A stretch of DNA of 64,000 nucleotides from a virus. The notes beneath the pieces are model-generated. The model ran no database searches, was not told where the DNA came from, and saw only the letters and a program-made list of their open reading frames with translations. Shown here in pieces: positions 1 to 64,000 of the stretch (position 1 is its first letter; each line of letters starts with the position of its first letter). The DNA lies in the IMG/VR virus record IMGVR_UViG_3300023184_000031, positions 1 to 64,000 of that record; one strand, given 5' to 3'. The position numbers and the translations under genes are program-made.

Positions 1-74
1 GTTAAATTTTTTGCTGGATATATTTTTGTTATGGTGGGTTTGGAGTTGGATTTTTGATGAAATAAAGAGGGAAA

Positions 75-98
75 GGCAAGAAAAAAAGCGTAAATTCA
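75..98 (+). promoter_or_regulatory. early-type promoter
   Basis: GGCAAGA (75-81), 9 bases, TAAATTCA (91-98), then ATTAACCAAA. First of 21 copies of the same element; drives the gene at 118. Confidence 0.7.
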
Positions 99-117
99 AT
101 TAACCAAATAAATAAAA

Positions 118-369
118 ATGAGTAAAAGTAAAAAAATTAAACCACAACGCGGCATCACATACGAATGTTATGTAGGATTCACCGACACCACAGACACTAG
201 AGCGCGTCGCGGCAGACGATACGTGTTTTTGGCGGACAGTTTTAGGGATTGCTGGTTTATGTTTCCAGCGAGCAATAAGGGGATTGCCGTGATGGTACCG
301 AAGGAAAAATTTGCGTCGCACTTCATTCCACTAAACCCACTCGACACACATTATCTATCCAACGATTAG
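118..369 (+). CDS. hypothetical protein, early region
   Basis: 83 residues, no family recognised. The protein is basic and rich in aromatic residues (FLADSFRDCWFMF) with an Arg cluster near residue 30. It starts 19 bases after an early-type promoter and ends before a clear terminator, so it is a single-gene unit. Its codons are more GC-rich than those of the virion genes further right. Confidence 0.75.
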   Translation: MSKSKKIKPQRGITYECYVGFTDTTDTRARRGRRYVFLADSFRDCWFMFPASNKGIAVMVPKEKFASHFIPLNPLDTHYLSND

Positions 370-391
370 ATTATTTTTTGGTTAAAATACA

Positions 392-429
392 ACGGGGATG
401 GGACGCGCAGCGTTCCGCCCCGTTTTTTT
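392..429 (+). terminator. intrinsic terminator
   Basis: ACGGGG (392-397) pairs with CCCCGT (418-423), followed by a run of T. Ends the unit of the gene at 118. Confidence 0.8.
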
Positions 430-552
430 ACGCGCGCGCGTAAGAAATCTTAAGTAACCTACCTCTGATCTCTCCAGGTACCGTTTCGTACCCGCCCGCA
501 AACTTGCAATATGAATATACGCGATTTGTTTTGCCCAACACATTTTTTGTTC
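430..552. other. GC-richer intergenic stretch
   Basis: No coding frame. It starts with an alternating CG tract (ACGCGCGCGCGT) and contains a small dyad, GGTAC/GTACC, near 476-492. Function unknown. Confidence 0.35.
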
Positions 553-576
553 GGCACAATTGTGTTTGTATATTCA
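553..576 (+). promoter_or_regulatory. early-type promoter
   Basis: GGCACAA (553-559), 9 bases, TATATTCA (569-576), then CGTCAACCAAA. CACAATTGTG (555-564) is a perfect palindrome. A TTTG at 546-549 also lies 19 bases before the TA box. Confidence 0.75.
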
Positions 577-598
577 CGTCAACCAAAAACATATAATT

Positions 599-1240
599 AT
601 GCAATTAACAGAACGAGATTTTATTGTGGGTGGTCATAAGATCGGTACCATACCTTTTTACACGGACATTGATGCAGTGCTTCAGGCGTACGAGCCTGGT
701 GTACGCGTACTACCAGCCGCTTTTTTTTACGAAAGGGGTGGACGGTTTGAGTTGATTAAGCGACACGAGCCTGGTGCATACGCACTGATGCCCAACGGCG
801 GTTTTGAGATATCAGCTGAGGGTGGTAGTAGACGATATTACGATTTGGATCAAGTGATCGTACACCCGGCAGTTGTCAAGCACCGTCAAGCACTCGATCT
901 GATGGAGCGTAAGGATGAGAAGGATGAGCGCGCGCGCGTAAGGGACCAGGAGTATAAATCCAGACCTAAGGTTGAGGGTGGAAGACGTGGACGTCCAGCT
1001 ATGGATCCAACGGTTAAAGCGCAGTTAGAGGCGGATAAAGCGCAGCGAGCGAGTAAGTCGGGTGGTAAGCGTGGGCGTCCGAAGAGTACGGTTTCAACAC
1101 CCAAGACACCCAAGACACCAACTGGCGGTAAGCGTGGAAGACGTCCGCTCGATCAAGCAACCAGAGATGAGCGCGCGCGCGAGGCTGTTGCTCGTACGGC
1201 TAAGTCAGGCGGTAAGAGAGGTAGACCGAAGCGTGGGTAG
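599..1240 (+). CDS. AT-hook-like DNA-binding protein
   Basis: 213 residues from the ATG at 599. A GTG-like upstream extension to 560 would read through the promoter and is rejected. The N-terminal ~100 residues form an unrecognised globular domain. The C-terminal half is basic, with four GG[KR]RGR-type motifs (GGRRGRPAM, GGKRGRPKS, GGKRGRRPL, GGKRGRPKR), the core of minor-groove AT-hooks. A charged coil (ERKDEKDERARVRDQE) links the halves. It probably binds AT-rich DNA as an early regulator or DNA organiser; the exact role is unknown. Confidence 0.75.
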   Translation: MQLTERDFIVGGHKIGTIPFYTDIDAVLQAYEPGVRVLPAAFFYERGGRFELIKRHEPGAYALMPNGGFEISAEGGSRRYYDLDQVIVHPAVVKHRQALDLMERKDEKDERARVRDQEYKSRPKVEGGRRGRPAMDPTVKAQLEADKAQRASKSGGKRGRPKSTVSTPKTPKTPTGGKRGRRPLDQATRDERAREAVARTAKSGGKRGRPKRG

Positions 1241-1264
1241 GGCACTGTTTTTGTTGTACATTCA
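1241..1264 (+). promoter_or_regulatory. early-type promoter
   Basis: GGCACTG (1241-1247), 9 bases, TACATTCA (1257-1264), then CGTTAACCAAAA. The box begins at the base after the preceding stop codon. Confidence 0.75.
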
Positions 1265-1287
1265 CGTTAACCAAAAAGATAAAAATT

Positions 1288-1467
1288 ATGTTTACAATTG
1301 AAATGATTACTGATTTATCAAATGATTATGTTGAAGATTATTTGACAACACCTGAGTTACAACAAAAATTTATTAATCAAGTATTTGATTATGCAGAGGG
1401 TTGTTGTGAAACAGATAATGAATTATTTTGTTTTATAGATGGATTATTAATGAATTTATATAATTAG
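1288..1467 (+). CDS. small acidic hypothetical protein
   Basis: 59 residues (MFTIEMITDLSNDY... to ...LLMNLYN), acidic, with a vicinal Cys pair (EGCCET). Not recognised. It sits between two early-type promoters with the usual short A-rich leader (AAAGATAAAAATT) before the ATG, which supports it as a real gene despite its size. Confidence 0.65.
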   Translation: MFTIEMITDLSNDYVEDYLTTPELQQKFINQVFDYAEGCCETDNELFCFIDGLLMNLYN

Positions 1468-1490
1468 GCAAAACCCGTTTTGTATATTCA
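1467..1490 (+). promoter_or_regulatory. early-type promoter
   Basis: GGCAAAA (1467-1473), 9 bases, TATATTCA (1483-1490), then CGTTAACCAAAA. CAAAAC/GTTTTG forms an inverted repeat whose right arm ends at 1482, just before the TA box. Confidence 0.8.
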
Positions 1491-1514
1491 CGTTAACCAA
1501 AACAATTAAAACAT

Positions 1515-1718
1515 ATGACGTACAGAATTTTTTTATGCGAAGACAGAGTCCCATTTTTAATGGATGAAATGCCACACGGTAAAGTTAAGGTGGTGGAAAC
1601 AGACAGTAATAAAATGGTTACAGTGGATGTTACCATTGATGATTCATTTGATTTGTTAAAGGTTTTTCACGCTGGAGTTGATTGTGGAGAAAAAGCATCA
1701 CAACCAAAAGTGGCTTAG
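1515..1718 (+). CDS. small hypothetical protein
   Basis: 67 residues beginning MTYRIFLCEDRVPF. Mixed beta-type composition, no recognised family. Own early-type promoter directly upstream, ATG 25 bases after the TA box. Confidence 0.7.
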   Translation: MTYRIFLCEDRVPFLMDEMPHGKVKVVETDSNKMVTVDVTIDDSFDLLKVFHAGVDCGEKASQPKVA

Positions 1719-1740
1719 GTAAAACCCAATCGTACATTTA
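1718..1740 (+). promoter_or_regulatory. early-type promoter, 8-base spacer
   Basis: GGTAAAA (1718-1724), 8 bases, TACATTTA (1733-1740). The leader lacks CGTTAACC and is longer than usual, ending AAACCAAAGGTT before the ATG. Confidence 0.6.
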
Positions 1741-1781
1741 CATCACACAATTATTAATAAATAAAAAATAAACCAAAGGTT

Positions 1782-2111
1782 ATGAGTACAAAAACTAAAG
1801 CTACTCCAGCTAAAAAGGAGACCAAGACAGTAACAGTAGAAACCGTTGCAACAGTAGAAACAACTAAAACAGCAGGTAAGCGTGGCCGTCCAGTAGTGGG
1901 AACGTCAGCTCGCCAAGCTAAACTCGCTGCCCGCGAAGCACGTATTGCAGCGGGTGGTTCCGTAGAACGTGGTAGACCAGCTAATCCGGAAAGCAAGCGT
2001 CAAGCCCGTTTAACAGCCCAAGTTGCACGCGCAGCAGCTGGGATTGCAATTAAAGTCGGTCGCCCTAAAAGCGCCGTCAAAGCCGAGGCCGCAGTGACTA
2101 TAGCTGCATAG
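1782..2111 (+). CDS. GRP-repeat (AT-hook-like) protein
   Basis: 109 residues. After a Thr/Lys/Val-rich N-terminus come about two and a half copies of a ~30-residue repeat. Each starts with [K/R/V]GRP (residues about 33, 66 and 93) and continues with an Ala/Arg-rich helix (SARQAKLAAREARIAAGG; SKRQARLTAQVARAAAG). Similar GRPxNPxSKRQ repeats are known from other phages without a settled role. AT-rich DNA binding is an inference from the GRP cores. It ends before a strong terminator and has high G+C for the region. Confidence 0.7.
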   Translation: MSTKTKATPAKKETKTVTVETVATVETTKTAGKRGRPVVGTSARQAKLAAREARIAAGGSVERGRPANPESKRQARLTAQVARAAAGIAIKVGRPKSAVKAEAAVTIAA

Positions 2112-2128
2112 TGCCTAAATTAAATGTA

Positions 2129-2170
2129 GAACCTCGTGTTAGAGATTTGTTCCAGCGAGGTTCTTTTTTT
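2129..2170 (+). terminator. intrinsic terminator
   Basis: GAACCTCG (2129-2136) pairs with CGAGGTTC (2156-2163), then seven T. Confidence 0.85.
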
Positions 2171-2197
2171 ACCATTAATTAACCAAACATTTTTTGT

Positions 2198-2455
2198 ATG
2201 AACAAACTGATTAGATTTTCAGAATACCTTTTAGAAACCGTTATCTTATTTGTATTTGGGATTAGAGCTGAGGGGATCAAGTTACCAGCACCCACATTCA
2301 GGTCTTCTTACCCAGACGATCAACCAAGTGAATTTGAGTGGATGAAGATGTTTCGTGTAAGCTCACTTCATAAGGTGGATCAAAGAGTTTATTTGGAGTA
2401 TTTAGAACCTAGTCGTACATTGAATTCAGACCAAAAAGAACATTATTTAAACTAG
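2198..2455 (+). CDS. hypothetical protein
   Basis: 85 residues. The N-terminus is hydrophobic (YLLETVILFVFGIRAEG), possibly one membrane helix; the rest is soluble and acidic. Not recognised. The leader (ATTAACCAAACATTTTTTGT) resembles the early-type leader but no good G[GT]CAnAA box lies at the right distance, so its promoter is uncertain. Confidence 0.65.
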   Translation: MNKLIRFSEYLLETVILFVFGIRAEGIKLPAPTFRSSYPDDQPSEFEWMKMFRVSSLHKVDQRVYLEYLEPSRTLNSDQKEHYLN

Positions 2456-2485
2456 GTCATACTTTTAATTTTTAATGGTTAATGC

Positions 2486-2518
2486 GCCCCAGTGTTTCTA
2501 CACTTCGGGGCTTTTTTT
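2486..2518 (+). terminator. intrinsic terminator
   Basis: GCCCCAGTG pairs with CACT-tc-GGGGC (2501-2511), then seven T. Confidence 0.85.
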
Positions 2519-2524
2519 ATGTTT

Positions 2525-2548
2525 GTCACAACCCACTTCGTACATTCA
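2525..2548 (+). promoter_or_regulatory. early-type promoter
   Basis: GTCACAA (2525-2531), 9 bases, TACATTCA (2541-2548), then CGTTAACCAAAA. Confidence 0.75.
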
Positions 2549-2569
2549 CGTTAACCAAAAAATAAAATT

Positions 2570-2767
2570 ATGTTTATTAAAATTGATTATGAAATGGGTT
2601 TTAGTAGTATCTGTAATACTGAAAATGAAGTGATTGAAAGTTGTGGTTATGAGGTTGGTGAAATTAGTTTTAGTGAATTACTTGAGAAAGTAAAAGGTGA
2701 GTATGAAATAATTAAGGTAGAAGGTAGTGTAAAGTGGTTACAAGATAATATTGGTAATGATGAGTAA
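2570..2767 (+). CDS. small acidic hypothetical protein
   Basis: 65 residues (MFIKIDYEMGF...), acidic, beta-rich start and a helical end (FSELLEKVKGEYEII). Not recognised. Own early-type promoter and A-rich leader. Confidence 0.65.
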   Translation: MFIKIDYEMGFSSICNTENEVIESCGYEVGEISFSELLEKVKGEYEIIKVEGSVKWLQDNIGNDE

Positions 2768-2772
2768 TTTAT

Positions 2773-2796
2773 GTCAGAATTAGTTTCGTATATTCA
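2773..2796 (+). promoter_or_regulatory. early-type promoter
   Basis: GTCAGAA (2773-2779), 9 bases, TATATTCA (2789-2796), then TGTTAACCAAAA. Confidence 0.75.
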
Positions 2797-2819
2797 TGTT
2801 AACCAAAAAAATAAAAGTT

Positions 2820-3011
2820 ATGAAAAAACAATTTTTAGTATTCGATTTATTTGACACTCCTAATTATTACCTTGTAGATGATTTAAATTCATTAATCACA
2901 GAAATGTATGAATGTGAATTAGAAAGAGAAACATTAGAAACAGTAACTGAGTGGTTTAATAATAATCATAAAGTATTTGAAGTGATTGGAGAAATAAAAG
3001 AATTAAATTAA
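2820..3011 (+). CDS. small hypothetical protein
   Basis: 63 residues beginning MKKQFLVFDLFDTP. The start at 2820 is chosen because an in-frame start at 2796 lies in the promoter. Acidic (YECELERETLET), unrecognised. Followed by a hairpin that is also the next promoter. Confidence 0.7.
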   Translation: MKKQFLVFDLFDTPNYYLVDDLNSLITEMYECELERETLETVTEWFNNNHKVFEVIGEIKELN

Positions 3012-3016
3012 ACGTG

Positions 3017-3044
3017 GGTGGTCAAAACTGACCACCTATCTTTA
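3017..3044 (+). promoter_or_regulatory. early-type promoter inside a hairpin
   Basis: GTCAAAA (3021-3027), 9 bases, TATCTTTA (3037-3044), then CGTTAACCAAAA. GGTGGTCA (3017-3024) pairs with TGACCACC (3029-3036), loop AAAC. The right arm ends at the base before the TA box. Confidence 0.75.
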
Positions 3045-3065
3045 CGTTAACCAAAAAATTAAAAC

Positions 3066-3284
3066 ATGACATTTATTAAACTTACAAGTGCAGTAGACGG
3101 AAAAGCAGTTTACATTAACCCAAACCACATTGGTCACTTCTATCAGGTACCTGAAAAGAAAGAATACGGTAGAATAGTAAAAGATACTCATACGAGAGTA
3201 GGTGTTACAACACACAATAATGGTGGGTTTGAAGTAACTGAAGATATAAAGCAAATAATTAAGTTGATTGAGGCGGCAAAATAA
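3066..3284 (+). CDS. FlbD-like small protein
   Basis: 72 residues with the pattern MTFIKLT ... YINPNHI ... FEVTEDIKQIIKLIE, as in small FlbD/YlzI-type beta proteins (start, INP..I, V.E.....I). The gene at 5796 has the same layout, so the two are probably paralogues. Function in phage unknown. Its stop codon overlaps the spacer of the next promoter. Confidence 0.6.
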   Translation: MTFIKLTSAVDGKAVYINPNHIGHFYQVPEKKEYGRIVKDTHTRVGVTTHNNGGFEVTEDIKQIIKLIEAAK

Positions 3285-3298
3285 GTCATGTATATTCA
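3275..3298 (+). promoter_or_regulatory. early-type promoter
   Basis: GGCAAAA (3275-3281), 9 bases, TATATTCA (3291-3298), then CGTTAACCAAAA. The box lies within the last codons of the preceding gene. Confidence 0.75.
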
Positions 3299-3320
3299 CG
3301 TTAACCAAAAACAATTAATT

Positions 3321-3398
3321 ATGATGTTACCAAATGTTATGTATGTACAAGTTATTTTAGGATTACCAGAACCTATTAATGTTATTATCTTAAATTAG
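3321..3398 (+). CDS. candidate hydrophobic microprotein
   Basis: 25 residues (MMLPNVMYVQVILG..., ending INVIILN), hydrophobic throughout. A complete early-type promoter and A-rich leader precede it and the next promoter follows 5 bases after its stop, so the promoter has no other obvious gene to serve. Could be a membrane peptide or a non-coding leader; translation is unproven. Confidence 0.4.
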   Translation: MMLPNVMYVQVILGLPEPINVIILN

Positions 3399-3402
3399 GT
3401 TA

Positions 3403-3426
3403 GGCAAAATAAATTATTTATCTTCA
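3403..3426 (+). promoter_or_regulatory. early-type promoter
   Basis: GGCAAAA (3403-3409), 9 bases, TATCTTCA (3419-3426). The downstream GTTAACC is missing. Confidence 0.7.
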
Positions 3427-3454
3427 CATTGTAAAAAAAATAAAATTAAACGTT

Positions 3455-3691
3455 ATGAACAAAACAATCAACGAGCTTAGAACCGCTCTTAAGAGTTCAG
3501 TAATTAACTTCAAATTCACTAAGTTAAATGGTGAAGTGAGAGAAGCAAAAGGTACAATTAATGGTGATTTAATCCCAGAAGAGTATCGTACTAATTCAAC
3601 ACCAAAACAGTCAGATAAAGTGTTAACTTATTTTGACTTTACAGTTAATGGTTATAGAAACGTTTCAGTAGGTACTGAAGTTAGTTTCTAA
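3455..3691 (+). CDS. DUF2693-like SH3-barrel protein
   Basis: 78 residues. The pattern F.FTKLNGEVREAKGT, DLIPEEYR, then DFTVNGYRNVSVG is close to the small DUF2693-type proteins common in Bacteroidota and their phages (F.K.dG..R.a.GT....lIP ... yD...g.WR.f). These are thought to be small beta-barrels of unknown role. Assigned by motif reading only. Own promoter; long A-rich leader. Confidence 0.55.
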   Translation: MNKTINELRTALKSSVINFKFTKLNGEVREAKGTINGDLIPEEYRTNSTPKQSDKVLTYFDFTVNGYRNVSVGTEVSF

Positions 3692-3717
3692 TAATAACAA
3701 TAAACTAAACGTTGATG

Positions 3718-3741
3718 GGCACTATTAAGTGCCTATCTTTA
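3718..3741 (+). promoter_or_regulatory. early-type promoter inside a hairpin
   Basis: GGCACTA (3718-3724), 9 bases, TATCTTTA (3734-3741), then TTCTAACCAAAA. GGCACT (3718-3723) pairs with AGTGCC (3728-3733); the right arm abuts the TA box. Confidence 0.7.
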
Positions 3742-3763
3742 TTCTAACCAAAAAATAAATGTT

Positions 3764-3901
3764 ATGAATAAAATGACACTATTAAAGACGATTATCATCG
3801 TAGTATTCTTCGCTGTAATGACAGCTGTAGTTATGTCAAGCTGTACATCAACAAGACAATCAGGTTGTTACGATACAAGAAATTTGGTAGGGTATAAATA
3901 A
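3764..3901 (+). CDS. mini-lipoprotein
   Basis: 45 residues. Short basic start, hydrophobic stretch (TIIIVVFFAVMTAVV) and a lipobox VMSSC with Cys at about residue 27, followed by TSTRQS. The mature lipidated peptide would be only ~19 residues. Predicted export and signal peptidase II processing. It is the first of four mini-lipoproteins in the window. Superinfection exclusion or envelope modification is plausible but unproven. Confidence 0.6.
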   Translation: MNKMTLLKTIIIVVFFAVMTAVVMSSCTSTRQSGCYDTRNLVGYK

Positions 3902-3929
3902 TATAACCAACCATATAAACCAATTAGAT

Positions 3930-3960
3930 GGGGCTCGGCAGAGCTCCGTCTGTATCTTCC
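3930..3960 (+). promoter_or_regulatory. early-type promoter with hairpin
   Basis: GGCAGAG (3937-3943), 9 bases, TATCTTCC (3953-3960), then CGTTAACCAAA. GGGGCTC (3930-3936) pairs with GAGCTCC (3941-3947), loop GGCA. Confidence 0.65.
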
Positions 3961-3983
3961 CGTTAACCAAATAAATAAACGTT

Positions 3984-4211
3984 ATGAATACAAGTAAATT
4001 AACAACCGAACAACTAATCCTAATAATCATTATAATGATGGGATTAATAAACGGGATGACCAGTTGTACCAGTAGACAGATCACCCACACACCCACCCAC
4101 CGTGAAATCAAGCGTGCGATGAAGTATAGCACTAGTGATTATGAATCAGTACCAGTTAAAACAACAAACGTAGTTAATCAATCACATTATAAATTCGAGT
4201 ATAATAAATAA
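3984..4211 (+). CDS. small lipoprotein
   Basis: 75 residues. Hydrophobic segment LILIIIIMMGLI followed by lipobox GMTSC at about residue 29, then TSRQITHTPTHRE. Both this mature start and that of the gene at 3764 begin CTS and contain RQ, suggesting related products. The mature part is hydrophilic and ends YKFEYNK. Predicted to be lipid-anchored in the host envelope. Confidence 0.65.
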   Translation: MNTSKLTTEQLILIIIIMMGLINGMTSCTSRQITHTPTHREIKRAMKYSTSDYESVPVKTTNVVNQSHYKFEYNK

Positions 4212-4216
4212 CACAC

Positions 4217-4240
4217 GGCAAAATACAACACGTATATTCA
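4217..4240 (+). promoter_or_regulatory. early-type promoter
   Basis: GGCAAAA (4217-4223), 9 bases, TATATTCA (4233-4240), then CATTAACCAAAT. Confidence 0.8.
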
Positions 4241-4262
4241 CATTAACCAAATAAATAAAATT

Positions 4263-4469
4263 ATGAAAGTATTAAACGGTATTATTAGTGTATTATTAGG
4301 AATCCTTTCACTGTACATTATGTTTATTAAAGCAAAATCAGATGTAGAGTTGGGTGTTGGGTTCGGAGTATTATTGATGTCAATTATATTTATGTGTTTC
4401 ATGTTATTAGAGGAATCAAAGGAAGAAGTTGAACGATTAAGACAAATAATAATGAGATCGAAGGGTTAA
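4263..4469 (+). CDS. small two-helix membrane protein
   Basis: 68 residues with two hydrophobic segments (about residues 3-21, IISVLLGILSLYIMFI, and 31-48, VGFGVLLMSIIFMCFML) and a charged C-terminal helix (EESKEEVERLRQIIM). The topology resembles a holin or an exclusion protein, but nothing in the context supports lysis. Own early-type promoter. Confidence 0.6.
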   Translation: MKVLNGIISVLLGILSLYIMFIKAKSDVELGVGFGVLLMSIIFMCFMLLEESKEEVERLRQIIMRSKG

Positions 4470-4478
4470 ATGTGATGG

Positions 4479-4502
4479 GGCAAAACATAACACGTATATT
4501 CA
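4479..4502 (+). promoter_or_regulatory. early-type promoter
   Basis: GGCAAAA (4479-4485), 9 bases, TATATTCA (4495-4502), then CATTAACCAAAT. Confidence 0.8.
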
Positions 4503-4526
4503 CATTAACCAAATAAATAAAAGTAT

Positions 4527-4793
4527 ATGTTAACAAAACAACAACATGAATTAGAACGTCAAGCGGACGTAGTAACAACCAGAGTCAATGTAAGTGACCT
4601 TAAAACCGGGTACAGTATGTTCGGTAATAAGGGTAGTGTATGGAATGATGAGTGTCACATTAGTAAATCCGATTTCAGTGGACGTACACTATGTGGGGTA
4701 CCAATGTTAAGTAGTAACTGGGCACGTATTGAGGAGGTTAAGTCGATCGGGTGTCCTGAGTGTATTAAACTATATAAACAACAGTGTGGTTAA
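4527..4793 (+). CDS. small Cys-rich hypothetical protein
   Basis: 88 residues with Cys at DECHIS, TLCGVP and a C-terminal CPEC (plus a final QQC), a pattern that could bind one zinc. No family recognised. Charged N-terminal helix (KQQHELERQAD). Own early-type promoter. Confidence 0.6.
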   Translation: MLTKQQHELERQADVVTTRVNVSDLKTGYSMFGNKGSVWNDECHISKSDFSGRTLCGVPMLSSNWARIEEVKSIGCPECIKLYKQQCG

Positions 4794-4822
4794 AACTAAA
4801 TACACCATATAGTCAATTAAAT

Positions 4823-4853
4823 CGAGCGGGGCAAAACCCCGCTCGTATATTCA
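4823..4853 (+). promoter_or_regulatory. early-type promoter inside a perfect hairpin
   Basis: GGCAAAA (4830-4836), 9 bases, TATATTCA (4846-4853). CGAGCGGGG (4823-4831) pairs over 9 bp with CCCCGCTCG (4837-4845), loop CAAAA. The right arm ends at the base before the TA box. Confidence 0.8.
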
Positions 4854-4895
4854 TGTGGTAGAAATAATTAATTAAACCATTAAAAATTAAACATT

Positions 4896-5189
4896 ATGAT
4901 TAAGCAAGAAACATTCCAAGCGGTACAAGCGTTAAGTTTGGGTAATTCATTCGGTACGATTAAAACCGAAGATAACGTTACATTAGAAGTAACGGTGGGT
5001 ATCAAAAGTGATGATTACGGTTGGTTCGAATTGTATGATCTAGAAACCAGAGGTGAAGAGTGGTATGCTGAAGGTAGTTTACAGATCGAAGATAAAGCGA
5101 TTGTAGGTTATGATGGTGTATTTGAGTTACCAACTGTGATAGTTAATAAATTAAAGGAGTTGGGGTATGATACAAGGGAGATCGAGTAA
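4896..5189 (+). CDS. hypothetical protein
   Basis: 97 residues, acidic, mostly beta-type (LEVTVGIKSDDYGWFELYDLETRG) with a short C-terminal helix. Not recognised. The leader from the promoter is about 40 bases. A hairpin follows the gene. Confidence 0.65.
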   Translation: MIKQETFQAVQALSLGNSFGTIKTEDNVTLEVTVGIKSDDYGWFELYDLETRGEEWYAEGSLQIEDKAIVGYDGVFELPTVIVNKLKELGYDTREIE

Positions 5190-5214
5190 TATCAGTACTA
5201 ATAATTGAGTATGT

Positions 5215-5240
5215 AGAGGGCGTCCGTGAGGACGCCTTCT
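5215..5240 (+). terminator. hairpin, probable terminator
   Basis: GGCGTCC (5219-5225) pairs with GGACGCC (5230-5236), loop GTGA, extended outward by AGAG/TTCT. The T run is short. Confidence 0.6.
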
Positions 5241-5529
5241 ATCGTCTGTGTGGGGGAAGGTACGCGCGCGTGGAAGGAGGGGGGATCCTTAAATTTCTAG
5301 ATGATATCGGGACGATAGCGGTTCGTACGCGGATCGATCGCGATCTGCTCCCACGCTAATCGCGGTCCATCGACGGGACGTGGTTGGCACAAAAAAAGCT
5401 GGGTATATTCATGACGCGCAAACACCTCTACACCATCGACAGTATATACACATATACTCCAATTTTCGACTTAACCCCTTTGTAATAGTTTTGCAAAGCC
5501 CCAAAATCTCCTTTTAACAAACTTTTTTT
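5241..5529. other. GC-rich intergenic region
   Basis: No gene of supportable length. It contains an alternating CG tract (TACGCGCGCGTGG), a GGAGGGGGGATCC stretch and several GATC/CGATCG sites, far richer in G+C than the flanks. A 24-codon frame from 5411 is not convincing. Could hold a structured RNA, a replication or packaging site, or remnants of lost genes. Confidence 0.35.
5386..5411 (+). promoter_or_regulatory. weak early-type promoter, 11-base spacer
   Basis: GGCACAA (5386-5392), 11 bases, TATATTCA (5404-5411). No GTTAACC and no nearby gene; could make an untranslated RNA. Confidence 0.4.
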
Positions 5530-5553
5530 GTCAAAATAGGGTATATACATTGT
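5530..5553 (+). promoter_or_regulatory. early-type promoter
   Basis: GTCAAAA (5530-5536), 9 bases, TACATTGT (5546-5553). The leader to the ATG at 5564 is very short. A GTATTTATAT string also overlaps, so late-type use is possible. Confidence 0.5.
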
Positions 5554-5563
5554 ATTTATATGC

Positions 5564-5785
5564 ATGACAACACAAAATAAAAGACGCATATTAGGAATCA
5601 TTATTATTATTTTTTTATGGTTAACAACATTAATGCATTGTAGCTGCACCTATTATGTATCTCCAGAGCGTGCCGCTAATCCACAATACAAATTTGAGAG
5701 ACCAAATAAAAGATACGAACGTAAAATGAGGCGTTACGAGAGACGAAACGTTAAAACAATAGATCCACTAAGATGGCATCACTAA
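5564..5785 (+). CDS. small lipoprotein
   Basis: 73 residues. Basic start (TTQNKRR), hydrophobic core (ILGIIIIIFLWLTTLMH) and lipobox LMHCSC near residue 28-29, followed by TYYVSPERA. The mature part is strongly basic (RPNKRYERKMRRYERRN). Lipid anchoring in the host envelope is predicted. Third mini-lipoprotein of the early arm. Confidence 0.6.
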   Translation: MTTQNKRRILGIIIIIFLWLTTLMHCSCTYYVSPERAANPQYKFERPNKRYERKMRRYERRNVKTIDPLRWHH

Positions 5786-5795
5786 AATATATCAT

Positions 5796-6020
5796 ATGAG
5801 TAAATTTATAACATTAACACAGTTTGTTGGTGGAGGTCGTTTAGATCTTAATCCAATTATGATATCCGAAATGGAAATTTATAATATGACCGGGAAAGTC
5901 GGTACATTCGTTACAATGATGAATGGAAATGAATATCAGGTTGAAGAAACATTAGGTGCTATTTATAAATTAATCGACAAATCTAACGGCATAACACTAA
6001 CTACACATGGAAAACATTAA
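5796..6020 (+). CDS. FlbD-like small protein
   Basis: 74 residues: MSKFITLTQF ... LDLNPIMISEME ... GTFVTMMNGNEYQVEETLGAIYKLID, the same layout as the protein at 3066 (start, NP..I, final V.E.....I..I). Probable paralogue; function unknown. The next gene overlaps its end by 14 bases. Confidence 0.6.
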   Translation: MSKFITLTQFVGGGRLDLNPIMISEMEIYNMTGKVGTFVTMMNGNEYQVEETLGAIYKLIDKSNGITLTTHGKH

Positions 6021-6207
6021 TAAAAAAATAATACAAAGCGTATTATTAACTAAAGAAGCGTTTGAGGAAAGTATTAACAAAATACGCGAACAAAAAGCAG
6101 CGGAATATGGTTTGACATTGGAGCAATGGAACGAGGCTGTCGCTACGTTGCAAGTAGTTAGCCCTATTACGCATAATACCCAGCAATCTACTAGTGGTAG
6201 TGAATAA
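6007..6207 (+). CDS. small hypothetical protein
   Basis: 66 residues, mainly helical and charged (ESINKIREQKAAEYGLTLEQWNEA) with a polar tail. Unrecognised. Overlaps the end of the preceding gene, suggesting translational coupling. Confidence 0.6.
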   Translation: MENINKKIIQSVLLTKEAFEESINKIREQKAAEYGLTLEQWNEAVATLQVVSPITHNTQQSTSGSE

Positions 6208-6227
6208 TATTAAATAAATAAGTTATA

Positions 6228-6704
6228 ATGAAACATGTAACACCAGACGAATCACATTATTACATTAAGTTAAAACCTCATCAAACCAAAAAAGCGGATG
6301 CGTTTACTTTGCTAGATGAAGAAGACGGCTGGCAATCTGTAGTTTATTTGGCCAACGCTGTTTTAGACCCTTCCGGCGCTGTTCGCGCGCCTGAGTACGT
6401 GTACGTACTCGTAAACAAAAGTGTTCCTAATATGGTTAAGATTGGTATGACTACCAATACACCCGATCAACGCGCTCGTCAAATATCTGCGGCAACTGGC
6501 GTTGCTACGCCATGGATATCTGTATTTGGGTATGCTTGTTACCGCTCTGATCTTCTTGAAGAGGAAATTCACAATCACCTAAAACCGTATCGCGTTAATA
6601 CACATCGCGAAATGTTTGCTGTTGATTCACACACTGCGCAAAAAGTTATTGAGGAGTTTGGATATAAGTATTCTACTGCGCTGTGGGATCATAATGGGTA
6701 TTAA
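6228..6704 (+). CDS. GIY-YIG-like protein of T5orf172/MUG113 type
   Basis: 158 residues. The core at about residues 62-145 reads YVYVLVNKSVPNMVKIGMT, DQRARQISAATG, WISVFGYACY, LEEEIHNHLKPYR, HREMFAV. This is the degenerate GIY-YIG nuclease arrangement of T5orf172/MUG113 domains: VYVL strand, KIG strand, R helix, then E/H helix. The N-terminal ~60 residues are unrecognised. Such proteins are often free-standing phage nucleases; activity is not assured. Late-type element ATATTTATT follows immediately. Confidence 0.65.
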   Translation: MKHVTPDESHYYIKLKPHQTKKADAFTLLDEEDGWQSVVYLANAVLDPSGAVRAPEYVYVLVNKSVPNMVKIGMTTNTPDQRARQISAATGVATPWISVFGYACYRSDLLEEEIHNHLKPYRVNTHREMFAVDSHTAQKVIEEFGYKYSTALWDHNGY

Positions 6705-6712
6705 TATTTATT
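6704..6712 (+). promoter_or_regulatory. late-type promoter element
   Basis: ATATTTATT starting at the last base of the preceding stop codon, 3 bases before the ATG at 6716. Confidence 0.4.
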
Positions 6713-6715
6713 GAT

Positions 6716-6955
6716 ATGAAGACATATAAAATAAAATTAGAAGATAAAGCTGCATTTATTAATGCTTTAAAAAGTATTGATATAGGTGTTGATAGTTATA
6801 ATATTATTGATGTATTACCTAAAGGTTATTTTGAAATTACATTTACTAATCCTCAAGACGAGGTAACTGCTAAAGATATCTTAAAGACTCACACCGGTAT
6901 AGATCAATTGAAAGAAATGTTACGCCGTATTATACGCGAAGAACTTAAAAAATAA
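6716..6955 (+). CDS. hypothetical protein with C-terminal IREEL helix
   Basis: 79 residues. A small alpha/beta domain (YKIKLEDKAAFINALKSI ... GYFEITFTN) ends in an amphipathic helix LKEMLRRIIREELKK. The same kind of helix occurs at the N-termini of many proteins in the accessory region. Function unknown. Confidence 0.6.
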   Translation: MKTYKIKLEDKAAFINALKSIDIGVDSYNIIDVLPKGYFEITFTNPQDEVTAKDILKTHTGIDQLKEMLRRIIREELKK

Positions 6956-7064
6956 GATTTGGATGGCTAAATTCTTTCTCGTAGATTCAAAATACATTTG
7001 GTTTGAAAAAGGGTTAAGGGAATGAGAGATTTGAAGAATGAAATGAGGGAACGGGAATGTTCGT

Positions 7065-7073
7065 ATATTTATA
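7065..7073 (+). promoter_or_regulatory. late-type promoter element
   Basis: ATATTTATA 14 bases before the ATG at 7088. Confidence 0.55.
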
Positions 7074-7087
7074 TGTAAATATATATT

Positions 7088-7288
7088 ATGAGATATAAAA
7101 ACAATGTATTAGAAAAATTAGGACAGATAGATACTATCGCTAATCGTCTTAATGTTCAAGTAAACAGAGGTGGAACTCAAGATCAAGTTCTTGAATCTAT
7201 TGAAATGTTAAAAGAACAAATTGAATCTACCCGTGAAATAGTTTCTATTGAAGCGGATGATTTTGATCAACAATTTAGACCACAATAA
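7088..7288 (+). CDS. small helical hypothetical protein
   Basis: 66 residues, predicted two-helix coil (NVLEKLGQIDTIANRLN; QVLESIEMLKEQIESTREI). Not recognised. Followed after 3 bases by the next gene, with which it probably forms an operon leading to the late sigma gene. Confidence 0.6.
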   Translation: MRYKNNVLEKLGQIDTIANRLNVQVNRGGTQDQVLESIEMLKEQIESTREIVSIEADDFDQQFRPQ

Positions 7289-7291
7289 TTT

Positions 7292-7570
7292 ATGCAAATA
7301 GTTTTATGGGTTATATTAATTCATGTTATTGAGATAATTGGTATTGCCGGTTATTTAATAATTTCAAAGAATAATAAACTCGAGAAAGTAATTGAAAGTC
7401 AACAACAATATATAGATGCTATTAGTATCGTTATTGAAAATTCGGCTAATACTATTCAAGAACTAGATAATCGTGGAGCATTTGAAGCGGATGATGAAGT
7501 TGGTACTTTTTTTAAGAATTTAAAGGAAATACAAAACGTTTTAAATCAATTCAATACTCTTAAAAACTAG
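7292..7570 (+). CDS. membrane-anchored coiled-coil protein
   Basis: 92 residues. N-terminal membrane helix (IVLWVILIHVIEIIGIAGYLII) then a charged coil (KNNKLEKVIESQQQYIDAI) and an acidic C-terminal region. N-in, C-out orientation is likely. Not recognised. Lies directly upstream of the sigma-factor gene. Confidence 0.6.
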   Translation: MQIVLWVILIHVIEIIGIAGYLIISKNNKLEKVIESQQQYIDAISIVIENSANTIQELDNRGAFEADDEVGTFFKNLKEIQNVLNQFNTLKN

Positions 7571-7624
7571 TTTGGTTTCGATATTTTCTGTTATTATATT
7601 ATATAATAAAACATTAAATATCAT

Positions 7625-8404
7625 ATGTTAACTTACTATGAAGAAGATAATCTCGATATATTTTTAGAGGATACTAAAATTGCTCTTAATAAGAGAGGTC
7701 AACCACGTAAACGTAAACCAAAAGAACCCAGAATATATTTTACATCTGATACTGAGGAAGCTATTATTGAATATTTAGCTTCTACAGATCAGGACTTCCG
7801 TAATCGTCTTTATAGCGATCGTATTGAATATGCCTTTTATAAATTGGCTGAAAATATTATCCATACATTTAAATTCTATTATACTAACTCAGATACAATT
7901 GAGGAATTAAAACATGAGGTTGTAACATTTCTACTTGAAAAACTTCACTTATATGATCAGTCTAAAGGTAAAGCATTCTCTTATTTCGGTACTATTGCTA
8001 AACGCTATCTTATAGTTTATAATAACAATAATTATAAGAAACTACAGGAACGTGCTGATGTAGAAGAATTGGATGAAGATAAAAACTTTATGCATGAAAC
8101 TCTTCGTGAAAATGAAGAGAAATTTAGTTCAGATAATTTTATAGATCAGTATATTTTATATATTGACAAATATATCCATCAGTTATTTCCTAAAACGCAG
8201 GATGCTAAAACAGCAGATGCTATAATGGAATTATTTCGTAAACGCGAAACATTAGAAATATTTAATAAAAAGGCATTATACATTTATATCCGCGAAATAA
8301 CAGATACTACAACCCCCCACATTACTAAAGTTACTAAAAAACTAGATACATTACGTACTCGACTGTTTAATGAATATTACCAGCATGGGTATATAAAGAT
8401 CTAA
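7625..8404 (+). CDS. 55: gp55-like late-transcription sigma factor
   Basis: 259 residues. The centre (about residues 75-145) matches T4 gp55 in layout: KLAENIIHTFKFYYTNS, EELKHEVVTFLLEKLH, YDQSKGKAFSYFGTIAKRY, LIVYNNNNYKKL. T4 gp55 has the same order (LSKRFNF, W.QEMI.DG...S.KGL..FD..K..NP.AY......). This is a reduced sigma region 2, which directs host RNA polymerase to late promoters. The N-terminus carries a basic patch (NKRGQPRKRKPKEPR). Longer than T4 gp55 (185). It stands immediately before the virion genes, whose starts carry ATATTTAT elements. No late element precedes the gene itself. Confidence 0.7.
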   Translation: MLTYYEEDNLDIFLEDTKIALNKRGQPRKRKPKEPRIYFTSDTEEAIIEYLASTDQDFRNRLYSDRIEYAFYKLAENIIHTFKFYYTNSDTIEELKHEVVTFLLEKLHLYDQSKGKAFSYFGTIAKRYLIVYNNNNYKKLQERADVEELDEDKNFMHETLRENEEKFSSDNFIDQYILYIDKYIHQLFPKTQDAKTADAIMELFRKRETLEIFNKKALYIYIREITDTTTPHITKVTKKLDTLRTRLFNEYYQHGYIKI

Positions 8405-8411
8405 GTATATT

Positions 8412-8420
8412 ATATTTATT
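8412..8420 (+). promoter_or_regulatory. late-type promoter element
   Basis: ATATTTATT 13 bases before the ATG at 8434; opens the baseplate cluster. Confidence 0.65.
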
Positions 8421-8433
8421 ATAAATGTAGATT

Positions 8434-8823
8434 ATGGCAAATTTTGATGATGTTACCTTATTCGGTAACACGTCACTATCCGATATATTTAAACAAATAC
8501 ACCGAAATAACAAGGATACTGACAAACAGATTAATGAATTAATAGATGCTCTCAAACCTCTTGCGTCATCTAATGCAGGTTCGGCAGTAATGCTAATGCC
8601 TACTGTCAAAGATTTAATTGATGTTAACGTAAAAAATAACGAACAATTAATTAAGATGGCAAGTATAGCACAACGTGCATCAACAGCTAATAATACCCCA
8701 ACGGAATTATTTAATCCTGATGAAATCCAGCAACTATTAGATGAACAACGTGCGGTACAGATTGAAGGTAATAAGTTATTACAACAAACTGGAGTTATTC
8801 AACAACAAATAGAGAATAAATAA
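8434..8823 (+). CDS. small virion-cluster protein
   Basis: 129 residues, helical and Gln/Asn-rich (DEIQQLLDEQRAVQIEGNKLLQQTG), not recognised. First gene of the baseplate cluster behind a late-type element. Its stop overlaps the next start (ATAATGG). Could be a baseplate or tail assembly factor. Confidence 0.6.
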   Translation: MANFDDVTLFGNTSLSDIFKQIHRNNKDTDKQINELIDALKPLASSNAGSAVMLMPTVKDLIDVNVKNNEQLIKMASIAQRASTANNTPTELFNPDEIQQLLDEQRAVQIEGNKLLQQTGVIQQQIENK

Positions 8824-9998
8824 TGGTAACTAGAACAGGTATATCATCCCTTGCTACGGCTATATCTAGTACTTATAGTTCATCTCCAACTAATCAATCA
8901 AACCAAAATCAAGTAGGTATTGTAATAGGATTAATTACTACCCCAGGCACACCTAATCAAGAATTATACAATAAAGATGGAATAGGAACTATTTTTTATG
9001 TACCATATAATACTATAAATAAAAATAAACCATTAACAAGTTTTGATTTAAAAAAAGATTGCACTCCAGCTAAGCCATTATTTTCATTTTTACAAGATTA
9101 TCCTCTTCCAGGAGAGCAGGTATTTTTATTTAATGCTGCTTCTCCTGATACTCAAGATTCACCAACCTCTATTCAAACGTATTATTTACCCTCTATTAAT
9201 TTATGGAATAATACACAACAAAATTCTTTATTGAATGATAAATGGAAAACATTTATCCAAAATGAAGATATTCGTAATTTATTAGCATTTGAGGGTGATA
9301 GAATATATCAAGGTAGGAAAGCAAATGGAATACGTTTTGGCACCACAGTTAAATATCATGCTGATTTAAATGAATGGAGTAATACAGGTAACGATGGAGA
9401 TCCTATTACTATAATGGTAAATGGATATATAACTACAGATACTGGATCTTTAATTCCTAATGTGGAAGAAATTAATAAAGAGATGTCTTCCCTTTATATG
9501 ACATCTACTCAAACAATTCCATTAATACCTGGAGCTAGTATAATAAATAAAACTTTTTTTATACCCACAACTACTCCTAATCACTATAATAATTCTCAAA
9601 TAATATTAAATAGTGATAGAGTTACTCTTAATTCTAAACGAGATGAAGTCCTATTATTTGCTAAAACTAATATAGAATTAAATACAGACAATATAACTAA
9701 TTTAAATTCAGGACAAAGAGTTCATTTAAATAGCCCTATTATATGGTTAGGTTCAAATAAAAAAACAGGTACACAACCCACAGAACCTTTATTATTAGGT
9801 AATAAAACAGTAAATGTACTTACTCAATTAATAAAAGCGTTAAGTGATGTAGGAAATGCACTAACCGAAATAGTAACTACTCCTCCAGGTTCTCCTTTAA
9901 CTAGTGCAAATACTGCTGGAACAAAATTAGTTGCTAAAATGAATGCTTTACAAAAACAACTTAAAAATATTACGTCTAATAGTAACTTTACAGTATAA
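8823..9998 (+). CDS. probable baseplate hub/spike protein
   Basis: 391 residues. The middle contains the block GDRIYQGRKANGIRFGTT (about residues 158-175), then NEWS.TGN.GDPITIMVNGY, typical of phage baseplate hub/spike proteins with an OB-fold-like part related in role to T4 gp5. The C-terminus repeats beta-type strings (INLNTDNITNLNSGQRVHLNSP-like turns) as in spike stems. No lysozyme domain seen, unlike T4 gp5. Coupled start and stop with both neighbours. Confidence 0.55.
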   Translation: MVTRTGISSLATAISSTYSSSPTNQSNQNQVGIVIGLITTPGTPNQELYNKDGIGTIFYVPYNTINKNKPLTSFDLKKDCTPAKPLFSFLQDYPLPGEQVFLFNAASPDTQDSPTSIQTYYLPSINLWNNTQQNSLLNDKWKTFIQNEDIRNLLAFEGDRIYQGRKANGIRFGTTVKYHADLNEWSNTGNDGDPITIMVNGYITTDTGSLIPNVEEINKEMSSLYMTSTQTIPLIPGASIINKTFFIPTTTPNHYNNSQIILNSDRVTLNSKRDEVLLFAKTNIELNTDNITNLNSGQRVHLNSPIIWLGSNKKTGTQPTEPLLLGNKTVNVLTQLIKALSDVGNALTEIVTTPPGSPLTSANTAGTKLVAKMNALQKQLKNITSNSNFTV

Positions 9999-11203
9999 TG
10001 TCTAATTTACTAAATATATCGTCTCTTTCTAATCCGGCTTTAATTAGTAATGCTAAAAATCAATTAGTATCTTCTGCTACTAATAAAGTAAAAACAACTA
10101 TTCTTAGCAAAGCGGATGAATTAAAAAATAAAGTAATAGAACTAGGGACTAAAAGAATAAATATAAATAAGGAATATGATACTTTAATTTTAAAAATACA
10201 AAATGATGATATCTTAAGTAATGAAGAAAAAACATCAAAAATAAATGAGTTACAACAAAAAAGAGCAGATGAATTAAAATTATTAGATGATGAAACTCAA
10301 AAACTAAAAGATGAAATTACTAATTTATCTAATGATCCTTTAAAAGAAGCTAAAGCTGAAAAAAAGAAATTAAATAATATTATAGATAAAAATATAAAAA
10401 AATCTAAAAGAGATAATAAAAAAGCTAATGCTGCTAGAAATAGACAAGTACTTCAAAATGTTAAAAAAGGTATAGGACCTATTATTCTAAGTAAAATAAC
10501 TAATATTTTAGTAAATGTAGCTGCTCAAACTACTACTTTACAAGAATTAGTAGATAAAACTAATGAAATAATAGATACAGCTACTACTCCTAGTGAAATT
10601 CAACAAGCTATAATAGCAAGAAATAATGCTATTCAAATTATAAATAATCAAGAAAAAAAACTTAGTATTGTAAGAGCACTAATTACAGTTTTAAAAGTTA
10701 TTATTATTATAAGTGAAACTATTATTATTATTCTTACATTAATATACACCATTCCTCCCCCAGCAGGACTTGGCCCTATAATGCCTTCTCCAATTAAAAA
10801 AATAATTGATAAACTAAATAAATTAATAGAAATATTATATATAGCTATACCAATTATATCTACAATATTAGATCAATCTATAGCAGAATTAGAGGATTTA
10901 AAAGCGCAGTTACATAATACTAATATTTTAATAGATAAAAAAGCATCAAATTCAAGTAATAATCAATTTAATAATATTCAAGTAGGGATATTCCCTGAAG
11001 AATATAAAGGATTTAAATTTGCTATTAAAGAAGAAACCGGATCTAATGCCGTAGTAATAGCTGGAAATAAACGTCACTATGCTGTAGCTATAGATACAAA
11101 TAATGTAGAAGTATTAAAAAGCGAATTATCATTTACATTAGATCCAAATGATTTAGTAGATCAATTAAAATTAGTAATAGATTCACAAAATTTACAAGCT
11201 TAA
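9998..11203 (+). CDS. coiled-coil tail protein with hydrophobic segments
   Basis: 401 residues, Lys/Asn/Ile-rich. Residues ~35-160 are coiled-coil (NKEYDTLILKIQNDD, LDDETQKLKDEITNL). Two very hydrophobic stretches follow, about 225-250 (VLKVIIIISETIIIILTLIY) and 277-295 (EILYIAIPIISTIL), separated by a Pro-rich loop. The C-terminal ~80 residues are globular. The combination suggests a tape-measure-like or baseplate-hub component that meets the membrane. Not recognised by family. Confidence 0.5.
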   Translation: MSNLLNISSLSNPALISNAKNQLVSSATNKVKTTILSKADELKNKVIELGTKRININKEYDTLILKIQNDDILSNEEKTSKINELQQKRADELKLLDDETQKLKDEITNLSNDPLKEAKAEKKKLNNIIDKNIKKSKRDNKKANAARNRQVLQNVKKGIGPIILSKITNILVNVAAQTTTLQELVDKTNEIIDTATTPSEIQQAIIARNNAIQIINNQEKKLSIVRALITVLKVIIIISETIIIILTLIYTIPPPAGLGPIMPSPIKKIIDKLNKLIEILYIAIPIISTILDQSIAELEDLKAQLHNTNILIDKKASNSSNNQFNNIQVGIFPEEYKGFKFAIKEETGSNAVVIAGNKRHYAVAIDTNNVEVLKSELSFTLDPNDLVDQLKLVIDSQNLQA

Positions 11204-11212
11204 ATATTTATT
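11204..11212 (+). promoter_or_regulatory. late-type promoter element
   Basis: ATATTTATT overlapping the preceding stop, 3 bases before the ATG at 11216. Confidence 0.45.
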
Positions 11213-11215
11213 TAT

Positions 11216-11578
11216 ATGAACGTTAAATTATTCAAAAAACTTATTAAAGAAGCAGTAACCGAGGCTATCTATGAAGAATTGCCTGTTATTATTAATGAAG
11301 CATTAGCTAAACAAAATAACCAACCACTACGTGAAAATAAAGCATTTAATTTTACTAGTGCTGATGTAGCTCCATTGTCCGGAGATGTACGTAACTCATT
11401 AATGGCTAAAATGGGCGCTGAATTTGGATTTACACCACCTCAACGTAATGATTTAAAAATCATTGATACAGTTGATGAATCAACAGGTGAAAAAGTTAAT
11501 CCATATTTAAACTTTATAGCAGATGCCGCAGCTAATATGTCACCAATGGATAGATCAGGATTAAGAAACTTAGATTAA
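11216..11578 (+). CDS. virion-cluster protein with N-terminal tag-like helix
   Basis: 120 residues. Starts with an amphipathic helix NVKLFKKLIKEAVTEAIYEE like those at many starts in the 23-58 kb region. The rest is unrecognised (VAPLSGDVRNSLMAKMG). Placed directly before gp25, so probably part of the baseplate or assembled with it. Confidence 0.55.
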   Translation: MNVKLFKKLIKEAVTEAIYEELPVIINEALAKQNNQPLRENKAFNFTSADVAPLSGDVRNSLMAKMGAEFGFTPPQRNDLKIIDTVDESTGEKVNPYLNFIADAAANMSPMDRSGLRNLD

Positions 11579-11579
11579 T

Positions 11580-11993
11580 ATGCCTATACCTCAAACAATA
11601 CGAGTTAATCCATTAGATTTGCAAAAAAATATTGCAATTGGGGTTTCTTTACCTTTTAATGGTCCTTCGGGTCCATTTAATAGTACCTATAGTACTAAAG
11701 ATCAAATTAAATCAAATTTAATTAATTTAATACTTACTAATAAAGGTGAAAGAGTATTTAATCCTGAATTTGGAATGGATCTTAGGAAAGTATTATTTGA
11801 AGGTATGGTAGATGATTTAACATCTGTAATACAAGATTTGATTGTTATGAATATTAATATGTTTATTCCTGAAGTAATTGTAAATAATATAAATGTAATT
11901 CAAAATAAAGATAATAATAGTATATCTATAACAGTACAATATTCATTAGCAATATCAGGAACATCTGATCAAATAACAGTAGAATTTATATAA
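11580..11993 (+). CDS. 25: gp25-like baseplate wedge protein
   Basis: 137 residues, the usual length of the gp25/gpW-like family. Motifs: QIKSNLINLILTNKGERVF, NPEFGMDLRKVLFEG, and the closing beta strands ISITVQYSLAI. In T4, gp25 sits at the wedge base where sheath polymerisation starts. It comes directly before gp6, as in many contractile tails, with a 2-base gap. Confidence 0.9.
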   Translation: MPIPQTIRVNPLDLQKNIAIGVSLPFNGPSGPFNSTYSTKDQIKSNLINLILTNKGERVFNPEFGMDLRKVLFEGMVDDLTSVIQDLIVMNINMFIPEVIVNNINVIQNKDNNSISITVQYSLAISGTSDQITVEFI

Positions 11994-11995
11994 AA

Positions 11996-13852
11996 ATGGC
12001 AACAGCAGATAATAATAAAGTATCATATTTAAATAAAACTTTTAGCGAATTTAAGGCTAATCTTATAAATTACGCTAAAACTTATTTTCCTAATTCATAT
12101 AATGATTTCTCAGATGCTAATCCAGGGGCAATATTCATTGAAATGGCTTCATATATTGGTGATGTATCTTCATTTTATACTGATACTCAATTACAAGAAA
12201 CATTTTTATTATATGCTAAGGAAAAACCTAACTTATATGCTTTATCATATGGTTTAGGATATCGTCCTAAAGTATCATATGCTGCTAATGTTATAGTTGA
12301 TATATATCAATTAATACCTACTAAAATAGATCCTATTACTGGAAATCTAGTACCAAATTATGCTACTTATGCTTTAATAGTACCTGAAAATACTGCTTTA
12401 ACTTCAACAAGTACAGGAACAAAATTTATTACAACCGAAAAAGTAGATTTTTCATATACAGATAATACTGAAGTTACTTTTGTAGATAGTAATTATTTTC
12501 TACTTAAAAAACAAACCAAAGCAATTTCTGCTGAAATAAAATCAGTTACAATACCTTTCTCAACACCAACTAAATTTTCTTTAGCTACTATTACTGATAC
12601 TAATATATTACAAATATTAGATGCTACAGATGCTCAAGGAAATAAATGGTATGAAGTACCATATTTAGCACAAGCTTCAACATTACTTCCTGTAACTAAT
12701 CCAAATTATCTATCAGATGGAGTACCATATTTAGTTAGTTATCAAAGAATACCTCGTCGTTTTGTATCTAGATTCCTATCAGATGGTACATTACAGTTAG
12801 AATTTGGAGCTGGAATATCAAATTCATCCGACACTACTATTTTACCTACACCAGATAATATAGGATTAGGTTTAGTACCGGGTATATCTACTTTATTAAA
12901 TAATTATAATGTTGCTACACCATTTATCGCTCAAGAATATGGTTTAGCTCCAAGTAGTGATATTACTATTAGATATCTTATAGGTGGTGGTGTAACATCA
13001 AATATTGCTTCTAATGATTTAACTACTATTGATAAAACAAATGTTTATTTTGCTAATGGACCTATAACAAATCCATTAACACCAATTATAAAAGATAGTG
13101 TAGCTTCAAATAATCCATCAGCTGCAGCAGGTGGTCGTGGTGGTGATGAGAATGAAGAAATTCGTAATAATGCCCTATATGCTTATCAATCTCAGTTACG
13201 TGCTGTAACTAGAGAAGATTATATGGTTCGTGCTCTATCATTACCAACTAATTATGGTTCAATAGCTAAAGTATATGTTACACAAGATGTTGCTAGTGAA
13301 ATGATGGCAACTCCAACAGTAGCTTATACTGAAGAACGTAACCCATTATCGTTAGATATGTACATATTAGCTTACAATTCTAATAAAAATTTAATTACAG
13401 CCGCACCTACTTTAAAAAATAATCTTGCATCTTACATCAATCAGTATAGAATGGTTACTGATGCTGTTAATATTAAAGATGCATTTTATATTAATATTGG
13501 AGTTAATTTTGATGTAGTAGTACAAAGTGGATATAATAATAATGATGTAATAACTAATTGTATATTAACATTACAAGATCATTTCAATATAGATAGATGG
13601 ACTATCAATCAACCTATTGTACTATCAGACATAATATCTCGTTTATTGCAAACAAAAGGTGTACAGTCTGTAACTAAATTAGAAATAATAAATAAACAGG
13701 ACTCCACCGGATTAACATACTCTCAATACGCATATGATATATCAGGAGCTACTAGACAAGGCAACATATATCCCTCTGTAGATCCTAGTATATTTGAAGT
13801 TAGATACCCTAACACAGATATACAAGGTCGCGTTGTTCCATTTGCTATTTAA
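11996..13852 (+). CDS. 6: gp6-like (J-type) baseplate wedge protein
   Basis: 618 residues, near T4 gp6 size. Signs: N-terminal DANPGAIFIEMASYIGDV with early helix, RAVTREDYMVRALSLP and GSIAKVYVTQ in the J-like core (about residues 400-425), and a C-terminal domain with LSDIISRLLQTKGVQSVTKLEI. gp6 forms the iris ring joining six baseplate wedges. It follows gp25 directly. Strong call from motif order and context. Confidence 0.9.
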   Translation: MATADNNKVSYLNKTFSEFKANLINYAKTYFPNSYNDFSDANPGAIFIEMASYIGDVSSFYTDTQLQETFLLYAKEKPNLYALSYGLGYRPKVSYAANVIVDIYQLIPTKIDPITGNLVPNYATYALIVPENTALTSTSTGTKFITTEKVDFSYTDNTEVTFVDSNYFLLKKQTKAISAEIKSVTIPFSTPTKFSLATITDTNILQILDATDAQGNKWYEVPYLAQASTLLPVTNPNYLSDGVPYLVSYQRIPRRFVSRFLSDGTLQLEFGAGISNSSDTTILPTPDNIGLGLVPGISTLLNNYNVATPFIAQEYGLAPSSDITIRYLIGGGVTSNIASNDLTTIDKTNVYFANGPITNPLTPIIKDSVASNNPSAAAGGRGGDENEEIRNNALYAYQSQLRAVTREDYMVRALSLPTNYGSIAKVYVTQDVASEMMATPTVAYTEERNPLSLDMYILAYNSNKNLITAAPTLKNNLASYINQYRMVTDAVNIKDAFYINIGVNFDVVVQSGYNNNDVITNCILTLQDHFNIDRWTINQPIVLSDIISRLLQTKGVQSVTKLEIINKQDSTGLTYSQYAYDISGATRQGNIYPSVDPSIFEVRYPNTDIQGRVVPFAI

Positions 13853-13867
13853 AAGTTATAATTTACT

Positions 13868-13876
13868 ATATTTATA
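13868..13876 (+). promoter_or_regulatory. late-type promoter element in a palindrome
   Basis: ATATTTATA within the inverted repeat TTACTATA/TATAGTAA (13863-13884), before the ATG at 13895. Confidence 0.6.
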
Positions 13877-13894
13877 TATAGTAATCATGTAATT

Positions 13895-14983
13895 ATGGCA
13901 ATTTATAAAATATTTCCTGAAAAAAGCGCTACGCTTTATTCATATTCACCTACTCTTAATTCGGGTATTGATGAAATACTAGAACTTAGCACGTATACTG
14001 AAATTGATGGTACATATCAAGTATCACGTCCTCTTATTAAATTTCCTCAAAATGAAATTGAAGATATTATTAATAATAAAACAAATGGAGCTCAATATAG
14101 TTCTTTTTTAAAATTATCATTAGCTAATGCCTCCCAATTACCTTTAGATTATACAATATATTGTTATGCCCTAGCAGAAGATTGGAATATGGGCACAGGT
14201 AGAGCTTCAAATTTACCAGTAATAACAGATGGCGTTAGTTGGAAATATACAACAGGATTAAGTGGAAGTGTATGGTTTACTAATAATATATTTCCTACAG
14301 GAACAACTGGATACTATTCAGGTACTAATATAGGTGGTGGATTATGGTGGTATAGTCTTGAAAGTTCTCAAAATTTTACCAATAAATCTTCTAAAGATAT
14401 TGAAATAGATATTAGTGATTCTGTTTTTGAATGGTATAGTAGAGGAAGTAGCTTTAATAATGGACTTATATTAAAACATAAAAACTCATTAGAATTTACA
14501 ACAGCCTCTGTTGAATTAAAATATTTTTCAGGAAATACACATACTATATATCCTCCATGTTTAGAAATAAGATGGAATGATTTTACATATAATACCGGAT
14601 CCTTACTACCAGCAATAGCTAACTCAGTAGTTTCAATAGGTAATAATAAAAGTGAATACCAACAAGACTCAGTTCAACGCTTTAGAATAAATGTTAGAGA
14701 TAAATTCCCAGCTAGGGCATTTCAGTCTACCTCTGTTTATCTTAATAATAAAGCTCTCCCCCCAGAATCCTATTGGTCAATAAAAGATTTGGATACTGAA
14801 GAAATTGTCGTAGATTATGATACAACATATACAGCAATAAGTTGTGATTCAACTGGTAATTATTTTGATGTATATATGAATGGTTTAGAACCAGAACGTT
14901 ACTATAAATTACTAATTAAAACTATTATAGATAGTAATACAATAATATTCGATGATAGTTACTATTTTAAAGTTATAAGATAA
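13895..14983 (+). CDS. probable baseplate/tail-associated protein
   Basis: 362 residues. The N-terminal 180 residues look like a DNRLRE/adhesin-type beta domain: KSATLYSYSPTLNSG, RPLIKFP, then AEDWNMGTG...GVSW. A second beta domain closes the protein (YQQDSVQRFRINVRDKFPAR). The site after gp6 is where wedge proteins gp7/gp8 lie in T4, but similarity to these is not visible. Confidence 0.5.
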   Translation: MAIYKIFPEKSATLYSYSPTLNSGIDEILELSTYTEIDGTYQVSRPLIKFPQNEIEDIINNKTNGAQYSSFLKLSLANASQLPLDYTIYCYALAEDWNMGTGRASNLPVITDGVSWKYTTGLSGSVWFTNNIFPTGTTGYYSGTNIGGGLWWYSLESSQNFTNKSSKDIEIDISDSVFEWYSRGSSFNNGLILKHKNSLEFTTASVELKYFSGNTHTIYPPCLEIRWNDFTYNTGSLLPAIANSVVSIGNNKSEYQQDSVQRFRINVRDKFPARAFQSTSVYLNNKALPPESYWSIKDLDTEEIVVDYDTTYTAISCDSTGNYFDVYMNGLEPERYYKLLIKTIIDSNTIIFDDSYYFKVIR

Positions 14984-14984
14984 T

Positions 14985-15347
14985 ATGTCTCAAATTCCTA
15001 TAGAAAAAACAGTATACGACAAAAATACTTTTAGTAAAGTAATTGACACCCAATTTCATCAACTACTTAATACCCAAACAGTAGATGAAACTCCCACCTT
15101 TACTATTGATGATTTTTTTACTTTATATGAAGATTTATTCTATCAAATTCCTAAAGAAGGAGATACTAATTCACACAGATATATTTTAGAAAAAGAAGCA
15201 GAATATTTAGGAGTAAATATAAATCAAGAAGATATCCAAGCTTTATTAGATGAAATTACTTCGTTAAGACAACAAGTATTAGATAGTCAAACAACTATCA
15301 ATCAAATAACAAAATCGGCTTCAGTAAATATTACAAACATAGTTTAA
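14985..15347 (+). CDS. small tail-cluster protein
   Basis: 120 residues, acidic, with a C-terminal coil (DIQALLDEITSLRQQVLDSQ). Pattern PTFTIDDFFTLYEDLFYQIPKEG at residues 37-59. Not recognised. One base from each neighbour, so in one operon with the large gene that follows. Confidence 0.55.
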   Translation: MSQIPIEKTVYDKNTFSKVIDTQFHQLLNTQTVDETPTFTIDDFFTLYEDLFYQIPKEGDTNSHRYILEKEAEYLGVNINQEDIQALLDEITSLRQQVLDSQTTINQITKSASVNITNIV

Positions 15348-15348
15348 A

Positions 15349-18300
15349 ATGGGACGTGCCTTAGTAAATAAAAATAATATATCAAGTAATATAAAAATAG
15401 TAGGAAATATATTGAGTACTACTACGATTTCGCGTTATTCTAGCGAAGATACTAACTTAATAATTTCTCAAAAATTACAAGAAAATTTTGGTGGAACAAA
15501 TGACTATATTGAATATTATGTTTATGATGCTGGAGGTAATTTATTAAATTCAAATTATAATTATCTTAGCTATAAACTACCACCATCAACTGGTTTAACG
15601 CCGGCAGTAAATACTCCCCCTAATACTACGGGTAATATACAAACAACAAATATAGGCATTGATTCCACTTTAGTACCACAGACTGGCTCATTATACCCTA
15701 TTATTGAAATTGATCCTGTTGCTGATTTACAAAATTTAGGATATTCATCTGGTGAATTTAATATTAGATATAATTTTTTTACAAATACTTTATCTAATTA
15801 TATTAATGAAGCTTTATTTGTTAAAGAAATATCTCAGGATAGAACAGAAGTAAGATTAACTTCAACAACATTAACTGATAGTGAAATTGAAAGTGTTGCT
15901 AATTCAATGATAGATAAAATAAATAACTCAGCTTATTATGTTGATTATTTATTAAATTTTGGAACTAATGAACAATATGTAGCTATTAATGTAGCATTAA
16001 ATAAAGCTACTACAGGATACGAAGTATTATTTAAATTATATCAGCCTTTACCTTTAAGTGTACAGGAAAAAATGACACTATGGATTGTCGAGGAGAAAGT
16101 TAGTCCATATATTTTTGATATTAATCTAGATAAATTAATCACATCTCCACCACCTCCAACATTAAGAGGACCTAATTTTAGTATTGAGATACCAAATCAT
16201 GGTACTGTATCTACAGCATATAACACTTATTCTAGTTTAGTATCTGGCTTACAATCACTACAAAATTCATCATATCAACAAATATTAAATTTATTAGCTA
16301 CACAAAGTGTAAATATAAATGTAGACTATACAGGTTTTGATAATTTTACTTTCTTTGGCTCAGCATATCAACGTTTAGCTAATTTTCATACTAAAGTACA
16401 AGAAATTGAAGGATATAATAGCTTTATAACAGCATATTCTTCATCTGTATCTACAACCTCTAGCTTACAAACTACAATAAACCAATATTCATCTAGTATT
16501 AATACTATTATTACTCAATTTGATGGATATGAAAATTATTTATATTTTGAATCTAGCTCATATGCTTGGCCTAAATCTGGATCATTAAAGCCCTATATCT
16601 TATTACCATCAACAGATCCAATAGTTACTAGTTGGTATAATACTTTAACATCATCTGCACAAAATTTTGATCTTAATAATTACAATAATTTAGAATATGC
16701 TATACCTGAATTTTTAAAGAATGATGATACCAATCAACCTTTTTTAACATTCTTAAATATGGTTGGTCATTATTTTGATAATATTTGGGTTTATCTTAAA
16801 GCAATAACTGATATTAATGTAGCTAATAATAATCTTAACGCGGGTATATCTAAAGATTTAGTATATGAGCATTTAAAATCATTAGGACTTCATTTATATA
16901 ATAGCCAAGCTGGTGAAAGTGTTGATCAATATCTAATAGGAGCTAATACAGGTAGCTCAATCTGGAATAATAATACTACTATAACAGGTAGTTATTTAAA
17001 TAATATACCACGTAAAGATTTAGTTGCTGAATTATATAAACGTATTTATCATAATTTACCTTTATTATTAAAAACCAAAGGTACAGTCGCTGGATTAGAA
17101 CATCTGGTTACTACATTTGGTCTTACAAGCAGCATATTAAATGTTAAAGAATTTGGTGGCTCAACTAAATCTGGTCTAATAAAAGGATATAATAACGATA
17201 AAGTAAGAATTATACCTAATTCTATTGTATCTAATACAATATATAGTGGAAGTGTATTATCCCCATTATTAAGTTTACAAACATTCCCTACAGCATCCGC
17301 TGAGTTTAGAGAAAATGATATGCATTATGTTGATATATCATTTTCACCACAAACACAAATTGACACTTATATTTCAGGAGCTATAGCATCTAATAATGCT
17401 ACTTGGAGTTTAGACGATTATATTGGCGATCCTAGACAACAATATAGTTCTTCATATCCGGATTTGGACGCTCAACGCAAATTATATTTTCAAACAGGTG
17501 TGTCTGGATTTGCTCCGTTTACATCTTCATTATTGGATTATAATGGCTTTATTAGATTAATACAGTATTTTGATAATTCGTTATTTAAAATGCTTGAAGA
17601 TTTTGTTCCTGAACGTACAAGTTTATCAACTGGTGTTACTATAAATTCACCTGTATTAGAAAGAAATAAAGTAGTATATGCTAATCCAACTAATTCTACT
17701 ACACAAAGTGTATTAACAGCACAGTACCCATCATCATCGATTTCTCCACAATATGGTCAATTATATACTGCTTTACAAGGTGATAAAAAACCATTTTTTA
17801 CTGGCGAATTAAGTGGTAGTAAAATTGATATTTACAAATATTTTATAGACAGTAACTATAATCCTTATCTATATGATTGGAGTGTATGGAATACTCAACA
17901 TTCATCTACACAAAGTATAGACATAAATTCATTTATACATTCAGATTTTAATGTATTATTAAATAATGTATCTAAAAGTATAGTATCTGCTTATAGACAA
18001 GGCATAGAATATATTTGGGGAACCACAGGCAGCATATTAAAACCAGCTGAGTTACAAGATTCATACTTATCATTGCGTTCATACAATATATCTCGTTATG
18101 AAGGTTCTAAACTAACTAGTTTAAAATATAACACATATACTAGTGCTTCTTATACTGGTTCAGATGGCCGTACAATACAAATAGGAGATATATCGTATGG
18201 TAAAACAGCAGCTATTGATCATAATTCCTATAAATTAGGCTGGATAAAAAGCATATCTAGTCAAAGTTTAAATTTCTATAGTAAAACACCTATTAGCCTA

Positions 18301-19923
18301 GAATATTTAGTAGATTCACAAAATCAAGTAACCGAATTAAATTCATATAATAATAATATATTTGAGGTACAAAATACATTTAAATCAGGTACCCCTGTAG
18401 CTTTATCTATATCTGATATGAATCAAAATAGAAAAGATGGGGAGAAACTAATATGGAAAGGAGGATATTCATTTAATCCTATAATATATAGAGAAAATGG
18501 AGATGTACTTACTTTTAGGTATGATACTTATGTAGCTACTCAATCTTTATCTATAGGATTTTTAGCAACAGATAAAAATAGATATGTATATGCCTCAGCT
18601 ACTTACTATCCACCATATAGTAGTATTGCTAATGTAAGTGCTCAAAATTTCTTTGCTATAAATGGAGTTAATGTATATGAAGTATATAATGGAAATAATA
18701 GTATAGTATCGGAAGTAATTAATTTTGCCCAACCATGGCCATATAATAATATTCCAAAACTATCTTATTTAGGCTCTAATATAACTGATGCCTCTAGCAG
18801 AGCTCGCAATCAGGAATCATATAGATTTGATCTATTTAACTTTGATAATTTTGGTACAAGACATTTTACTGGAGTAACACCAACAAATCCTACTGGGTAT
18901 ACTGAAGGATATTTTAATGACCCTATATCTTCTTCTTTAAATAATAATGTATATGTTGCTTCTAGATCCTCTAATTATTATATAAATGGAGAAGCAAGAA
19001 TAAAAATAACAGTAACGGATGATTCCGCCCGCGATTATTCAGTATTTAAAGTAGCTTTAGTTGTAGAGAAAATAATTCCTATAAGTGGACAATCTATGGA
19101 AGATGCCTACAATAATAATCAGTGGGGCCCAACAGATAATACCTCTACTCCAATATTTCCCATTGTATCTTCATATACTCTTTTAAATTCCTTTCAGGGA
19201 GGTGTTGCTGCATTTGCTTTTAATACAACCAATGGAGATATAGTATTAGATGGGAATGGAGCATACGTTGATTTTAAAGTTACTCTTCCACCTACTCAAA
19301 CCTATTCTTTATCTGCTGGAGATTATATAAGAATATCATTGTATTTCCTAGATATTCAAAACTTATGGCAATTTGCCGATGATGTAAATATTAAAATATC
19401 AAATGCTTTCTGGGGAGTAAAAGATGCAGTAAATGTTTCTACAAATTATATATATGATGGTCAATATACTTCTTTAACTCCTATATTTACTATTGGTACT
19501 ACTTATCAAAATAGTGATACTTTGAATTTTAATGCATCGGGTTCTGCTTTTTTTTATAGTGCTTCTTTTGTAGGAAGTTCCCCAAATTACTCTTCTGTTA
19601 TAGATAAAATGTCTATTCAAAAAGGAGATTTAATTAAATTTGGTAAATTTGAAGACCCAGGGGAATATTATGAAGTAGTATCATCTAGTGGAACTCCATA
19701 TAACATAATAGTAAGTAATTCTATAATAACAGGATCTGTTAATCCTTCATCAAATTTTGCTGTTCTTAGACCTAAACCTGATGAAACATCAGTTATATTA
19801 GAAGGAAGAAAAGCAGCAGGAACTGAAGCAGCTGAAACTTCTTTATTAGTTCCATATGATTCAACAACCAACTTAAAAAATAATATAGGTAGTATTATAA
19901 AATCATTAAAATCAACTATATAA
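15349..19923 (+). CDS. giant baseplate/tail structural protein
   Basis: 1524 residues, the largest gene here. The central part has ELYKRIYHNLPLLLKTKGT and LVTTFGLTSSILNVKEFGG (about residues 560-610), a gpI-like block of baseplate-periphery proteins. The remainder is Ser/Tyr/Asn-rich beta sequence ending ILEGRKAAGTEAAETSL. Position after gp25/gp6 suggests the gp7 role of the outer wedge or a fused wedge-fibre adaptor. T4 gp7 (1032 residues) is shorter. Confidence 0.6.
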   Translation: MGRALVNKNNISSNIKIVGNILSTTTISRYSSEDTNLIISQKLQENFGGTNDYIEYYVYDAGGNLLNSNYNYLSYKLPPSTGLTPAVNTPPNTTGNIQTTNIGIDSTLVPQTGSLYPIIEIDPVADLQNLGYSSGEFNIRYNFFTNTLSNYINEALFVKEISQDRTEVRLTSTTLTDSEIESVANSMIDKINNSAYYVDYLLNFGTNEQYVAINVALNKATTGYEVLFKLYQPLPLSVQEKMTLWIVEEKVSPYIFDINLDKLITSPPPPTLRGPNFSIEIPNHGTVSTAYNTYSSLVSGLQSLQNSSYQQILNLLATQSVNINVDYTGFDNFTFFGSAYQRLANFHTKVQEIEGYNSFITAYSSSVSTTSSLQTTINQYSSSINTIITQFDGYENYLYFESSSYAWPKSGSLKPYILLPSTDPIVTSWYNTLTSSAQNFDLNNYNNLEYAIPEFLKNDDTNQPFLTFLNMVGHYFDNIWVYLKAITDINVANNNLNAGISKDLVYEHLKSLGLHLYNSQAGESVDQYLIGANTGSSIWNNNTTITGSYLNNIPRKDLVAELYKRIYHNLPLLLKTKGTVAGLEHLVTTFGLTSSILNVKEFGGSTKSGLIKGYNNDKVRIIPNSIVSNTIYSGSVLSPLLSLQTFPTASAEFRENDMHYVDISFSPQTQIDTYISGAIASNNATWSLDDYIGDPRQQYSSSYPDLDAQRKLYFQTGVSGFAPFTSSLLDYNGFIRLIQYFDNSLFKMLEDFVPERTSLSTGVTINSPVLERNKVVYANPTNSTTQSVLTAQYPSSSISPQYGQLYTALQGDKKPFFTGELSGSKIDIYKYFIDSNYNPYLYDWSVWNTQHSSTQSIDINSFIHSDFNVLLNNVSKSIVSAYRQGIEYIWGTTGSILKPAELQDSYLSLRSYNISRYEGSKLTSLKYNTYTSASYTGSDGRTIQIGDISYGKTAAIDHNSYKLGWIKSISSQSLNFYSKTPISLEYLVDSQNQVTELNSYNNNIFEVQNTFKSGTPVALSISDMNQNRKDGEKLIWKGGYSFNPIIYRENGDVLTFRYDTYVATQSLSIGFLATDKNRYVYASATYYPPYSSIANVSAQNFFAINGVNVYEVYNGNNSIVSEVINFAQPWPYNNIPKLSYLGSNITDASSRARNQESYRFDLFNFDNFGTRHFTGVTPTNPTGYTEGYFNDPISSSLNNNVYVASRSSNYYINGEARIKITVTDDSARDYSVFKVALVVEKIIPISGQSMEDAYNNNQWGPTDNTSTPIFPIVSSYTLLNSFQGGVAAFAFNTTNGDIVLDGNGAYVDFKVTLPPTQTYSLSAGDYIRISLYFLDIQNLWQFADDVNIKISNAFWGVKDAVNVSTNYIYDGQYTSLTPIFTIGTTYQNSDTLNFNASGSAFFYSASFVGSSPNYSSVIDKMSIQKGDLIKFGKFEDPGEYYEVVSSSGTPYNIIVSNSIITGSVNPSSNFAVLRPKPDETSVILEGRKAAGTEAAETSLLVPYDSTTNLKNNIGSIIKSLKSTI

Positions 19924-19925
19924 AT

Positions 19926-20759
19926 ATGTTACAAACATTAACATACTACTCTTTAACCAATACCTGTGTACTAATTCCAGATTCTTCCACATCAAAAAAA
20001 CAAATACTTTTTGATACATCAGCCTCCTTTGAGAACAGCACATCAAGAATAAATCTTACTAGTGCTAGTATAGTAGTTGGTACCCTTCCATATGACCAAA
20101 CTAATTTTTTTATAAATACTGGCTCTAATGAATTTGCATCCTCTTCTATTACTACGGGAATCCAATATACCACTTCATTAATAGGAGTTAATTCTGATCC
20201 TTCTTTTTATTTTAAAATATCATCTTCATTAGGTACTGAAGTAAATATAGGATTAAATACTTCTTTTAATTCTGGTTTCTTATCTACGACTTCAAGTGCA
20301 CATATAGTATCTTTATATTCTGGGACTAATAAAAATAATTCATTAAGTATATATAATTCTTCTGGTAGTTTAATATCTTCTAGTTCATGGATAGGAACAG
20401 GTAGTTCTGGTATTACATTCTATCCTACTAGTTCTAGTTATTATTATATTTCTGCTAGTGTATATGGATATGCTTGTTGTTTTCCTACATTTACTTTAGT
20501 AGAAAGCAATAAACTTTCTGATTGGATGGAATTTTCCTTTATTACTGGTTCTTGCGGTACGTGTACTGCTATAGGAGTAGAAAAATCTCTTAATGGATTT
20601 ACCTGGACTCTTTTAACAACTGGGTCTTGTACCTCTTCTTCCATACATTCTGATCCAGGGACTATCCAACCTTCAGATCCAACTTATTATAGATTAATAA
20701 TGTACTGTAGTGGAGGATATGTTAGTGACCCATCAAATATTTTAATATTTAATAGATAA
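19926..20759 (+). CDS. Ser/Thr-rich tail-cluster protein
   Basis: 277 residues, unusually rich in Ser, Thr, Tyr and Gly, all-beta in look, with a Cys-containing C-terminal part (GYACCFPTF, GSCGTCTAIG, TGSCTSSS, MYCSGGY) resembling a small Ig/FnIII-like fold. Likely decorates the baseplate or binds a fibre. Not recognised. Confidence 0.5.
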   Translation: MLQTLTYYSLTNTCVLIPDSSTSKKQILFDTSASFENSTSRINLTSASIVVGTLPYDQTNFFINTGSNEFASSSITTGIQYTTSLIGVNSDPSFYFKISSSLGTEVNIGLNTSFNSGFLSTTSSAHIVSLYSGTNKNNSLSIYNSSGSLISSSSWIGTGSSGITFYPTSSSYYYISASVYGYACCFPTFTLVESNKLSDWMEFSFITGSCGTCTAIGVEKSLNGFTWTLLTTGSCTSSSIHSDPGTIQPSDPTYYRLIMYCSGGYVSDPSNILIFNR

Positions 20760-20783
20760 TATAATTAAAAATAAAAGTTCAAT

Positions 20784-20792
20784 ATATTTATA
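20784..20792 (+). promoter_or_regulatory. late-type promoter element
   Basis: ATATTTATA 19 bases before the ATG at 20812. Confidence 0.65.
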
Positions 20793-20811
20793 GTATATAC
20801 AATAAACAATT

Positions 20812-21474
20812 ATGGCAATATTAAACCCAACAGTAGTAACAGTAGACGCAATTTTAACAACAAAAGGTCGCGAATTATTAGCAAGAAATGACGGATCATT
20901 TCAAATTACACAATTTTCTTTAGCCGATGATGAGATAGATTATACATTATATAATCCAAATCAACCATCTGGATCAGCATTTTATGGTGAAGCAATTGAA
21001 GCAATGCCTATTATTCAAGCATTCCCCAACGATACACAAATAATGCGTTATAAATTAGTAACATTACCACGTGGCACATCACGTCTACCAGTTATTAGTC
21101 TTGGATATAATACGATTACTATTAAACAAGGCGCTTCATTAACTATAACACCACAAACATTGAATTATTTGGGTGCTACAAGTACATTTGAAGCTAATGG
21201 ATATGTTGCTACAATCTCTGATATTAGAGTAGTATCATCATTCCAAGGTACAGGAATTACAACCACAACTGTAGGTGATCAAAATTTAAATACAACTACA
21301 GGTGCTGTATTATCTAAATCAGTACTTGGTACATCATTTACATTGACTGGTACAACAGTTAATACATTATTCGGTAGTACATTAACTACATTATCTACAA
21401 CAATTACTGTAATTGGTAGAGATAGCGGAGCTAGAATTACTATTCCTATTAATATTACAAAAGTAACACAATAA
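20812..21474 (+). CDS. conserved phage structural protein
   Basis: 220 residues. The N-terminal half is a strongly conserved-looking block: AILTTKGRELLARNDGSFQI, FSLADDEIDYTLYNPN, PSGSAFYGEAIEAMP. This block recurs in virion proteins of large T4-like phages of Bacteroidota and marine hosts. The C-terminal half is Thr-rich beta sequence. Probably a tail-associated structural protein; exact role unknown. Confidence 0.6.
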   Translation: MAILNPTVVTVDAILTTKGRELLARNDGSFQITQFSLADDEIDYTLYNPNQPSGSAFYGEAIEAMPIIQAFPNDTQIMRYKLVTLPRGTSRLPVISLGYNTITIKQGASLTITPQTLNYLGATSTFEANGYVATISDIRVVSSFQGTGITTTTVGDQNLNTTTGAVLSKSVLGTSFTLTGTTVNTLFGSTLTTLSTTITVIGRDSGARITIPINITKVTQ

Positions 21475-21494
21475 TTTATAAATTAAAATAAAAT

Positions 21495-22487
21495 ATGTCA
21501 TTTTCAAGATACGCAACAGACGATTCCGTAATTAGTTCCGAAACAGTAGTTCGTGGTTTATGGACAGGAGATAGTAATACTTTATCTACATTTTTTACAG
21601 CTAGTTCAAACCCCGGAGGTGAATATTATATAGATGTATATCAAACAGGATCTGCTTTATCAGGTTCAGCAATTCAATTTGATATTCAATATGGTCAAAT
21701 TTCAGGATCTGGTTCGGCACCAATAAATTCTACTGTACCGGGATATTCTCCATCTCGTATTGTATATGGTCAATATAGAAACTTAGTTTATGGTACTGAA
21801 GATACTAATTTTAGTTTTGATGGTGGTACAACAACCGCTAAACAGATTTATGTAATTAATATTTCAAGAGATAGATACAAACAATCACTTCAACCAGGAT
21901 CATTAAATTTATCATTAAAAAGTGGTAGTGCTGTAATTCAATTAACTGATGATAGTAATACAACTTCATTAACTAGATTTATTGGTGAAAATAGAATATA
22001 TTATATAATTAGTGGTAGTAGTGGTAACGCATATACAGCAAGCGCTGCTACTACACCAATATATGGTATGATGTTACCTGATTTAGGTGTAATTATATTA
22101 GATGCTTCTGGTTCATTAACTCCATACATTCAAACTGCAAGTTTAGCTTTAACTACTCAAAATAATAATAAAAATTTATTTTTAGCTATTTCAGCATCCG
22201 CAGCAGCCGGTAATAATTTTACATTACAATCCCAAGAAGTAATATCATCACGTTATTTCTTTACACGTATTAAGAATAGTGAATTTAACTATACAACAAA
22301 TCCATCTATTATAGATAATAATGGTAACTTATTATATACAACATTAATTAATAATCCTCAAACATATATCACCACAGTTGGTATGTATAATGATAATAAT
22401 GAATTATTAGCTGTAGCTAAATTAAGTAAGCCATTGGTTAAAGATTTCACTAAAGAAGCTTTGATTAGAATCAAATTAGACTATTAA
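21495..22487 (+). CDS. tail-cluster structural protein, paralogue 1
   Basis: 330 residues, Ser/Gly/Tyr-rich beta protein. Shares with the next gene a YGQYR.L.Y block, a VINISRDRYKQSLQPGSL block and the ending TTVGMYNDNNELLAVAKL. The two are tandem paralogues. Likely multi-copy tail or baseplate surface proteins. Confidence 0.6.
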   Translation: MSFSRYATDDSVISSETVVRGLWTGDSNTLSTFFTASSNPGGEYYIDVYQTGSALSGSAIQFDIQYGQISGSGSAPINSTVPGYSPSRIVYGQYRNLVYGTEDTNFSFDGGTTTAKQIYVINISRDRYKQSLQPGSLNLSLKSGSAVIQLTDDSNTTSLTRFIGENRIYYIISGSSGNAYTASAATTPIYGMMLPDLGVIILDASGSLTPYIQTASLALTTQNNNKNLFLAISASAAAGNNFTLQSQEVISSRYFFTRIKNSEFNYTTNPSIIDNNGNLLYTTLINNPQTYITTVGMYNDNNELLAVAKLSKPLVKDFTKEALIRIKLDY

Positions 22488-22490
22488 TGC

Positions 22491-23423
22491 ATGTCATCAT
22501 TCAAAAAATTAAGCAAGGCGGACGTTACGACAGTAGATTATTCTGCTAATAAACAATGGAATCTAGGTTATACTTCTTCTGTTAGTAATAGTTATATCAC
22601 TAATTATATAGGAATTAATGAACCATTTACTGTAGCAGGCTCAACAACAACTTATGGACAATATAAGTCATTGATTTATAGTTCAATGAATCATTTATTC
22701 TACCAGTCATACACTGCTAGTTTAAATACAGGTTCTTTGATGTTTAATGAAAATACTTACACTTCCGCATCACAACAACGTCCTACTGCTTCATATTTTA
22801 ATTACAATGCTAATCCTTTATTAATTAAACAATTACCAACTGGATCTGGAGAAACTATTTCAGTACTAAATATAAGTCAAGATATATATGGTTCTAAAAT
22901 ATTACCCAATAGCTTTATAATATCATCATCTGGTATTTTTATTAGAGATGATGGTAACGGCAATTTATACAACACTGCAGGAGCTAGAGATGAATATATA
23001 GATTTAAATTACTTAACAGCAACCTATTTCTCATCAAACATATCAGGAATAGGAGTTGACTTTGTAGGAAATATATTTTATGCTCATGGTATAGTAGTAT
23101 TTACTAATCAAAGCTCTAGTTATCAATATCTCCAATCATCATCCGTTTTGTTTCAAAATGAACATATCATTTATGAAAATGAAATACGTTGCATCGTTAG
23201 AGAAAGTGATTATAATTTATCCTATAATCCAACATTAGTAACAGGTAGCTATGCTAGTGGATCATTACGCGACTTTGCTACTGGTTCATTTTTTCAACCA
23301 TACGTTACAACAATCGGTTTATATAATGATGAAAATGAATTATTAATGGTTGCTAAATTAGGTAAACCAATAGCTTTATCATCAGACACAGATATGACAT
23401 TTATTGTCAAATACGATACATAA
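22491..23423 (+). CDS. tail-cluster structural protein, paralogue 2
   Basis: 310 residues; matches the preceding gene in YGQYKSLIY, VLNISQDIYGSKILPNSF and TTIGLYNDENELLMVAKLGKP. Probably a diverged tandem duplicate. Last gene of the tail block; its stop overlaps the first MIKL-tagged gene (TAATG). Confidence 0.6.
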   Translation: MSSFKKLSKADVTTVDYSANKQWNLGYTSSVSNSYITNYIGINEPFTVAGSTTTYGQYKSLIYSSMNHLFYQSYTASLNTGSLMFNENTYTSASQQRPTASYFNYNANPLLIKQLPTGSGETISVLNISQDIYGSKILPNSFIISSSGIFIRDDGNGNLYNTAGARDEYIDLNYLTATYFSSNISGIGVDFVGNIFYAHGIVVFTNQSSSYQYLQSSSVLFQNEHIIYENEIRCIVRESDYNLSYNPTLVTGSYASGSLRDFATGSFFQPYVTTIGLYNDENELLMVAKLGKPIALSSDTDMTFIVKYDT

Positions 23424-24097
23424 TGATAAAACTAGTAAACATACTAAAGGAAATGGCTATCTCAAATGCATGGTCAGGAGATAGAGCAAAATTACCACAA
23501 GAAACAGATGTGGTAATAGAGGCAGCTAAACAAATGGGATTAAATAATCCAATAATATGGAGAGGAACAAAAGGTGTAAAAGTACCGGGTCAAAAAAGAT
23601 CGGTATTAACATACATAATGCATGTAACTCCTCGAGCAACAGTTGTATTTAGAGGTGGTACTGCAAATGCAAGAAAAGTACTAGAGATGATAGGGGTAAA
23701 AAATCCTGCATTTGCTCACTTTGATAGAGCATTAACTGAGTTTTTTGGAACACCATGTGCTTTAGTACTTGAACAACCATACACAATGTACCAGTCGTCT
23801 GAGATTAAAGATATAATGGCCGATACAGGTAATTGGGAAACAACAGAAGACAGTGACACAAATAATGGTGGAAGAGGTACATCAAGAACAAGTAGATTTA
23901 AAGAAAAAACTGAACAAGATTTACAAAACATAGCTAATACATATCAAAAAATAGATAGTAAGCCCTTATACGAAAGTAGGGAGGTAATAATTGATGTACA
24001 AAATTATTGGGCTGTACCTTGTGGAGATGAGATTAAAACATATGGTGATTTAGTTAATTTACTAGAATCATATAAATTAAAATTTCCTATAAAATAA
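23423..24097 (+). CDS. MIKL-tagged accessory protein
   Basis: 224 residues. Starts with the short helix MIKLVNILKE, a possible capsid-targeting sequence cut after Glu10. The body is unrecognised; NPIIWRGTKG (about residues 42-51) recalls the first Arg strand of ADP-ribosyltransferases, but the other hallmarks (STS, ExE) are not clear. Start overlaps the previous stop. Confidence 0.55.
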   Translation: MIKLVNILKEMAISNAWSGDRAKLPQETDVVIEAAKQMGLNNPIIWRGTKGVKVPGQKRSVLTYIMHVTPRATVVFRGGTANARKVLEMIGVKNPAFAHFDRALTEFFGTPCALVLEQPYTMYQSSEIKDIMADTGNWETTEDSDTNNGGRGTSRTSRFKEKTEQDLQNIANTYQKIDSKPLYESREVIIDVQNYWAVPCGDEIKTYGDLVNLLESYKLKFPIK

Positions 24098-24103
24098 TAG
24101 TTT

Positions 24104-24544
24104 ATGAATTGGTTATATGAATACGTCCCATTACGGGACGATTTTACTACAAACAATTACGGTTTTATATATAAAATCACTAATTTAGAGACAAATAAAT
24201 TTTACGTTGGTAAAAAATCATTTGTTCATAACAAGAAAAAAAAACTCACCAAAAAAGAGATAGCTGAACAAACAGGCCCGGGCCGTCGCTCTACCACCAA
24301 GGTAGAACAAGTTGATAGCGGTTGGCGTAAATACTGGGGTTCATCTAAAGAATTACTAGCTGACGTTAAATCGCTAGGCGAAGACAAATTCGAACGTGAA
24401 ATATTAAAGTTCTGTCCTACCAAAAAACAACTTACATATTACGAAATACAATATCAAATATCATATTCAGTATTATTTACTGACAGTTATAATGATAATA
24501 TACTAGGTAAGTTTTATAGGAAAGATTTTGCTACGGCAGAATAA
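24104..24544 (+). CDS. GIY-YIG endonuclease
   Basis: 146 residues. GFIYKITNLETNKFYVGKK (about residues 20-38) gives the GIY and YIG strands. The Arg/Lys-rich insert, WRKYWGSSKEL and the later FEREILKFC and YYEIQYQ (Glu) complete the fold. Typical of free-standing phage homing-type endonucleases. Inserted between an accessory gene and the primase gene, and some codons are GC-rich (CCCGGGCCG near 24280), consistent with mobility. Confidence 0.75.
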   Translation: MNWLYEYVPLRDDFTTNNYGFIYKITNLETNKFYVGKKSFVHNKKKKLTKKEIAEQTGPGRRSTTKVEQVDSGWRKYWGSSKELLADVKSLGEDKFEREILKFCPTKKQLTYYEIQYQISYSVLFTDSYNDNILGKFYRKDFATAE

Positions 24545-24557
24545 TTTATTATATTTG
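24527..24557 (+). promoter_or_regulatory. host-type promoter for primase
   Basis: TTTG (24527-24530), 19 bases, TATATTTG (24550-24557): an exact Bacteroidota -33/-7 pair. A phage-type GGCAGAA (24535-24541) with an 8-base spacer overlaps it. The ATG is at 24563, so the transcript may be nearly leaderless. Confidence 0.6.
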
Positions 24558-24562
24558 TGGTT

Positions 24563-25495
24563 ATGGAAAATGCTGCCCTTCTAATTTTATTGGAATCTGT
24601 ACTAGGTACTAGTAACAAAACTAGTCGGGGTAATTATTCATTTAAATGCCCATTTTGTACTCACCATAAGAATAAACTCGAAATCAACTGCATAACAAAC
24701 GCTAAAAGCGAGAATCCTTGGCATTGTTGGGTGTGTGAGGCGAAAGGTAAAACCATTAGATCTCTCCTTAAAAACATGAAAGCGCCGTCTAATAAATTAA
24801 CGGAGCTAAACATGATTATTGCACCTGGTAAAGAATATAAGCAAATATCCACTACACTCGAATTACCTAAAGAATTCATATCATTAACTGATATTGTTGA
24901 AAATCGAATTACAACCATTGAATCAAAACATGCTATCAAATTTTTACGTAAGCGTGGTATAACACCTGAAGATATTATAAAATATAATATTGGTTTTTGT
25001 AATGATGGACCATATAAAGATAGAGTTATTATTCCCTCATACGATGAAAATGGTATTGTAAATTACTTTATTGCTCGCGCTTATAAAGAGGGACCACAAA
25101 AATATAAAAATCCTCCCGCTGATGCTAAGTCTGCTATTGGTTGGGAGTTATATATAAATTGGGATGCACCCGTCATACTTGTTGAAGGTATGTTTGATGC
25201 TTTAACAATTAAACGCAACGTCATCCCACTATTTGGGAAAATTATTCACGAGAAGCTAATGAAAAAATTAGTTCGTTCATCAGTTAATAGAATCTATATT
25301 GCATTAGATCCTGACGCTATTAAAAATGCTTTTAAATATGCCGAACAATTAATGGCTTATGGTAAAGAGGTATTTTTAGTGGAATTAGATGGTAAAGATG
25401 CAAATGAAATTGGATTTGAGCGGTTTTTAAACATTATTGAAACCACAGAACCACTTAACTTTCAGAGCCTATTAGCTAAAAAACTTCAATTATGA
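24563..25495 (+). CDS. DnaG-type DNA primase
   Basis: 310 residues from the ATG at 24563 (a GTG six bases earlier is possible but overlaps the promoter). A zinc ribbon: CPFC at residues 29-32 and CWVC at 55-58. TOPRIM core: VILVEGMFDALTI near residue 205 (Glu) and RIYIALDPDA near 245 (Asp pair). Makes RNA primers for phage replication. Shorter than bacterial DnaG, as in gp61-type phage primases. Its last bases overlap the start of the nuclease gene. Confidence 0.85.
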   Translation: MENAALLILLESVLGTSNKTSRGNYSFKCPFCTHHKNKLEINCITNAKSENPWHCWVCEAKGKTIRSLLKNMKAPSNKLTELNMIIAPGKEYKQISTTLELPKEFISLTDIVENRITTIESKHAIKFLRKRGITPEDIIKYNIGFCNDGPYKDRVIIPSYDENGIVNYFIARAYKEGPQKYKNPPADAKSAIGWELYINWDAPVILVEGMFDALTIKRNVIPLFGKIIHEKLMKKLVRSSVNRIYIALDPDAIKNAFKYAEQLMAYGKEVFLVELDGKDANEIGFERFLNIIETTEPLNFQSLLAKKLQL

Positions 25496-26277
25496 TTGAA
25501 AAAAATGCAAACATCATTAAAGACCCTAACATTAAACGTATTGTAGAATACAAAGAGGGCGACAAACAAATTAACATTCTAGATTCTAGATTTTACCGTA
25601 GAGATGACAAATATTACCCATCAGTAACATCAGTATTAAATTATTTCCCTAAAAACCAATTTTTCCATTCCTGGTTGAAAGATGTTGGCCACAACGCCGA
25701 CATCATTGCTTCTAAAGCAGCAGGTGAAGGTACACAGGTACATAATGCTATTGAGCAATTCCTTAATGGAGCTGAAATACAGTGGATTGATGAATATGGT
25801 AAAGCGCAATATAATTTAGATGTTTGGAGAATGATATTGAAATTTGCTGATTTTTGGAATACCCATAAACCAGAACTAATATCAACTGAGTATCATTTAT
25901 TCTCGGATGTACATGAATATGCTGGAACAGCGGATTTAGTTGTTAGAATTGATGGTAAATTATGGTTATTAGATATTAAAACATCTAATTCGCTACATAC
26001 TAGCTATGGTTTACAACTATCCGCTTATGCTATGGCTTGGAACGAAACACATACAGATCCTATTGAAAGAACAGGAATATTGTGGTTAAAAGCATCGACA
26101 CGCACTGCTGGTAAAGACGGTAAAATTCAAGGTAAGGGTTGGGAATTAAAGGAATATAGTAAAATTGCTGAAAATTTCGTTATGTTTAAAAACATATATG
26201 AAATATATAAAATGGAAAATCCGGACTTTAAACCATATACTGAATTATTACCAATTAGTATTAAAATAACAGAATAA
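25492..26277 (+). CDS. RecB/Cas4-like PD-(D/E)XK nuclease
   Basis: 261 residues. The catalytic order is visible: GTQVHNAIEQFL (His/helix motif, ~82), GTADLVV (Asp ~147), LLDIKTS (D-x-K ~161-163) and QLSAYAMAW (Gln ~173). This fits the RecB/Cas4-like exonuclease family that trims or recombines DNA ends. Overlaps the primase stop by 4 bases, so the two form a replication/recombination pair. Confidence 0.8.
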   Translation: MIEKNANIIKDPNIKRIVEYKEGDKQINILDSRFYRRDDKYYPSVTSVLNYFPKNQFFHSWLKDVGHNADIIASKAAGEGTQVHNAIEQFLNGAEIQWIDEYGKAQYNLDVWRMILKFADFWNTHKPELISTEYHLFSDVHEYAGTADLVVRIDGKLWLLDIKTSNSLHTSYGLQLSAYAMAWNETHTDPIERTGILWLKASTRTAGKDGKIQGKGWELKEYSKIAENFVMFKNIYEIYKMENPDFKPYTELLPISIKITE

Positions 26278-26278
26278 C

Positions 26279-26287
26279 ATATTTATT
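26279..26287 (+). promoter_or_regulatory. late-type promoter element
   Basis: ATATTTATT 17 bases before the ATG at 26305. Confidence 0.65.
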
Positions 26288-26304
26288 GATATATTATTTA
26301 AAAA

Positions 26305-27726
26305 ATGAATTTAGGACAATACTTAGCTAATACACTATTAGAAGCAGAAAATCAACCAACAATAGCATTATTCCCAGGGGTATTTAAACCACCACATAAA
26401 GGTCACGTTGATGTAGTAAATAAACTACTAAAAGCGGCGGATCAAGTAGTAATACTAATATCACCAAAAACACGTGAAGGTATTACTGCTGATGAAAGTG
26501 TTGCTGTTTGGAACTTATATAAAGATAAAGGTCTATTTGATGGTTCAGTTGAAATTAAAGTATCATCATCACCAACACCTGTTGGAGAAGTATATGATGT
26601 TGTTAAAAAAAATCCCGATAGTGAATTTTTAGTAGCATTTGGTAAAGATGAAATTAGTCGTTATAAGAATATTGAAAAATTCTTTAATGTAAAAGTATTT
26701 GATGCTGACTCAGTTGAAGGTGTTGATTCTACTAGTTTGCGTATGGCACTAATACAGAAAAATGAAGATGAAATATCAAAATTACTTCCTGATGGTGTAT
26801 CAACAGATGAATTTTTAACAGCATTGAATACTAAACCAGAAGAAAAATCTGAAGAAACACCAACAGAACAACCACCAACTGAACAGCCAACACCTGAACA
26901 ACCATTACAAGAATCACCTCCAATTAATTTTGAAGATGATGCTTATCAAGATTATGTAATGCAAAATCAAGATAAAATAGAAAAAGCAGCTGCTGTATTT
27001 AATTTACCAATCCCTGATATGAACTACGCTTTTGATAGTGGAGATGAAGTAGTATTGAATGATGATATGTGGGATAAGCTGCAAAATAGCAAATCATATA
27101 AAATGAAAACATTAGATGATGCTATTCAACATTCATTAAAATTAGGTATAAATCCTAAACCATATATTGATCAAATTAAAGCTGGTAAGGATATGCCATT
27201 ACCACTTGTATTATGTTATGGACAGGATAAGTATTATTTGGTAGGTGGTGAAGTAGTATTATCCTTATATAGAGCTTTAGGTTCAATTCCAACTGTACTA
27301 CAGGGCACATTAAATTTACAAACTAAACAATTACATCAACCTACTTCTCTTGGTGAAGGTTTAAATAATGATACCGATAAACAATTATTAAAGAAATTTA
27401 TTGATTTCGCTATTAAAGAATTAGGCATAAAAAAACCACCAACATCCCTTACATTATCAAGAGATAATGGTATGGCTAAAGAAATGCATACATTTGGTTC
27501 ATTTAATCCTAATAACGATAAAATATGGTTGTATGTTAAAAACCGTAACATGGCTGATTTGCTACGTACATTAGCACATGAATTAGTACATCGTAAGCAA
27601 GCTGAGGATGGTAGAATAGATTACAATAGTGGTGAAACGGGTAGTGAAATTGAAAATGAAGCAAATGCTCAAGCAGGTGTATTATTAAGAAAATTTGGTA
27701 AACAAAACGAAGAAATATATCAATAA
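26305..27726 (+). CDS. tagged nucleotidylyltransferase / ParB-like / metallopeptidase fusion
   Basis: 473 residues with several modules. Residues 1-13: tag-like helix NLGQYLANTLLE followed by A. Residues 18-175: nucleotidylyltransferase (cytidylyltransferase-like) fold with H31-K-G-H34 (PPHKGH) and the closing VDSTSLR (140-146), as in NMN adenylyltransferases. Residues 178-205: Pro/Glu/Thr linker with PTEQP repeats. Residues ~215-340: unknown helices then a ParB/sulfiredoxin-like strand set (LPLVLCYGQDKYYLVGGEVV). Residues ~355-473: zinc peptidase with H425-E-L-V-H429 and a Glu-rich helix (GSEIENEANAQA). Looks like a polyvalent protein carried in the head. Late promoter precedes it. Confidence 0.75.
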   Translation: MNLGQYLANTLLEAENQPTIALFPGVFKPPHKGHVDVVNKLLKAADQVVILISPKTREGITADESVAVWNLYKDKGLFDGSVEIKVSSSPTPVGEVYDVVKKNPDSEFLVAFGKDEISRYKNIEKFFNVKVFDADSVEGVDSTSLRMALIQKNEDEISKLLPDGVSTDEFLTALNTKPEEKSEETPTEQPPTEQPTPEQPLQESPPINFEDDAYQDYVMQNQDKIEKAAAVFNLPIPDMNYAFDSGDEVVLNDDMWDKLQNSKSYKMKTLDDAIQHSLKLGINPKPYIDQIKAGKDMPLPLVLCYGQDKYYLVGGEVVLSLYRALGSIPTVLQGTLNLQTKQLHQPTSLGEGLNNDTDKQLLKKFIDFAIKELGIKKPPTSLTLSRDNGMAKEMHTFGSFNPNNDKIWLYVKNRNMADLLRTLAHELVHRKQAEDGRIDYNSGETGSEIENEANAQAGVLLRKFGKQNEEIYQ

Positions 27727-27733
27727 TTAAGTT

Positions 27734-28315
27734 ATGAGTGACAATTTATTAAAAAAAGAGTTCCGTACACGCGATGTACAACGTATGCGTAACATTATTA
27801 CCAAAAAAGCAGGTGATAAAACTGGCGTACAGGTTGGATACACTGCGGATTATATTGAACGCAAGGAGGGTGACGTTTGGGAAGAACGTGGCAAAAAATG
27901 GACCATTAAAAATAGTCTAAAGCAGACAGTAACACGTTTTGACGATATTAAGAAAAAAATATTTACACCTATCACATGTCCTAACTGCAACAAACCAATG
28001 AATAAAGGACAAATTGACAAATATATGTTCTCTATTCACCAAACATGCTCAGATTGTGTGTTTAAACGTGAAACCAAACTAAAGCACGAGGGTAAATACG
28101 AAGAATACGAACGTGATATGATTAAGCAAGGCATTACATACCATATTAAAGAAATGGAAAATGTATTGCTAGAACTACTTATGGGTCAATCTGGTGAATC
28201 ATATGTAACTGAAGCTGGTGATATTGAAGAGTGGAAAGGTAAAAGTTTAGATAACCAATTCATACAGGATATACAAGAATATATACAAAAACTTAAGGAC
28301 GTTGTAGAGCATTAA
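27734..28315 (+). CDS. zinc-ribbon hypothetical protein
   Basis: 193 residues. One CPNC (about residue 81) and one CSDC (about 102) form a probable zinc ribbon in the middle. The N-terminus is basic (KKEFRTRDVQRMRNIITKK), the C-terminus acidic and helical. Family not recognised by name; likely DNA-, RNA- or protein-binding. Follows the fusion gene by 7 bases. Confidence 0.6.
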   Translation: MSDNLLKKEFRTRDVQRMRNIITKKAGDKTGVQVGYTADYIERKEGDVWEERGKKWTIKNSLKQTVTRFDDIKKKIFTPITCPNCNKPMNKGQIDKYMFSIHQTCSDCVFKRETKLKHEGKYEEYERDMIKQGITYHIKEMENVLLELLMGQSGESYVTEAGDIEEWKGKSLDNQFIQDIQEYIQKLKDVVEH

Positions 28316-28323
28316 TATTTATA
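28315..28323 (+). promoter_or_regulatory. late-type promoter element
   Basis: ATATTTATA overlapping the preceding stop; 34 bases before the ATG at 28358. Confidence 0.55.
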
Positions 28324-28357
28324 GGTATCATTACCGTTACCGTTTAAAAGTTCAAGT

Positions 28358-28960
28358 ATGTCTGTAGATTTAACTGTCGCAATAGTTTCGTCTGTCTTTA
28401 CAGCTATTGTTGGACCTATAGCGGTTCATATAGTAAAAATGAAGACGGAAAAAGGTAAGCTAGATGTGTTGAGAGATGCAATAGCTAATAATTCTCTTGT
28501 AGCTAATAAGGTAGAAGAGATTAAAGACACAACTGGAGCAGACAGAGTATGGATAACACAATTCCACAATGGTGGTACATTTTATCCAACAGGAAAGTCA
28601 ATACAGAAATTTAGTATGTTTTATGAATCAGTATCTCAGGGTACCACCTCAGTACAACAAAATTTCCAAAACATTCCTATTAGTCTACTTAGTAAATCTA
28701 TAAACCATTTGTTGGAACGTAATGTTATTGCAATCCATGATTTTGGAAATGATGATTTAAACACATATGGTTTAGAGTACATAGCTGAAGTGAGTGGGTG
28801 TAAGAGTACATATCAATTTTCCATTAAAACAATTGATGGTAAATTTATTGGTATATTGGGGTTAGATTTTGTTAAGGAACCAACACACCTTCTGTTAGAA
28901 GAAACTAATCGTTTATTAGTAGAAGCAACAACAATAGGTGGTGTATTATATAAAAAATAA
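28358..28960 (+). CDS. membrane-anchored GAF-like sensor protein
   Basis: 200 residues. N-terminal membrane helix (LTVAIVSSVFTAIVGPIAVHIV), a short coil, then a GAF-like domain: TGADRVWITQFHNGG, SMFYESV, IPISLLSKSINHLL, YQFSIKTIDGKFIGILGLDF. GAF domains bind small ligands; the cytoplasmic domain would hang from the inner membrane. No output domain is attached. Role in the phage unknown. Confidence 0.6.
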   Translation: MSVDLTVAIVSSVFTAIVGPIAVHIVKMKTEKGKLDVLRDAIANNSLVANKVEEIKDTTGADRVWITQFHNGGTFYPTGKSIQKFSMFYESVSQGTTSVQQNFQNIPISLLSKSINHLLERNVIAIHDFGNDDLNTYGLEYIAEVSGCKSTYQFSIKTIDGKFIGILGLDFVKEPTHLLLEETNRLLVEATTIGGVLYKK

Positions 28961-29199
28961 TGATTAAGTTAACAGACTTACTAGAAAAGAAAGGGGTAGA
29001 ACCACTACAGTTTCCTGATGGCTTTAAACCAGCTAAAACGGTACCTGAAGGTGGTGCTATGTGTGCTAATTGTGCTAAATGGAATAAAGAAACTCAATTA
29101 TGTGAAGGTCAATACTATATTGACTGGAACGGTAACGGCAAAATACCAACAGAACCAACTAAATACGTTTGTATTTGGTGGGTACCAAAAAATAAATAG
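28960..29199 (+). CDS. MIKL-tagged small four-Cys protein
   Basis: 79 residues. Tag-like start MIKLTDLLE. The rest carries CANC (about residues 36-39), a Cys near 49 (QLCEG) and VCIWW near 72, the spacing seen in small metal/Fe-S (HiPIP-like) domains. Could be a packaged redox or zinc protein. Start overlaps the previous stop (TAATG). Confidence 0.55.
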   Translation: MIKLTDLLEKKGVEPLQFPDGFKPAKTVPEGGAMCANCAKWNKETQLCEGQYYIDWNGNGKIPTEPTKYVCIWWVPKNK

Positions 29200-29201
29200 C
29201 G

Positions 29202-30143
29202 ATGATTAAATTAATAGATTTATTAAATGAAGATAATTTTCAAAGTGAGGAACCATCATCATTCTCTAATGAACAAGAAGTAATCCAAGACTATATAAAT
29301 GAATTGCCATCAGAAGGAACAACCATGAGTGATGTTATGGAAGATGCTAAAGATTACCCTCATGCTTTTCAGCTAAGATTATTAATGAGAATAGCAAAAG
29401 ATGGATTATTAAATCTCAGCAACAGTAATATAAAAGTTAAACCAGAGGGAGTATTGCAAATGTTTAATACTCAATCTGATATAGCATATAACGCTTTAGC
29501 TAATTATAATCTAAATGAAAAAGCGCCCTGCTGGAAAGGTTATAAGCAAATTGGTATGAAGGAAAAAGGTGGTAGGGAAGTACCAAACTGTGTTCCTTTA
29601 AATGAATTAAGTCCTACATCAGTTGGTGTTCCTGAATTTTTAGAAAAAGCAAAAAAACAACAATATCCTTATTTACAGTTTCCATCATTTGAAGCTTTAG
29701 AAGAGTATGTGTCGTATGCCTCTGGTAAAGAATTTAATGAATTAAATACTGAAGCTGGGTTAAATGAAGCGTTTTTTATTGGTGAAGATGATATAGATGA
29801 ATATGATGTAGATGAAAATAATATTAATGAAGTAAAAGATTTTATTAAATTTCTAAAAAAATACTTTACAATATTAGCGGAAGCACAATGCGATTGTGTT
29901 TATGAAGCTGAGTATCATGGTCGTCAAGTATCACTAGGCAAACCAATGCAAGGTGATATTAAGAAATTTAAAGTATACGTTAAAAATAGCAAAGGCAAAG
30001 TCGTAAAGGTTAATTTCGGACAAAAAGGAATGAACATAAAAAAGAATAATCCTGTAAGACGCAAAGCATATAGAGCAAGACATAACTGTAATAACCCAGG
30101 ACCACGTACTAAAGCAAATTATTGGTCTTGCAGAAAATGGTAA
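29202..30143 (+). CDS. MIKL-tagged multi-motif protein
   Basis: 313 residues. Tag-like start MIKLIDLLNE. Two modules familiar from virion-linked proteins of large phages: PCWKGYKQIGMKEKGG with VPNCVP (about residues 109-131), and the basic C-terminus RRKAYRARHNC and KANYWSCRKW. An acidic linker (DDIDEYDVDENN) joins them. The C-terminal part probably binds nucleic acid or metal. Function unknown. Confidence 0.55.
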   Translation: MIKLIDLLNEDNFQSEEPSSFSNEQEVIQDYINELPSEGTTMSDVMEDAKDYPHAFQLRLLMRIAKDGLLNLSNSNIKVKPEGVLQMFNTQSDIAYNALANYNLNEKAPCWKGYKQIGMKEKGGREVPNCVPLNELSPTSVGVPEFLEKAKKQQYPYLQFPSFEALEEYVSYASGKEFNELNTEAGLNEAFFIGEDDIDEYDVDENNINEVKDFIKFLKKYFTILAEAQCDCVYEAEYHGRQVSLGKPMQGDIKKFKVYVKNSKGKVVKVNFGQKGMNIKKNNPVRRKAYRARHNCNNPGPRTKANYWSCRKW

Positions 30144-30146
30144 AAT

Positions 30147-32816
30147 ATGAGAGCAATAGATAGATTTATATTACACGTAGTTCACAATTGGACAAATGAG
30201 TTAAATGAAGCTTATAGCGAAAATGCTATCAAAGCCTTTATTAAGAAATTTAGTGAAGAAGCAGACGATTTGAATATCGCTATATCAGAACCTCAATTAA
30301 GAGCATACATCGATCGTTTTGATACATTAAAAAATTCACCTAAAATTACTAATAAAGATCTTAATAGTGATTATTGGAATATATCTAAATTAATTAGATT
30401 AGTTACCTCTACTAAAGGTGCTGAAGTACCTGAAGAAGTTGAATCTACCCCAGATGTTGTTTATAATCAGGATGGTTTAGTTATATACAATGGTTCTAAA
30501 GAAGGAAACTGTTTAACTTATGGTAGTGGAGAAAAATGGTGTATTACTAGAGGATCATTTGGTAGTTATAGATATGATGCTAGCAGAAAAAACCCAACAT
30601 TCTATTTAGTAAAAGATAATAATTTATCTGATAGTGATAATAAAAGTTTTTTTGTTGTTGTAGTAGGTAGTGATAATACATACAAAGTATCCGATAGATC
30701 AAATAATGACGTTGGCGGCAGAGGTACAGAATGGGAAAGATGGGAATCATGGTCATTTGTTGAACAAAACTTTCCATCAGTCAGAGGATTAAGAAGTGTA
30801 TTTAAATACATTCCTTTATCGTCTGCAGAAAAAATGAATCAGTCCTATAAACATAGTGCTATTCCTATTAGAGAATTTATAAAATTTCCTTATTCTGTTA
30901 AAGAACAATATTTAGTTGTTAGAAAAGGTAACGAACTATTTACAGATGTTAGTACAGATGAATTTGTTTCAAAATATCTTCCTCAATACCCACAATTAGC
31001 TACATTCATTTCAACTAACGCTGGTATTGTACCTAATGAAATTTTAGTAAAACATTTAGATAAATTTTCTAATCAAGATACAAGATCTATTATAGCTAAT
31101 ATGAGGGATAAAGTTAAAATTGACCTTTTATCCTCTGAATCTGTTCCATTTGCTGTTAAAAAATTATTAGTAATGGTAGATAAATGGAATGTACCATCTA
31201 ATGAAAGATTATATATTACTAAAGATGGTAATGCCATTGTTAAATTAAAATTTGAAGAAGAAATATCTGTAGGTGTATATACAGCAGAAGATGATTATCC
31301 AAACATCAAATTAAATCAACGTACATCAAAATATTTACTTGATTATCCTAAATTAGATGAATTACCATTTAACAGTTTACTTAAATTAGCTACTGATGGT
31401 ATTGTAAATAAAGAATTCCTTGCTAAAGTTATTGAAAAAGCCAAATCAGAAGAAAACTCAGCTATTATAGTTAAAAAAGTAGAAGATGGTGAAATATTAG
31501 TTGATGCTAATTCATTCTCATCGTATAAAATAAAAGACGGTAATATAACTAAAATACCGTTTACTGATGAAGAAGTACAAACAGCTTTAGGAGAAGAAAA
31601 AGAGAATACAGCATTCCAACAAGGTGCTGTTAATATAGTAAAAGACACAATAAATAATTATGAAAATATTCCTCCAACTATTGATAAAGATGCCTTCGTA
31701 TCTATTGTAAAGTCAACCCCATATAATAAAAGAACATTTACCTCTGATAATGCAAGAGGTCAACAAATACTTCTTGTACCTGATGGAGAAAGCAGATTTG
31801 CTTTATTTACAAGAAATACAGAAGAATTATATAATTTTTCTACTGACCAGGATTATGGTAATGGAGGTGATTGGAGAAGAAGAGATACTACTGATTGGAT
31901 GGATGAAGGAGCATGGAGAGCATATTTCACTTATTTAAGAAATGAAAATAAGTTTTATGAAGGAAGTAGATTAGCTCAATGGTTTAGAGGATCATATACT
32001 AATAATGAATGTCGAAAAGCATGGTTTAAAGCACAACCACCACTATCCCCAACAGATCAATACGCAGTAGCAGTAACAGCTGCTAATTATTATCTTGTTA
32101 ATAAAGCTAACCCACGTGAATCCCTTAAATTATCAGATTCAGGTAAATTAGTTAAAGCAAATATTCCATCAGCATTAGCTCGTCAATTATTAGGTACCAC
32201 ACAAACCCAAGCTACACCAACAGCCCCAGCAGCACAATTTGGTGCTGGACAAGCAGTAGCAGCACCATTACGTACAGGTAGAGGTAGACCAGCAGGTGTA
32301 CCTAATGCTCCACGCGCCGCTGCACCAGCTGTAGATGCAGGTGGAGATCTAAATATAGGTGAAATAATGGATGAAACAGGATTACAAACTGCATTTATGC
32401 GTATGCCACGTTCTGATTATAGACGATTAAATGTAACAACAGGTGTACGTGTTAATCCAAATGGTGATAGAGGTGCTGCTCGTCGTAATAACCAATTAGG
32501 AGCAGCGGGTCGCGTAGGTAAAGTTATTGAAGTTGGTTCTAGCAAAATATATTTTATTCGTTTAGCAAACCAATCTATAATAGCATCTATCAATATACAA
32601 CCAGGCAATAGAAATTATATATTATTTCCTAATGCTCAAGGTAACGTAATGATACCAATGAATTCACCAGCTGAATTAATGCAAGTATTACAACAACGTA
32701 ACTTGGCTGAAGTACAACAATATATGGTACGTGAGTATATTGCTAATAATCCACAACATATTGATGAAGTAAAATCATTACTAAGAAAACACATAGCTGA
32801 AACCATAAATCAATAA
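30147..32816 (+). CDS. large tagged multidomain accessory protein
   Basis: 889 residues. N-terminal amphipathic helix ending NELNE|A (residue 21). Residues ~110-215 hold a repeat-seen phage module: GNCLTYGSGEKWCIT, NPTFYLVKD, a Gly-rich loop and WERWESWSF. A middle region (~500-640) repeats a similar W-rich pattern (DWRRRDTTDWMDEGAW). An Ala/Pro-rich linker with an AT-hook-like RTGRGRPAG (~710) leads to a C-terminal beta domain. Ends SLLRKHIAETI. Family and activity unknown; size, tag and modularity fit a packaged polyvalent protein. Confidence 0.6.
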   Translation: MRAIDRFILHVVHNWTNELNEAYSENAIKAFIKKFSEEADDLNIAISEPQLRAYIDRFDTLKNSPKITNKDLNSDYWNISKLIRLVTSTKGAEVPEEVESTPDVVYNQDGLVIYNGSKEGNCLTYGSGEKWCITRGSFGSYRYDASRKNPTFYLVKDNNLSDSDNKSFFVVVVGSDNTYKVSDRSNNDVGGRGTEWERWESWSFVEQNFPSVRGLRSVFKYIPLSSAEKMNQSYKHSAIPIREFIKFPYSVKEQYLVVRKGNELFTDVSTDEFVSKYLPQYPQLATFISTNAGIVPNEILVKHLDKFSNQDTRSIIANMRDKVKIDLLSSESVPFAVKKLLVMVDKWNVPSNERLYITKDGNAIVKLKFEEEISVGVYTAEDDYPNIKLNQRTSKYLLDYPKLDELPFNSLLKLATDGIVNKEFLAKVIEKAKSEENSAIIVKKVEDGEILVDANSFSSYKIKDGNITKIPFTDEEVQTALGEEKENTAFQQGAVNIVKDTINNYENIPPTIDKDAFVSIVKSTPYNKRTFTSDNARGQQILLVPDGESRFALFTRNTEELYNFSTDQDYGNGGDWRRRDTTDWMDEGAWRAYFTYLRNENKFYEGSRLAQWFRGSYTNNECRKAWFKAQPPLSPTDQYAVAVTAANYYLVNKANPRESLKLSDSGKLVKANIPSALARQLLGTTQTQATPTAPAAQFGAGQAVAAPLRTGRGRPAGVPNAPRAAAPAVDAGGDLNIGEIMDETGLQTAFMRMPRSDYRRLNVTTGVRVNPNGDRGAARRNNQLGAAGRVGKVIEVGSSKIYFIRLANQSIIASINIQPGNRNYILFPNAQGNVMIPMNSPAELMQVLQQRNLAEVQQYMVREYIANNPQHIDEVKSLLRKHIAETINQ

Positions 32817-32824
32817 TATTTATA
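32816..32824 (+). promoter_or_regulatory. late-type promoter element
   Basis: ATATTTATA directly at the preceding stop; 20 bases before the ATG at 32845. Confidence 0.65.
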
Positions 32825-32844
32825 TATATAAACATAAAAAAACA

Positions 32845-33399
32845 ATGAATAACTACGCATTACGCTTATTTGTACGTAACTTAATACTAGAAGCAAACGA
32901 AAAAAAGGTTAATAAAGAGCCTAAGAAAACAATGAAAAAGGAAGATAAAGCTCCTAAAAGCGATGGTAAATTAGTAGATCTTAAAAAAGAACTTGCTGCA
33001 TTAGAGCAATATAAAGACGAGCTACAAGCTGCTAAATTCGCTGAAAAAACAGCATCAACTGAAGTTGAATTTGCTAATTTAGCTCATTTTGCTAAAGAAT
33101 TAGACGCTCTTAAAGCGCGTGGCGTTGAATTAGAAAAAGAAGTTGATGAAAAAATTGTTGAGCTAAAAGAAAAAGTGGCTGAAGCAAAGAATAAAATCAA
33201 GGAAATGATGGGTCTTACACCTGAAAAGAAAGGTAAAGACAAAATGGTAGATGAAGCTCGCTTTAAAAAAGGTACTGACATTGGTAAAAAAGGTCCCGGA
33301 TTTGCTAAAATTGAAAAAGCAGCAGCTAAAAAATATGGTTCAGAAGAAGCTGGTAAGAAAGTAGCTGGCGCTATATTGAAAAAAGTAGTAAAGAAATAA
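32845..33399 (+). CDS. tagged coiled-coil basic protein
   Basis: 184 residues. Tag-like start ALRLFVRNLILE|ANE (residue 16). A long Lys/Glu coiled coil (about 45-125) follows, then a basic tail FKKGTDIGKKGPGFAKIEKA and KKYGSEEAGKKVAGAILKK, a motif that recurs in virion-associated proteins of large phages. Probably an internal, DNA-contacting head protein; inference. Confidence 0.55.
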   Translation: MNNYALRLFVRNLILEANEKKVNKEPKKTMKKEDKAPKSDGKLVDLKKELAALEQYKDELQAAKFAEKTASTEVEFANLAHFAKELDALKARGVELEKEVDEKIVELKEKVAEAKNKIKEMMGLTPEKKGKDKMVDEARFKKGTDIGKKGPGFAKIEKAAAKKYGSEEAGKKVAGAILKKVVKK

Positions 33400-33401
33400 C
33401 A

Positions 33402-34151
33402 ATGATTAAATTAGCTGAATTATTAGATAAAGTAGGTCAAGAAGACGATGACATCAACAATGATGGTAAGGTAGATAAAACAGACAAATATCTTCTTAAA
33501 CGCCGTAAAGCAATAGCTACTAATCTTAAGGAAAATGATACTCCAAAGCATAAGATCATTGCTCAATTGATGGGTCCTGATTTTTTCTTATCTAAAAAAC
33601 CAGAAAGTAGTTGGGATGATAAAGATCACGATTTATTTAATCGCATTACAAAAATGGCTCAAGAAACAGGTAAAGTTCCTAAGCTAAAAGAAAATCAAGA
33701 CCATGAAGTATCAATGGCACAAGCCAGTTTAAAATCAATTATTAAATCAGCCGCTCAACTAATGCTTAAACTAGGCAATATGGAGCGTGATATACCAGGA
33801 TGGATACAAGATCACATCACAAACGCTGAAAATTATATTGATCAAGCATCTCAAGGATTCCACGAATTAAACGAAGGTCCTCAAATTGGTAAACTTCCTG
33901 TAAGAATATATAAACTTGTTCAAGGAAAAGAAACTGAATTATCTAAAATTAAGAATCCTAAAGTAATAGATTATATTAAAAAGAATTCTGAAAACATAAA
34001 TATAGAGGATTTAGCTAAACTTCTTTCTGTACGAGAGCAAGTTGCTTTACAATATATAAACGCTTTAAAAACATTAGGAGCTTTAGTATCAAAAAATCCC
34101 ACTACTAGTAAACCTATGAGTAGTAATGATGTTGATGATTTATTTAATTAA
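33402..34151 (+). CDS. MIKL-tagged protein with EF-hand-like loop
   Basis: 249 residues. Tag-like start MIKLAELLDK. Next a dockerin/EF-hand-like loop DINNDGKVDKTDKYLLKRR (about residues 17-35), which could bind calcium. Residues ~105-160 hold HEVSMAQASLKSIIKSAAQL and IPGWIQDHITNAENYIDQA, a helical module common in virion-linked proteins of large phages. The C-terminus looks like a winged-helix/HTH unit. Unknown role. Confidence 0.55.
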   Translation: MIKLAELLDKVGQEDDDINNDGKVDKTDKYLLKRRKAIATNLKENDTPKHKIIAQLMGPDFFLSKKPESSWDDKDHDLFNRITKMAQETGKVPKLKENQDHEVSMAQASLKSIIKSAAQLMLKLGNMERDIPGWIQDHITNAENYIDQASQGFHELNEGPQIGKLPVRIYKLVQGKETELSKIKNPKVIDYIKKNSENINIEDLAKLLSVREQVALQYINALKTLGALVSKNPTTSKPMSSNDVDDLFN

Positions 34152-34167
34152 GGCACAAAAATAATAA

Positions 34168-34704
34168 ATGAATAAACAACTATTATTAGAAAAATACATT
34201 AAGGTAGCTGTTAAAAAAGCTCTTAAAGAGCAAGAAGAACAACAGCGAAAAGCAGAAAAAGCGATGTACATGGTATATCGTTTTCCTGGTTTGAAAAAAC
34301 TAATGGAAAATTTAATGTCACCTGCTTTTGGTCGCTACGTTAATAGTATTAATATAGTTGCTCCCAAACCAACAACATTTCAAGTTGATTTAATTAATGG
34401 TCAAGATTTTAGTATTAAATATATTGGCAAAGGTAATTTCCAAGTTAAAGTATCTGGTAGAAAATATGATCCTATTAATTTAGGTGAATTAGAGCGTGCT
34501 TCACAAGGTATAGCTGATTTATTAGAATTAAATTACGCACCTAAAGAAGTCGCTGAAGGTGGAGGAACACCACCACCAACTGAATCACCGGCAACATCCG
34601 GAGCTGAATTAGGCCCTGATTTAGCAGGGGCAGGAGCAGCTGAAACAGCACTACCAACAGGAGCTGAAACACCAGAAACACCAGAAACACCAGAAGAAGC
34701 ATAA
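34168..34704 (+). CDS. tagged hypothetical protein with Pro/Thr tail
   Basis: 178 residues. Basic amphipathic start LLLEKYIKVAVKKALKE|QEE. Small alpha/beta core (about 55-125), then a low-complexity Ala/Pro/Gly/Thr/Glu tail ending in PETPETPEEA repeats. No family recognised. Tandem 2-base gap to the next gene. Confidence 0.5.
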   Translation: MNKQLLLEKYIKVAVKKALKEQEEQQRKAEKAMYMVYRFPGLKKLMENLMSPAFGRYVNSINIVAPKPTTFQVDLINGQDFSIKYIGKGNFQVKVSGRKYDPINLGELERASQGIADLLELNYAPKEVAEGGGTPPPTESPATSGAELGPDLAGAGAAETALPTGAETPETPETPEEA

Positions 34705-34705
34705 T

Positions 34706-35791
34706 ATGGAAGTTATAGACAAAATATTAAATGAGTGGTCATACCGATGCCACGATGGGATTGTTGATTTAAATGATCCTAATAAATTACCTATTTTGAA
34801 AGAAATAATGATTGAGGAAGATATTGATGATGATATTTTAAATGCTTTAATAAATACAGACGAAGATACTAAAACAAAAGTTTTAAAACTTATTAAAAAA
34901 GTTAATAAAAACTCAATAGGAGATTTAAAACCTATTTTAGATAAAAAAGGTATAGGAATTTTAACTAAAAATGTTATATACGATATTGAAGAAGCAGGGC
35001 AAATAGATGAATTATTAGCATACTTAACTTCTTCTAAACAGATAGATTTAGATCAATTAAAAAGTGATAGTAACTTATTTTCTTTGTTTGAAAAAACAAA
35101 TTTAAGTAAAGAAGCTATTCAAGCCTTAGTAGATACTAGTGGAATTTTAGGTGGTGTTGCTATAGGAAGAGGAGAAGTAGCATTAATTACTTTATTAAAA
35201 GATGCTAAAAGAGCAGAAAAAGGAGATATTCAAATAGGTGATAAAAAAATAGAAATAAAAAATAGAAGTAAAGATACTGGTAGTATATTAGCACCTGAAA
35301 AAGAATCTAGAGGAGGAGCAACTGAAGTAAATAATATGTTAGCAAAAGCTATAGATAATTTATTTACTGATGATCTCTTTAAAAAAGAAATATCAGACAA
35401 TATTTTAAAAAAGAATCAAAAAGGAATAAGATGGCCAAATAAAATAGATATTATGTATAAAGCTTTTTTAGATCAAAATCAAAAAGGCAATACTAAATCT
35501 AGTTTTGAAACAGAATTAAATAAAATATTAAAGGATTTATATAAAGAAAATGCCCCTGATATAAAAGATTATTTAGACGGAAAAAACTTTAACGTAGATA
35601 AATTCAAAATAGACATAGCAAAAAAACTAGCAGAAAAATATTACGATGAATTTAAATTTGATTATATACTTTTTATAAATCCTGATTTAAGTTATTCACT
35701 ATATGAAGAAAATAGTTTTTTAGAAGACATAGGGCAAGAAATAACAGTATCTGGATTTTCAGATTATCTTCCACGATTATATCACAAATAA
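34706..35791 (+). CDS. tagged PD-(D/E)XK-like nuclease candidate
   Basis: 361 residues. Starts MEVIDKILNE|WSYRCHDGIVDL, an N-terminal module shared by other phage proteins. Residues ~154-186 give GRGEVALITLLKDA ... KGDIQIGDKKIEIKNRS: Glu157, Asp174 and E183-I-K185, the E-D-ExK order of PD-(D/E)XK restriction-type nucleases. The rest is Lys-rich helical. If it is packaged, it could attack host DNA or competitors at once after infection. Activity is inferred from motif order only. Confidence 0.55.
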   Translation: MEVIDKILNEWSYRCHDGIVDLNDPNKLPILKEIMIEEDIDDDILNALINTDEDTKTKVLKLIKKVNKNSIGDLKPILDKKGIGILTKNVIYDIEEAGQIDELLAYLTSSKQIDLDQLKSDSNLFSLFEKTNLSKEAIQALVDTSGILGGVAIGRGEVALITLLKDAKRAEKGDIQIGDKKIEIKNRSKDTGSILAPEKESRGGATEVNNMLAKAIDNLFTDDLFKKEISDNILKKNQKGIRWPNKIDIMYKAFLDQNQKGNTKSSFETELNKILKDLYKENAPDIKDYLDGKNFNVDKFKIDIAKKLAEKYYDEFKFDYILFINPDLSYSLYEENSFLEDIGQEITVSGFSDYLPRLYHK

Positions 35792-35805
35792 CTCAAAATA
35801 CAACA

Positions 35806-36045
35806 ATGACACAATTTAACCCCTCAGACAAAATAACAGTAGATATACCCTTATTTATACGCCTATTAGAATACGCTCGTGAAGACGCTAAAACCGATAT
35901 GGATTTACATAACGTAGCTGAAAACGCTATCAAATTAAGTGAAACAGGTAAAACATTAACTATGACTCAATACGATAATATAGTTAAAAACCCACAACAA
36001 GAATTAAAAGAACGCTTAAAAAAACTAGCCAATATAATTGGATAA
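35806..36045 (+). CDS. small helical protein ending in LANII
   Basis: 79 residues: DIPLFIRLLEYAREDAKTDM and DLHNVAENAIKLSE, closing with ERLKKLANIIG. The ending resembles the RMQKLANIIK end of the scaffold protein at 51756. Not recognised functionally. Followed by a hairpin and an early-type promoter. Confidence 0.55.
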   Translation: MTQFNPSDKITVDIPLFIRLLEYAREDAKTDMDLHNVAENAIKLSETGKTLTMTQYDNIVKNPQQELKERLKKLANIIG

Positions 36046-36098
36046 CATATAGAATAGATTCATAGCCTATTCGCTTTAAAACAATATTATGCAGCTGT

Positions 36099-36119
36099 GG
36101 CGCACTCAAAAGGTGCGCC
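36099..36119 (+). terminator. hairpin, probable terminator
   Basis: GGCGCAC (36099-36105) pairs with GTGCGCC (36113-36119). The T run after it is weak. Confidence 0.55.
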
Positions 36120-36131
36120 CTCCCTTTGTTT

Positions 36132-36155
36132 GTCAAAATAAAAATTTTACATTTA
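36132..36155 (+). promoter_or_regulatory. early-type promoter, distal copy
   Basis: GTCAAAA (36132-36138), 9 bases, TACATTTA (36148-36155), then ACG and ATG at 36160. Sets the next two genes apart from their late neighbours. Confidence 0.7.
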
Positions 36156-36159
36156 ACGT

Positions 36160-36639
36160 ATGAATATATTTTACATAAACACAGATCCTGTTACAGCAGC
36201 ACAACAGCTAGCAGACGATCATATTCGTAAAATGCAGATTGAATCTGCACAAATGTGCTGTACCGCTCATTGGGCTTCAGGTAGCGAAGCACCATATAAA
36301 AGAGCACATTTGAATCATCCATCAACTAAATGGGTTAGAGAATCTATACACCACTACAGATGGGTTGTGGAACATGGTTTAGAAGTATGTAATGAATTTA
36401 CTAAGCGTTATGGTAAATTACATAAAACACAAGGTGTATTAGAATGGTGTCGTGATAATGAACCTAGTATTCCTGATAATGGATTTATTGAACCACCACA
36501 ATGTATGCCTGATGAATATAAGAAAGCTAATGCTATAGACGGATACAAGACATACTATATAGAAGATAAAATTAAAAATAAACAACTAACATACAATAAA
36601 TTAAACAATACCCCAGAATGGATAAAAAAATCGTTATAG
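36160..36639 (+). CDS. conserved phage protein of unknown role
   Basis: 159 residues: FYINTDPVTAAQQLADDHIRK, MQIESAQMCCTAHWA, HLNHPSTKWVRES, EFTKRYGKLHKT. This order (DxDPxxAA, HxxK, ESAQ, NHP, W.R, RYGK.HKT) is widespread in phages and usually left unnamed. Any link to DNA-repair glycosylases is only a guess. His/Trp-rich. Overlaps the start of the FAD dehydrogenase gene by 22 bases and shares its promoter. Confidence 0.55.
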   Translation: MNIFYINTDPVTAAQQLADDHIRKMQIESAQMCCTAHWASGSEAPYKRAHLNHPSTKWVRESIHHYRWVVEHGLEVCNEFTKRYGKLHKTQGVLEWCRDNEPSIPDNGFIEPPQCMPDEYKKANAIDGYKTYYIEDKIKNKQLTYNKLNNTPEWIKKSL

Positions 36640-37919
36640 TAGGAGCCGGTGTAGCCGGTATTAACGCAGCAACTAAATTAGTAGATAATGGATATCCCGG
36701 CGAATTAATCACCATTATAGACAAAGGTAATGACCCACACAACCGCTTACCTGAAGAGGTAATGACAGGTATGTTAGGTGCCGGTGGATGGAGTGATGGT
36801 AAATTAACATACCACACAGCAATCGGTGGTCAATTAGCTAAGTATTGTGGTGAAGACAAAGCAATGGAATTGATGGATCAAGTTATTAGCAATTTCAGAC
36901 GCTTTCACCCTAAACCAGAAGAAATATTCTGTTCTGATCCAGTAGCTGAACCAGACTTTATTAAACCATACTTTGGATTACGTTTATTTCCTGTATGGCA
37001 TATTGGAAGTAATTATTTACACGAAATTGCTAAAGCATGGTATCAATATTTGTTAGATAAGGGTGTGAATTTTATGTGGGGTACTGAAGTAACTAGTATT
37101 AATTTTGACTTAAACTTAGTATTATATGGTGTTATCAAAACGGCTGTTGGTAAAGGAATACCATATGACGAATTAATATTTGCTGTAGGAAAATCAGGTA
37201 TTGATTTTGCACAATCATTATCCGACAAATATAAATTACCAACTGAACCTAAATCAGTTCAAATAGGTGTTCGATTTGAAGCACCACAAAAATATTTTCA
37301 AAAATTAATAGACATATCATATGATTTCAAATTATATCAGAAGTATGAAGATGTTTCTCTACGTAGCTTTTGTACTAACAACAATGCCGCTTACGTGGCC
37401 GTGGAGGAAACGTACGGCGATGTTACGTACAACGGCCATGCGAAAAAGGGTGAAGAATTCCGAAACGATATGACCAACTTTGGTATATTGATGGAAATTA
37501 AAGGTATTGAAGATCCATTTAAATGGTCACGTTATGTAGTAGAACAATTACAAGTTGATGGCACTGGATTATATTATTCACCAAATAAAACTCGCAAACC
37601 AGGATTAACATCAGAAGGAGCAATAGTATCATCTTATCAAATAGATGATTTGGAAGAATTTGATGAAGTATTAGGTGAATATGCTGATTATATTACTAAT
37701 TTTATTGACCAAATGGATAAAGTATTCGAATTTGGTAATGATTGGGGTATGTATATTCCTGAAGTAAAATATCTATCACCAGAACCACAAGTAAACCACG
37801 CTAATCTAGCGCTAAATGATTATCCAAATGTACACTTTGTTGGTGACGCGTTAAGCGCTCGCGGTATAACTGTATCAGGTGCACATGGAATTTATGTTGC
37901 TGAATATTTATTAGCATGA
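36618..37919 (+). CDS. FAD-dependent dehydrogenase (COG2509-like)
   Basis: 433 residues. Rossmann motif IVIVGAGVAGINAA (5-18), then GAGGWSDGKLTYH (54-66), the GG.G.SDGKL signature of uncharacterised COG2509 FAD-dependent dehydrogenases. The block SLRSFCTNNNAAYVAVEE matches their redox/Cys region with one Cys kept. C-terminal FAD contact: VHFVGDALSARGITVSGAHG (about 405-424). Unusual as a phage gene; probably a metabolic gene expressed early. A short GC-rich codon patch lies near 37380-37445. Confidence 0.75.
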   Translation: MDKKIVIVGAGVAGINAATKLVDNGYPGELITIIDKGNDPHNRLPEEVMTGMLGAGGWSDGKLTYHTAIGGQLAKYCGEDKAMELMDQVISNFRRFHPKPEEIFCSDPVAEPDFIKPYFGLRLFPVWHIGSNYLHEIAKAWYQYLLDKGVNFMWGTEVTSINFDLNLVLYGVIKTAVGKGIPYDELIFAVGKSGIDFAQSLSDKYKLPTEPKSVQIGVRFEAPQKYFQKLIDISYDFKLYQKYEDVSLRSFCTNNNAAYVAVEETYGDVTYNGHAKKGEEFRNDMTNFGILMEIKGIEDPFKWSRYVVEQLQVDGTGLYYSPNKTRKPGLTSEGAIVSSYQIDDLEEFDEVLGEYADYITNFIDQMDKVFEFGNDWGMYIPEVKYLSPEPQVNHANLALNDYPNVHFVGDALSARGITVSGAHGIYVAEYLLA

Positions 37920-38857
37920 TTAAATTAATACCTATTGTTGAAGAAATTCAACAAAAACAATTAGAAGAAGGTTGGAAAGAAAATATAGTAGCCGCTGCTA
38001 TTGCTGCTTCTACACTATTTGGTGGAGTTAAAGGACAAACATCAAATGGTAATATTGGTGATAAAGCTAATATTGAAATGTCTAAACAACAAGGTCCTGG
38101 TCCATTAAATATTAATTTTGGAACAGCATTTTCTAGTGGTCGCTATATAATAAAAGGTGAATCTCAAGGGTCATTAGAAAGTAAATTAGGAGAAATTGTT
38201 AAATATATAGAACAAAATCCAAATGCTGACTATACAATTGAAATTATATCTAGTGAATCACAAGTACCAAATTATGATGCTGAAAAACCAGGCCGTGTTA
38301 AATTAGATACAGGTGAATTAGCTGAAAAAAGAGCAACTGTTCTTGATATCGCTATTAAAGCATTAACTCAAAAGTTAAAAGATGATGGTAAATTAAAAGG
38401 TAATGTTGATATTAAAATATCACCTGTATTAATAGGAAAGGAAAAATTTACACCAGGAGATAATAAGGATGATGCTAAGTATACTAAAGATCAATTTGTT
38501 AAGACTAAGGTAACAGCTAAAGTAAAAGATAAATATGCCTCATATTCAAAAAATGGTGAGAGGATATTTATGAATGGAAAAGCATACGCTATGATATTTT
38601 ATCCAACAGCGGCCACCACAAGTAAATCAAGCGCTGGGCAATTAAATACATCATATCAAGATGTAATTTTAAAGAAAATTGATCTTACAGGATTAGAAAG
38701 AGCAGGAAGAAGTCTCAATACTAAGATTGATGCTCCTAACCAATATACAGCAACATATAATATTCCATGGCAAGAATGGAATACAGCAACAAAGGGAACT
38801 AATACCATCACACAAAATATGATGGATAAATGGGAGCAATTTAAAGTAGCGGATTAA
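37916..38857 (+). CDS. MIKL-tagged OmpA-like protein
   Basis: 313 residues. Tag-like start MIKLIPIVEE. A hydrophobic patch (IVAAAIAASTLFGGV, about 22-36) could span or touch a membrane. The middle resembles an OmpA-like peptidoglycan-binding domain: a strand-helix part (LESKLGEIVKYIEQNP), TIEIISSESQV and GELAEKRATVLDIAIKAL, where OmpA domains have ELSxxRAxxV. The start overlaps the preceding stop (ATGA). A packaged envelope-interacting protein is plausible. Confidence 0.5.
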   Translation: MIKLIPIVEEIQQKQLEEGWKENIVAAAIAASTLFGGVKGQTSNGNIGDKANIEMSKQQGPGPLNINFGTAFSSGRYIIKGESQGSLESKLGEIVKYIEQNPNADYTIEIISSESQVPNYDAEKPGRVKLDTGELAEKRATVLDIAIKALTQKLKDDGKLKGNVDIKISPVLIGKEKFTPGDNKDDAKYTKDQFVKTKVTAKVKDKYASYSKNGERIFMNGKAYAMIFYPTAATTSKSSAGQLNTSYQDVILKKIDLTGLERAGRSLNTKIDAPNQYTATYNIPWQEWNTATKGTNTITQNMMDKWEQFKVAD

Positions 38858-39036
38858 TCTTTAATATAACCATGAGCTTTTAAACTATCTATAGCAGCTT
38901 TAACAGCCCTATTAACAGTTGAATCAGTATTAGCACTAACTTTAGTTGTTTTTACTGATTTTTTTCTTGGTTGTTTTGTTTGTGCACAACTAGTTGTTGT
39001 AATTACAAGCGTTAAAATTAAGATTATATATTTCAT
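38854..39036 (-). CDS. minus-strand mini-lipoprotein
   Basis: 60 residues, the only convincing minus-strand gene. Signal peptide MKYIILILTLVITT and lipobox TTTSC (Cys17), followed by AQTKQPRKKS; soluble tail with ALKAHGYIKD-like end. Supported by an early-type promoter in the same orientation upstream. Overlaps the end of the + strand gene by 4 bases. A late insertion (moron-like) is likely. Confidence 0.65.
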   Translation of the reverse strand: MKYIILILTLVITTTSCAQTKQPRKKSVKTTKVSANTDSTVNRAVKAAIDSLKAHGYIKD

Positions 39037-39054
39037 ATGTTATGTTTTATACCG

Positions 39055-39078
39055 TAACGATAATATATGGGTTTTGCC
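39055..39078 (-). promoter_or_regulatory. early-type promoter on the minus strand
   Basis: Read on the minus strand: GGCAAAA (39078-39072), 9 bases, TATCGTTA (39062-39055). Serves the lipoprotein. A late element for the + strand begins 8 bases away. Confidence 0.7.
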
Positions 39079-39085
39079 CCTTCTA

Positions 39086-39094
39086 ATATTTATT
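39086..39094 (+). promoter_or_regulatory. late-type promoter element
   Basis: ATATTTATT 15 bases before the ATG at 39110; back to back with the minus-strand early-type promoter. Confidence 0.65.
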
Positions 39095-39109
39095 ATAAAT
39101 ACTTATATA

Positions 39110-39550
39110 ATGACGAAACAACAATTGCGCGAAGCTATCCGCAAAATAATTAGACAAGAACTAAACGAAGACTCAAAAGCAATTCCTAATCCTAACGCCG
39201 GTAAATGGAGAATAGTAGGTCTTGAAACTGGAAATATTTATCCTAATCAAGGAGCGTTTTACGGTACTAAAGAAGAAGCGCAAGCTGCTGCTAGAAAATT
39301 AGGTAGAATAAAGGATAGCGGTATTAAGTATGTGCAATTGAAAGACACAATGAAAATGTCTGAAAACGCTCCCGCTCCTGCTAAACCAGCCACAGCACCA
39401 GGTGTTAAAGAACCACCTTCAAAAACACCAGATAAAAAAGAACCACGTCGCCCATTAGGAAATCCTAATGTAAAACCTCAACCAAAGGCGACTATGAAGG
39501 AAGCTGAAATGTTAAAACAAGTAATTAAACGCTTTAAATCTAAAAAGTAA
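39110..39550 (+). CDS. tagged basic protein with Pro-rich linker
   Basis: 146 residues. The start at 39110 is chosen because an earlier in-frame ATG (39074) lies before the late element. Tag-like helix QLREAIRKIIRQELNE|DSK. A small SPOR-like or beta module (KWRIVGLETGNIY, GTKEEAQAAARKLGR) precedes a Pro/Lys-rich linker and a basic helix (LKQVIKRFKSKK). Unknown role; likely virion-internal. Confidence 0.55.
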   Translation: MTKQQLREAIRKIIRQELNEDSKAIPNPNAGKWRIVGLETGNIYPNQGAFYGTKEEAQAAARKLGRIKDSGIKYVQLKDTMKMSENAPAPAKPATAPGVKEPPSKTPDKKEPRRPLGNPNVKPQPKATMKEAEMLKQVIKRFKSKK

Positions 39551-40557
39551 TGGCTCATTTATTAGAAGTAGAATACGAAAAAATATTCAGCCCTAAAACA
39601 ATGGCTGGTCTAAAAGGCAAATCAGGTGAATCATTACGCTCAATGCTTGGTAATAAATCATTAATGCAAACATTAATGAAATCCCAAGAGGTATTAGATG
39701 AAATCATTGATGCTGAAGAAGGATACCGTGATGAACTAGAAATGATAGCAGCTCAAATGGTAACAGATGCATACCCAATTATTGACTACGCTAACATCAG
39801 AATTGATGCTAAAATAGTTACTATGGGTGATCTAGATATCCCACCAACCCCAGGTGAAGTAAGTGTAGAAGATGCACCACCAGAAGCACAACAAGCAAGA
39901 CGTCGTATTATTAATGGTATGACACAAGGAGCATCAATTAGAGGCGCATTTGGATTTATGCTATTCAAAGAATACTTAGATGATATTAATCCAGCATTAG
40001 TAGGAAAATATAATGAAATTCTGAAAATGGCTTTCGGTATTTACGATGATGAAAACGCAATTGCAATGATGTTAGCAGCATTAGCTCAAGGACAAAAAAT
40101 GCAAGGCGGTGAAAGTGAAATGGAATATGATGAAGAAACAGGTCAATTCGTTATTAAAGCTCGCGCTATTTGTTTCCCAATGCTCGTACATGAAATTGTA
40201 AAAGGATTATACGAAATCGTTGGTACAGAAGGATTTGGTGCTGATAAAGAACAAAACCAATCTATTGTAGGTGCTGTAGATAAATTATCTAACGAACCAA
40301 ACGATTTACGCTTTGGTAAATTTCTATACGATGCTATTAGCAAGATATACAATGAAAGTGATGTAGAAGATGCTCGCGTTCGTGAGCTATTCTTTGCAGC
40401 ATTATATAAATTAGATGATACTGAGTTTTTCCCATTTGTTGAAAATGCTGTTAATGATGAACTAACAACAGCTCAAAAACAATGGGCAATAGGTGAAATG
40501 AGAGATATTGAGCGTGACTTACGTAAAGACGATACTGGATTAGAAGATTTGGATTAG
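39550..40557 (+). CDS. conserved phage protein, late region
   Basis: 335 residues, soluble, acidic and mostly helical. Blocks RRRIINGMTQGASIRGAFGF, MLFKEYLDDINPALVGKYNE and GIYDDENAIAMMLAALAQG are the kind conserved between large phages, but no function is attached to them. It might be a virion or assembly protein. Overlaps the preceding stop by one base. Confidence 0.55.
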   Translation: MAHLLEVEYEKIFSPKTMAGLKGKSGESLRSMLGNKSLMQTLMKSQEVLDEIIDAEEGYRDELEMIAAQMVTDAYPIIDYANIRIDAKIVTMGDLDIPPTPGEVSVEDAPPEAQQARRRIINGMTQGASIRGAFGFMLFKEYLDDINPALVGKYNEILKMAFGIYDDENAIAMMLAALAQGQKMQGGESEMEYDEETGQFVIKARAICFPMLVHEIVKGLYEIVGTEGFGADKEQNQSIVGAVDKLSNEPNDLRFGKFLYDAISKIYNESDVEDARVRELFFAALYKLDDTEFFPFVENAVNDELTTAQKQWAIGEMRDIERDLRKDDTGLEDLD

Positions 40558-40580
40558 GCAAAATATCTTTTGTACCTTTA
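40557..40580 (+). promoter_or_regulatory. early-type promoter, distal copy
   Basis: GGCAAAA (40557-40563), 9 bases, TACCTTTA (40573-40580). CAAAA/TTTTG inverted repeat ends at 40572, next to the TA box. Confidence 0.7.
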
Positions 40581-40592
40581 CAACAAAAATAT

Positions 40593-40850
40593 ATGAAGGA
40601 AACATTAGAGACGCAGCGTATTGTAACAGCAGATGGCACAGTAGCGCATTATGTTAGTATAAAGGGAGTAAAGAAAATGCATAACTGGGATGGAGCTGCA
40701 TTCCTACCACAAGGTAATAAACGTCAAGCTGAATACTATTTGTTTGGTATTAAACATACTAAAGATGAATGGTTAGATAAGAAAAAGAGTGTTAATGGTG
40801 TACCATTTTATAAAACATCACTTGGAAAAGCAGCAGGAGCAAGAGTATAA
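40593..40850 (+). CDS. small conserved phage protein
   Basis: 85 residues: VAHYVSIKGVKKMHNWDGAA, LPQGNKRQAEYYLFGIKHTK, KSVNGVPFYKTSLGK. Basic, no named family. Under an early-type promoter and followed by a hairpin, so a small early unit among late genes. Confidence 0.6.
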   Translation: MKETLETQRIVTADGTVAHYVSIKGVKKMHNWDGAAFLPQGNKRQAEYYLFGIKHTKDEWLDKKKSVNGVPFYKTSLGKAAGARV

Positions 40851-40856
40851 AAAAAT

Positions 40857-40877
40857 AGAGGATCGTCAAGATCCTCT
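40857..40877 (+). terminator. hairpin, probable terminator
   Basis: AGAGGATC (40857-40864) pairs with GATCCTCT (40870-40877), then a T-rich tail. Confidence 0.65.
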
Positions 40878-40892
40878 TCTTAATTTAACGTT

Positions 40893-41228
40893 ATGATAGA
40901 AAAAAGAGGTAGACCAAAAGAAACAGTTATTGAACCATCACCACGTAAATTTACTAAGGTGTATGAAGATGAAGACATGATTGAAACATGGACTTATAAT
41001 CTAGACATACATCGTGGTCCAATAAGTGTTGATATTAATTATAAAACAGGCGCTGAAAAAGCAATCAAACTACGTGCTAAAGATGCTAAACAAGAAAAGA
41101 AAGCAGCACGTCAAATGAAAAAAATCAACAACAAACAACTCCCAATCACACAACAACAATGGCTTAATCCTGCTAATGGTAAAATGGTAGGATACACACG
41201 AGCTAAAGCACTAAATTTAATAAAATGA
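40893..41228 (+). CDS. small protein with N-terminal AT-hook-like motif
   Basis: 111 residues. Starts MIEKRGRPKETV, an AT-hook core at the very N-terminus. The middle has WTYNLDIHRGPISVDINYK, the end is Lys/Gln-rich (KQEKKAARQMKKINNKQ). Probable DNA-binding; role unknown. Overlaps the kinase gene by 4 bases. Confidence 0.55.
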   Translation: MIEKRGRPKETVIEPSPRKFTKVYEDEDMIETWTYNLDIHRGPISVDINYKTGAEKAIKLRAKDAKQEKKAARQMKKINNKQLPITQQQWLNPANGKMVGYTRAKALNLIK

Positions 41229-41746
41229 AAATAGGACTAACAGGTACAATGTCTGTAGGTAAAACTACACTAGCTAAAGCGTTAGGTGAGCTAGATATGT
41301 TTAAAGATTATCCAGTACAAACTGAACGTAGTAAATATTTGCGCGATTTAGGTATAGCTTTAAATACAGATTCAACATTAAAAGGTCAATTAGTATTTGC
41401 TGCTGAACGCAGTATTGAATTAATGCAGGAAAATATTATTACTGACAGAACATTATATGATGTAACAGCATTTACACTTAGTGCTAAATCAATTGATTGG
41501 TTTGAAAAACGTCGATTTATGGAAATATTGATGTCGCTTCGTAAGGAATATGATGTGATTATTTATGTATCACCTGATGGCGTTGATATAGAGGATAATG
41601 GTGTTCGTGAAACTAATATGGAATATCGCGAACAAATCGATTTTGTTATTAAAGAAATGCTAGTTGAATACCCACCCACTAAACTAATTAAAGTATCAGG
41701 TTCTACAGAAGAACGTATAAACACTATAATTTCACAACTAATTTAA
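41225..41746 (+). CDS. P-loop kinase (AAA_28/NadR-kinase-like)
   Basis: 173 residues. Walker A GTMSVGKTT (7-15), a DRT motif in ITDRTLYDVTAF (about 77), and VIIYVSPDGVD as the beta strand after the lid. The layout fits small AAA_28 NTPases, a group close to the nicotinamide-riboside kinase domain of NadR and to dNMP kinases. Possible substrates are a nucleoside or dNMP. Together with the nucleotidylyltransferase at 26305 it could serve NAD salvage, but this is a guess. Confidence 0.65.
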   Translation: MKIGLTGTMSVGKTTLAKALGELDMFKDYPVQTERSKYLRDLGIALNTDSTLKGQLVFAAERSIELMQENIITDRTLYDVTAFTLSAKSIDWFEKRRFMEILMSLRKEYDVIIYVSPDGVDIEDNGVRETNMEYREQIDFVIKEMLVEYPPTKLIKVSGSTEERINTIISQLI

Positions 41747-41754
41747 TATTTATG
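41746..41754 (+). promoter_or_regulatory. late-type promoter element
   Basis: ATATTTATG just after the kinase stop; supports the start at 41782 rather than 41752. Confidence 0.55.
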
Positions 41755-41781
41755 AATATCACATCACACGAATTAAAAACA

Positions 41782-42789
41782 ATGAAAGTAAAACAATTAC
41801 GTAAATTAATACGCGAAGCAATAACAGAAGTTTTAAATGAAAATATAGCTGTAAAAGTTACTGGAGCTAGTGGAAAATCAGATATAGAAAGTTTTCCTAG
41901 TATGACAGCCGCTAATGATTTAAAATCAAAAAATTCTAATATTAAATCAATAGCAGCTTTAGAAGAAGATAAAATAAATGAAATGGCCCGTATTGCTAAA
42001 GGATTTAGATTAGCAGACCCAGAATTAGATACAACATCTTACACAAAAACTATTAGTGGCACACCACTATCAGCTATACTTGATTATTTTAAAGAAAATC
42101 CAGGTGCTGATATAAAATCAATCCAAACACAATTCAATTTTGTTCGTCCACAAATAGCAAATGGATTAGTTAAAGGTCTATTGGATGCTGGTATATTAAC
42201 TAAATTAACAGCAGGGGGTGAAGTAGTAGCTCCAGTAGAACCAGGTGAAGAAGCACCAGTACAAGCAACTGAACCAGAAGATTTATTCATGGGTAGTGCT
42301 ACAAATCCATTAGCAATGTACTTTGATAATGAACCAAATAATGATGGATCTGAAGATTTTAACAATGAAGAAGAACCAACAGCCGGCGATATAGAACCAA
42401 GCGAACCAATGTCAGCTGCAGGTAGTATGTCTGATGAAGATTATGATGCTTGGATGAAATGGAGTGATTTAAATGATCGTTTAAGTGCTACTAAATCTAA
42501 TATATTAAAAGCTAAGCGTAATAAAGGTGGTAAAATTATGGGAGATATTGGTGATACATCATCAAATGAAATACCTCGTTTAACTACTCTTAAACAATCA
42601 TTAGAAGATAGAATGAATGCTTTGGTAGCAAAATCTAAATATCTTCAAAGTAAAATTGAAAAAGAAACAGGCAAAGCATACGAACCAATTGAAACGGATA
42701 TTGAGGATGAAGAAGATACAATAGATGAAGCATTTAATAGAGAATACGAAATAAGAAAATTACAACATTATGCTGGAATTATTAAATAA
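41782..42789 (+). CDS. tagged winged-helix-like protein
   Basis: 335 residues from the ATG at 41782; the in-frame ATG at 41752 is part of the late element. Tag helix QLRKLIREAITEVLNE|N. Residues ~95-160 look like a winged helix (LSAILDYFKENPGADIKSIQ, NGLVKGLLDAGILTKLTAGG). Acidic linker, a coiled region (about 235-300), and the ending IRKLQHYAGIIK, another LAGI-type end. Probably packaged; may bind DNA. Confidence 0.55.
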   Translation: MKVKQLRKLIREAITEVLNENIAVKVTGASGKSDIESFPSMTAANDLKSKNSNIKSIAALEEDKINEMARIAKGFRLADPELDTTSYTKTISGTPLSAILDYFKENPGADIKSIQTQFNFVRPQIANGLVKGLLDAGILTKLTAGGEVVAPVEPGEEAPVQATEPEDLFMGSATNPLAMYFDNEPNNDGSEDFNNEEEPTAGDIEPSEPMSAAGSMSDEDYDAWMKWSDLNDRLSATKSNILKAKRNKGGKIMGDIGDTSSNEIPRLTTLKQSLEDRMNALVAKSKYLQSKIEKETGKAYEPIETDIEDEEDTIDEAFNREYEIRKLQHYAGIIK

Positions 42790-43126
42790 ATATAAAAAAC
42801 AGGCATTATATATTATTATTGGTTTATTAGTAATGTATTCAATGATTTGCCTATTTACACCAAAACCACCAATGCCTATTGATTATAGAGCATCTATTGA
42901 TTCTCTTATTCAATCAAATAATGTATTAATAGACCATCAAAATAAAATTGATAGTATAATTATTATTTATAATGCTAAAGTAGATTCGGTAGATAATAGA
43001 ATTGATAGTGTTAAAGAAAAAACCATTATCATTAAAAAGTATTATCACGAAGTAAGTAGTAAAGTAGATACGTTTCAAATATCACAACTAGATTCATTTT
43101 TTAACGCAAGATATCCACAACCATGA
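42770..43126 (+). CDS. membrane-anchored coiled-coil protein (spanin-like candidate)
   Basis: 118 residues. N-terminal membrane helix (ALYIIIGLLVMYSMICLF, about 12-29) followed by a Pro-rich hinge (TPKPPMPIDYR) and a periplasmic-type coil with IDS repeats (RASIDSLIQ, KIDSIIIIY, RIDSVKEK). Layout resembles Rz-type inner-membrane spanins. Overlaps the preceding gene and the next gene, suggesting coupled translation. No homology established. Confidence 0.5.
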   Translation: MLELLNKYKKQALYIIIGLLVMYSMICLFTPKPPMPIDYRASIDSLIQSNNVLIDHQNKIDSIIIIYNAKVDSVDNRIDSVKEKTIIIKKYYHEVSSKVDTFQISQLDSFFNARYPQP

Positions 43127-43515
43127 AATATCTATTAATTATATTAATATCATTATTACCAATAGCAGTAAAATCACAAGATACATCTATTAAGATATCT
43201 ACATCAACTGCTAGAAGAGTTGCTAAAGATTTAGTGATATGCGATAGTACTAAAGCAATGCTTGAGGTAACTAAAGAACAACTTTCATTAACTGAACAAA
43301 AAGTAGTATTGAAAGATAGTATTATATCTAATCATGTTAATAAAGGATTATTGTATGAAGCACGTATTCAAAACGAACAAGATAAGTTTAAGATACAAGG
43401 AATGTGGGTTAATGATTTGCGCAAACAGAATAAAAAACTTAAAGCTAATTTAATGTTTACTAAAATAGTGCTATCAGTAGCGCTAGGTGGACTAATATTA
43501 CTTTCAGCCAAATAA
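43123..43515 (+). CDS. secreted coiled-coil protein with C-terminal membrane helix
   Basis: 130 residues. Signal peptide KYLLIILISLLPIAVKSQ, a charged coil with VICDSTKAMLEV (about 38-95), and a C-terminal hydrophobic segment (FTKIVLSVALGGLILL). Its start overlaps the preceding stop (ATGA), so the two membrane proteins are a pair, perhaps envelope-disrupting or holin/spanin-like. No endolysin is near. Confidence 0.5.
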   Translation: MKYLLIILISLLPIAVKSQDTSIKISTSTARRVAKDLVICDSTKAMLEVTKEQLSLTEQKVVLKDSIISNHVNKGLLYEARIQNEQDKFKIQGMWVNDLRKQNKKLKANLMFTKIVLSVALGGLILLSAK

Positions 43516-43560
43516 TCGTCCTGCTACCATAGGACTGCCTATCTAGACCATAGGTGCAAG

Positions 43561-43589
43561 AGCTTAATCCCGTAAGGTTAGGCTTTTTT
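43561..43589 (+). terminator. intrinsic terminator
   Basis: AGCTTAATCC pairs (with one bulge) with GGTTAGGCT (43576-43584), then six T. Confidence 0.7.
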
Positions 43590-43591
43590 AT

Positions 43592-43600
43592 ATATTTATT
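43592..43600 (+). promoter_or_regulatory. late-type promoter element
   Basis: ATATTTATT after the terminator and 24 bases before the ATG at 43625. Confidence 0.65.
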
Positions 43601-43624
43601 AATATAAATAACAATAAAAAAAAA

Positions 43625-43966
43625 ATGAAACAACAAATTAACGAAATCAAAAGAATGCAAGAGTTAGCTGGCCTATCAGTAAACAATGAAGCATTTGCTT
43701 CTTTTCAAAATACATTTAAAGATACAAATGATGAAGAGCAAAAACAATCAATGACAAGAGTATATGGAGACGCTGATGATTATCCTAAAGAATTAAATAC
43801 ATTAGTATCAACTTTTATAGGAGCTTCAGATAATTATGCAATCACAAAAGATGGTAACACATTTAATGTTTATAAATACAGACGTATGCTAGATGGTGTT
43901 GGTAATCCAACTCCCTTTACTAGTATAGATGATGCTAAGAAGTTTATACAAAAGGATAATAGGTAA
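43625..43966 (+). CDS. LAGL-tagged small protein
   Basis: 113 residues. Starts MKQQINEIKRMQELAGLSVNNE|AF, combining an N-terminal helix and the RMQxLAGx motif seen at other protein ends. The body is a small alpha/beta domain (NYAITKDGNTFNVYKYRRM). Single-gene unit: terminator and late element before it, another terminator after it. Possible internal head protein. Confidence 0.5.
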   Translation: MKQQINEIKRMQELAGLSVNNEAFASFQNTFKDTNDEEQKQSMTRVYGDADDYPKELNTLVSTFIGASDNYAITKDGNTFNVYKYRRMLDGVGNPTPFTSIDDAKKFIQKDNR

Positions 43967-43997
43967 AACCACTCTTAGGATAGAATCCCTTAGTTAA

Positions 43998-44024
43998 CCC
44001 AACTCCATAAGGTTGGGCTTTTTT
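43998..44024 (+). terminator. intrinsic terminator
   Basis: CCCAAC (43998-44003) pairs with GTTGGG (44012-44017), then T-rich tail. Confidence 0.75.
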
Positions 44025-44026
44025 AT

Positions 44027-44035
44027 ATATTTATA
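44027..44035 (+). promoter_or_regulatory. late-type promoter element
   Basis: ATATTTATA directly after the terminator, 20 bases before the terminase ATG. Confidence 0.7.
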
Positions 44036-44055
44036 TACAATCAATAGTATATAAT

Positions 44056-45651
44056 ATGGCTGAACAAGCTAACATTAAAGATATAATAAAACAGGAATAT
44101 ATAAAATGCGCTATGGATCCCGTGCATTTTTTCCGCAAATATTGTTACATTACCCACCCGGTTAAAGGTAGAGTATTATTTCATTTATACTCATTTCAGG
44201 AAAATACATTAAATGAATTTAGATCTAATCGTTTTTCTATTGTAAATAAATCACGTCAGTTAGGTATTTCTACTCTAGTAGCAGGATACTCATTATGGAC
44301 AATGTTATTTAATAAGGATAAAACAGTATTGTGTATAGCAACAAAGCAAGAAACCGCTAAAGGTATGGTTGAGAAAGTACAGTTTATGTATAATAATCTA
44401 CCAGCTTGGCTACGTGGTAATACAAAACCACTATCAGATAATAAACTCTCACTCAAATTAGCCAATAACTCTCAAATTGTAGCTACATCAGCCGCCTCAG
44501 ATGCAGGTAGATCTTACGCTGTATCTTTGTTACTAATAGATGAGGCCGCGTTTATTGAAGGTATTGATAAAATATACACGAGTATTAAACCAACAATTGC
44601 TACGGGTGGAGGAATTATTGCCTTATCATCACCAAATGGTATTGGTAACTGGTTCCATAAAATGTATACTGAAGCTCAAATTGGTAAGAATGACTTTAAG
44701 CCAATAGAACTAAAATGGAATTTACACCCAGATAGAGTGGCACCAATAGATCCAGGATGGGAAGAACGTGAACGTGCTAATATGTCTCCTAGAGAATTTG
44801 CTCAAGAGTATGACTGTGACTTTTTGGGATCAGGAAACTCAGTCGTAGATTCAGACATATTAACCTTTTATGAGCAAACATACATCCAAGAACCAATCGA
44901 ACGTCGCTTTTTGGGTGGGGATTATTGGATTTGGCAGTATCCAGATTATAGCAAGTCTTATGTGGTGTGCGCTGACATTGCCCGTGGTGATAGTAGTGAC
45001 TATTCTACGTTCCATGTTATCGACATCGAATCCTGTGAACAAGTCGCAGAATATAAATCCCAAATAGGTACTAGAGATTTTGGTAATATGCTAGTATCTG
45101 TTGCTACAGAATACAACAACGCATTATTAGTACCAGAAAACTCAAATATAGGATGGGATGTTGTTAATACTATTATTGAAAAAGGATACCAAAATCTATA
45201 TTATTCTCCTCGCGCTTATGGTGAACTAAATATTGATAAGTGGATGGCTAAAATGGGTACCGATCAAACAGTACCTGGGTTTACTATGTCAGTAAAGACA
45301 AGACCACTTGTTATCTCTAAAATGGAGGCGTATATTCGAGATAGACATTTTATTTTTCATTCTAAACGTTTGCTAGAAGAACTACGTGTGTTTATTTGGA
45401 TGAATGGTAAACCACAAGCACAAAATGGATATAATGATGATTTGGTAATGGCCTTAGGTATTGGATTATTTATTAGAGATACTGGTATTAAATTTAATCA
45501 ACAAGGTATGGATATAACTAGAAAATCTATTGATAATATATCTAGTACAAGATTGGGATATAGTAATATGGCATCCATGCCTGATGGTGTAGCTAACCCA
45601 TACCAAATAGAAACCCCATATGGGTCAGAGGACATTACATGGCTAATATAA
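44056..45651 (+). CDS. 17: terminase large subunit (gp17-like)
   Basis: 531 residues. ATPase part: NKSRQLGISTLVAGYSLW (about 64-80) in the Walker A place, LLLIDEAAF Walker B (159-165, D162 E163), then the SSPNG coupling motif. Nuclease part: YVVCADIARGDSSDYSTF (about 301-318) with the first Asp, and the C-terminal NDDLVMALG. It cuts and pumps DNA into proheads. The normal Walker A Lys (SRQLGKTT in T4) is Ile71 here. The small subunit was not found. Confidence 0.92.
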   Translation: MAEQANIKDIIKQEYIKCAMDPVHFFRKYCYITHPVKGRVLFHLYSFQENTLNEFRSNRFSIVNKSRQLGISTLVAGYSLWTMLFNKDKTVLCIATKQETAKGMVEKVQFMYNNLPAWLRGNTKPLSDNKLSLKLANNSQIVATSAASDAGRSYAVSLLLIDEAAFIEGIDKIYTSIKPTIATGGGIIALSSPNGIGNWFHKMYTEAQIGKNDFKPIELKWNLHPDRVAPIDPGWEERERANMSPREFAQEYDCDFLGSGNSVVDSDILTFYEQTYIQEPIERRFLGGDYWIWQYPDYSKSYVVCADIARGDSSDYSTFHVIDIESCEQVAEYKSQIGTRDFGNMLVSVATEYNNALLVPENSNIGWDVVNTIIEKGYQNLYYSPRAYGELNIDKWMAKMGTDQTVPGFTMSVKTRPLVISKMEAYIRDRHFIFHSKRLLEELRVFIWMNGKPQAQNGYNDDLVMALGIGLFIRDTGIKFNQQGMDITRKSIDNISSTRLGYSNMASMPDGVANPYQIETPYGSEDITWLI

Positions 45652-45658
45652 TTAATAA

Positions 45659-45667
45659 ATATTTATT
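45659..45667 (+). promoter_or_regulatory. late-type promoter element
   Basis: ATATTTATT 17 bases before the portal ATG. Confidence 0.65.
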
Positions 45668-45684
45668 GACATAATAAAACACAA

Positions 45685-47574
45685 ATGGCTGAACAAAATA
45701 CAGGTTTATTTAGTAGATTAAGACGTTTATTTAGTACTGATGTGGTAATCAGAAATGTAGGCGGAAACCAACTAAAAACAATAGATGTTGATCGTATCCA
45801 AGCATATGGTAATGTAAAAACCAATGCTCTTATAGATAGATTTACTAAGCTACACCGCTATGGCGCTAATATGCCATACAACCCAACAATGAACTACCAA
45901 ACACTTCGTATTCAGTTGTATACTGACTATGAAGCTATGGATACTGAATCAATCATTGCCTCTGCTCTTGATATTATTGCTGATGAATCAACACTTAAGA
46001 ATGAAACACAAGAAGTATTACAAATTCGATCACCAGATGAAAATGTACAACGTATATTATATAATTTATTCTATGATGTATTGAATATTGAATTCAATTT
46101 ATGGTTATGGATTAGAAATATGTGTAAATATGGCGACTTTTATTTACATCTTGAGATAGCTGAAAAATTTGGTGTATATAATGTAACACCATTATCAGTT
46201 TATGATATGATTCGTGAAGAGGGTATGGATCCTCAAAATCCATCATACGTTTGTTTCAAGATTGATCCAATGGTGATCGCAGCTGGTGGTATTAATTCAC
46301 GTGTTAAAGATAGAGATGGTAAAATCAAATTTGAAAACTACGAAATAGCGCATTTCAGGCTATTAACTGACGCTAACTATCTCCCTTATGGACGCTCGTA
46401 CATAGAGCCTGCTCGTAAAACATATAAGCAGTATGTGCTGATGAAGGATGCAATGATGCTCCATCGTATAACACGTGCCCCGGAAAAACGTGTATTTTAT
46501 GTTGATATAGGTAATATGCCACCAAACGAGGTTGATGGATACATGGAACGTTTAAAGCAAAAAATGCAAAAAACACCATATATAGATAAAAATACAGGTG
46601 AATATAATCTGAAGTATAATATGATGAACGTGATGGAGGATTTTTATATCCCTCAACGTGGCTCTAACTCAAATACTAAGATTGATACAATTAAAGGTCT
46701 TGAATATAATGCTATTGATGATGTAAATTTCCTACGTGATGAAATGTTAGCGGCGCTTAAGGTACCTAAAGCATTCTTTGGCTTTGAAAAAGATTTGACT
46801 GGTAAAGCTACATTAGCTGCTGAAGATATTCGTTTCGCTCGTACAGTAGAGCGTATTCAGCGTATTGTATTATCTGAACTATATAAAATTGCATTAGTAC
46901 ATTTATATACTCAAGGATTTGATGGTGAAGCACTATCTAATTTTGATTTAGCATTAACAGTTCCATCAATTATATATGAGCAAGAAAAAATTGCTCTATG
47001 GAAGGAAAAGATTGCATTAGCTAAAGACATGCAGGACACTAAATTAATCCCATCTGATTGGATATTCGACAATATATTCCAATTCAGCGAAGATCAATTC
47101 GATGAAATGCGCGATCTAGTAGCTGAAGATATGAAACGTACATTCCGCTTCTCACAAATCGAGAATGAGGGTAATGATCCGGCTAAATCAGGTAAATCAT
47201 ATGGCACACCACATGATCTAGCATCATTGTATGGTAAAGGTAGAGCAGGTATGAATATAGATGGACCTGTCCCTCCAGGATATGATGAAAAACGTCCTGT
47301 TGGTCGTCCTGAAGAAAAAGCATCTATTATAGGTACACAAAAAGATCCATTAGGTAAAGATAGATTAGGTAGTAAAGAAAATGCTACATTATATACTGCT
47401 AATATTCCTGATGAAGGTAGTGGCACACCAAAAAGCTATGGTGCTTTAGCACTAGCTGAAACATTGCGATATAGAGATATGTTAAAAGGTATACCAAGAT
47501 CTGATAAACAAATGGTATTCGAATCGCAACAGGAATCTTCATTATTAGACGAAAAAAATATTAAGGATATATAA
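45685..47574 (+). CDS. 20: portal protein (gp20-like)
   Basis: 629 residues, larger than T4 gp20 (524). Portal-type blocks: MDTESIIASALDIIADEST, GDFYLHLEIAEKFG, THE clip/stem region APEKRVFYVDIGNMPPNEVD, and DVNFLRDEMLAALKVPKAF with EKDLTGKATLAAEDIRFART. These match gp20-type portals. The C-terminal ~120 residues are a low-complexity tail with KRPVGRPEEKAS. Forms the 12-fold head vertex, DNA entry and neck docking site. Placed between terminase and core genes as in T4-like maps. Confidence 0.92.
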   Translation: MAEQNTGLFSRLRRLFSTDVVIRNVGGNQLKTIDVDRIQAYGNVKTNALIDRFTKLHRYGANMPYNPTMNYQTLRIQLYTDYEAMDTESIIASALDIIADESTLKNETQEVLQIRSPDENVQRILYNLFYDVLNIEFNLWLWIRNMCKYGDFYLHLEIAEKFGVYNVTPLSVYDMIREEGMDPQNPSYVCFKIDPMVIAAGGINSRVKDRDGKIKFENYEIAHFRLLTDANYLPYGRSYIEPARKTYKQYVLMKDAMMLHRITRAPEKRVFYVDIGNMPPNEVDGYMERLKQKMQKTPYIDKNTGEYNLKYNMMNVMEDFYIPQRGSNSNTKIDTIKGLEYNAIDDVNFLRDEMLAALKVPKAFFGFEKDLTGKATLAAEDIRFARTVERIQRIVLSELYKIALVHLYTQGFDGEALSNFDLALTVPSIIYEQEKIALWKEKIALAKDMQDTKLIPSDWIFDNIFQFSEDQFDEMRDLVAEDMKRTFRFSQIENEGNDPAKSGKSYGTPHDLASLYGKGRAGMNIDGPVPPGYDEKRPVGRPEEKASIIGTQKDPLGKDRLGSKENATLYTANIPDEGSGTPKSYGALALAETLRYRDMLKGIPRSDKQMVFESQQESSLLDEKNIKDI

Positions 47575-47581
47575 TAATTAT

Positions 47582-47590
47582 ATATTTATT
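47582..47590 (+). promoter_or_regulatory. late-type promoter element
   Basis: ATATTTATT 21 bases before the ATG at 47612. Confidence 0.65.
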
Positions 47591-47611
47591 GGTAGTGCAC
47601 ACTAAACTTAT

Positions 47612-48466
47612 ATGAAAATAAAACATAGTAAATTTAAAAATACTGGTATATTATTTGAATTACTAGTACGCCAAGTAGCATCAGATACAGTATCTGGTAA
47701 AGACTCAGCTGCTATTAATTTGATTAAGAAATATTTTTCCAAGTCAGAATTGGCTAAAGAATATAAACTATACCAGGCTTTAGTTAACTCAAAAGCATTA
47801 ACAGAAGGTAAAGCCGAGTCATTAATTAATGCTACGCTTGAAATATCTTCACGTTTAAATCGCTCTGCACTACGTAAAGAAAAATATAACATTATTAAGG
47901 ATATTCGTGAACATTATGATTTAGAAGATTTTTTTAAATCAAAGATTAACAACTACTCCCAATATGCTGCTGCATTTAATTTAATAGAGGCTCACAACTC
48001 ACTAGAGTTTGTTGAGCCATCTCAAGTTATTGAAAATAAGGTAACACTACTTGAACACATCATACGTAAAGAAGTAAATAAAGATGAAGTAAAAGATCGT
48101 GTAATGGAAGAATATCTTTCAATGGATAAAGGTACGCGCATTTTAGTATACAAAACATTATTAGAAAGATTTAATAATAAATATAATGATATGTCTAACA
48201 CACAGAAATCTGTGTTGAAAGAATACATTAATAATATATCTAATACTGTTAAATTACGTGAATTTGTTAATAATCATTTCGCTGCTATTAGAGCAGAATT
48301 GAATAGATTAAATCAAACAGTAACAGACAAAACAGTACAAATTAAAATACACGAAGTGGTTAATATTCTTAAACCACTTGAGAAAAATCAAAATGTAAAA
48401 GACGACAATATTATTGCTTTACTACAATTCCACCAATTAATATCAGAATTAAAGACAGTAAAATAA
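47612..48466 (+). CDS. conserved head-cluster helical protein
   Basis: 284 residues, all-helical, basic. Start KIKHSKFKNTGILFELLVRQV, then long helices (NNHFAAIRAELNRLNQTVTD; HEVVNILKPLEKNQNV). This gene type lies between portal and protease in related phages but has no named function. Probably prohead core or assembly. Stop overlaps the next start. Confidence 0.6.
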   Translation: MKIKHSKFKNTGILFELLVRQVASDTVSGKDSAAINLIKKYFSKSELAKEYKLYQALVNSKALTEGKAESLINATLEISSRLNRSALRKEKYNIIKDIREHYDLEDFFKSKINNYSQYAAAFNLIEAHNSLEFVEPSQVIENKVTLLEHIIRKEVNKDEVKDRVMEEYLSMDKGTRILVYKTLLERFNNKYNDMSNTQKSVLKEYINNISNTVKLREFVNNHFAAIRAELNRLNQTVTDKTVQIKIHEVVNILKPLEKNQNVKDDNIIALLQFHQLISELKTVK

Positions 48467-49134
48467 TGGATTTAAAAGAATATATCAAACAGCTTGCCCG
48501 TGAAATATTGGATGAAGAAACGGGTACAGGTGCTATTGGTGTTGGTGCTGGTCCTATTATGACACCAAATTGGGTTGCTCCTAAAGGACAAAAAGAAAAC
48601 GCTGCAACTAAAACAGCTAAAAAGCAAGGGTTTACTGTTACTAAAGGTGAAACTGAAATGCCTGGTGATTCTAAAGTAAAAGATTACGTATCATTAACAG
48701 GTAAGAAGAAAAAGAAAGTTAAAATATACCAGGAAAGCGGCTACGATGATCCATCTAAATATGGAGCAAAATCCGAATATGGAGCATCATCACCATATAG
48801 TGCTGCATCTAAATATGGCGCTGCAAGTGAGTATACAAAAAACGAATCACTGACAAATATTGTTAAAGAAGAGTTACTGAACGAAGTAACATACCATAAA
48901 TTCAAAAACGAAGTTAAATTCCGCACTAAAAACGAACAACTACACAAAGCAATACGTGAAGTAAAACGTAAATTACAAGAAATTGATCGTATTGTTGAAT
49001 ATACATCTCGTATGAAGCAAGAATTGAGTGAAGGTGAAGAAGGATTAAAGTACTGGAAAAAAACAGAAAGCAATATAGCAACTATATCAGAAATGATAAA
49101 TCAATTAAACAACAAAATTAAAAACTTATATTAG
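48466..49134 (+). CDS. tagged head-core protein with YGA repeats
   Basis: 222 residues. Tag helix DLKEYIKQLAREILDE|ETG. A Lys-rich middle, then tyrosine repeats SKYGAKSEYGASSPYSAASK, then a helical basic end (HKAIREVKRKLQEIDRIVEY). The position among head genes suggests a core protein like T4 gp67/gp68 in role only. A second IVKEELLNE site in the middle could be another protease site. Confidence 0.55.
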   Translation: MDLKEYIKQLAREILDEETGTGAIGVGAGPIMTPNWVAPKGQKENAATKTAKKQGFTVTKGETEMPGDSKVKDYVSLTGKKKKKVKIYQESGYDDPSKYGAKSEYGASSPYSAASKYGAASEYTKNESLTNIVKEELLNEVTYHKFKNEVKFRTKNEQLHKAIREVKRKLQEIDRIVEYTSRMKQELSEGEEGLKYWKKTESNIATISEMINQLNNKIKNLY

Positions 49135-49136
49135 TA

Positions 49137-49265
49137 ATGGCTAAAGCAAAAGGATCTAGTGATGCTAGAAAAGTTACATTTGGAGCTCGTAAAAAAGGAA
49201 CAGCAAAAAAATCATTCAATAAACACACACCACGACCTAAGAAATACGTAGGTCAAGGACGATAA
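49137..49265 (+). CDS. small basic head-cluster protein
   Basis: 42 residues (MAKAKGSSDARKVTFGARKKG..., ending RPKKYVGQGR), extremely basic. Small proteins with this FG.RK.G.AKKS.NKH.PK.K.Y.GQGR pattern occur near portal/core genes of other phages. Probably nucleic-acid binding inside the head. Starts 2 bases after the preceding stop. Confidence 0.65.
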   Translation: MAKAKGSSDARKVTFGARKKGTAKKSFNKHTPRPKKYVGQGR

Positions 49266-49275
49266 AAGACATACA

Positions 49276-50973
49276 ATGAAAAGTATTAAACAACAGTACA
49301 TCGATCTACGTGAAGGTAATATGTCACAAGCAAATTTCATGCGTAACTTACGTATGACCTTACCTCAATACGTTACTAATTTATCTTCATTTGAAGACTC
49401 AGTTCGTATCCTTAAAAATAAAGGTATATTGACTGAAGCTGATCTTTCTATATCAAAAGATACAGTAGATAAGATGAAAAGTGTCCTTCAAGGATTAACA
49501 GCTAATAATGATGAATATCATAGAGACGGATATACTATGGGTTTCTTTGAAGGTGAGGGTCAAGATGAAAAAGGTAAAGAAATATCTGAAACCGATACTA
49601 ATTCAGGTCCAAATGCTCAGTGGTTAGGAAGCATTAAAGATATTATAGAAGATAAATGGCAAAATGGTGAAATCAAAACATCGGCTGAATATGGTAGTGT
49701 AATGACTAAATTAAGTACTCAACCAGAAGGTATAATAGCTCAATATGGTGAAACTAGTGCTGAAGATGCTGCTAATAAATTACTTAATAGTGTATCTCAT
49801 TTAGGTAGTGAATATGAGCCAGAATCAGGAGAAGATGAAGATTTTGAAAGAGATTATGATATGGATTATAAAGACCCAAATGATCCTTTTGATATGGCTG
49901 AATCATTAAATGAAACAGTATCAGATGATGAGATCATGAAAAAATATAATGAAATGTTTGGTAAAAATCCACAAACTAAATTTGCGGATGTAGCTAAAGC
50001 ATTAAATATTCCTGAAGATCAAGTTAGTGCTGCTTTACAACCGGGAAATATACCTAAATTTGGTTTAAGAGAAGCCAAAGACGAAAAAGGTAAATGGACT
50101 AATACATCTGGTAAATCAATGTATGATCAATTTAAAGAAATTGACAATTTAAATGGTCAAGAAGTATTGATTGGTATTGATTTTGAAATGGAAAAAAACC
50201 ATGATTTAACTAAACAAGAGGCTGCTAAAATTGTAATTAGGAATTTAAAGAAAATTCCAAACTATTATACTAATTTTAAATTGTCAGGTAAAGAAGGATA
50301 CGAACCAGGTTATATTGGCGGGAAATCAGCTCAACCAGAAGCACATCAGATGCAGTATCTTGATAAAAACAGGGGTAATGTAGTTGATAAGAAAAGAGGA
50401 ATGCAACCAGTAAAAGGTGTTGAAAAACCTAAAAAAGATTCTGATAAAGGCGGTGAAACAAATAAAGCAGAAAAGAATATTAAATTAATGTCTCTTATCG
50501 CTAAAACAGTACGTGGCATGAAGAAAATGGATGCGACTGGTGAGAAAATGAAGAAAATTGTAATGAAAGAAGCACAATTAAATGACTTCCCAGGTGAAAC
50601 ACCAGGTAAAATAGCTCAACAAATACAAAATTATATTGATAGCAACCCAACATTACAAAAATATTCAGACGAAATTACATTACAATCAAATCCTGATGGA
50701 TTTTTAAGATTTGGATATTGGGAAACATTACCATCTGATGCTGCTAAAGCATTATCATTGCAATTCAATATTGAACCAGATTATATTGATGCTGATGAAG
50801 ATACTTCAGGGGGAACTTTTTACAGATTAACACCAAAACATACAGCTGGTAAAGTTAATTTAAATAAAGCTGATTTAATGAGAATGATTCGTGAAGAATT
50901 AGCTGAAATAACAGGCGTTTATAGCGGTGATGCAATGGATGCTGAAGACGGAAGTTCATACACAAACGATTAA
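49276..50973 (+). CDS. head-core/assembly protein
   Basis: 565 residues. N-terminal module QQYIDLREGNMSQANFMRNL, RMTLPQYVTNLSSFEDSVR, ILKNKGILTE|ADLS, a block found in other large-phage core proteins; the Glu before ADLS is a possible protease site. The middle is acidic (PESGEDEDFERDYDMDYKDP) and Lys-rich further on. Near the end LMRMIREELAEITG repeats the tag-helix type. Lies between portal and protease, consistent with a scaffold/core role. Confidence 0.6.
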   Translation: MKSIKQQYIDLREGNMSQANFMRNLRMTLPQYVTNLSSFEDSVRILKNKGILTEADLSISKDTVDKMKSVLQGLTANNDEYHRDGYTMGFFEGEGQDEKGKEISETDTNSGPNAQWLGSIKDIIEDKWQNGEIKTSAEYGSVMTKLSTQPEGIIAQYGETSAEDAANKLLNSVSHLGSEYEPESGEDEDFERDYDMDYKDPNDPFDMAESLNETVSDDEIMKKYNEMFGKNPQTKFADVAKALNIPEDQVSAALQPGNIPKFGLREAKDEKGKWTNTSGKSMYDQFKEIDNLNGQEVLIGIDFEMEKNHDLTKQEAAKIVIRNLKKIPNYYTNFKLSGKEGYEPGYIGGKSAQPEAHQMQYLDKNRGNVVDKKRGMQPVKGVEKPKKDSDKGGETNKAEKNIKLMSLIAKTVRGMKKMDATGEKMKKIVMKEAQLNDFPGETPGKIAQQIQNYIDSNPTLQKYSDEITLQSNPDGFLRFGYWETLPSDAAKALSLQFNIEPDYIDADEDTSGGTFYRLTPKHTAGKVNLNKADLMRMIREELAEITGVYSGDAMDAEDGSSYTND

Positions 50974-50979
50974 TATAAT

Positions 50980-51603
50980 ATGAAACAACTACTCATAGAC
51001 CATACACCCTTTAAAATAGCTAAGCTAACGCTTACCGAAGGTAAATCTACCAACGGTAGAATGTTACTTGAAGGTAAACTACAAGAAGCTGAAGTGAAGA
51101 ATGGTAACGGCCGCAGATACCCACGCGAAGTATTAGAACGTGAAGTCAACAAATACATACAAGGACCAGTAAAAAATAACAATGCTATGGGAGAATTAGA
51201 TCACCCAGAATCATCTGTTATTAATTTATCAAATGTATCACACAATATTAAAAAAGTGTGGTGGGATGGTAATGATTTGATGGGACAACTCGAATTACTT
51301 AACACACCATCAGGCAAAATTGCAATGGAACTTGTTAGTGCTGGAATACCATTAGGTATATCATCACGCGGTATGGGTTCTGTTAAGCAAATTGGCGAGA
51401 CTGTAGAGGTACAAGACGATTTCGAATTATTATGTTGGGATTTAGTATCAGTACCATCAACACCAGAAGCATATATGCATCCAGTTGGTAAACTTTCAAC
51501 AATGAATGAAGGTAAAAAATATATTGTTAGAGATTATAGCAGAATCAATTCATTAATAACTGAAATAATTTGTTCACAAACAGGTGTTTGTCCGCTCTGT
51601 TAA
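50980..51603 (+). CDS. 21: prohead core protease (gp21-like)
   Basis: 207 residues, like T4 gp21 (212). Catalytic signs of the S78-type prohead proteases: GELDHPE (His75), PLGISSRGMGS (Ser128/129) and CWDLVSVPSTPEA (Asp154 region). It cleaves scaffold, internal proteins and capsid precursors after Glu during head maturation; likely sites here are LVTE|A in the capsid protein and the N-terminal tags. Three Cys near the C-terminus (IICSQTGVCPLC). Confidence 0.9.
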   Translation: MKQLLIDHTPFKIAKLTLTEGKSTNGRMLLEGKLQEAEVKNGNGRRYPREVLEREVNKYIQGPVKNNNAMGELDHPESSVINLSNVSHNIKKVWWDGNDLMGQLELLNTPSGKIAMELVSAGIPLGISSRGMGSVKQIGETVEVQDDFELLCWDLVSVPSTPEAYMHPVGKLSTMNEGKKYIVRDYSRINSLITEIICSQTGVCPLC

Positions 51604-51629
51604 ATATTTGCGGTTTTCAATATCTACAT

Positions 51630-51638
51630 ATATTTATG
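51630..51638 (+). promoter_or_regulatory. late-type promoter element
   Basis: ATATTTATG; 118 bases before the scaffold ATG, with a hairpin starting at its last base. Confidence 0.5.
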
Positions 51639-51668
51639 GGTAGCCTACAATAAGCTACCCTATTTTTA
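51638..51668 (+). terminator. hairpin after the protease gene
   Basis: GGGTAGC (51638-51644) pairs with GCTACCC (51654-51660), then TATTTTTAT. May end protease transcripts or act in the scaffold leader. Confidence 0.6.
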
Positions 51669-51740
51669 TCCTCATGTAGCTTTGGTATTATAAATCCACA
51701 CATTAAGATTCCCAATAATCTTATTTCCGTAATTAAATTT

Positions 51741-51746
51741 AAGGAG
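51741..51746 (+). promoter_or_regulatory. strong Shine-Dalgarno site
   Basis: AAGGAG 9 bases before the scaffold ATG. Nearly all other genes here lack such a site. Confidence 0.6.
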
Positions 51747-51755
51747 AAAATTTTT

Positions 51756-52862
51756 ATGTCAAACAAAAACCTATTTAAAGAGGCTATCGCAGATGCAAAA
51801 GCAGTTCGCGAAGCAGCGTTAGCAAACGCAAAAGCCGCTCTTGAAGAAGCTCTGACTCCGAAACTTCAATCTATGTTAGCTGCAAAGTTAAACGAGATGG
51901 ATTATGAAGGAGAAGTTGAAGATCTTGAAGAAGACGCAGAAATGGAAGAAGGATTTGCTACATCTCACGGAGATGATAGCGATGAAAATCTTGATTTCAA
52001 TTTAGAAGAAAATGATGAATTGGAAGAAGATTTCGATTTATCTGAAATTTTAGCTGAACTTGATGAAGAAGAATTCAGTGAACCTTACACAGACGAAAAA
52101 CCTTTTAAAGACATCAAAGGTACTGAAAGAGGCTACGTTAAAGAAGCTAAAGAAGAAGATGAAGAAGAAGAATCTGAAGAAGGTGAAGAAATGCCTGAAG
52201 AAGGTGAAGAAATGCCTGAAGATATTGATTCTTTAAAATCATTAATTCAAAGCCTTATTGCTCAGGAAATGGGTAACGAAGGTGGAGAAATGCACGATGA
52301 ACCAGATGCAGATAACGCTGGTGGTCCAAGTGATCACGATGCAGATAATGCAGATGATGAAATCAATTTAGATGAATTATTAGCTGAATTAGATGCTTTA
52401 GGCGAAAGCGATGAACTCGAAGAGCGTAAAAAATCTAAGCACGAAAAAGGTGAAACTAAAGCTCAAGAAAAAGCAGAACATGCTTCAGGAAAAGAGAAAG
52501 CAGAGAAATCTGAAATGAAAGAAGCTATCGCTACTATCAACACTCTTCGTCATGAATTAAATGAAGTTAACTTATTAAACGCTAAGTTACTTTATGTTAA
52601 TAAGATCTTTAAAGCAAAGAACTTATCAGAATCACAAAAGTTACAAGTAATTGCGTCTTTTGACAAAGCAACTACAGCTAAAGAAGCTAAAGTTGTTTTT
52701 GAATCATTGAACGCAACATTGACCCCATCAACTGCTAAAAAGCAAATTAAAGAATCTATGGGATTCGCTTCAAGAGCAGCTGGTGTTGCACCTAATAAAG
52801 CAATCGTTGAATCAAACGATGTTATTACTAGAATGCAAAAACTCGCAAACATTATTAAATAA
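51756..52862 (+). CDS. 22: prohead scaffold protein (gp22-like)
   Basis: 368 residues. Ala-rich amphipathic start (LFKEAIADAKAVREAALANA), then very acidic sequence (EEDEEEESEEGEEMPEEGEE), Lys/Glu tail and a helical end closing TRMQKLANIIK. Acidic, helical, directly before the major capsid gene: the usual place and composition of T4 gp22. It builds the prohead core and is destroyed by the protease. Several LxE sites are visible (e.g. LLAELDALGE). Special long leader and Shine-Dalgarno. Confidence 0.85.
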   Translation: MSNKNLFKEAIADAKAVREAALANAKAALEEALTPKLQSMLAAKLNEMDYEGEVEDLEEDAEMEEGFATSHGDDSDENLDFNLEENDELEEDFDLSEILAELDEEEFSEPYTDEKPFKDIKGTERGYVKEAKEEDEEEESEEGEEMPEEGEEMPEDIDSLKSLIQSLIAQEMGNEGGEMHDEPDADNAGGPSDHDADNADDEINLDELLAELDALGESDELEERKKSKHEKGETKAQEKAEHASGKEKAEKSEMKEAIATINTLRHELNEVNLLNAKLLYVNKIFKAKNLSESQKLQVIASFDKATTAKEAKVVFESLNATLTPSTAKKQIKESMGFASRAAGVAPNKAIVESNDVITRMQKLANIIK

Positions 52863-52883
52863 AACAAAACAAATTTTAAACAA

Positions 52884-54533
52884 ATGAACATTCAACAACT
52901 TTTAGAATCGTCTAATCAGTACAAAGTAATTGCTGATGACGCAAAAAAACTTTCCCACAAGTGGGGTAAGTCTGGCCTTTTAGAAGGCATTAAAAGCGAA
53001 ACTGATCGCAACACAATGGCTATGCTATTGGAAAATCAGGCAAAACAATTAGTTACAGAAGCTTCTTCAACTGGTACTCAAACTCCAGGTGCTGGTGCTT
53101 ATTCTGGTGAATCTTGGAACGGCGTTGCTCTTCCATTGGTACGTAGAGTATTTGGTGAAATCGCTGCTAAAGAATTCGTTAGTGTACAACCAATGAACTT
53201 ACCTTCAGGTCTTGTATTCTATCTTGATTTCAAATATGGCACTAATATTAATCCATTCACTAGTGGCGGTTCTTTGTATGGCGCTAATACTTCTACAAAC
53301 GTAACTGATATTACTTCAGCTTCATTATATGGTGCTGGTAAATTTGGTTATTCAATCAATCAGTATACTCAGTCAAGTATTACTGTAGTAAGTGGTTCTG
53401 CTACATGGGCTGATTTTAACTTTGATTCAGATTATTCATCTTCTGCTGCTGCTGGTCAATATGCTAAAATTCAAGTTCCATTACCTAATGGCTTTGATAA
53501 GAATGGTGTAAGAGCCTTTACAATTGTATCAGGTTCTACTATTGCTGCTACAGATGTTTTACAAAACTTTACAACTCTTAATGTTGCTCAAACTACAGCT
53601 TCATTTTTTGTTACTGGTAGTAAAATTTCTCAAGCTGGTACTGGTTCTTTCGTTTTGTATTATGATTTTGCTCCTCAAGATTCTGGTAGTGGTCAATTCC
53701 GCGGTGATTTTGAAGATGGTGTTACTAAACAACCAGGTAATGCTGCTCCTTCAACAATCAATATCCCAGAAATTAACGTTCAGTTAAAATCTGAAGCAAT
53801 CGTTGCTAAAACTCGTAAGTTAAAAGCACAATGGACACCGGAATTCGCTCAAGATCTTAACGCTTACCATAGCGTAGATGCTGAAGCTGAATTAACTGGT
53901 ATCTTATCTCAATATATTTCAATGGAAATTGATTTAGAATTGTTAGATATGTTGATTCAAAACGCATACACTACGGATGCATGGTCTGCAATTAATAACA
54001 CAACTATTGCTGTTAGTGGTACTGGTACTAGTACAGTTTTATCTAACCCAACAACTAATACAGCTGGTTATTACAATACACAAGGTGGTTGGTTCCAAAC
54101 TTTAGGTACTAAATTACAAAAAGTTTCTAACAAAATCCATCAGTTGACTTTAAGAGGTGGCGCAAACTTCATGGTTTGTTCTCCTACAGTTGCTACAATT
54201 ATTGAGTCAATCCCAGGATTTGCTGCTGATGGTACAGGTGAAAAATTAGAGTACAACTTCGGTATCCAGAAAGTAGGTAGCTTGAACAGTCGCTACAAGG
54301 TTTACAAAAATCCGTATATGACTGAGAACGTTATCTTGATGGGTTACAAAGGATCTCAATTCTTGGAATGTGGTGCTGTATTTGCTCCATATGTTCCATT
54401 AATCATGACTCCATTGTTATACGATCCAAGTACATTCACACCAAGAAAAGGTTTGATGACTAGATACGCTAAGAAAATGATCCGTCCTGATTACTATGGT
54501 AAGATCTATGTTAGTGGTTTGAATACTATCTAA
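52884..54533 (+). CDS. 23: major capsid protein (gp23-like)
   Basis: 549 residues (T4 gp23: 521). N-terminal propeptide starting MNIQQLLE|SS with the likely maturation site QLVTE59|A60, matching T4 LTE65|A66. Then LVRRVFGEIAAKEFVSVQPM, PSGLVFYLDFKYG, the central VDAEAELTGILSQYISMEID (cf. T4 MDADAELSGILA), ANFMVCSPTVATIIES, YKVYKNPYM and the closing YYGKIYVSGL. HK97-type shell subunit. A strong terminator follows. Confidence 0.95.
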   Translation: MNIQQLLESSNQYKVIADDAKKLSHKWGKSGLLEGIKSETDRNTMAMLLENQAKQLVTEASSTGTQTPGAGAYSGESWNGVALPLVRRVFGEIAAKEFVSVQPMNLPSGLVFYLDFKYGTNINPFTSGGSLYGANTSTNVTDITSASLYGAGKFGYSINQYTQSSITVVSGSATWADFNFDSDYSSSAAAGQYAKIQVPLPNGFDKNGVRAFTIVSGSTIAATDVLQNFTTLNVAQTTASFFVTGSKISQAGTGSFVLYYDFAPQDSGSGQFRGDFEDGVTKQPGNAAPSTINIPEINVQLKSEAIVAKTRKLKAQWTPEFAQDLNAYHSVDAEAELTGILSQYISMEIDLELLDMLIQNAYTTDAWSAINNTTIAVSGTGTSTVLSNPTTNTAGYYNTQGGWFQTLGTKLQKVSNKIHQLTLRGGANFMVCSPTVATIIESIPGFAADGTGEKLEYNFGIQKVGSLNSRYKVYKNPYMTENVILMGYKGSQFLECGAVFAPYVPLIMTPLLYDPSTFTPRKGLMTRYAKKMIRPDYYGKIYVSGLNTI

Positions 54534-54563
54534 TATTCGTTATAATCTCAGTATTGTAACTTT

Positions 54564-54596
54564 GAACCCAGGCCCGTAAGCCTGGGTTCTTTTATT
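54564..54596 (+). terminator. strong intrinsic terminator
   Basis: GAACCCAGGC (54564-54573) pairs over 10 bp with GCCTGGGTTC (54580-54589), then T-rich tail. Ends the capsid transcript. Confidence 0.9.
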
Positions 54597-54597
54597 T

Positions 54598-54606
54598 ATA
54601 TTTATA
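54598..54606 (+). promoter_or_regulatory. late-type promoter element
   Basis: ATATTTATA 16 bases before the phoH ATG. Confidence 0.65.
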
Positions 54607-54622
54607 TGAAACTAATTTATAT

Positions 54623-55303
54623 ATGTCAAATCAAGAAAAAGAAAGTAAACAACAACAGAAGAAAGTTTTTAAAAATGAAATAAAATACCAAATACAATTA
54701 AATGATGAACAAAAAGAAGCAAAACGATTAATAATAGATAACCAAATAGTTATAGTAACTGGTCGAGCAGGATGCGGAAAATCGCTAGTATCAGCTCAAA
54801 CAGCGCTTGACTTTGTGTTTAAAAAGGAATATGACAATATATTTGTTACGCGAGCCGCCGTTGAAGTAGGCCACTCATTAGGTTTTTTACCGGGTTCATT
54901 AAATGAAAAATTTGACCCCTATTTAGAAGCATTTCAAGAAAATTTAATAAAATGTTATGATAAAGTTAAAATCGAACAGCTCATCAATGATGAAAAAATT
55001 AAAGCGCTACCTGTACAATTTATACGTGGCAAAACTGTGGACGACGTACTTGTGGTGGAGGAAGCCCAAAATCTCACTAAGGCTGAGATGCTTGCTATTA
55101 TTACAAGGCTTGGGAAGAATGGTAGGATTATAATTAATGGTGATCTTGAACAGACAGATATTAGAAATGCTGGAGATAATGGACTTAGATATATAATAGA
55201 ACTTAGTAAAAAAATATCAGAAATAAAATATATTAAACTTAAACATAACCATAGAAGTGATCTTGTAGGTAAAATACTAGAGTACGAATATAGTGGCAAA
55301 TAA
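54623..55303 (+). CDS. phoH: PhoH-like ATPase
   Basis: 226 residues. Walker A VTGRAGCGKSL (46-55), TRAAVEVGHSLGFLPGS (the PhoH TRP..E.G..lGflPG block, here with AAVE), and Walker B VLVVEEAQN (142-150) followed by an RxGxx..I.NGD segment. PhoH is a common phage-carried ATPase of uncertain function, perhaps RNA-related. Lies between capsid and neck genes as its own late unit. Confidence 0.88.
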   Translation: MSNQEKESKQQQKKVFKNEIKYQIQLNDEQKEAKRLIIDNQIVIVTGRAGCGKSLVSAQTALDFVFKKEYDNIFVTRAAVEVGHSLGFLPGSLNEKFDPYLEAFQENLIKCYDKVKIEQLINDEKIKALPVQFIRGKTVDDVLVVEEAQNLTKAEMLAIITRLGKNGRIIINGDLEQTDIRNAGDNGLRYIIELSKKISEIKYIKLKHNHRSDLVGKILEYEYSGK

Positions 55304-55316
55304 TAGTAATTCCAGT

Positions 55317-55325
55317 ATATTTATA
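55317..55325 (+). promoter_or_regulatory. late-type promoter element
   Basis: ATATTTATA 19 bases before the ATG at 55345. Confidence 0.65.
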
Positions 55326-55344
55326 CATGTTAAATACTATTTAA

Positions 55345-56514
55345 ATGGCTAATATACCAATTTGGAACAATAATCCTGGACCGGTATGGGGTAACACTCC
55401 ATTTGGTTTCTATGATAATGACTTAGAATTCCAACAAGAAGCGCCATTATTTGCTACATGGTGTTCTAGACGTTTAGGTTATCCTGTTGTAGAAATTGAA
55501 TTACAAGATATAAATTTTTATGCTTGTTTTGAAGAAGCTATTACCACTTATGGTAATGAAGTTTATCAATATAAGATTCGTGAAGGATACCTTGCAATGG
55601 AAGGTAATATTGTAAATAATGCAATAACCTTTAATAATAAATTAATAACACCCAATCTTGGTTCAATTATTCGTATTGCTGAAAATTATGCATCAGAAGC
55701 TGGAGTTGGTGGTTATACAACATATTATACAGGATCAATAGAAATGACAGCTAGTGTTCAAGATTATGATTTAAAAAAATGGGCATTAGATAATGGAATA
55801 TCAGGCAGTGGTATTGAAATTAAAAAAATATTTTTTGAAGCACCACCAGCAATTGTTCGTTATTTTGATCCATATGCTGGTACTGGTACTGGCATTCAAT
55901 CATTATTAGAAACATTTGGATTTGGTCAGATGTCACCTGGTATTAACTTCTTGTTGATGCCTATCTATTTTGACGTTCAAAAATTACAAGCAATTGAATT
56001 GAATGATCAAATTAGAAAATCAGCATTTTCATTTGATTTAGTAAACAATAACTTAAGAATATTTCCTATACCAGGACGTAATGAACATTTATTTTTTCAT
56101 TACATCAAACGGGATGAAAGAAATGATGTAACATCAGCAACACCAAATTATGATTCAGGTTCAAGTATACTAGTAACAAATGTTAGTAATGTACCATATG
56201 CTAATCCTATTTTTGGTGAAATTAATTCAGTAGGTAAACAATGGGTTAGACAATATGCTTTAGCAGAAGTAAAAGAAACATTAGCATATGTTCGTAAAAA
56301 ATATGCCACTATTCCTATCCCTGGTGCTGAGGTAACATTAAACGGAGATGATTTATTAACAGATGCTAGAGCAGAAAAAGCAGCATTATTAGAACAATTA
56401 AGAGCAATGTTAGATATAGCATCACGCAAAACACAACTTGAAAATCAAGCTGCTGAAGCTGAATCAATGCAAAAAACATTAACTAACGTAGCACTACCAA
56501 TTTATATATTTTAA
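55345..56514 (+). CDS. conserved neck/head-completion structural protein
   Basis: 389 residues. Opens with a block typical of large T4-like phages: GFYDNDLEFQQEAPLFATWC, RRLGYPVVEIELQDINFYAC, FEEAITTYGNEVYQYKIREG. C-terminal helix ARAEKAALLEQLRAMLDIAS and a final hydrophobic LPIYIF. Position after phoH and before further connector genes suggests a neck (gp13-like) role; this identity is contextual. Confidence 0.6.
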   Translation: MANIPIWNNNPGPVWGNTPFGFYDNDLEFQQEAPLFATWCSRRLGYPVVEIELQDINFYACFEEAITTYGNEVYQYKIREGYLAMEGNIVNNAITFNNKLITPNLGSIIRIAENYASEAGVGGYTTYYTGSIEMTASVQDYDLKKWALDNGISGSGIEIKKIFFEAPPAIVRYFDPYAGTGTGIQSLLETFGFGQMSPGINFLLMPIYFDVQKLQAIELNDQIRKSAFSFDLVNNNLRIFPIPGRNEHLFFHYIKRDERNDVTSATPNYDSGSSILVTNVSNVPYANPIFGEINSVGKQWVRQYALAEVKETLAYVRKKYATIPIPGAEVTLNGDDLLTDARAEKAALLEQLRAMLDIASRKTQLENQAAEAESMQKTLTNVALPIYIF

Positions 56515-56852
56515 TGATTAAATTACAAGACATATTATTAGAAGCTGTTAGTTTAGATAAAATAGATGTATTAATTAAAACATCTACTGATATAAACAAA
56601 GTAGATATATATAATCAAATTAGAGCACTTGCTGGTGTGGTTGTTGTAACTGTAGAGCAAAGCGAATTTTTAGATAGTAAAGCAACAGATAAATTTGAAT
56701 ATTCATTGTTACATATGAAATATATTGTAACAGCAGATTCTAAAACAGATATTAATAAAATTAAAATAAATGCTCTAGTAACAACACGTATACCAGGACT
56801 ATTACAATTTATTCCAAGATATAAAACAGCACAAAACGTAGGTAAATACTAA
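56514..56852 (+). CDS. MIKL-tagged small protein of the neck cluster
   Basis: 112 residues. Tag-like start MIKLQDILLE|AVS. The body is a small ferredoxin-like alpha/beta domain (LIKTSTDINKVDIYNQIRAL, VVVVTVEQSE, KYIVTADSKTDINKIKINAL) of unknown role. Start overlaps the previous stop by one base. Confidence 0.55.
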   Translation: MIKLQDILLEAVSLDKIDVLIKTSTDINKVDIYNQIRALAGVVVVTVEQSEFLDSKATDKFEYSLLHMKYIVTADSKTDINKIKINALVTTRIPGLLQFIPRYKTAQNVGKY

Positions 56853-56857
56853 ATAAC

Positions 56858-56962
56858 ATGGCTTATTTATATAGACATATAAGATTAGATAAAAATAAAC
56901 CTTTTTATGTAGGTATAGGGGATAATGACAACAATAATTATAAAAGAGCACACTCTAAGTAA
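56858..56962 (+). pseudogene. truncated GIY-YIG endonuclease remnant
   Basis: 34 codons: MAYLYRHIRLDKNKPFYVGIG then DNDNNNYKRAHSK and stop. This is the N-terminal GIY (here LYR) / YVGIG strand pair and following R..AHSK start of a GIY-YIG homing endonuclease of the AYLYRHI type; the rest of the domain, including the catalytic Glu helix, is missing. Sits in a gap between neck genes, a classical site for such insertions. Confidence 0.6.
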
Positions 56963-56981
56963 AATATAAAATAAATTTAGT

Positions 56982-57518
56982 ATGAGTCTTTATGGAGGGA
57001 ACCGTGATGTTAGTCTATTTAGACACTTAAATAGAGAATTGCTGAATAATATTATTGAGCAAAAGGTAGGATATTATAAAATTAATTTAGATAAATCTCC
57101 ATCAAACATGTATGGTGAATCTACTAAAAAAATATATAACGATCCTGTATTATTAAACTGTTTAATTGAAAGAGGGGATACAGCTCCATTAACAAATGAC
57201 TTTGGTATGGATGTTACTCGTCCTATGAAATTTCGTTTTTTAAGAGATGATCTAGCAGGAATAGATTTAAGTACAGATCAACTGGCAGATGGATTAGGAT
57301 TTACATATAATATAGTACCAGAAGTTGGTGATATTATTTTATGGAATAATGACTATTATGAAGCAAATAACGTAAATGAAAACCAATTAGTAGTAGGTAA
57401 AGATCCATTATATTCATATTCAACAGACACAGACGGATATGGTAGCTCTTGGTCTATAATACTAGAATGTTTCTATATACGTCCAGAAAAAGTAGGTATA
57501 ACAAAAGAAAGATTATAA
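56982..57518 (+). CDS. neck protein (gp14-like candidate)
   Basis: 178 residues. Blocks SLFRHLNRELLNNIIEQKVGYYKI, NMYGESTKKIYNDPVLLNC, MDVTRPMKFRFLRDDL, and PEVGDIILWNNDYYEANNVN. The combination (VGYYKI, YGE..KK.Y..P, G.ii....YyE) is the virus-neck family of T4-like phages. Links the filled head to the tail. Confidence 0.65.
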   Translation: MSLYGGNRDVSLFRHLNRELLNNIIEQKVGYYKINLDKSPSNMYGESTKKIYNDPVLLNCLIERGDTAPLTNDFGMDVTRPMKFRFLRDDLAGIDLSTDQLADGLGFTYNIVPEVGDIILWNNDYYEANNVNENQLVVGKDPLYSYSTDTDGYGSSWSIILECFYIRPEKVGITKERL

Positions 57519-57520
57519 CA

Positions 57521-57865
57521 ATGATAAAACTAACTGATTTAATTAAGGAATTAAGCAAGCCAGAAAATATATATTCTCCTGGAGTAAATCCTGATGAACC
57601 CTCTGATGATTTTTTAAAGAAAGGATTCAGAATGAAAGATACAACAACAAATCCTGAAACAGGAACAACAATATCTAATGTAGAATATTTACCTAATTTT
57701 GATAGAATTAAAATGGAAATTGGTAACTTTGCTAAAACATTTAGAACATATAAGTTTAGCGCTGACCCTGATATTGCATCAGTAGCAACTAAATTAGTTA
57801 CATCTTTAAACAAAGCAGATCAATTAACTACTGTACTAAAAGAAATGATTAAGAACAGAAGATAA
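57521..57865 (+). CDS. MIKL-tagged small protein of the neck cluster
   Basis: 114 residues from the ATG at 57521; an in-frame ATG inside the preceding gene (57449) is rejected. Tag-like start MIKLTDLIKE. Pattern PDEPSDDFLKKGFRMKD then a helix pair (ASVATKLVTSLNKADQLTTV). Unknown role; overlaps the next start by one base. Confidence 0.55.
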   Translation: MIKLTDLIKELSKPENIYSPGVNPDEPSDDFLKKGFRMKDTTTNPETGTTISNVEYLPNFDRIKMEIGNFAKTFRTYKFSADPDIASVATKLVTSLNKADQLTTVLKEMIKNRR

Positions 57866-58719
57866 TGGCTAGACCACTAAAACCAATACCGAAAAACCAA
57901 TCAGAGGTAACTCATGAGCTGATTAATCCATATTTGGAAAATGTTCAAGGTAGACTTGATAGCGAAACGGTATTTGATCATAATCGCGGTACAGATTATT
58001 CTATGAAGAATGATACTGTAAAGGATATTAGTATTGGTTTAGAGGATATTGATAGTGCTATAATGTATTATTTTACTAATGTAATTAAACCCAACGTATT
58101 TCACAACGGAAATCAACTAGAAGTTCCTGTAATATACGGCTCACCTGAAAGATGGAAATCCGTACAAGTAGACGGCTTTTACCGCGATAATAGTGGCCGT
58201 TTAATGGTACCACTTATAATGTTTAAACGTGAAACTGTTGAAAAAGATAGATCAATAGGTAATAAATTAGATGGTAATCAAGTACATAATTATCAAGTAG
58301 TAGGATCAAAATATAATATTAGAAATGCATATGATCAATTTGATATAATTAACAATAGAACACCCTCTGAACAATATTACATAACAACTGTACCTGATTA
58401 TATAACAGTGACGTATAACTGTATTATATTTACGGATTATGTTGAACAAAACAACAAAATAGTAGAGGCAGTTGAATTTGCCTCAGATTCATATTGGGGT
58501 GATCCGGCAAGATGGAAGTTTAGAGCAATGATTGATTCTATTGCTACAACAACAATGTTAAACGAGAGTGAAGATAGAGCAGCAAAATCATCATTTAATA
58601 TTAAAGTAAATGGATATATATTACCAAATACAGTTAATAAAGATATGGCCACAGCACGTAGTAAATTTTATACTAAGTCACAAGTGGTATTTACAATGGA
58701 AACAACAGGAAGTATATAA
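57865..58719 (+). CDS. conserved connector/tail-completion protein
   Basis: 284 residues. Conserved-looking blocks: KDISIGLEDIDSAIMYYFTN, VPVIYGSPERWKSVQVDGFY, RLMVPLIMFKRETVEKDRSI, YITVTYNCIIFTDYVEQNNK. A member of an unnamed family present after neck genes in many large T4-like phages; likely a neck or tail-terminator component (gp15-like in place, not shown in sequence). Confidence 0.6.
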   Translation: MARPLKPIPKNQSEVTHELINPYLENVQGRLDSETVFDHNRGTDYSMKNDTVKDISIGLEDIDSAIMYYFTNVIKPNVFHNGNQLEVPVIYGSPERWKSVQVDGFYRDNSGRLMVPLIMFKRETVEKDRSIGNKLDGNQVHNYQVVGSKYNIRNAYDQFDIINNRTPSEQYYITTVPDYITVTYNCIIFTDYVEQNNKIVEAVEFASDSYWGDPARWKFRAMIDSIATTTMLNESEDRAAKSSFNIKVNGYILPNTVNKDMATARSKFYTKSQVVFTMETTGSI

Positions 58720-58729
58720 ATAAAATAAT

Positions 58730-59095
58730 ATGGCAGCAGGAAAATATTCATTATTAATAGAACAAGGCACAACATTAAATCTTAGTTTAGCATATAAAGA
58801 TGCTAATAATGTTCCTATTGATTTAACAGATTATAGTGCTCAAATGCAAATTAAAAATAATTATGCCGATAGCGCTACAACAACATATTTTTCATTAAGT
58901 AGTACATTAGACCCAGATGGTACTGGTATAACACTAGGTGGAGTATCAGGTACAATAGGAATATTTATTTCAGCTGTTTCCACATCAGCTGCTAATTTTG
59001 ATACCGCATACTATGATTTAGAAATAACATCGGGTAGTATTGTAACACGTTTAATTGAAGGAACTGTTAAATTAAGTAAAGAAGTAACTAGATAA
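58730..59095 (+). CDS. beta-sandwich appendage protein
   Basis: 121 residues, all-beta: GTTLNLSLAYKDANNVPIDL, TDYSAQMQIKNNYAD, AYYDLEITSGSIVTRLIEGT. This single-domain pattern (T..l.l.y.d..g.piDLtg..a.mqir) is common next to phage fibres, as in BppU-type N-terminal domains. Likely attaches or decorates a fibre. Overlaps the next start by one base. Confidence 0.6.
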   Translation: MAAGKYSLLIEQGTTLNLSLAYKDANNVPIDLTDYSAQMQIKNNYADSATTTYFSLSSTLDPDGTGITLGGVSGTIGIFISAVSTSAANFDTAYYDLEITSGSIVTRLIEGTVKLSKEVTR

Positions 59096-60210
59096 TGTCT
59101 AATAATCAAGTACATATATTAAATTTTAATCACAATAATGTAAATGTTGTTCCGGAGAACAATTTGATTATTATTACAGACAATAATCTAAATAAACCAT
59201 ATCCTTCTATTAATATACCTCAACCGGTAACTAAAATATTACAGATTAATACTCCTGGACCACAAGGCCCAGCTGGAACTGGAGGTGGTGGTAGTATAGA
59301 TACTGGATCATTTGCAACAACAGGCTCAAATACATTTACGAGTAATCAAATAGTAAGTGGCTCAATAACAACTAATAATAATATAATAATAAAACACTAT
59401 CCTGGAGGATTTATTCATGCAACAGAAGATTACCAGCCGGGAAGTATAGGAACAATACTTTATACTAGTGTAGGAGCTCAAACGGGAAATACTTTTGTTG
59501 AACTTGCAGTAAGACAAGGTGGGGGAACATTATCTTCTGGAGTATTAGCATTAAATGCAAATGGTGGTGGTTCTGTTACTATTGGAAAATCAACAGCAAC
59601 ACCTGATTCTGTTTTAGATATAAATGGAAATACAGTATTATCGGGTTCACTAACAATATCAGGTTCATTAAAACAGAACGGATACGAAGTAAAGCCATAC
59701 AAAGCATATACAGCTTTATTAACACAAAATGGTGGAGATACCCCTCAGGATTGGGATAGTGGATCAGGACCATTAATATTAGGTTATACTTATCAAATAA
59801 ATAGTAATGATGGAGGAACTGCTGACTTTACAAACATTGGAGCTCCTAACAATGAAGTCGGAACTTATTTTGTAGCTACAGGAACTATCCCTAATAGTTG
59901 GGGAGTTAGTAATAATGGTGGTTTATCAGGTAATGGAGGAGCTCCAGTAGCAACAGTTCTTGAGAATACTCTTGGAAATATATGGTTTACATTTAATAAT
60001 GCTGATGGAGAATATCAAATAAAATCAAATGGTTTATTTATAAATAATAAAACATGGATAATTTGTCCAGCAAGTACGGGTCAAGGAAATACAAATATAC
60101 TTGGAGTTACCAATGTAAATACTATAGAGTTGGCAACAAGTAATAATTCAGATATTTTGGTTAATACTTTATTAGACAACACATCAATAGAAATACGTGT
60201 CTACAATTAA
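59095..60210 (+). CDS. tail fibre-like protein
   Basis: 371 residues. Contains a short collagen-like piece (TPGPQGPAGTGGGGS, about 57-71), a fibre stretch with TGSNTFTSNQIVSGSITTNN and SGSLTISGSLKQNGYEVKPY, then a C-terminal beta domain (YQINSNDGGTADFTNIGAP). These are typical phage fibre parts. A receptor role is plausible. Confidence 0.65.
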   Translation: MSNNQVHILNFNHNNVNVVPENNLIIITDNNLNKPYPSINIPQPVTKILQINTPGPQGPAGTGGGGSIDTGSFATTGSNTFTSNQIVSGSITTNNNIIIKHYPGGFIHATEDYQPGSIGTILYTSVGAQTGNTFVELAVRQGGGTLSSGVLALNANGGGSVTIGKSTATPDSVLDINGNTVLSGSLTISGSLKQNGYEVKPYKAYTALLTQNGGDTPQDWDSGSGPLILGYTYQINSNDGGTADFTNIGAPNNEVGTYFVATGTIPNSWGVSNNGGLSGNGGAPVATVLENTLGNIWFTFNNADGEYQIKSNGLFINNKTWIICPASTGQGNTNILGVTNVNTIELATSNNSDILVNTLLDNTSIEIRVYN

Positions 60211-60218
60211 AATAAGTT

Positions 60219-60611
60219 ATGTTACAAGCTACACAAATAACATGGGATCAAGCCCATAATTTATGGAATGACTATAAATTAGGTGATTTATATACAAAAT
60301 ATCTTCTAGATACATACGGTATAACAGTAGAAGCAGGTGGTAGAGTTATATGGGATCATGTATTAAATGTTATTGAAGTTACTATTACTCCCGGTGGCGC
60401 TCCTCTACAGGATGGTGTTATTGGAGGAAAAACAAAAGTAGCACGGAAGAAAATCAAGCTGATATTTATAATGGGCGATGTACACACTACTCAAACAAAA
60501 GAAGTAAAAGATATTATCGCACCACAGATCATATCTGATATACAAAATAAAATATCAGAACAGTTACAAACAAAAATATCATTAAGCGATGTACAAATTA
60601 TTAAAGGATAA
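60219..60611 (+). CDS. appendage-cluster hypothetical protein
   Basis: 130 residues (TQITWDQAHNLWNDYKLGD, YLLDTYGITVEAGG, KKIKLIFIMGDVHTTQTKEV). Not recognised. Located between fibre genes; the last 23 bases overlap the next gene. Confidence 0.5.
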   Translation: MLQATQITWDQAHNLWNDYKLGDLYTKYLLDTYGITVEAGGRVIWDHVLNVIEVTITPGGAPLQDGVIGGKTKVARKKIKLIFIMGDVHTTQTKEVKDIIAPQIISDIQNKISEQLQTKISLSDVQIIKG

Positions 60612-61179
60612 GAATAACGAATTTCATTGTGAGATTAAATTAGAAGGAGCTAGCATTAATAATGCTACAGCACGTTTATTTCTAGAAGCAGATGGCGCTG
60701 AATACTCATTCAAAGGTGAGATTGATGGTAATAAGTGTACAATACCAATGGGTAAACTGAAAAAGTTTGCTAATCTATTAGAGAATGGAAAAATACGCTT
60801 AGAAGTTTTGGCTGACGATACTTTGTTCGTACCTTATGAGAGTAATTATGTATTGGAAGCAGAGAAAAGTGTTACGGTAGAGGTAAAACAACAAGCAGAA
60901 GCGCCTAAAAAACCAATGATGGAAGTTAAGGTGCAAGAGGTTGCTCCTACACCACAACCTAAGGTTGAAGTTAAACCCCAACCTAAACCAGTAATGAAAA
61001 AATCAAAAGATCCATTAAACGAAATAATAAGCTATTTTGCTTTTAAAACAAATTTCGATGGATCTCCAAAGAGTTTTCATACATTGATAAAGAATCAACA
61101 ACATAAAAACTTCTTCAATAGTATTTGTGAAGTAAATGGCTTAGATAAAGTATCGGTTATAAAGCAAATATTAAAGTAA
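60589..61179 (+). CDS. hypothetical protein with Pro-rich linker
   Basis: 196 residues. N-terminal beta domain (FHCEIKLEGASINNATARLF, SFKGEIDGNKCTIPMGKLKK), a Pro/Lys/Val linker (PTPQPKVEVKPQPKP) and a C-terminal helical domain (HTLIKNQQHKNFFNSI). The layout suggests a two-domain adaptor; not recognised. Starts inside the preceding gene. Confidence 0.55.
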   Translation: MYKLLKDKNNEFHCEIKLEGASINNATARLFLEADGAEYSFKGEIDGNKCTIPMGKLKKFANLLENGKIRLEVLADDTLFVPYESNYVLEAEKSVTVEVKQQAEAPKKPMMEVKVQEVAPTPQPKVEVKPQPKPVMKKSKDPLNEIISYFAFKTNFDGSPKSFHTLIKNQQHKNFFNSICEVNGLDKVSVIKQILK

Positions 61180-61192
61180 GTTATGAATTATT

Positions 61193-64000
61193 ATGGCAAT
61201 ACCATCACTATTAGGATCCTATATTGATCAAACATACCAGCGAATTGTACAAACTACAGGTAGTGGTACTGAATTTGCTGATGGTTTAGGTAATCCAATT
61301 ACATTCGGCACAACTAATACAGGTAGCTTATTAACAACAGCATCTGTAGTGCTAAATACAATCACCTTTAAAAAAGGGGATGGAACTACTTTCCCTATCA
61401 CAGTAAATACAGGATCGGGAGGTGGAGTAGCTTTTCCATACACAGGTAGCGCCACAATAACAGGTAGCTTAGTAATAACAGGTAGTACAGCATCATCATT
61501 AGGATTTACTGGTTCATTATTAGGAACAGCATCATATGTTTCTGGTTCTGTATTTACTAGTACTAATCCTGCATTGAGTGCCTCGTTTGCATTAAGTGCA
61601 TCACGAGCAGTAAGTGCATCATATGCTACTACAGCATCATACGCTTTAAATGCTAGAGCAGGGGGGGCTAACACTCAGTTACAATATAATAGCGGTAGTA
61701 TATTAGCCGGTACAAACGGACTAACATGGGAAGCTGAACTGCCAGGTACATCTTCAAATTATCTTGTTAATACAGGATATTATATACTAGATTTTCCACT
61801 TAATGGTGGTGGTGGATTACTAGGTAGAGGTAGTAATTATAACCTATTCCAAATGGGCTTTAACGCTCAAGCTCAATATGGGGGAACATTAGGAACTATA
61901 TCAGGTAACCAATTCTTTATATATAATTTTCAAAGAGACCCAACAGGTGGAGTAACAAATTATTTGTGGGGATTCAATAACAATGGTGACAATTTCTGGG
62001 GTTGGGATTCTACATATTATACTGTAAAAATACAACAACCACTAGAGGGTGGTACCCCCGACTATGGCAATATAGTACCATTAGAAATAAAACTAGATAA
62101 TACTGATTATACTAACACATCAGGAGCTAATAGTCATCTTGTACTAAATAATCCAAATGATGGAGTTGCCCAAACCTCTATAACATCCATTATAAATGGA
62201 AATACTGTAGCAAAATGGAGAACGGATTATGCTGGTAATATTTATTGGACTGCTGGATCAAGCGGTAGTCATGCCTTTTACACTAATGGTGATTTTGGCG
62301 TAGGACAATCTAGAATGGATATTTTTAATAATGGAAATATATTAATTAAAAATAGTGCTGTAGGTGTAGTCAATATAGATAGTGGTTATAAGTTAGATGT
62401 ATCAGGCTCAGGAGTATCAGGTTCAGTTCGTTTTCAGAATGGGTTAAAAGTAACAGGATCCATTTCAGAGGGATTAACTAGCTATACTATTGGTGATTAT
62501 TCACATGCTGAAGGTTATAAAACAACAACCGGCCTATATGCATACCAATCAGTAAGTATAAGTGGAGGTAACATTGTTTTAAATGCTTCTTATGGTAATG
62601 TATTAGATCAATTTACATTACCTTTGTCTATAGTACTTGATGATAGTGCTGTAGATAATATTTACGGAAGACAAATATTTTCAGTAAATGCTGTATCATG
62701 GAATGGAGCAGAGGTAAAAATTACCTTAGTTGATACATCAGTAACAACTACTCAAGCAAATATAGGTGTTATAGGAATAATAAATCCAACCAATGCTGAT
62801 CAAACCATAGGTGGAACTTATGCACATACTGAAGGTATAGAAACAATAGCATTAGCTAATAATCAACACGTACAAGGACAATACAACATACCTACTTTAG
62901 GTGGATCTGCTTTTATTATAGGTAATGGTGTTGATAATGTTAATAGAAGTAATTTATTATATGCTAGTGGTTCTGGAGTACAAATAACAGGTTCATTAAA
63001 AATAAAGGGCCCTGATTCTTCATTTCTACCTATAGTCGAATTTTCAAATGATACTGCAGGTACTAATTATCCAATTCAAATATTAATATCAGATGAATTT
63101 CTTTCTGTTGGTTATCCTGCACCTCAAGGTTCTATTGGAAGTAGTACTGGTACTTTACAATTAAAATATGGAGCAGGTGATACTGAATGGGGACTTATAG
63201 TATATGAAAATGCCTCAGGAATAATGTCATCTCCAACAGCATCATATGCCCTAACAGCATCATATGCTATGAACTCCGGCGGTAGTCCGGTTGAAGTAAA
63301 AAACCAAGGTACAACTATTACAACCGGAGTAACCTCCATTAATTTTACAGGAACAGGTGTTACAGCAACAAATGCTGGAGATGCGGTAACTGTAACTATA
63401 CCAGGTGGTACAGGAGCACCAGGCGGCTCAAACACACAAGTACAATTTAATGCAAATGGTGCCTTTAGTGGCTCTAGCGCTTTAACATTTAATAGTGGAT
63501 CCAATACATTAACATTAACGGGTAGTTTATCAATCAGTGGTAGTGGAATAACAGTAACTGGATCTTTAAAAATATCAGGTTCAATAACCGGTTCGTTGTT
63601 AGGAACAGCATCATATGCCACAACTGCCTCTTATGTATTATTTACTACAAGTGCATCATATGCTTCTGGTAGTACGTCTGCTTCTTATGCAAGTTCATCT
63701 ACAAGCGCATCGTACGCATCAGGCAGTACAAGTGCATCATATGCCTCTAGTAGCACAAGCGCATCTTATGCTAGCAGTAGCACATCTGCTTCTTATGCCT
63801 CTGCTTCTACAAGTGCATCATATGCTAGCAGCAGTACATCTGCTAGTTATGCTAGCAGTAGTACTAGTGCTAGTTATTCATTAACAGCATCATATGCAAT
63901 GAATGGAGGAGGAAGTGGAACACCAGGCGGCTCAAACACACAAGTACAATTTAATGCTAATAATGCATTTAGCGGTTCGCCTAATTTTACATTTAATAGT
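61193..64000 (+). CDS. large tail fibre/adhesin, partial at window end
   Basis: At least 936 codons, open to the end of the window. Starts MAIPSLLGSYIDQTYQRIVQ. Contains fibre repeats (TGSLVITGS, SGSLKISGSITGSLLGTASY), GG.NTQ[VL]Q[FY]N modules at about 61668, 63424 and 63925, trimeric-adhesin head-type SHAEGYKT and AHTEGIET turns near 62500-62860, and a 9-residue Ser-rich repeat near the end. Probably a trimeric host-recognition fibre with the C-terminal tip outside the window. Confidence 0.8.
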   Translation, partial: MAIPSLLGSYIDQTYQRIVQTTGSGTEFADGLGNPITFGTTNTGSLLTTASVVLNTITFKKGDGTTFPITVNTGSGGGVAFPYTGSATITGSLVITGSTASSLGFTGSLLGTASYVSGSVFTSTNPALSASFALSASRAVSASYATTASYALNARAGGANTQLQYNSGSILAGTNGLTWEAELPGTSSNYLVNTGYYILDFPLNGGGGLLGRGSNYNLFQMGFNAQAQYGGTLGTISGNQFFIYNFQRDPTGGVTNYLWGFNNNGDNFWGWDSTYYTVKIQQPLEGGTPDYGNIVPLEIKLDNTDYTNTSGANSHLVLNNPNDGVAQTSITSIINGNTVAKWRTDYAGNIYWTAGSSGSHAFYTNGDFGVGQSRMDIFNNGNILIKNSAVGVVNIDSGYKLDVSGSGVSGSVRFQNGLKVTGSISEGLTSYTIGDYSHAEGYKTTTGLYAYQSVSISGGNIVLNASYGNVLDQFTLPLSIVLDDSAVDNIYGRQIFSVNAVSWNGAEVKITLVDTSVTTTQANIGVIGIINPTNADQTIGGTYAHTEGIETIALANNQHVQGQYNIPTLGGSAFIIGNGVDNVNRSNLLYASGSGVQITGSLKIKGPDSSFLPIVEFSNDTAGTNYPIQILISDEFLSVGYPAPQGSIGSSTGTLQLKYGAGDTEWGLIVYENASGIMSSPTASYALTASYAMNSGGSPVEVKNQGTTITTGVTSINFTGTGVTATNAGDAVTVTIPGGTGAPGGSNTQVQFNANGAFSGSSALTFNSGSNTLTLTGSLSISGSGITVTGSLKISGSITGSLLGTASYATTASYVLFTTSASYASGSTSASYASSSTSASYASGSTSASYASSSTSASYASSSTSASYASASTSASYASSSTSASYASSSTSASYSLTASYAMNGGGSGTPGGSNTQVQFNANNAFSGSPNFTFNS
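63647..63862 (+). repeat. 27-base tandem repeats in the fibre gene
   Basis: Eight in-frame units encoding TSASYAS[GSA]S, with a partial ninth to about 63880. Third codon positions differ between units, so the repeats are old or protein-selected. Confidence 0.85.

What the first reader, a model, noticed from the sequence alone, without database searches (positions are those of the whole stretch)
26305..27726. Polyvalent fusion: tag + nucleotidylyltransferase + ParB-like + zinc metallopeptidase
One 473-residue protein carries H31-K-G-H34 and a VDSTSLR end (nucleotidylyltransferase), a PTEQP linker, a ParB/sulfiredoxin-like strand set and HELVH with a downstream Glu helix. Such mosaics are typical of polyvalent proteins delivered with phage DNA. 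The combination with a capsid-type tag suggests an early-acting host takeover or counter-defence factor; the linker and a GE/LE-rich middle could allow the protease to split it into parts.
Basis: partly seen in the sequence, partly recalled or inferred. Interest (0 to 1): 0.85.

Follow-up and report, generated by a model that had tools for sequence, protein, structure and literature searches.

The report
Head-packed phage polyprotein with protease sites
A virus of bacteria appears to load three different enzyme-like domains into its head as one linked protein whose joints carry cutting sites for the virus's own head protease, so that one address label could deliver several separate proteins into the next cell.

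Summary
The ORF at 26305-27726 is real: 473 aa, in a 170-kb T4-like phage.

The main new result is what marks the joints. The protein has four T4-gp21-type (L/I/M)xE sites. One ends the tag (E13) and one lies in each disordered linker (E203, E351). These are the only residues invariant in 18/18 full-length relatives within each linker. In 46 non-redundant relatives such motifs are about 10-fold enriched at module borders over domain interiors, while matched control motifs are not. Modules recombine freely, yet almost always directly after such a site. One relative (2,214 aa) has about 16 such borders. The window encodes the gp21-type protease and a gp23-type capsid protein with the same motif.

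Best reading: a head-targeted cargo polyprotein, cut by the prohead protease into separate injected effectors. Tagged nucleotidyltransferases are already reported in cyanophage virions. Cleavage, injection and targets remain unproven.

The parts
26305..26343 (+). N-terminal capsid-targeting-type tag MNLGQYLANTLLE|A, residues 1-13, ending in site LLE|A
   Evidence: helix 3-13; site conserved 18/18; all 24 non-redundant NTase modules have a site here
26359..26832 (+). HxGH nucleotidyltransferase domain, residues 19-176 (H31, H34, STSLR 142-146)
   Evidence: Pfam PF01467 above cut-off; Foldseek PPAT/NadD/NMNAT, target TM up to 0.69; motif conservation
26833..26937 (+). disordered P/T/E/Q linker with predicted prohead-protease site LQE203|S (26905-26916)
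   Evidence: pLDDT<50 at 180-210; E203 is the only 18/18 invariant column of the linker
26938..27327 (+). ParB/sulfiredoxin-like domain, residues 212-341; Arg motif degenerate (GGEVVLSLYR)
   Evidence: AlphaFold pLDDT 87.5, pTM 0.80; Foldseek best hits PadC/Noc/Srx, weak; a relative keeps GNTRL
27328..27360 (+). second disordered linker with predicted site LGE351|G
   Evidence: pLDDT<50 at 342-351; E351 18/18
27358..27723 (+). zincin metallopeptidase domain, residues 352-473; HELVH 425-429 (27577-27591), ENEAN 450-454
   Evidence: catalytic residues invariant in 28 relatives; helix / three strands / HExxH helix / Glu helix order
50980..51603 (+). gp21-type prohead (head maturation) protease, the proposed cutter
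   Evidence: phrog_207 E=4e-55; its own LxE sites
52884..54533 (+). gp23-type major head protein with candidate maturation site VTE59|A
   Evidence: phrog_138 E=2e-71; sequence
30147..32816 (+). 889-aa neighbour: tag MRAIDRFILHVVHNWTNELNE|A followed by the same module (GSGEKWCIT) that is inserted into the polyprotein in relatives L007-L009 and L026
29202..30143 (+). neighbouring tagged protein (MIKLIDLLNE|D) with a CWKGYKQIG...NCVP module
   Evidence: similar module in S-CREM2 virion protein gp160

Best explanation
P0001 is a cargo polyprotein of a T4-like phage. The 13-residue N-terminal helix carries the whole chain into the prohead core. The phage's gp21-type prohead protease then cuts at LLE13|A, LQE203|S and LGE351|G, leaving three separate proteins in the head (nucleotidyltransferase, ParB/Srx-like, zincin) that are ejected with the DNA. 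The nucleotidyltransferase most likely makes or restores an adenylylated cofactor (NAD- or CoA-type, substrate unknown). The zincin most likely cuts a host or defence protein. Shown: domains, folds, site conservation and enrichment, module exchange at sites, presence of protease and capsid genes. Inferred: packaging, cleavage, ejection, targets.
For: Only four [LIM]xE sites among 36 Glu: three at the tag end and in the disordered linkers, one inside a helix. E203 and E351 are the only columns of their linkers invariant in 18/18 relatives. In 46 non-redundant proteins the density per 1000 residues is 84 in tags, 76 at junctions and 8 inside domains; [LIM]xD and [^LIMV]xE are not enriched; sites are present at 44/45 zincin, 24/24 NTase and 21/21 ParB borders. 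Modules tested later: KWCI module 33/33 start after such a site, with many unrelated upstream contexts; ART-like module 9/9; HAD phosphatase 14/16 when fused, while 24 of 25 stand-alone copies have no tag or site. Zincin C-terminus reads I(Y/F)E when a module follows and often IYQ when it ends the protein. Fusion turns a tag into an internal site (L009 LILE|A; L056 IKLKNILKE|A). Protease and capsid genes are in the window. A tagged cytidylyltransferase (MKNFSSFLTE|A) and other tagged proteins are in the published S-CREM2 virion proteome. T4 gp21 cuts after L/I-x-E, and the first 10 residues of IPIII suffice for packaging (PMC9026906).
Against: No proteomics for this phage; the protease specificity is inferred. 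LxE is short, and relatives are not independent, so p-values are optimistic; the border windows were chosen after the pattern was first seen with the zincin. The IYQ cases cluster in one clade. The S-CREM2 authors warn of possible co-purification. Substrates and targets are unknown; the ParB-like domain looks catalytically dead.
Confidence: 0.72

Rival explanations
1. The protein is packaged and loses only its N-terminal tag, then works as one intact multidomain (polyvalent) protein; the LxE residues in the linkers are incidental or structural.
For: T4 internal proteins mostly lose only the N-terminal propeptide (PMC9026906); phage N4 vRNAP is packaged unprocessed (PMC5512222).
Against: E203 and E351 are the only invariant residues in otherwise unconserved disordered linkers; the motif is at nearly all borders of unrelated modules and is often lost (IYQ) where no module follows.
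Confidence: 0.15
2. The embedded zincin, not the prohead protease, separates the domains (autoprocessing, as proposed for polyvalent proteins).
For: Iyer et al. 2017 propose zincin autoprocessing (PMC5512222); the zincin active site is intact.
Against: The same (L/I/V)xE border precedes modules in proteins with no zincin, e.g. the 889-aa window protein, and the capsid protein has VTE|A; the motif matches gp21 specificity.
Confidence: 0.08
3. An intracellular metabolic enzyme fusion expressed during infection, not packaged.
For: Nucleotidyltransferases and phosphatases are also common as cytoplasmic phage genes; the adjacent HAD gene is usually untagged when alone.
Against: Tag in all relatives; genes lie in a stretch rich in tagged proteins near head genes (25/45 against 5/33 elsewhere); tagged enzymes of the same kind found in virions.
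Confidence: 0.05

Closest known systems
T4 internal proteins IPI-III and Alt with capsid targeting sequences (PMC9026906, PMC5694885)
   Same: Short amphipathic N-terminal tag ending in (L/I)xE, gp21-type protease in the same genome, predicted head packaging; Alt is cut at both ends (ITE-6, LTE-619)
   Different: T4 internal proteins carry one functional unit; here several unrelated domains follow one tag with a site at each joint
Polyvalent proteins (Iyer et al. 2017, PMC5512222)
   Same: Several unrelated enzyme-like domains incl. zincin, ParB-like and NTase; a relative (L060) carries the curated ART-PolyVal domain (PF18760)
   Different: Their processing was attributed to embedded zincins; this zincin family is barely seen by the MPTase-PolyVal model (2 of 28 members, best E=0.067); here borders carry prohead-protease motifs
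Virion-associated cytidylyltransferase of cyanophage S-CREM2 (gp154, PMC10665884)
   Same: Tag MKNFSSFLTE|A plus HxGH nucleotidyltransferase in a T4-like phage, detected in virions
   Different: No zincin or ParB-like module seen; resemblance to P0001 is by fold family, tag and HxGH motif, not tested by a direct profile comparison
Flavobacterium phage immuto 907-aa 'NadR' protein QQO92100
   Same: Pol-beta NTase + HxGH NTase + zincin in the same order and a similar gene neighbourhood
   Different: Longer, no ParB-like domain recognised, about 35% identity

Membership tests
Cytidylyltransferase-like (PF01467) superfamily | Rossmann-like fold with HxGH and C-terminal S-x-S-x-x-R type motif | tested here: met
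NMN adenylyltransferase (NAD synthesis) | Substrate NMN plus ATP; NMNAT-specific residues | tested here: inconclusive
   Foldseek does not separate PPAT, NadD and NMNAT
ParB/sulfiredoxin superfamily | Fold | tested here: inconclusive
   nearly all best hits are ParB/Srx but E>=0.08 and TM about 0.4
ParB/sulfiredoxin superfamily | Conserved Arg/GERR-type nucleotide-binding motif | tested here: not met
   GGEVVLSLYR in window; GNTRL kept in L037
Zincin metallopeptidase | HExxH helix plus Glu on following helix after a three-strand sheet | tested here: met
   (atomic zinc geometry itself not measured)
Polyvalent protein MPTase (PF18818) | Match to the MPTase-PolyVal model | tested here: not met
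   2 of 28 members, best E=0.067
T4-type capsid-targeted internal protein | N-terminal tag ending in (L/I)xE and gp21-type protease in genome | tested here: met
T4-type capsid-targeted internal protein | Present in virion and ejected into host | not testable with these tools
   needs virion proteomics; only analogous proteins in S-CREM2 are reported

The most novel reading that the evidence does not exclude
In a large group of T4-like phages (probably of Bacteroidota), the prohead protease has been co-opted as a cargo processor. One capsid tag imports a train of interchangeable effector modules (two to about seventeen), each bounded by an LxE site, which mature into separate ejected proteins. 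This would be a polyprotein strategy in tailed phages, in which modules are swapped as whole cassettes between protease sites.
Probability: 0.6. Interest if true: 0.85.

Novelty: new variant of a known kind. Interest (0 to 1): 0.72.

Why it matters
If true, the LxE grammar would let one read directly from sequence which phage proteins are packaged and where each injected effector starts and ends. That would turn many 'hypothetical' mosaics into lists of discrete, testable early effectors. It would also give a natural design for delivering several proteins behind one capsid tag.

Tried and rejected
Single-protein scans of IMG/VR for the ART-like and KWCI modules found only close relatives; profile searches within the fetched loci were used instead. 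Sequence searches of solved structures for the ParB-like and zincin domains gave nothing significant. The genome-collection scan with the zincin gave two hits, one in an uncultured Bacteroidetes bin. My by-eye reading of the L006 C-terminal module as an ADP-ribosyltransferase found no Pfam, PHROG or PDB support, so it is called ART-like only; L060 does have a curated ART-PolyVal domain. PADLOC has no match for P0001. A regex search for repeat borders in the window phage itself found no L048-type 'EIGVNKP' array. Literature searches found no paper describing a phage head polyprotein cut by the prohead protease, within an open-access library only.

Full report
OBSERVATION. It belongs to a 170,255-base virus record. 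The window carries T4-like head genes: terminase, portal, gp21-type head maturation protease, gp23-type major head protein and a head-tail adaptor. Pfam recognises the cytidylyltransferase-like domain above its cut-off. PHROGs recognise a cytidyltransferase and, weakly, a phage metallo-protease.

RELATIVES. The whole protein has seven close IMG/VR relatives (65-79% identity). The zincin alone has more than 80. The best isolated relative is Flavobacterium phage immuto, with a 907-aa protein in a similar gene neighbourhood (primase, exonuclease, then one gene, then this protein). This and a hit in a Bacteroidetes bin point to a Bacteroidota host, but the host is not established.

STRUCTURE. AlphaFold on a 63-row alignment gives mean pLDDT 85.7 and pTM 0.42, i.e. 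confident domains without a fixed mutual arrangement. The only stretches below pLDDT 50 are 180-210 and 342-351. The N-domain matches PPAT, NadD and NMNAT structures. The middle domain, folded on its own (pLDDT 87.5, pTM 0.80), has nearly only ParB and sulfiredoxin proteins among its best PDB hits, though each is weak. Its nucleotide-binding Arg motif is lost here but kept in a relative (GNTRL in L037). The zincin shows helix, three strands, HExxH helix and Glu helix, and its catalytic residues are invariant.

THE JOINTS. T4 gp21 cuts after L/I-x-E (PMC9026906). P0001 has 36 glutamates but only four [LIM]xE sites: E13 at the end of the tag helix, E203 and E351 in the two disordered linkers, and E372 inside a helix. 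In 18 full-length relatives E203 and E351 are the only fully invariant columns of their linkers, always with L, I, V or M two residues before; the tag site is also 18/18. The phage's capsid protein has VTE59|A at the place expected for its maturation cut (the T4 comparison is from memory).

STATISTICS. In 46 non-redundant proteins, [LIM]xE occurs 84 times per 1000 residues in tags, 76 at junction windows, 8 inside domains and 12.5 elsewhere. [LIM]xD (13.9 against 15.9) and [^LIMV]xE (60.8 against 65.1) are not enriched. A site is present at 44/45 zincin, 24/24 NTase and 21/21 ParB borders. A first count gave 52 of 53 zincins with a site against 23% expected. The one exception, S-SRM01, is a stand-alone untagged copy. 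Caveats: windows were set after the pattern was seen, and relatives are not independent.

LATER MODULE TESTS. Three further modules were examined after the hypothesis was formed. The 'KWCI' module starts right after a site in 33/33 cases, whether behind its own tag (MRAIDKFILHVVHNLFPLNE|Y), behind a second type of tag (FTVGWWKEVLDLNE|Y) or inside the polyprotein (SLGE|GLIREY, WPLKE|Y, SLNE|Y). An ART-like module follows a site in 9/9. A HAD phosphatase has no tag or site in 24 of 25 stand-alone copies but follows a site in 14 of 16 fused copies. The zincin ends in I(Y/F)E in 31/36 cases when another module follows and never in Q; when it ends the protein, 21/39 read IYQ (Fisher p=5e-6, though clustered in one clade). 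Fusions preserve former tags as internal sites (L009; L056). L048 encodes 2,214 aa with about 16 borders of the form [LI]xE-IG[VI]NxP or [LI]xE-IS, spaced 82-369 aa.

EXPERIMENTAL SUPPORT FROM ELSEWHERE. The published virion proteome of T4-like cyanophage S-CREM2 contains a cytidylyltransferase (PMC10665884), whose sequence starts MKNFSSFLTE|A. Other non-structural virion proteins there carry the same kind of tag. In two genome stretches the tag marks 6/10 non-structural virion proteins and 0/23 others (the tag was judged by eye). That virion also holds a pol-beta-type NTase (gp156) and a CWKGY-like-module protein (gp160), both recognised by motif only; the window phage has a CWKGY protein, and relatives of P0001 carry a pol-beta NTase. 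The authors note that contamination is possible. In T4, the first 10 residues of IPIII suffice for packaging, and injected IPs inhibit type IV restriction enzymes (PMC12373910).

MECHANISM. Best reading (0.72): one tag carries the chain into the prohead, the gp21-type protease releases the modules, and they enter the next host with the DNA. Sub-steps by my estimate: packaging 0.85, cleavage at both linkers 0.75, NTase acting on a nucleotide cofactor 0.5, zincin acting on a host protein 0.5. NAD restoration against NAD-depleting defence is attractive but untested.

NOVELTY. Capsid tags, gp21 cleavage and polyvalent proteins are known. Iyer et al. drew the polyprotein analogy but assigned processing to embedded zincins (PMC5512222). 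A multi-enzyme cargo chain whose borders are prohead-protease sites was not found in the literature searched (open-access only). Hence: new variant of a known kind.

Noticed in passing
window 23423-61000: 25 of 45 genes in this stretch have [LIM]xE within residues 5-26, against 5 of 33 elsewhere in the window. Many share a MIKLxxLLxE start, suggesting a large packaged proteome.
   Followed up: partly
L048:2200-8844: 2,214-aa protein with about 16 'LxE-IG(V/I)NxP'-type borders and several similar small modules; most modules have no relatives in PHROGs.
   Followed up: partly
window 33402-34151: Dockerin/EF-hand-like stretch DDDINNDGKVDKTDKYLLKRRKAI; nearly the same stretch is in cyanophage P-SSM2 gene PSSM2_195 next to its tagged cytidyltransferase.
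   Followed up: no
window 29202-30143: Module APCWKGYKQIGMKEKGGREVPNCVP shared by several PHROGs and resembling a stretch of S-CREM2 virion protein gp160.
   Followed up: no
L054, L060, L068-L078 and others: A second tag-like motif, roughly F-x(3)-WW-x(3-4)-L-x-L-x-E, occurs at N-termini and also internally just before modules.
   Followed up: partly
L064:5393-6900: NTase and zincin lie in separate neighbouring ORFs instead of one; either a natural split or a frameshift.
   Followed up: no
L053:4927-6945: NTase domain with mutated HxGH (HKGN) and lost C-terminal Arg, probably inactive.
   Followed up: no
L009:6169-7140: Tagged gene just upstream of the polyprotein with a pol-beta-type GSAGKKDISGDIDL motif; absent at this place in the window phage.
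   Followed up: no

Follow-up and report, generated by a model that had tools for sequence, protein, structure and literature searches.

Restriction-type nucleases exchanged behind a constant N-terminal module in immuto-related phages: a candidate head-packaged cargo slot

Why would a T4-like phage carry a restriction-type nuclease behind a start that resembles a capsid-targeting tag? The question is raised by a gene, called tag-nuclease below, in the stretch of DNA analyzed here (64,000 nucleotides, the window). The virus record that holds the window is 170,255 bp long and has a single copy of the gene, whose ORF begins with an ATG one base past the stop codon of the preceding gene. Flavobacterium phage immuto is the nearest cultured relative of the window phage; its orthologue, gp193, is annotated as hypothetical and shares 27% identity (tblastn). 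The locus encodes a protein of the PD-(D/E)XK type, its motif intact and its N-terminal module constant, in a fixed slot where the cargo behind the module is exchanged and which is represented once in each long record of the immuto-related group. Such a locus is most likely a polymorphic slot of the T-even internal-protein type, loaded with restriction-type nucleases. The parts of the gene are these:

34706..35791, + strand: tag-nuclease gene, ORF of 361 aa
34706..34735, + strand: decamer MEVIDKILNE, putative capsid-targeting sequence (hydrophobic at 4, 7, 8; E10)
34736..34813, + strand: residues 11-36, rest of the module (W..RC..G..D.N.P....L.EI), conserved in ~90 proteins
34814..35062, + strand: residues 37-119, variable helical linker (AlphaFold helices; pLDDT >90 from residue 71)
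35063..35788, + strand: residues 120-361, predicted PD-(D/E)XK nuclease domain (AlphaFold model; VIA-align to HinP1I)
35174..35176, + strand: E157 codon, first catalytic-type acid (helix), invariant in 23 sequences
35225..35227, + strand: D174 codon, metal-binding-type acid, invariant in 23 sequences
35252..35260, + strand: E183-I-K185, (D/E)xK motif on a strand; E183 and K185 unchanged across 23 sequences

Is the protein a nuclease? The original prediction had picked out E157, D174 and E183-I-K185 as a restriction-type core, and these residues are indeed in place, as G-R-G-E157-V-A-L, G-D174-I and I-E183-I-K185. Conservation of the catalytic residues in homologues, the lack of which it had named as refuting, was examined in 23 relatives with 21 to 54% identity to the window protein. 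These were fetched by N-terminal peptide patterns and are therefore unselected for the catalytic motif. E157, D174, E183 and K185 are invariant in all of them, and past the N-terminal module the only other invariant columns are G154, G173 and P356. By a hand estimate, which ignores the more frequent conservation of charged residues, the chance that four motif residues would fall among seven invariant columns of ~315 is ~1e-7. Immuto gp193 keeps all four as well.

Fold prediction, which it had proposed as a check, gave a PD-(D/E)XK core. The AlphaFold model, built with the alignment of the relatives, has a pLDDT of 83 for the window protein, and its core (helix 157-163, strands 167-169, 175-177 and 180-186, helix 205-219, strands 320-324 and 329-333; pLDDT mostly >80) is a mixed beta-sheet between helices that carries the catalytic motif, with E183-I-K185 on strand 180-186. 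The best domain-wide match in the PDB is the restriction enzyme HinP1I, at a modest Z of 4.6 over 148 residues (rmsd 4.4 Å), and HincII is the second restriction-enzyme match (Z 2.9); both span about residues 114-361. The top row of the PDB comparison is a spidroin (Z 5.2), and the rows that are not restriction enzymes mostly match local helices. Foldseek returned no PDB match below 0.001 for the model, and three uncultured phage proteins at ~1e-7 to 1e-8 from a viral library. By sequence, the window protein could be placed convincingly in no family of Pfam, PHROGs, NCBIfam or PADLOC, and it had no match in a profile-based search of the PDB or in a plasmid search. A Pfam DUF4015 match (2e-5, under the cut-off) is confined to helical residues 258-325 and was rejected as compositional. 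From the invariant residues and the model, a nuclease fold and catalytic competence are very likely, and the predicted identity as a PD-(D/E)XK nuclease gains further from the independent nuclease types found in the same slot (described below).

The protein starts with a module of ~36 residues that is common to ~90 distinct proteins of uncultured phages, relatives of immuto. Its pattern can be written M..IDKILNEWSFRC..G and its consensus M.VIDKILNEWSFRCHDGIVDLNDP.KL.IL.EIL. The proteins were collected by searches with the window protein and with the N-terminal alignment, using a regular expression that fixed D5, W11, R14, C15 and G18, and 90 tags were further filtered for E10-W11, so that the invariance of all these residues is partly built in. 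Residues 11-36 are kept with many cargo types and have low AlphaFold confidence. Over the module dN/dS is ~0.24, and it is therefore constrained as a protein, beyond what a mere recombination arm would need. As a family for the module, phrog_734 reached E values of only 0.03 to 0.1 and was not accepted. Bacterial genomes gave 87 pattern matches to the module, with no relative among them.

What would such a module do? In T4, ten residues suffice, positions 4 and 7 serving targeting and positions 8 and 10 processing, with the cut after (L/I)xE (PMC9026906). The decamer of the window protein follows this rule (residues 4, 7 and 8 hydrophobic, (L/I)xE ending at residue 10), and the would-be prohead-protease cut falls after E10. 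The start KILNE had been read as tag-like and as part of a tagged cluster, a reading that goes beyond chance: of the 66 ORFs in the 64-kb window, to which the statistic is confined, 10 have the pattern [ILVM][ILVM]xE with its E between residues 8 and 13, versus 1.6 expected (binomial p = 5e-6), a six-fold enrichment at N termini. Several of these ORFs have the form MIKLxxILxE, the E falling at position 10 as in tag-nuclease. Maturation of the capsid protein likely occurs at LVTE/ASS in the window phage and IVSE/ANV in immuto, to judge from the sequences. These predicted sites have the same form as the (I)(L/V)xE of the tag, and V-x-E accommodates the tags with V8; residue 8 in the relatives is L or V, of which V is outside the T4 rule, and residue 9 is free to vary. 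Several features speak against packaging or cleavage, however. Residue 11 is W, an unusual P1' residue where a small one is normal. With a length of about 36 residues and a single copy in each genome, the module is more than a generic ten-residue tag. In L169 and L170 it is internal rather than N-terminal, and in these two loci and L095 the module gene sits among nucleotide-metabolism genes. In L167 the module is a free-standing 77-aa ORF (5084-5314) near gp32-like and UvsX-like genes, where it may bind some part of the replication or packaging machinery.

The neighborhood of the gene, and the head genes (terminase, portal, gp21-type protease and major capsid protein) that follow at 44056-54533, are as follows:

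33402..34151, + strand: neighbor with a tag-like start and a DINNDGKVDKTDKYL motif; homologue of part of immuto gp192
34168..34704, + strand: acidic protein with a Pro/Glu tail, the upstream partner; homologue of the immuto gp192 C-terminal part
35806..36045, + strand: downstream 79-aa ORF ending RLKKLANIIG, like the scaffold C terminus
44056..45651, + strand: terminase large subunit (PHROG matches)
45685..47574, + strand: portal protein (phrog_213, 2e-60)
50980..51603, + strand: prohead protease, gp21 type, the expected tag-cutting enzyme (phrog_207, 4e-55)
52884..54533, + strand: major capsid protein (phrog_138, 2e-71)

The acidic protein matches the C-terminal part of gp192 with 41% identity over 82 aa (E 1e-18), and a homologue stands directly upstream of the module gene in nearly all loci of both main lineages. 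Our guess is that this acidic neighbor and module residues 11-36 act as a loading partnership for the variable cargo. The next gene upstream matches a gp192 segment with 71% identity over 34 aa. Its motif DINNDGKVDKTDKYLLKRR, shared with gp192, has a weak dockerin-like match, and the product may bind calcium. Genes downstream of the slot are typical of each lineage; in the immuto-like lineage the slot is followed by one or two genes and then by terminase and portal. The 79-aa ORF directly after the nuclease was not found at the corresponding place in some relatives. Its end resembles a second tag-like motif, RMQxLAG, found near the N terminus of small proteins and similar also to the putative scaffold C-terminal helix RMQKLANIIK; sites of the RMQxLAG/RLKKLANIIG type lie at 43625-43966, 51756-52862 and 35806-36045 of the window and at 10145-10609 of L001. 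Elsewhere the window encodes a SegE-type GIY-YIG endonuclease (24104-24544), a separate PDDEXK_1 exonuclease (25492-26277) and a pyrimidine-dimer glycosylase (36160-36639), and at 2456-4526 has ~2 kb without a plus-strand ORF of at least 80 aa, holding only minus-strand ORFs of the chance type, which is unusual for a phage.

The larger result concerns the cargo behind the module. In 741 locus pairs, which are not independent of one another, the flanks are similar at the DNA level on both sides while similarity between the cargoes is undetectable. In the closest pairs the flanks are 90 to 95% identical and the cargo nucleases unrelated: flank identities are 95.4% and 92.7% for L150/L166 and 89.8% and 93.8% for L059/L060, each with dissimilar cargo. 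Compared codon by codon, identity stops at codons ~27-38 and returns at the stop codon, and the linker (residues 37-119) belongs to what is swapped. Each of the 11 long records from the immuto-related group has exactly one copy of the module gene, with no empty allele at the slot in any of the 11. A distant uncultured phage of 484 kb also has one copy, and the module is missing from six genomes of cyanophages and other T4-like phages. This polymorphic slot is new within the open-licence literature searched, to August 2026.

What do the alleles encode? The C-terminal parts of the module proteins fall into groups without a BLAST link; profile-profile comparison joins clusters 0-3-7-9 and 1-2, and at least seven groups remain unlinked. 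Nearly all show an E...D...(E/S)xK motif, and every cluster examined has its own version among the invariant polar residues, such as E150-D204-S217xK219 for cluster 1 and E123-D149-E158xK160 for cluster 3. Cluster 1, modelled on its own with AlphaFold, has HinP1I as its best match (Z 6.1, 164 residues) and then Hjc, RecU, SwaI, DpnI and MvaI, all PD-(D/E)XK proteins, as are most of its structural matches overall. Cluster 2 matches the PADLOC Type II REase model at 4.5e-10 and is, by sequence, a relative of Type II restriction enzymes, with untagged relatives in cyanophages and other T4-like phages, one of them annotated as CviJI-like; a search for untagged phage relatives of clusters 1 and 3 found none. 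L078 and L136 have the module without a recognizable nuclease. In L078 (8001-8948; a 173-kb phage record with a rearranged neighborhood) a cargo is present but cannot be recognized as a nuclease, and in L136 (5255-6475) the module is followed by ~100 residues that are not nuclease-like and then by a separate ORF that resembles DnaQ-type exonucleases; the slot there may have been remodelled or have decayed.

Our preferred explanation, towards which we lean modestly, is that tag-nuclease represents one of many alleles at a polymorphic slot for cargo, where the constant module packages an interchangeable restriction-type nuclease for injection. The module would load the nuclease into the prohead core, the decamer would act as a capsid-targeting sequence trimmed by the prohead protease, and the nuclease would enter the next host together with the phage DNA, there to cut DNA other than the phage's own, be it the host chromosome, plasmids, prophages or rival phages. 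We infer packaging, cleavage, injection, DNA cutting with its target, and the sparing of the phage's own DNA. Head packaging is plausible, given a decamer that fits the T4 rule and an encoded gp21-type protease. T4 has been made to package EcoRI and staphylococcal nuclease by means of the targeting sequence or internal-protein fusions (PMC9026906), and packaging an active nuclease is therefore feasible. In virions of the T4-like cyanophage S-CREM2, mass spectrometry revealed a cytidylyltransferase starting MKNFSSFLTE/ADE (PMC10665884), and the window cluster encodes a protein of the cytidylyltransferase class at 26305-27726. S-CREM2 (OR473000) gp12, annotated as a CRISPR-Cas9 nuclease and represented by 28 unique peptides in purified virions (PMC10665884), is another packaged-nuclease candidate. 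The T-even internal proteins have only the targeting sequence in common, and with this constant-N-terminus layout T-even phages inject diverse inhibitors (PMC3012670, PMC12373910). For immuto and its group, no virion proteomics was found in the open-licence literature. The broader evolutionary proposition, that a T4-like lineage maintains a slot set aside for restriction-type nucleases, which are exchanged behind a constant packaging module and coinjected with the genome, and that conflict with hosts or rival phages has diversified the alleles, is more tentative, and we hold it as slightly short of probable.

One inherent challenge for a phage that delivers a DNA-cutting enzyme is to spare its own genome. 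The original prediction held that the phage DNA would need protection, a need that is met by no methyltransferase of the three families searched for: PF01555, PF02086 and PF00145 are absent from the 170,255-bp record, with positive controls. A Type II restriction-modification system was rejected on the same absence of a cognate methyltransferase. In the immuto-like lineage the downstream gap is 28 to 52 bp, into which no cargo-specific immunity gene fits. The options for self-protection are that cut sites are absent, that the DNA is modified, or that the nuclease is activated only after entry.

Could the nuclease serve the phage without leaving the cell? The main rival, a serious one even if unlikely, is a late, noninjected nuclease that works at the packaging motor, where it would trim replicated phage DNA or resolve its branches and so match T4 endonuclease VII in function. 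The module would then hold whichever suitable nuclease is present to portal or terminase, and cargoes would be replaced by nonorthologous displacement. This fits the position of the slot, from which terminase and portal are one or two genes away in the immuto-like lineage, as well as the single copy in each long record of the group, the resemblance of the cluster 1 model to Hjc and RecU after HinP1I, and the failure to find RuvC; in the search for endonuclease VII the control itself matched nowhere. But unrelated alleles between flanks that are 90 to 95% identical point to diversifying selection over slow displacement, the cargo domains (~220-350 aa) exceed Hjc (~115-125 aa), sequence-specific Type II enzymes are among the relatives of one cluster, and in L078 and L136 the module comes without a recognizable nuclease.

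The second rival also keeps the enzyme inside the cell, as an unpackaged, homing-like weapon that cuts co-infecting phages carrying another allele, after which repair copies the cassette by way of the flanks and the module. PhiPA3 gp210, which cuts the DNA of co-infecting PhiKZ, is a precedent (PMC11620839); exchange running exactly from module to stop codon between homologous flanks would suit it, as would the lack of a methylase or immunity gene in the searches. The purifying selection on the module (dN/dS 0.24), the enrichment of the decamer pattern in the gene cluster and the absence of an empty allele from every long record of the group count against it, and we consider it rather improbable. 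A homing endonuclease proper was rejected, given that each of the group's 11 long records has one copy, with alleles that differ and none empty. Might the fold be kept only for binding? T4 Ip1-3, non-nuclease inhibitors of GmrSD restriction enzymes, occupy a comparable slot (PMC12373910), and the cargo could likewise be a structural or antidefense internal protein, a decoy or inhibitor that does not cut. A binding role would not demand that the active-site E, D and K be the most conserved residues in each cargo cluster, as they are, and this last alternative is very improbable indeed.

If packaging and injection by way of the slot hold true, what phages deliver from the virion includes DNA-cutting enzymes that can be interchanged, beyond inhibitors of host defense, and new restriction-type nucleases could be found by their constant N terminus instead of a methylase neighbor. 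Alleles that differ only in cargo make the target of a phage nuclease testable by comparison, and the presence of the gene in cultured immuto makes its function testable in a cultured phage.

How does the slot compare with known systems? The T-even internal proteins IPI-III/Ip1-3 have the same constant N terminus with hydrophobic residues at 4, 7 and 8 and E10, unrelated cargo, a polymorphic locus and an encoded gp21-type protease. Their cargo consists of small restriction inhibitors, whereas here it is nuclease-like, and their conserved stretch is 10 aa, versus ~36 aa for the candidate packaging module here. Because conservation extends beyond the decamer and the module is single copy, the slot is filed as working like the T-even internal proteins and not as a member. 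Type II restriction endonucleases of the HinP1I fold group share the PD-(D/E)XK core predicted here and supply the only domain-wide matches among solved structures, with a modest score for the window protein, and one cargo cluster matches PADLOC REase_II; unlike them, the nuclease is phage encoded behind a packaging-type module, in a record without a cognate methyltransferase of the three families. The CviJI-like nuclease genes of T4-like cyanophages and of phiM12/DLP6 (phrog_13937), which adjoin cytidylyltransferase genes in cyanophages and DLP6, are homologous to cluster 2 cargo but do not have the N-terminal module. With PhiPA3 gp210 the slot has in common a phage nuclease, and action against another phage is established there; that enzyme, however, is an HNH nuclease, intron encoded, made in the cell and without a slot of swapped alleles. 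To the CTS-EcoRI fusions made in T4, the slot would be the natural counterpart, if its nucleases are packaged and injected.
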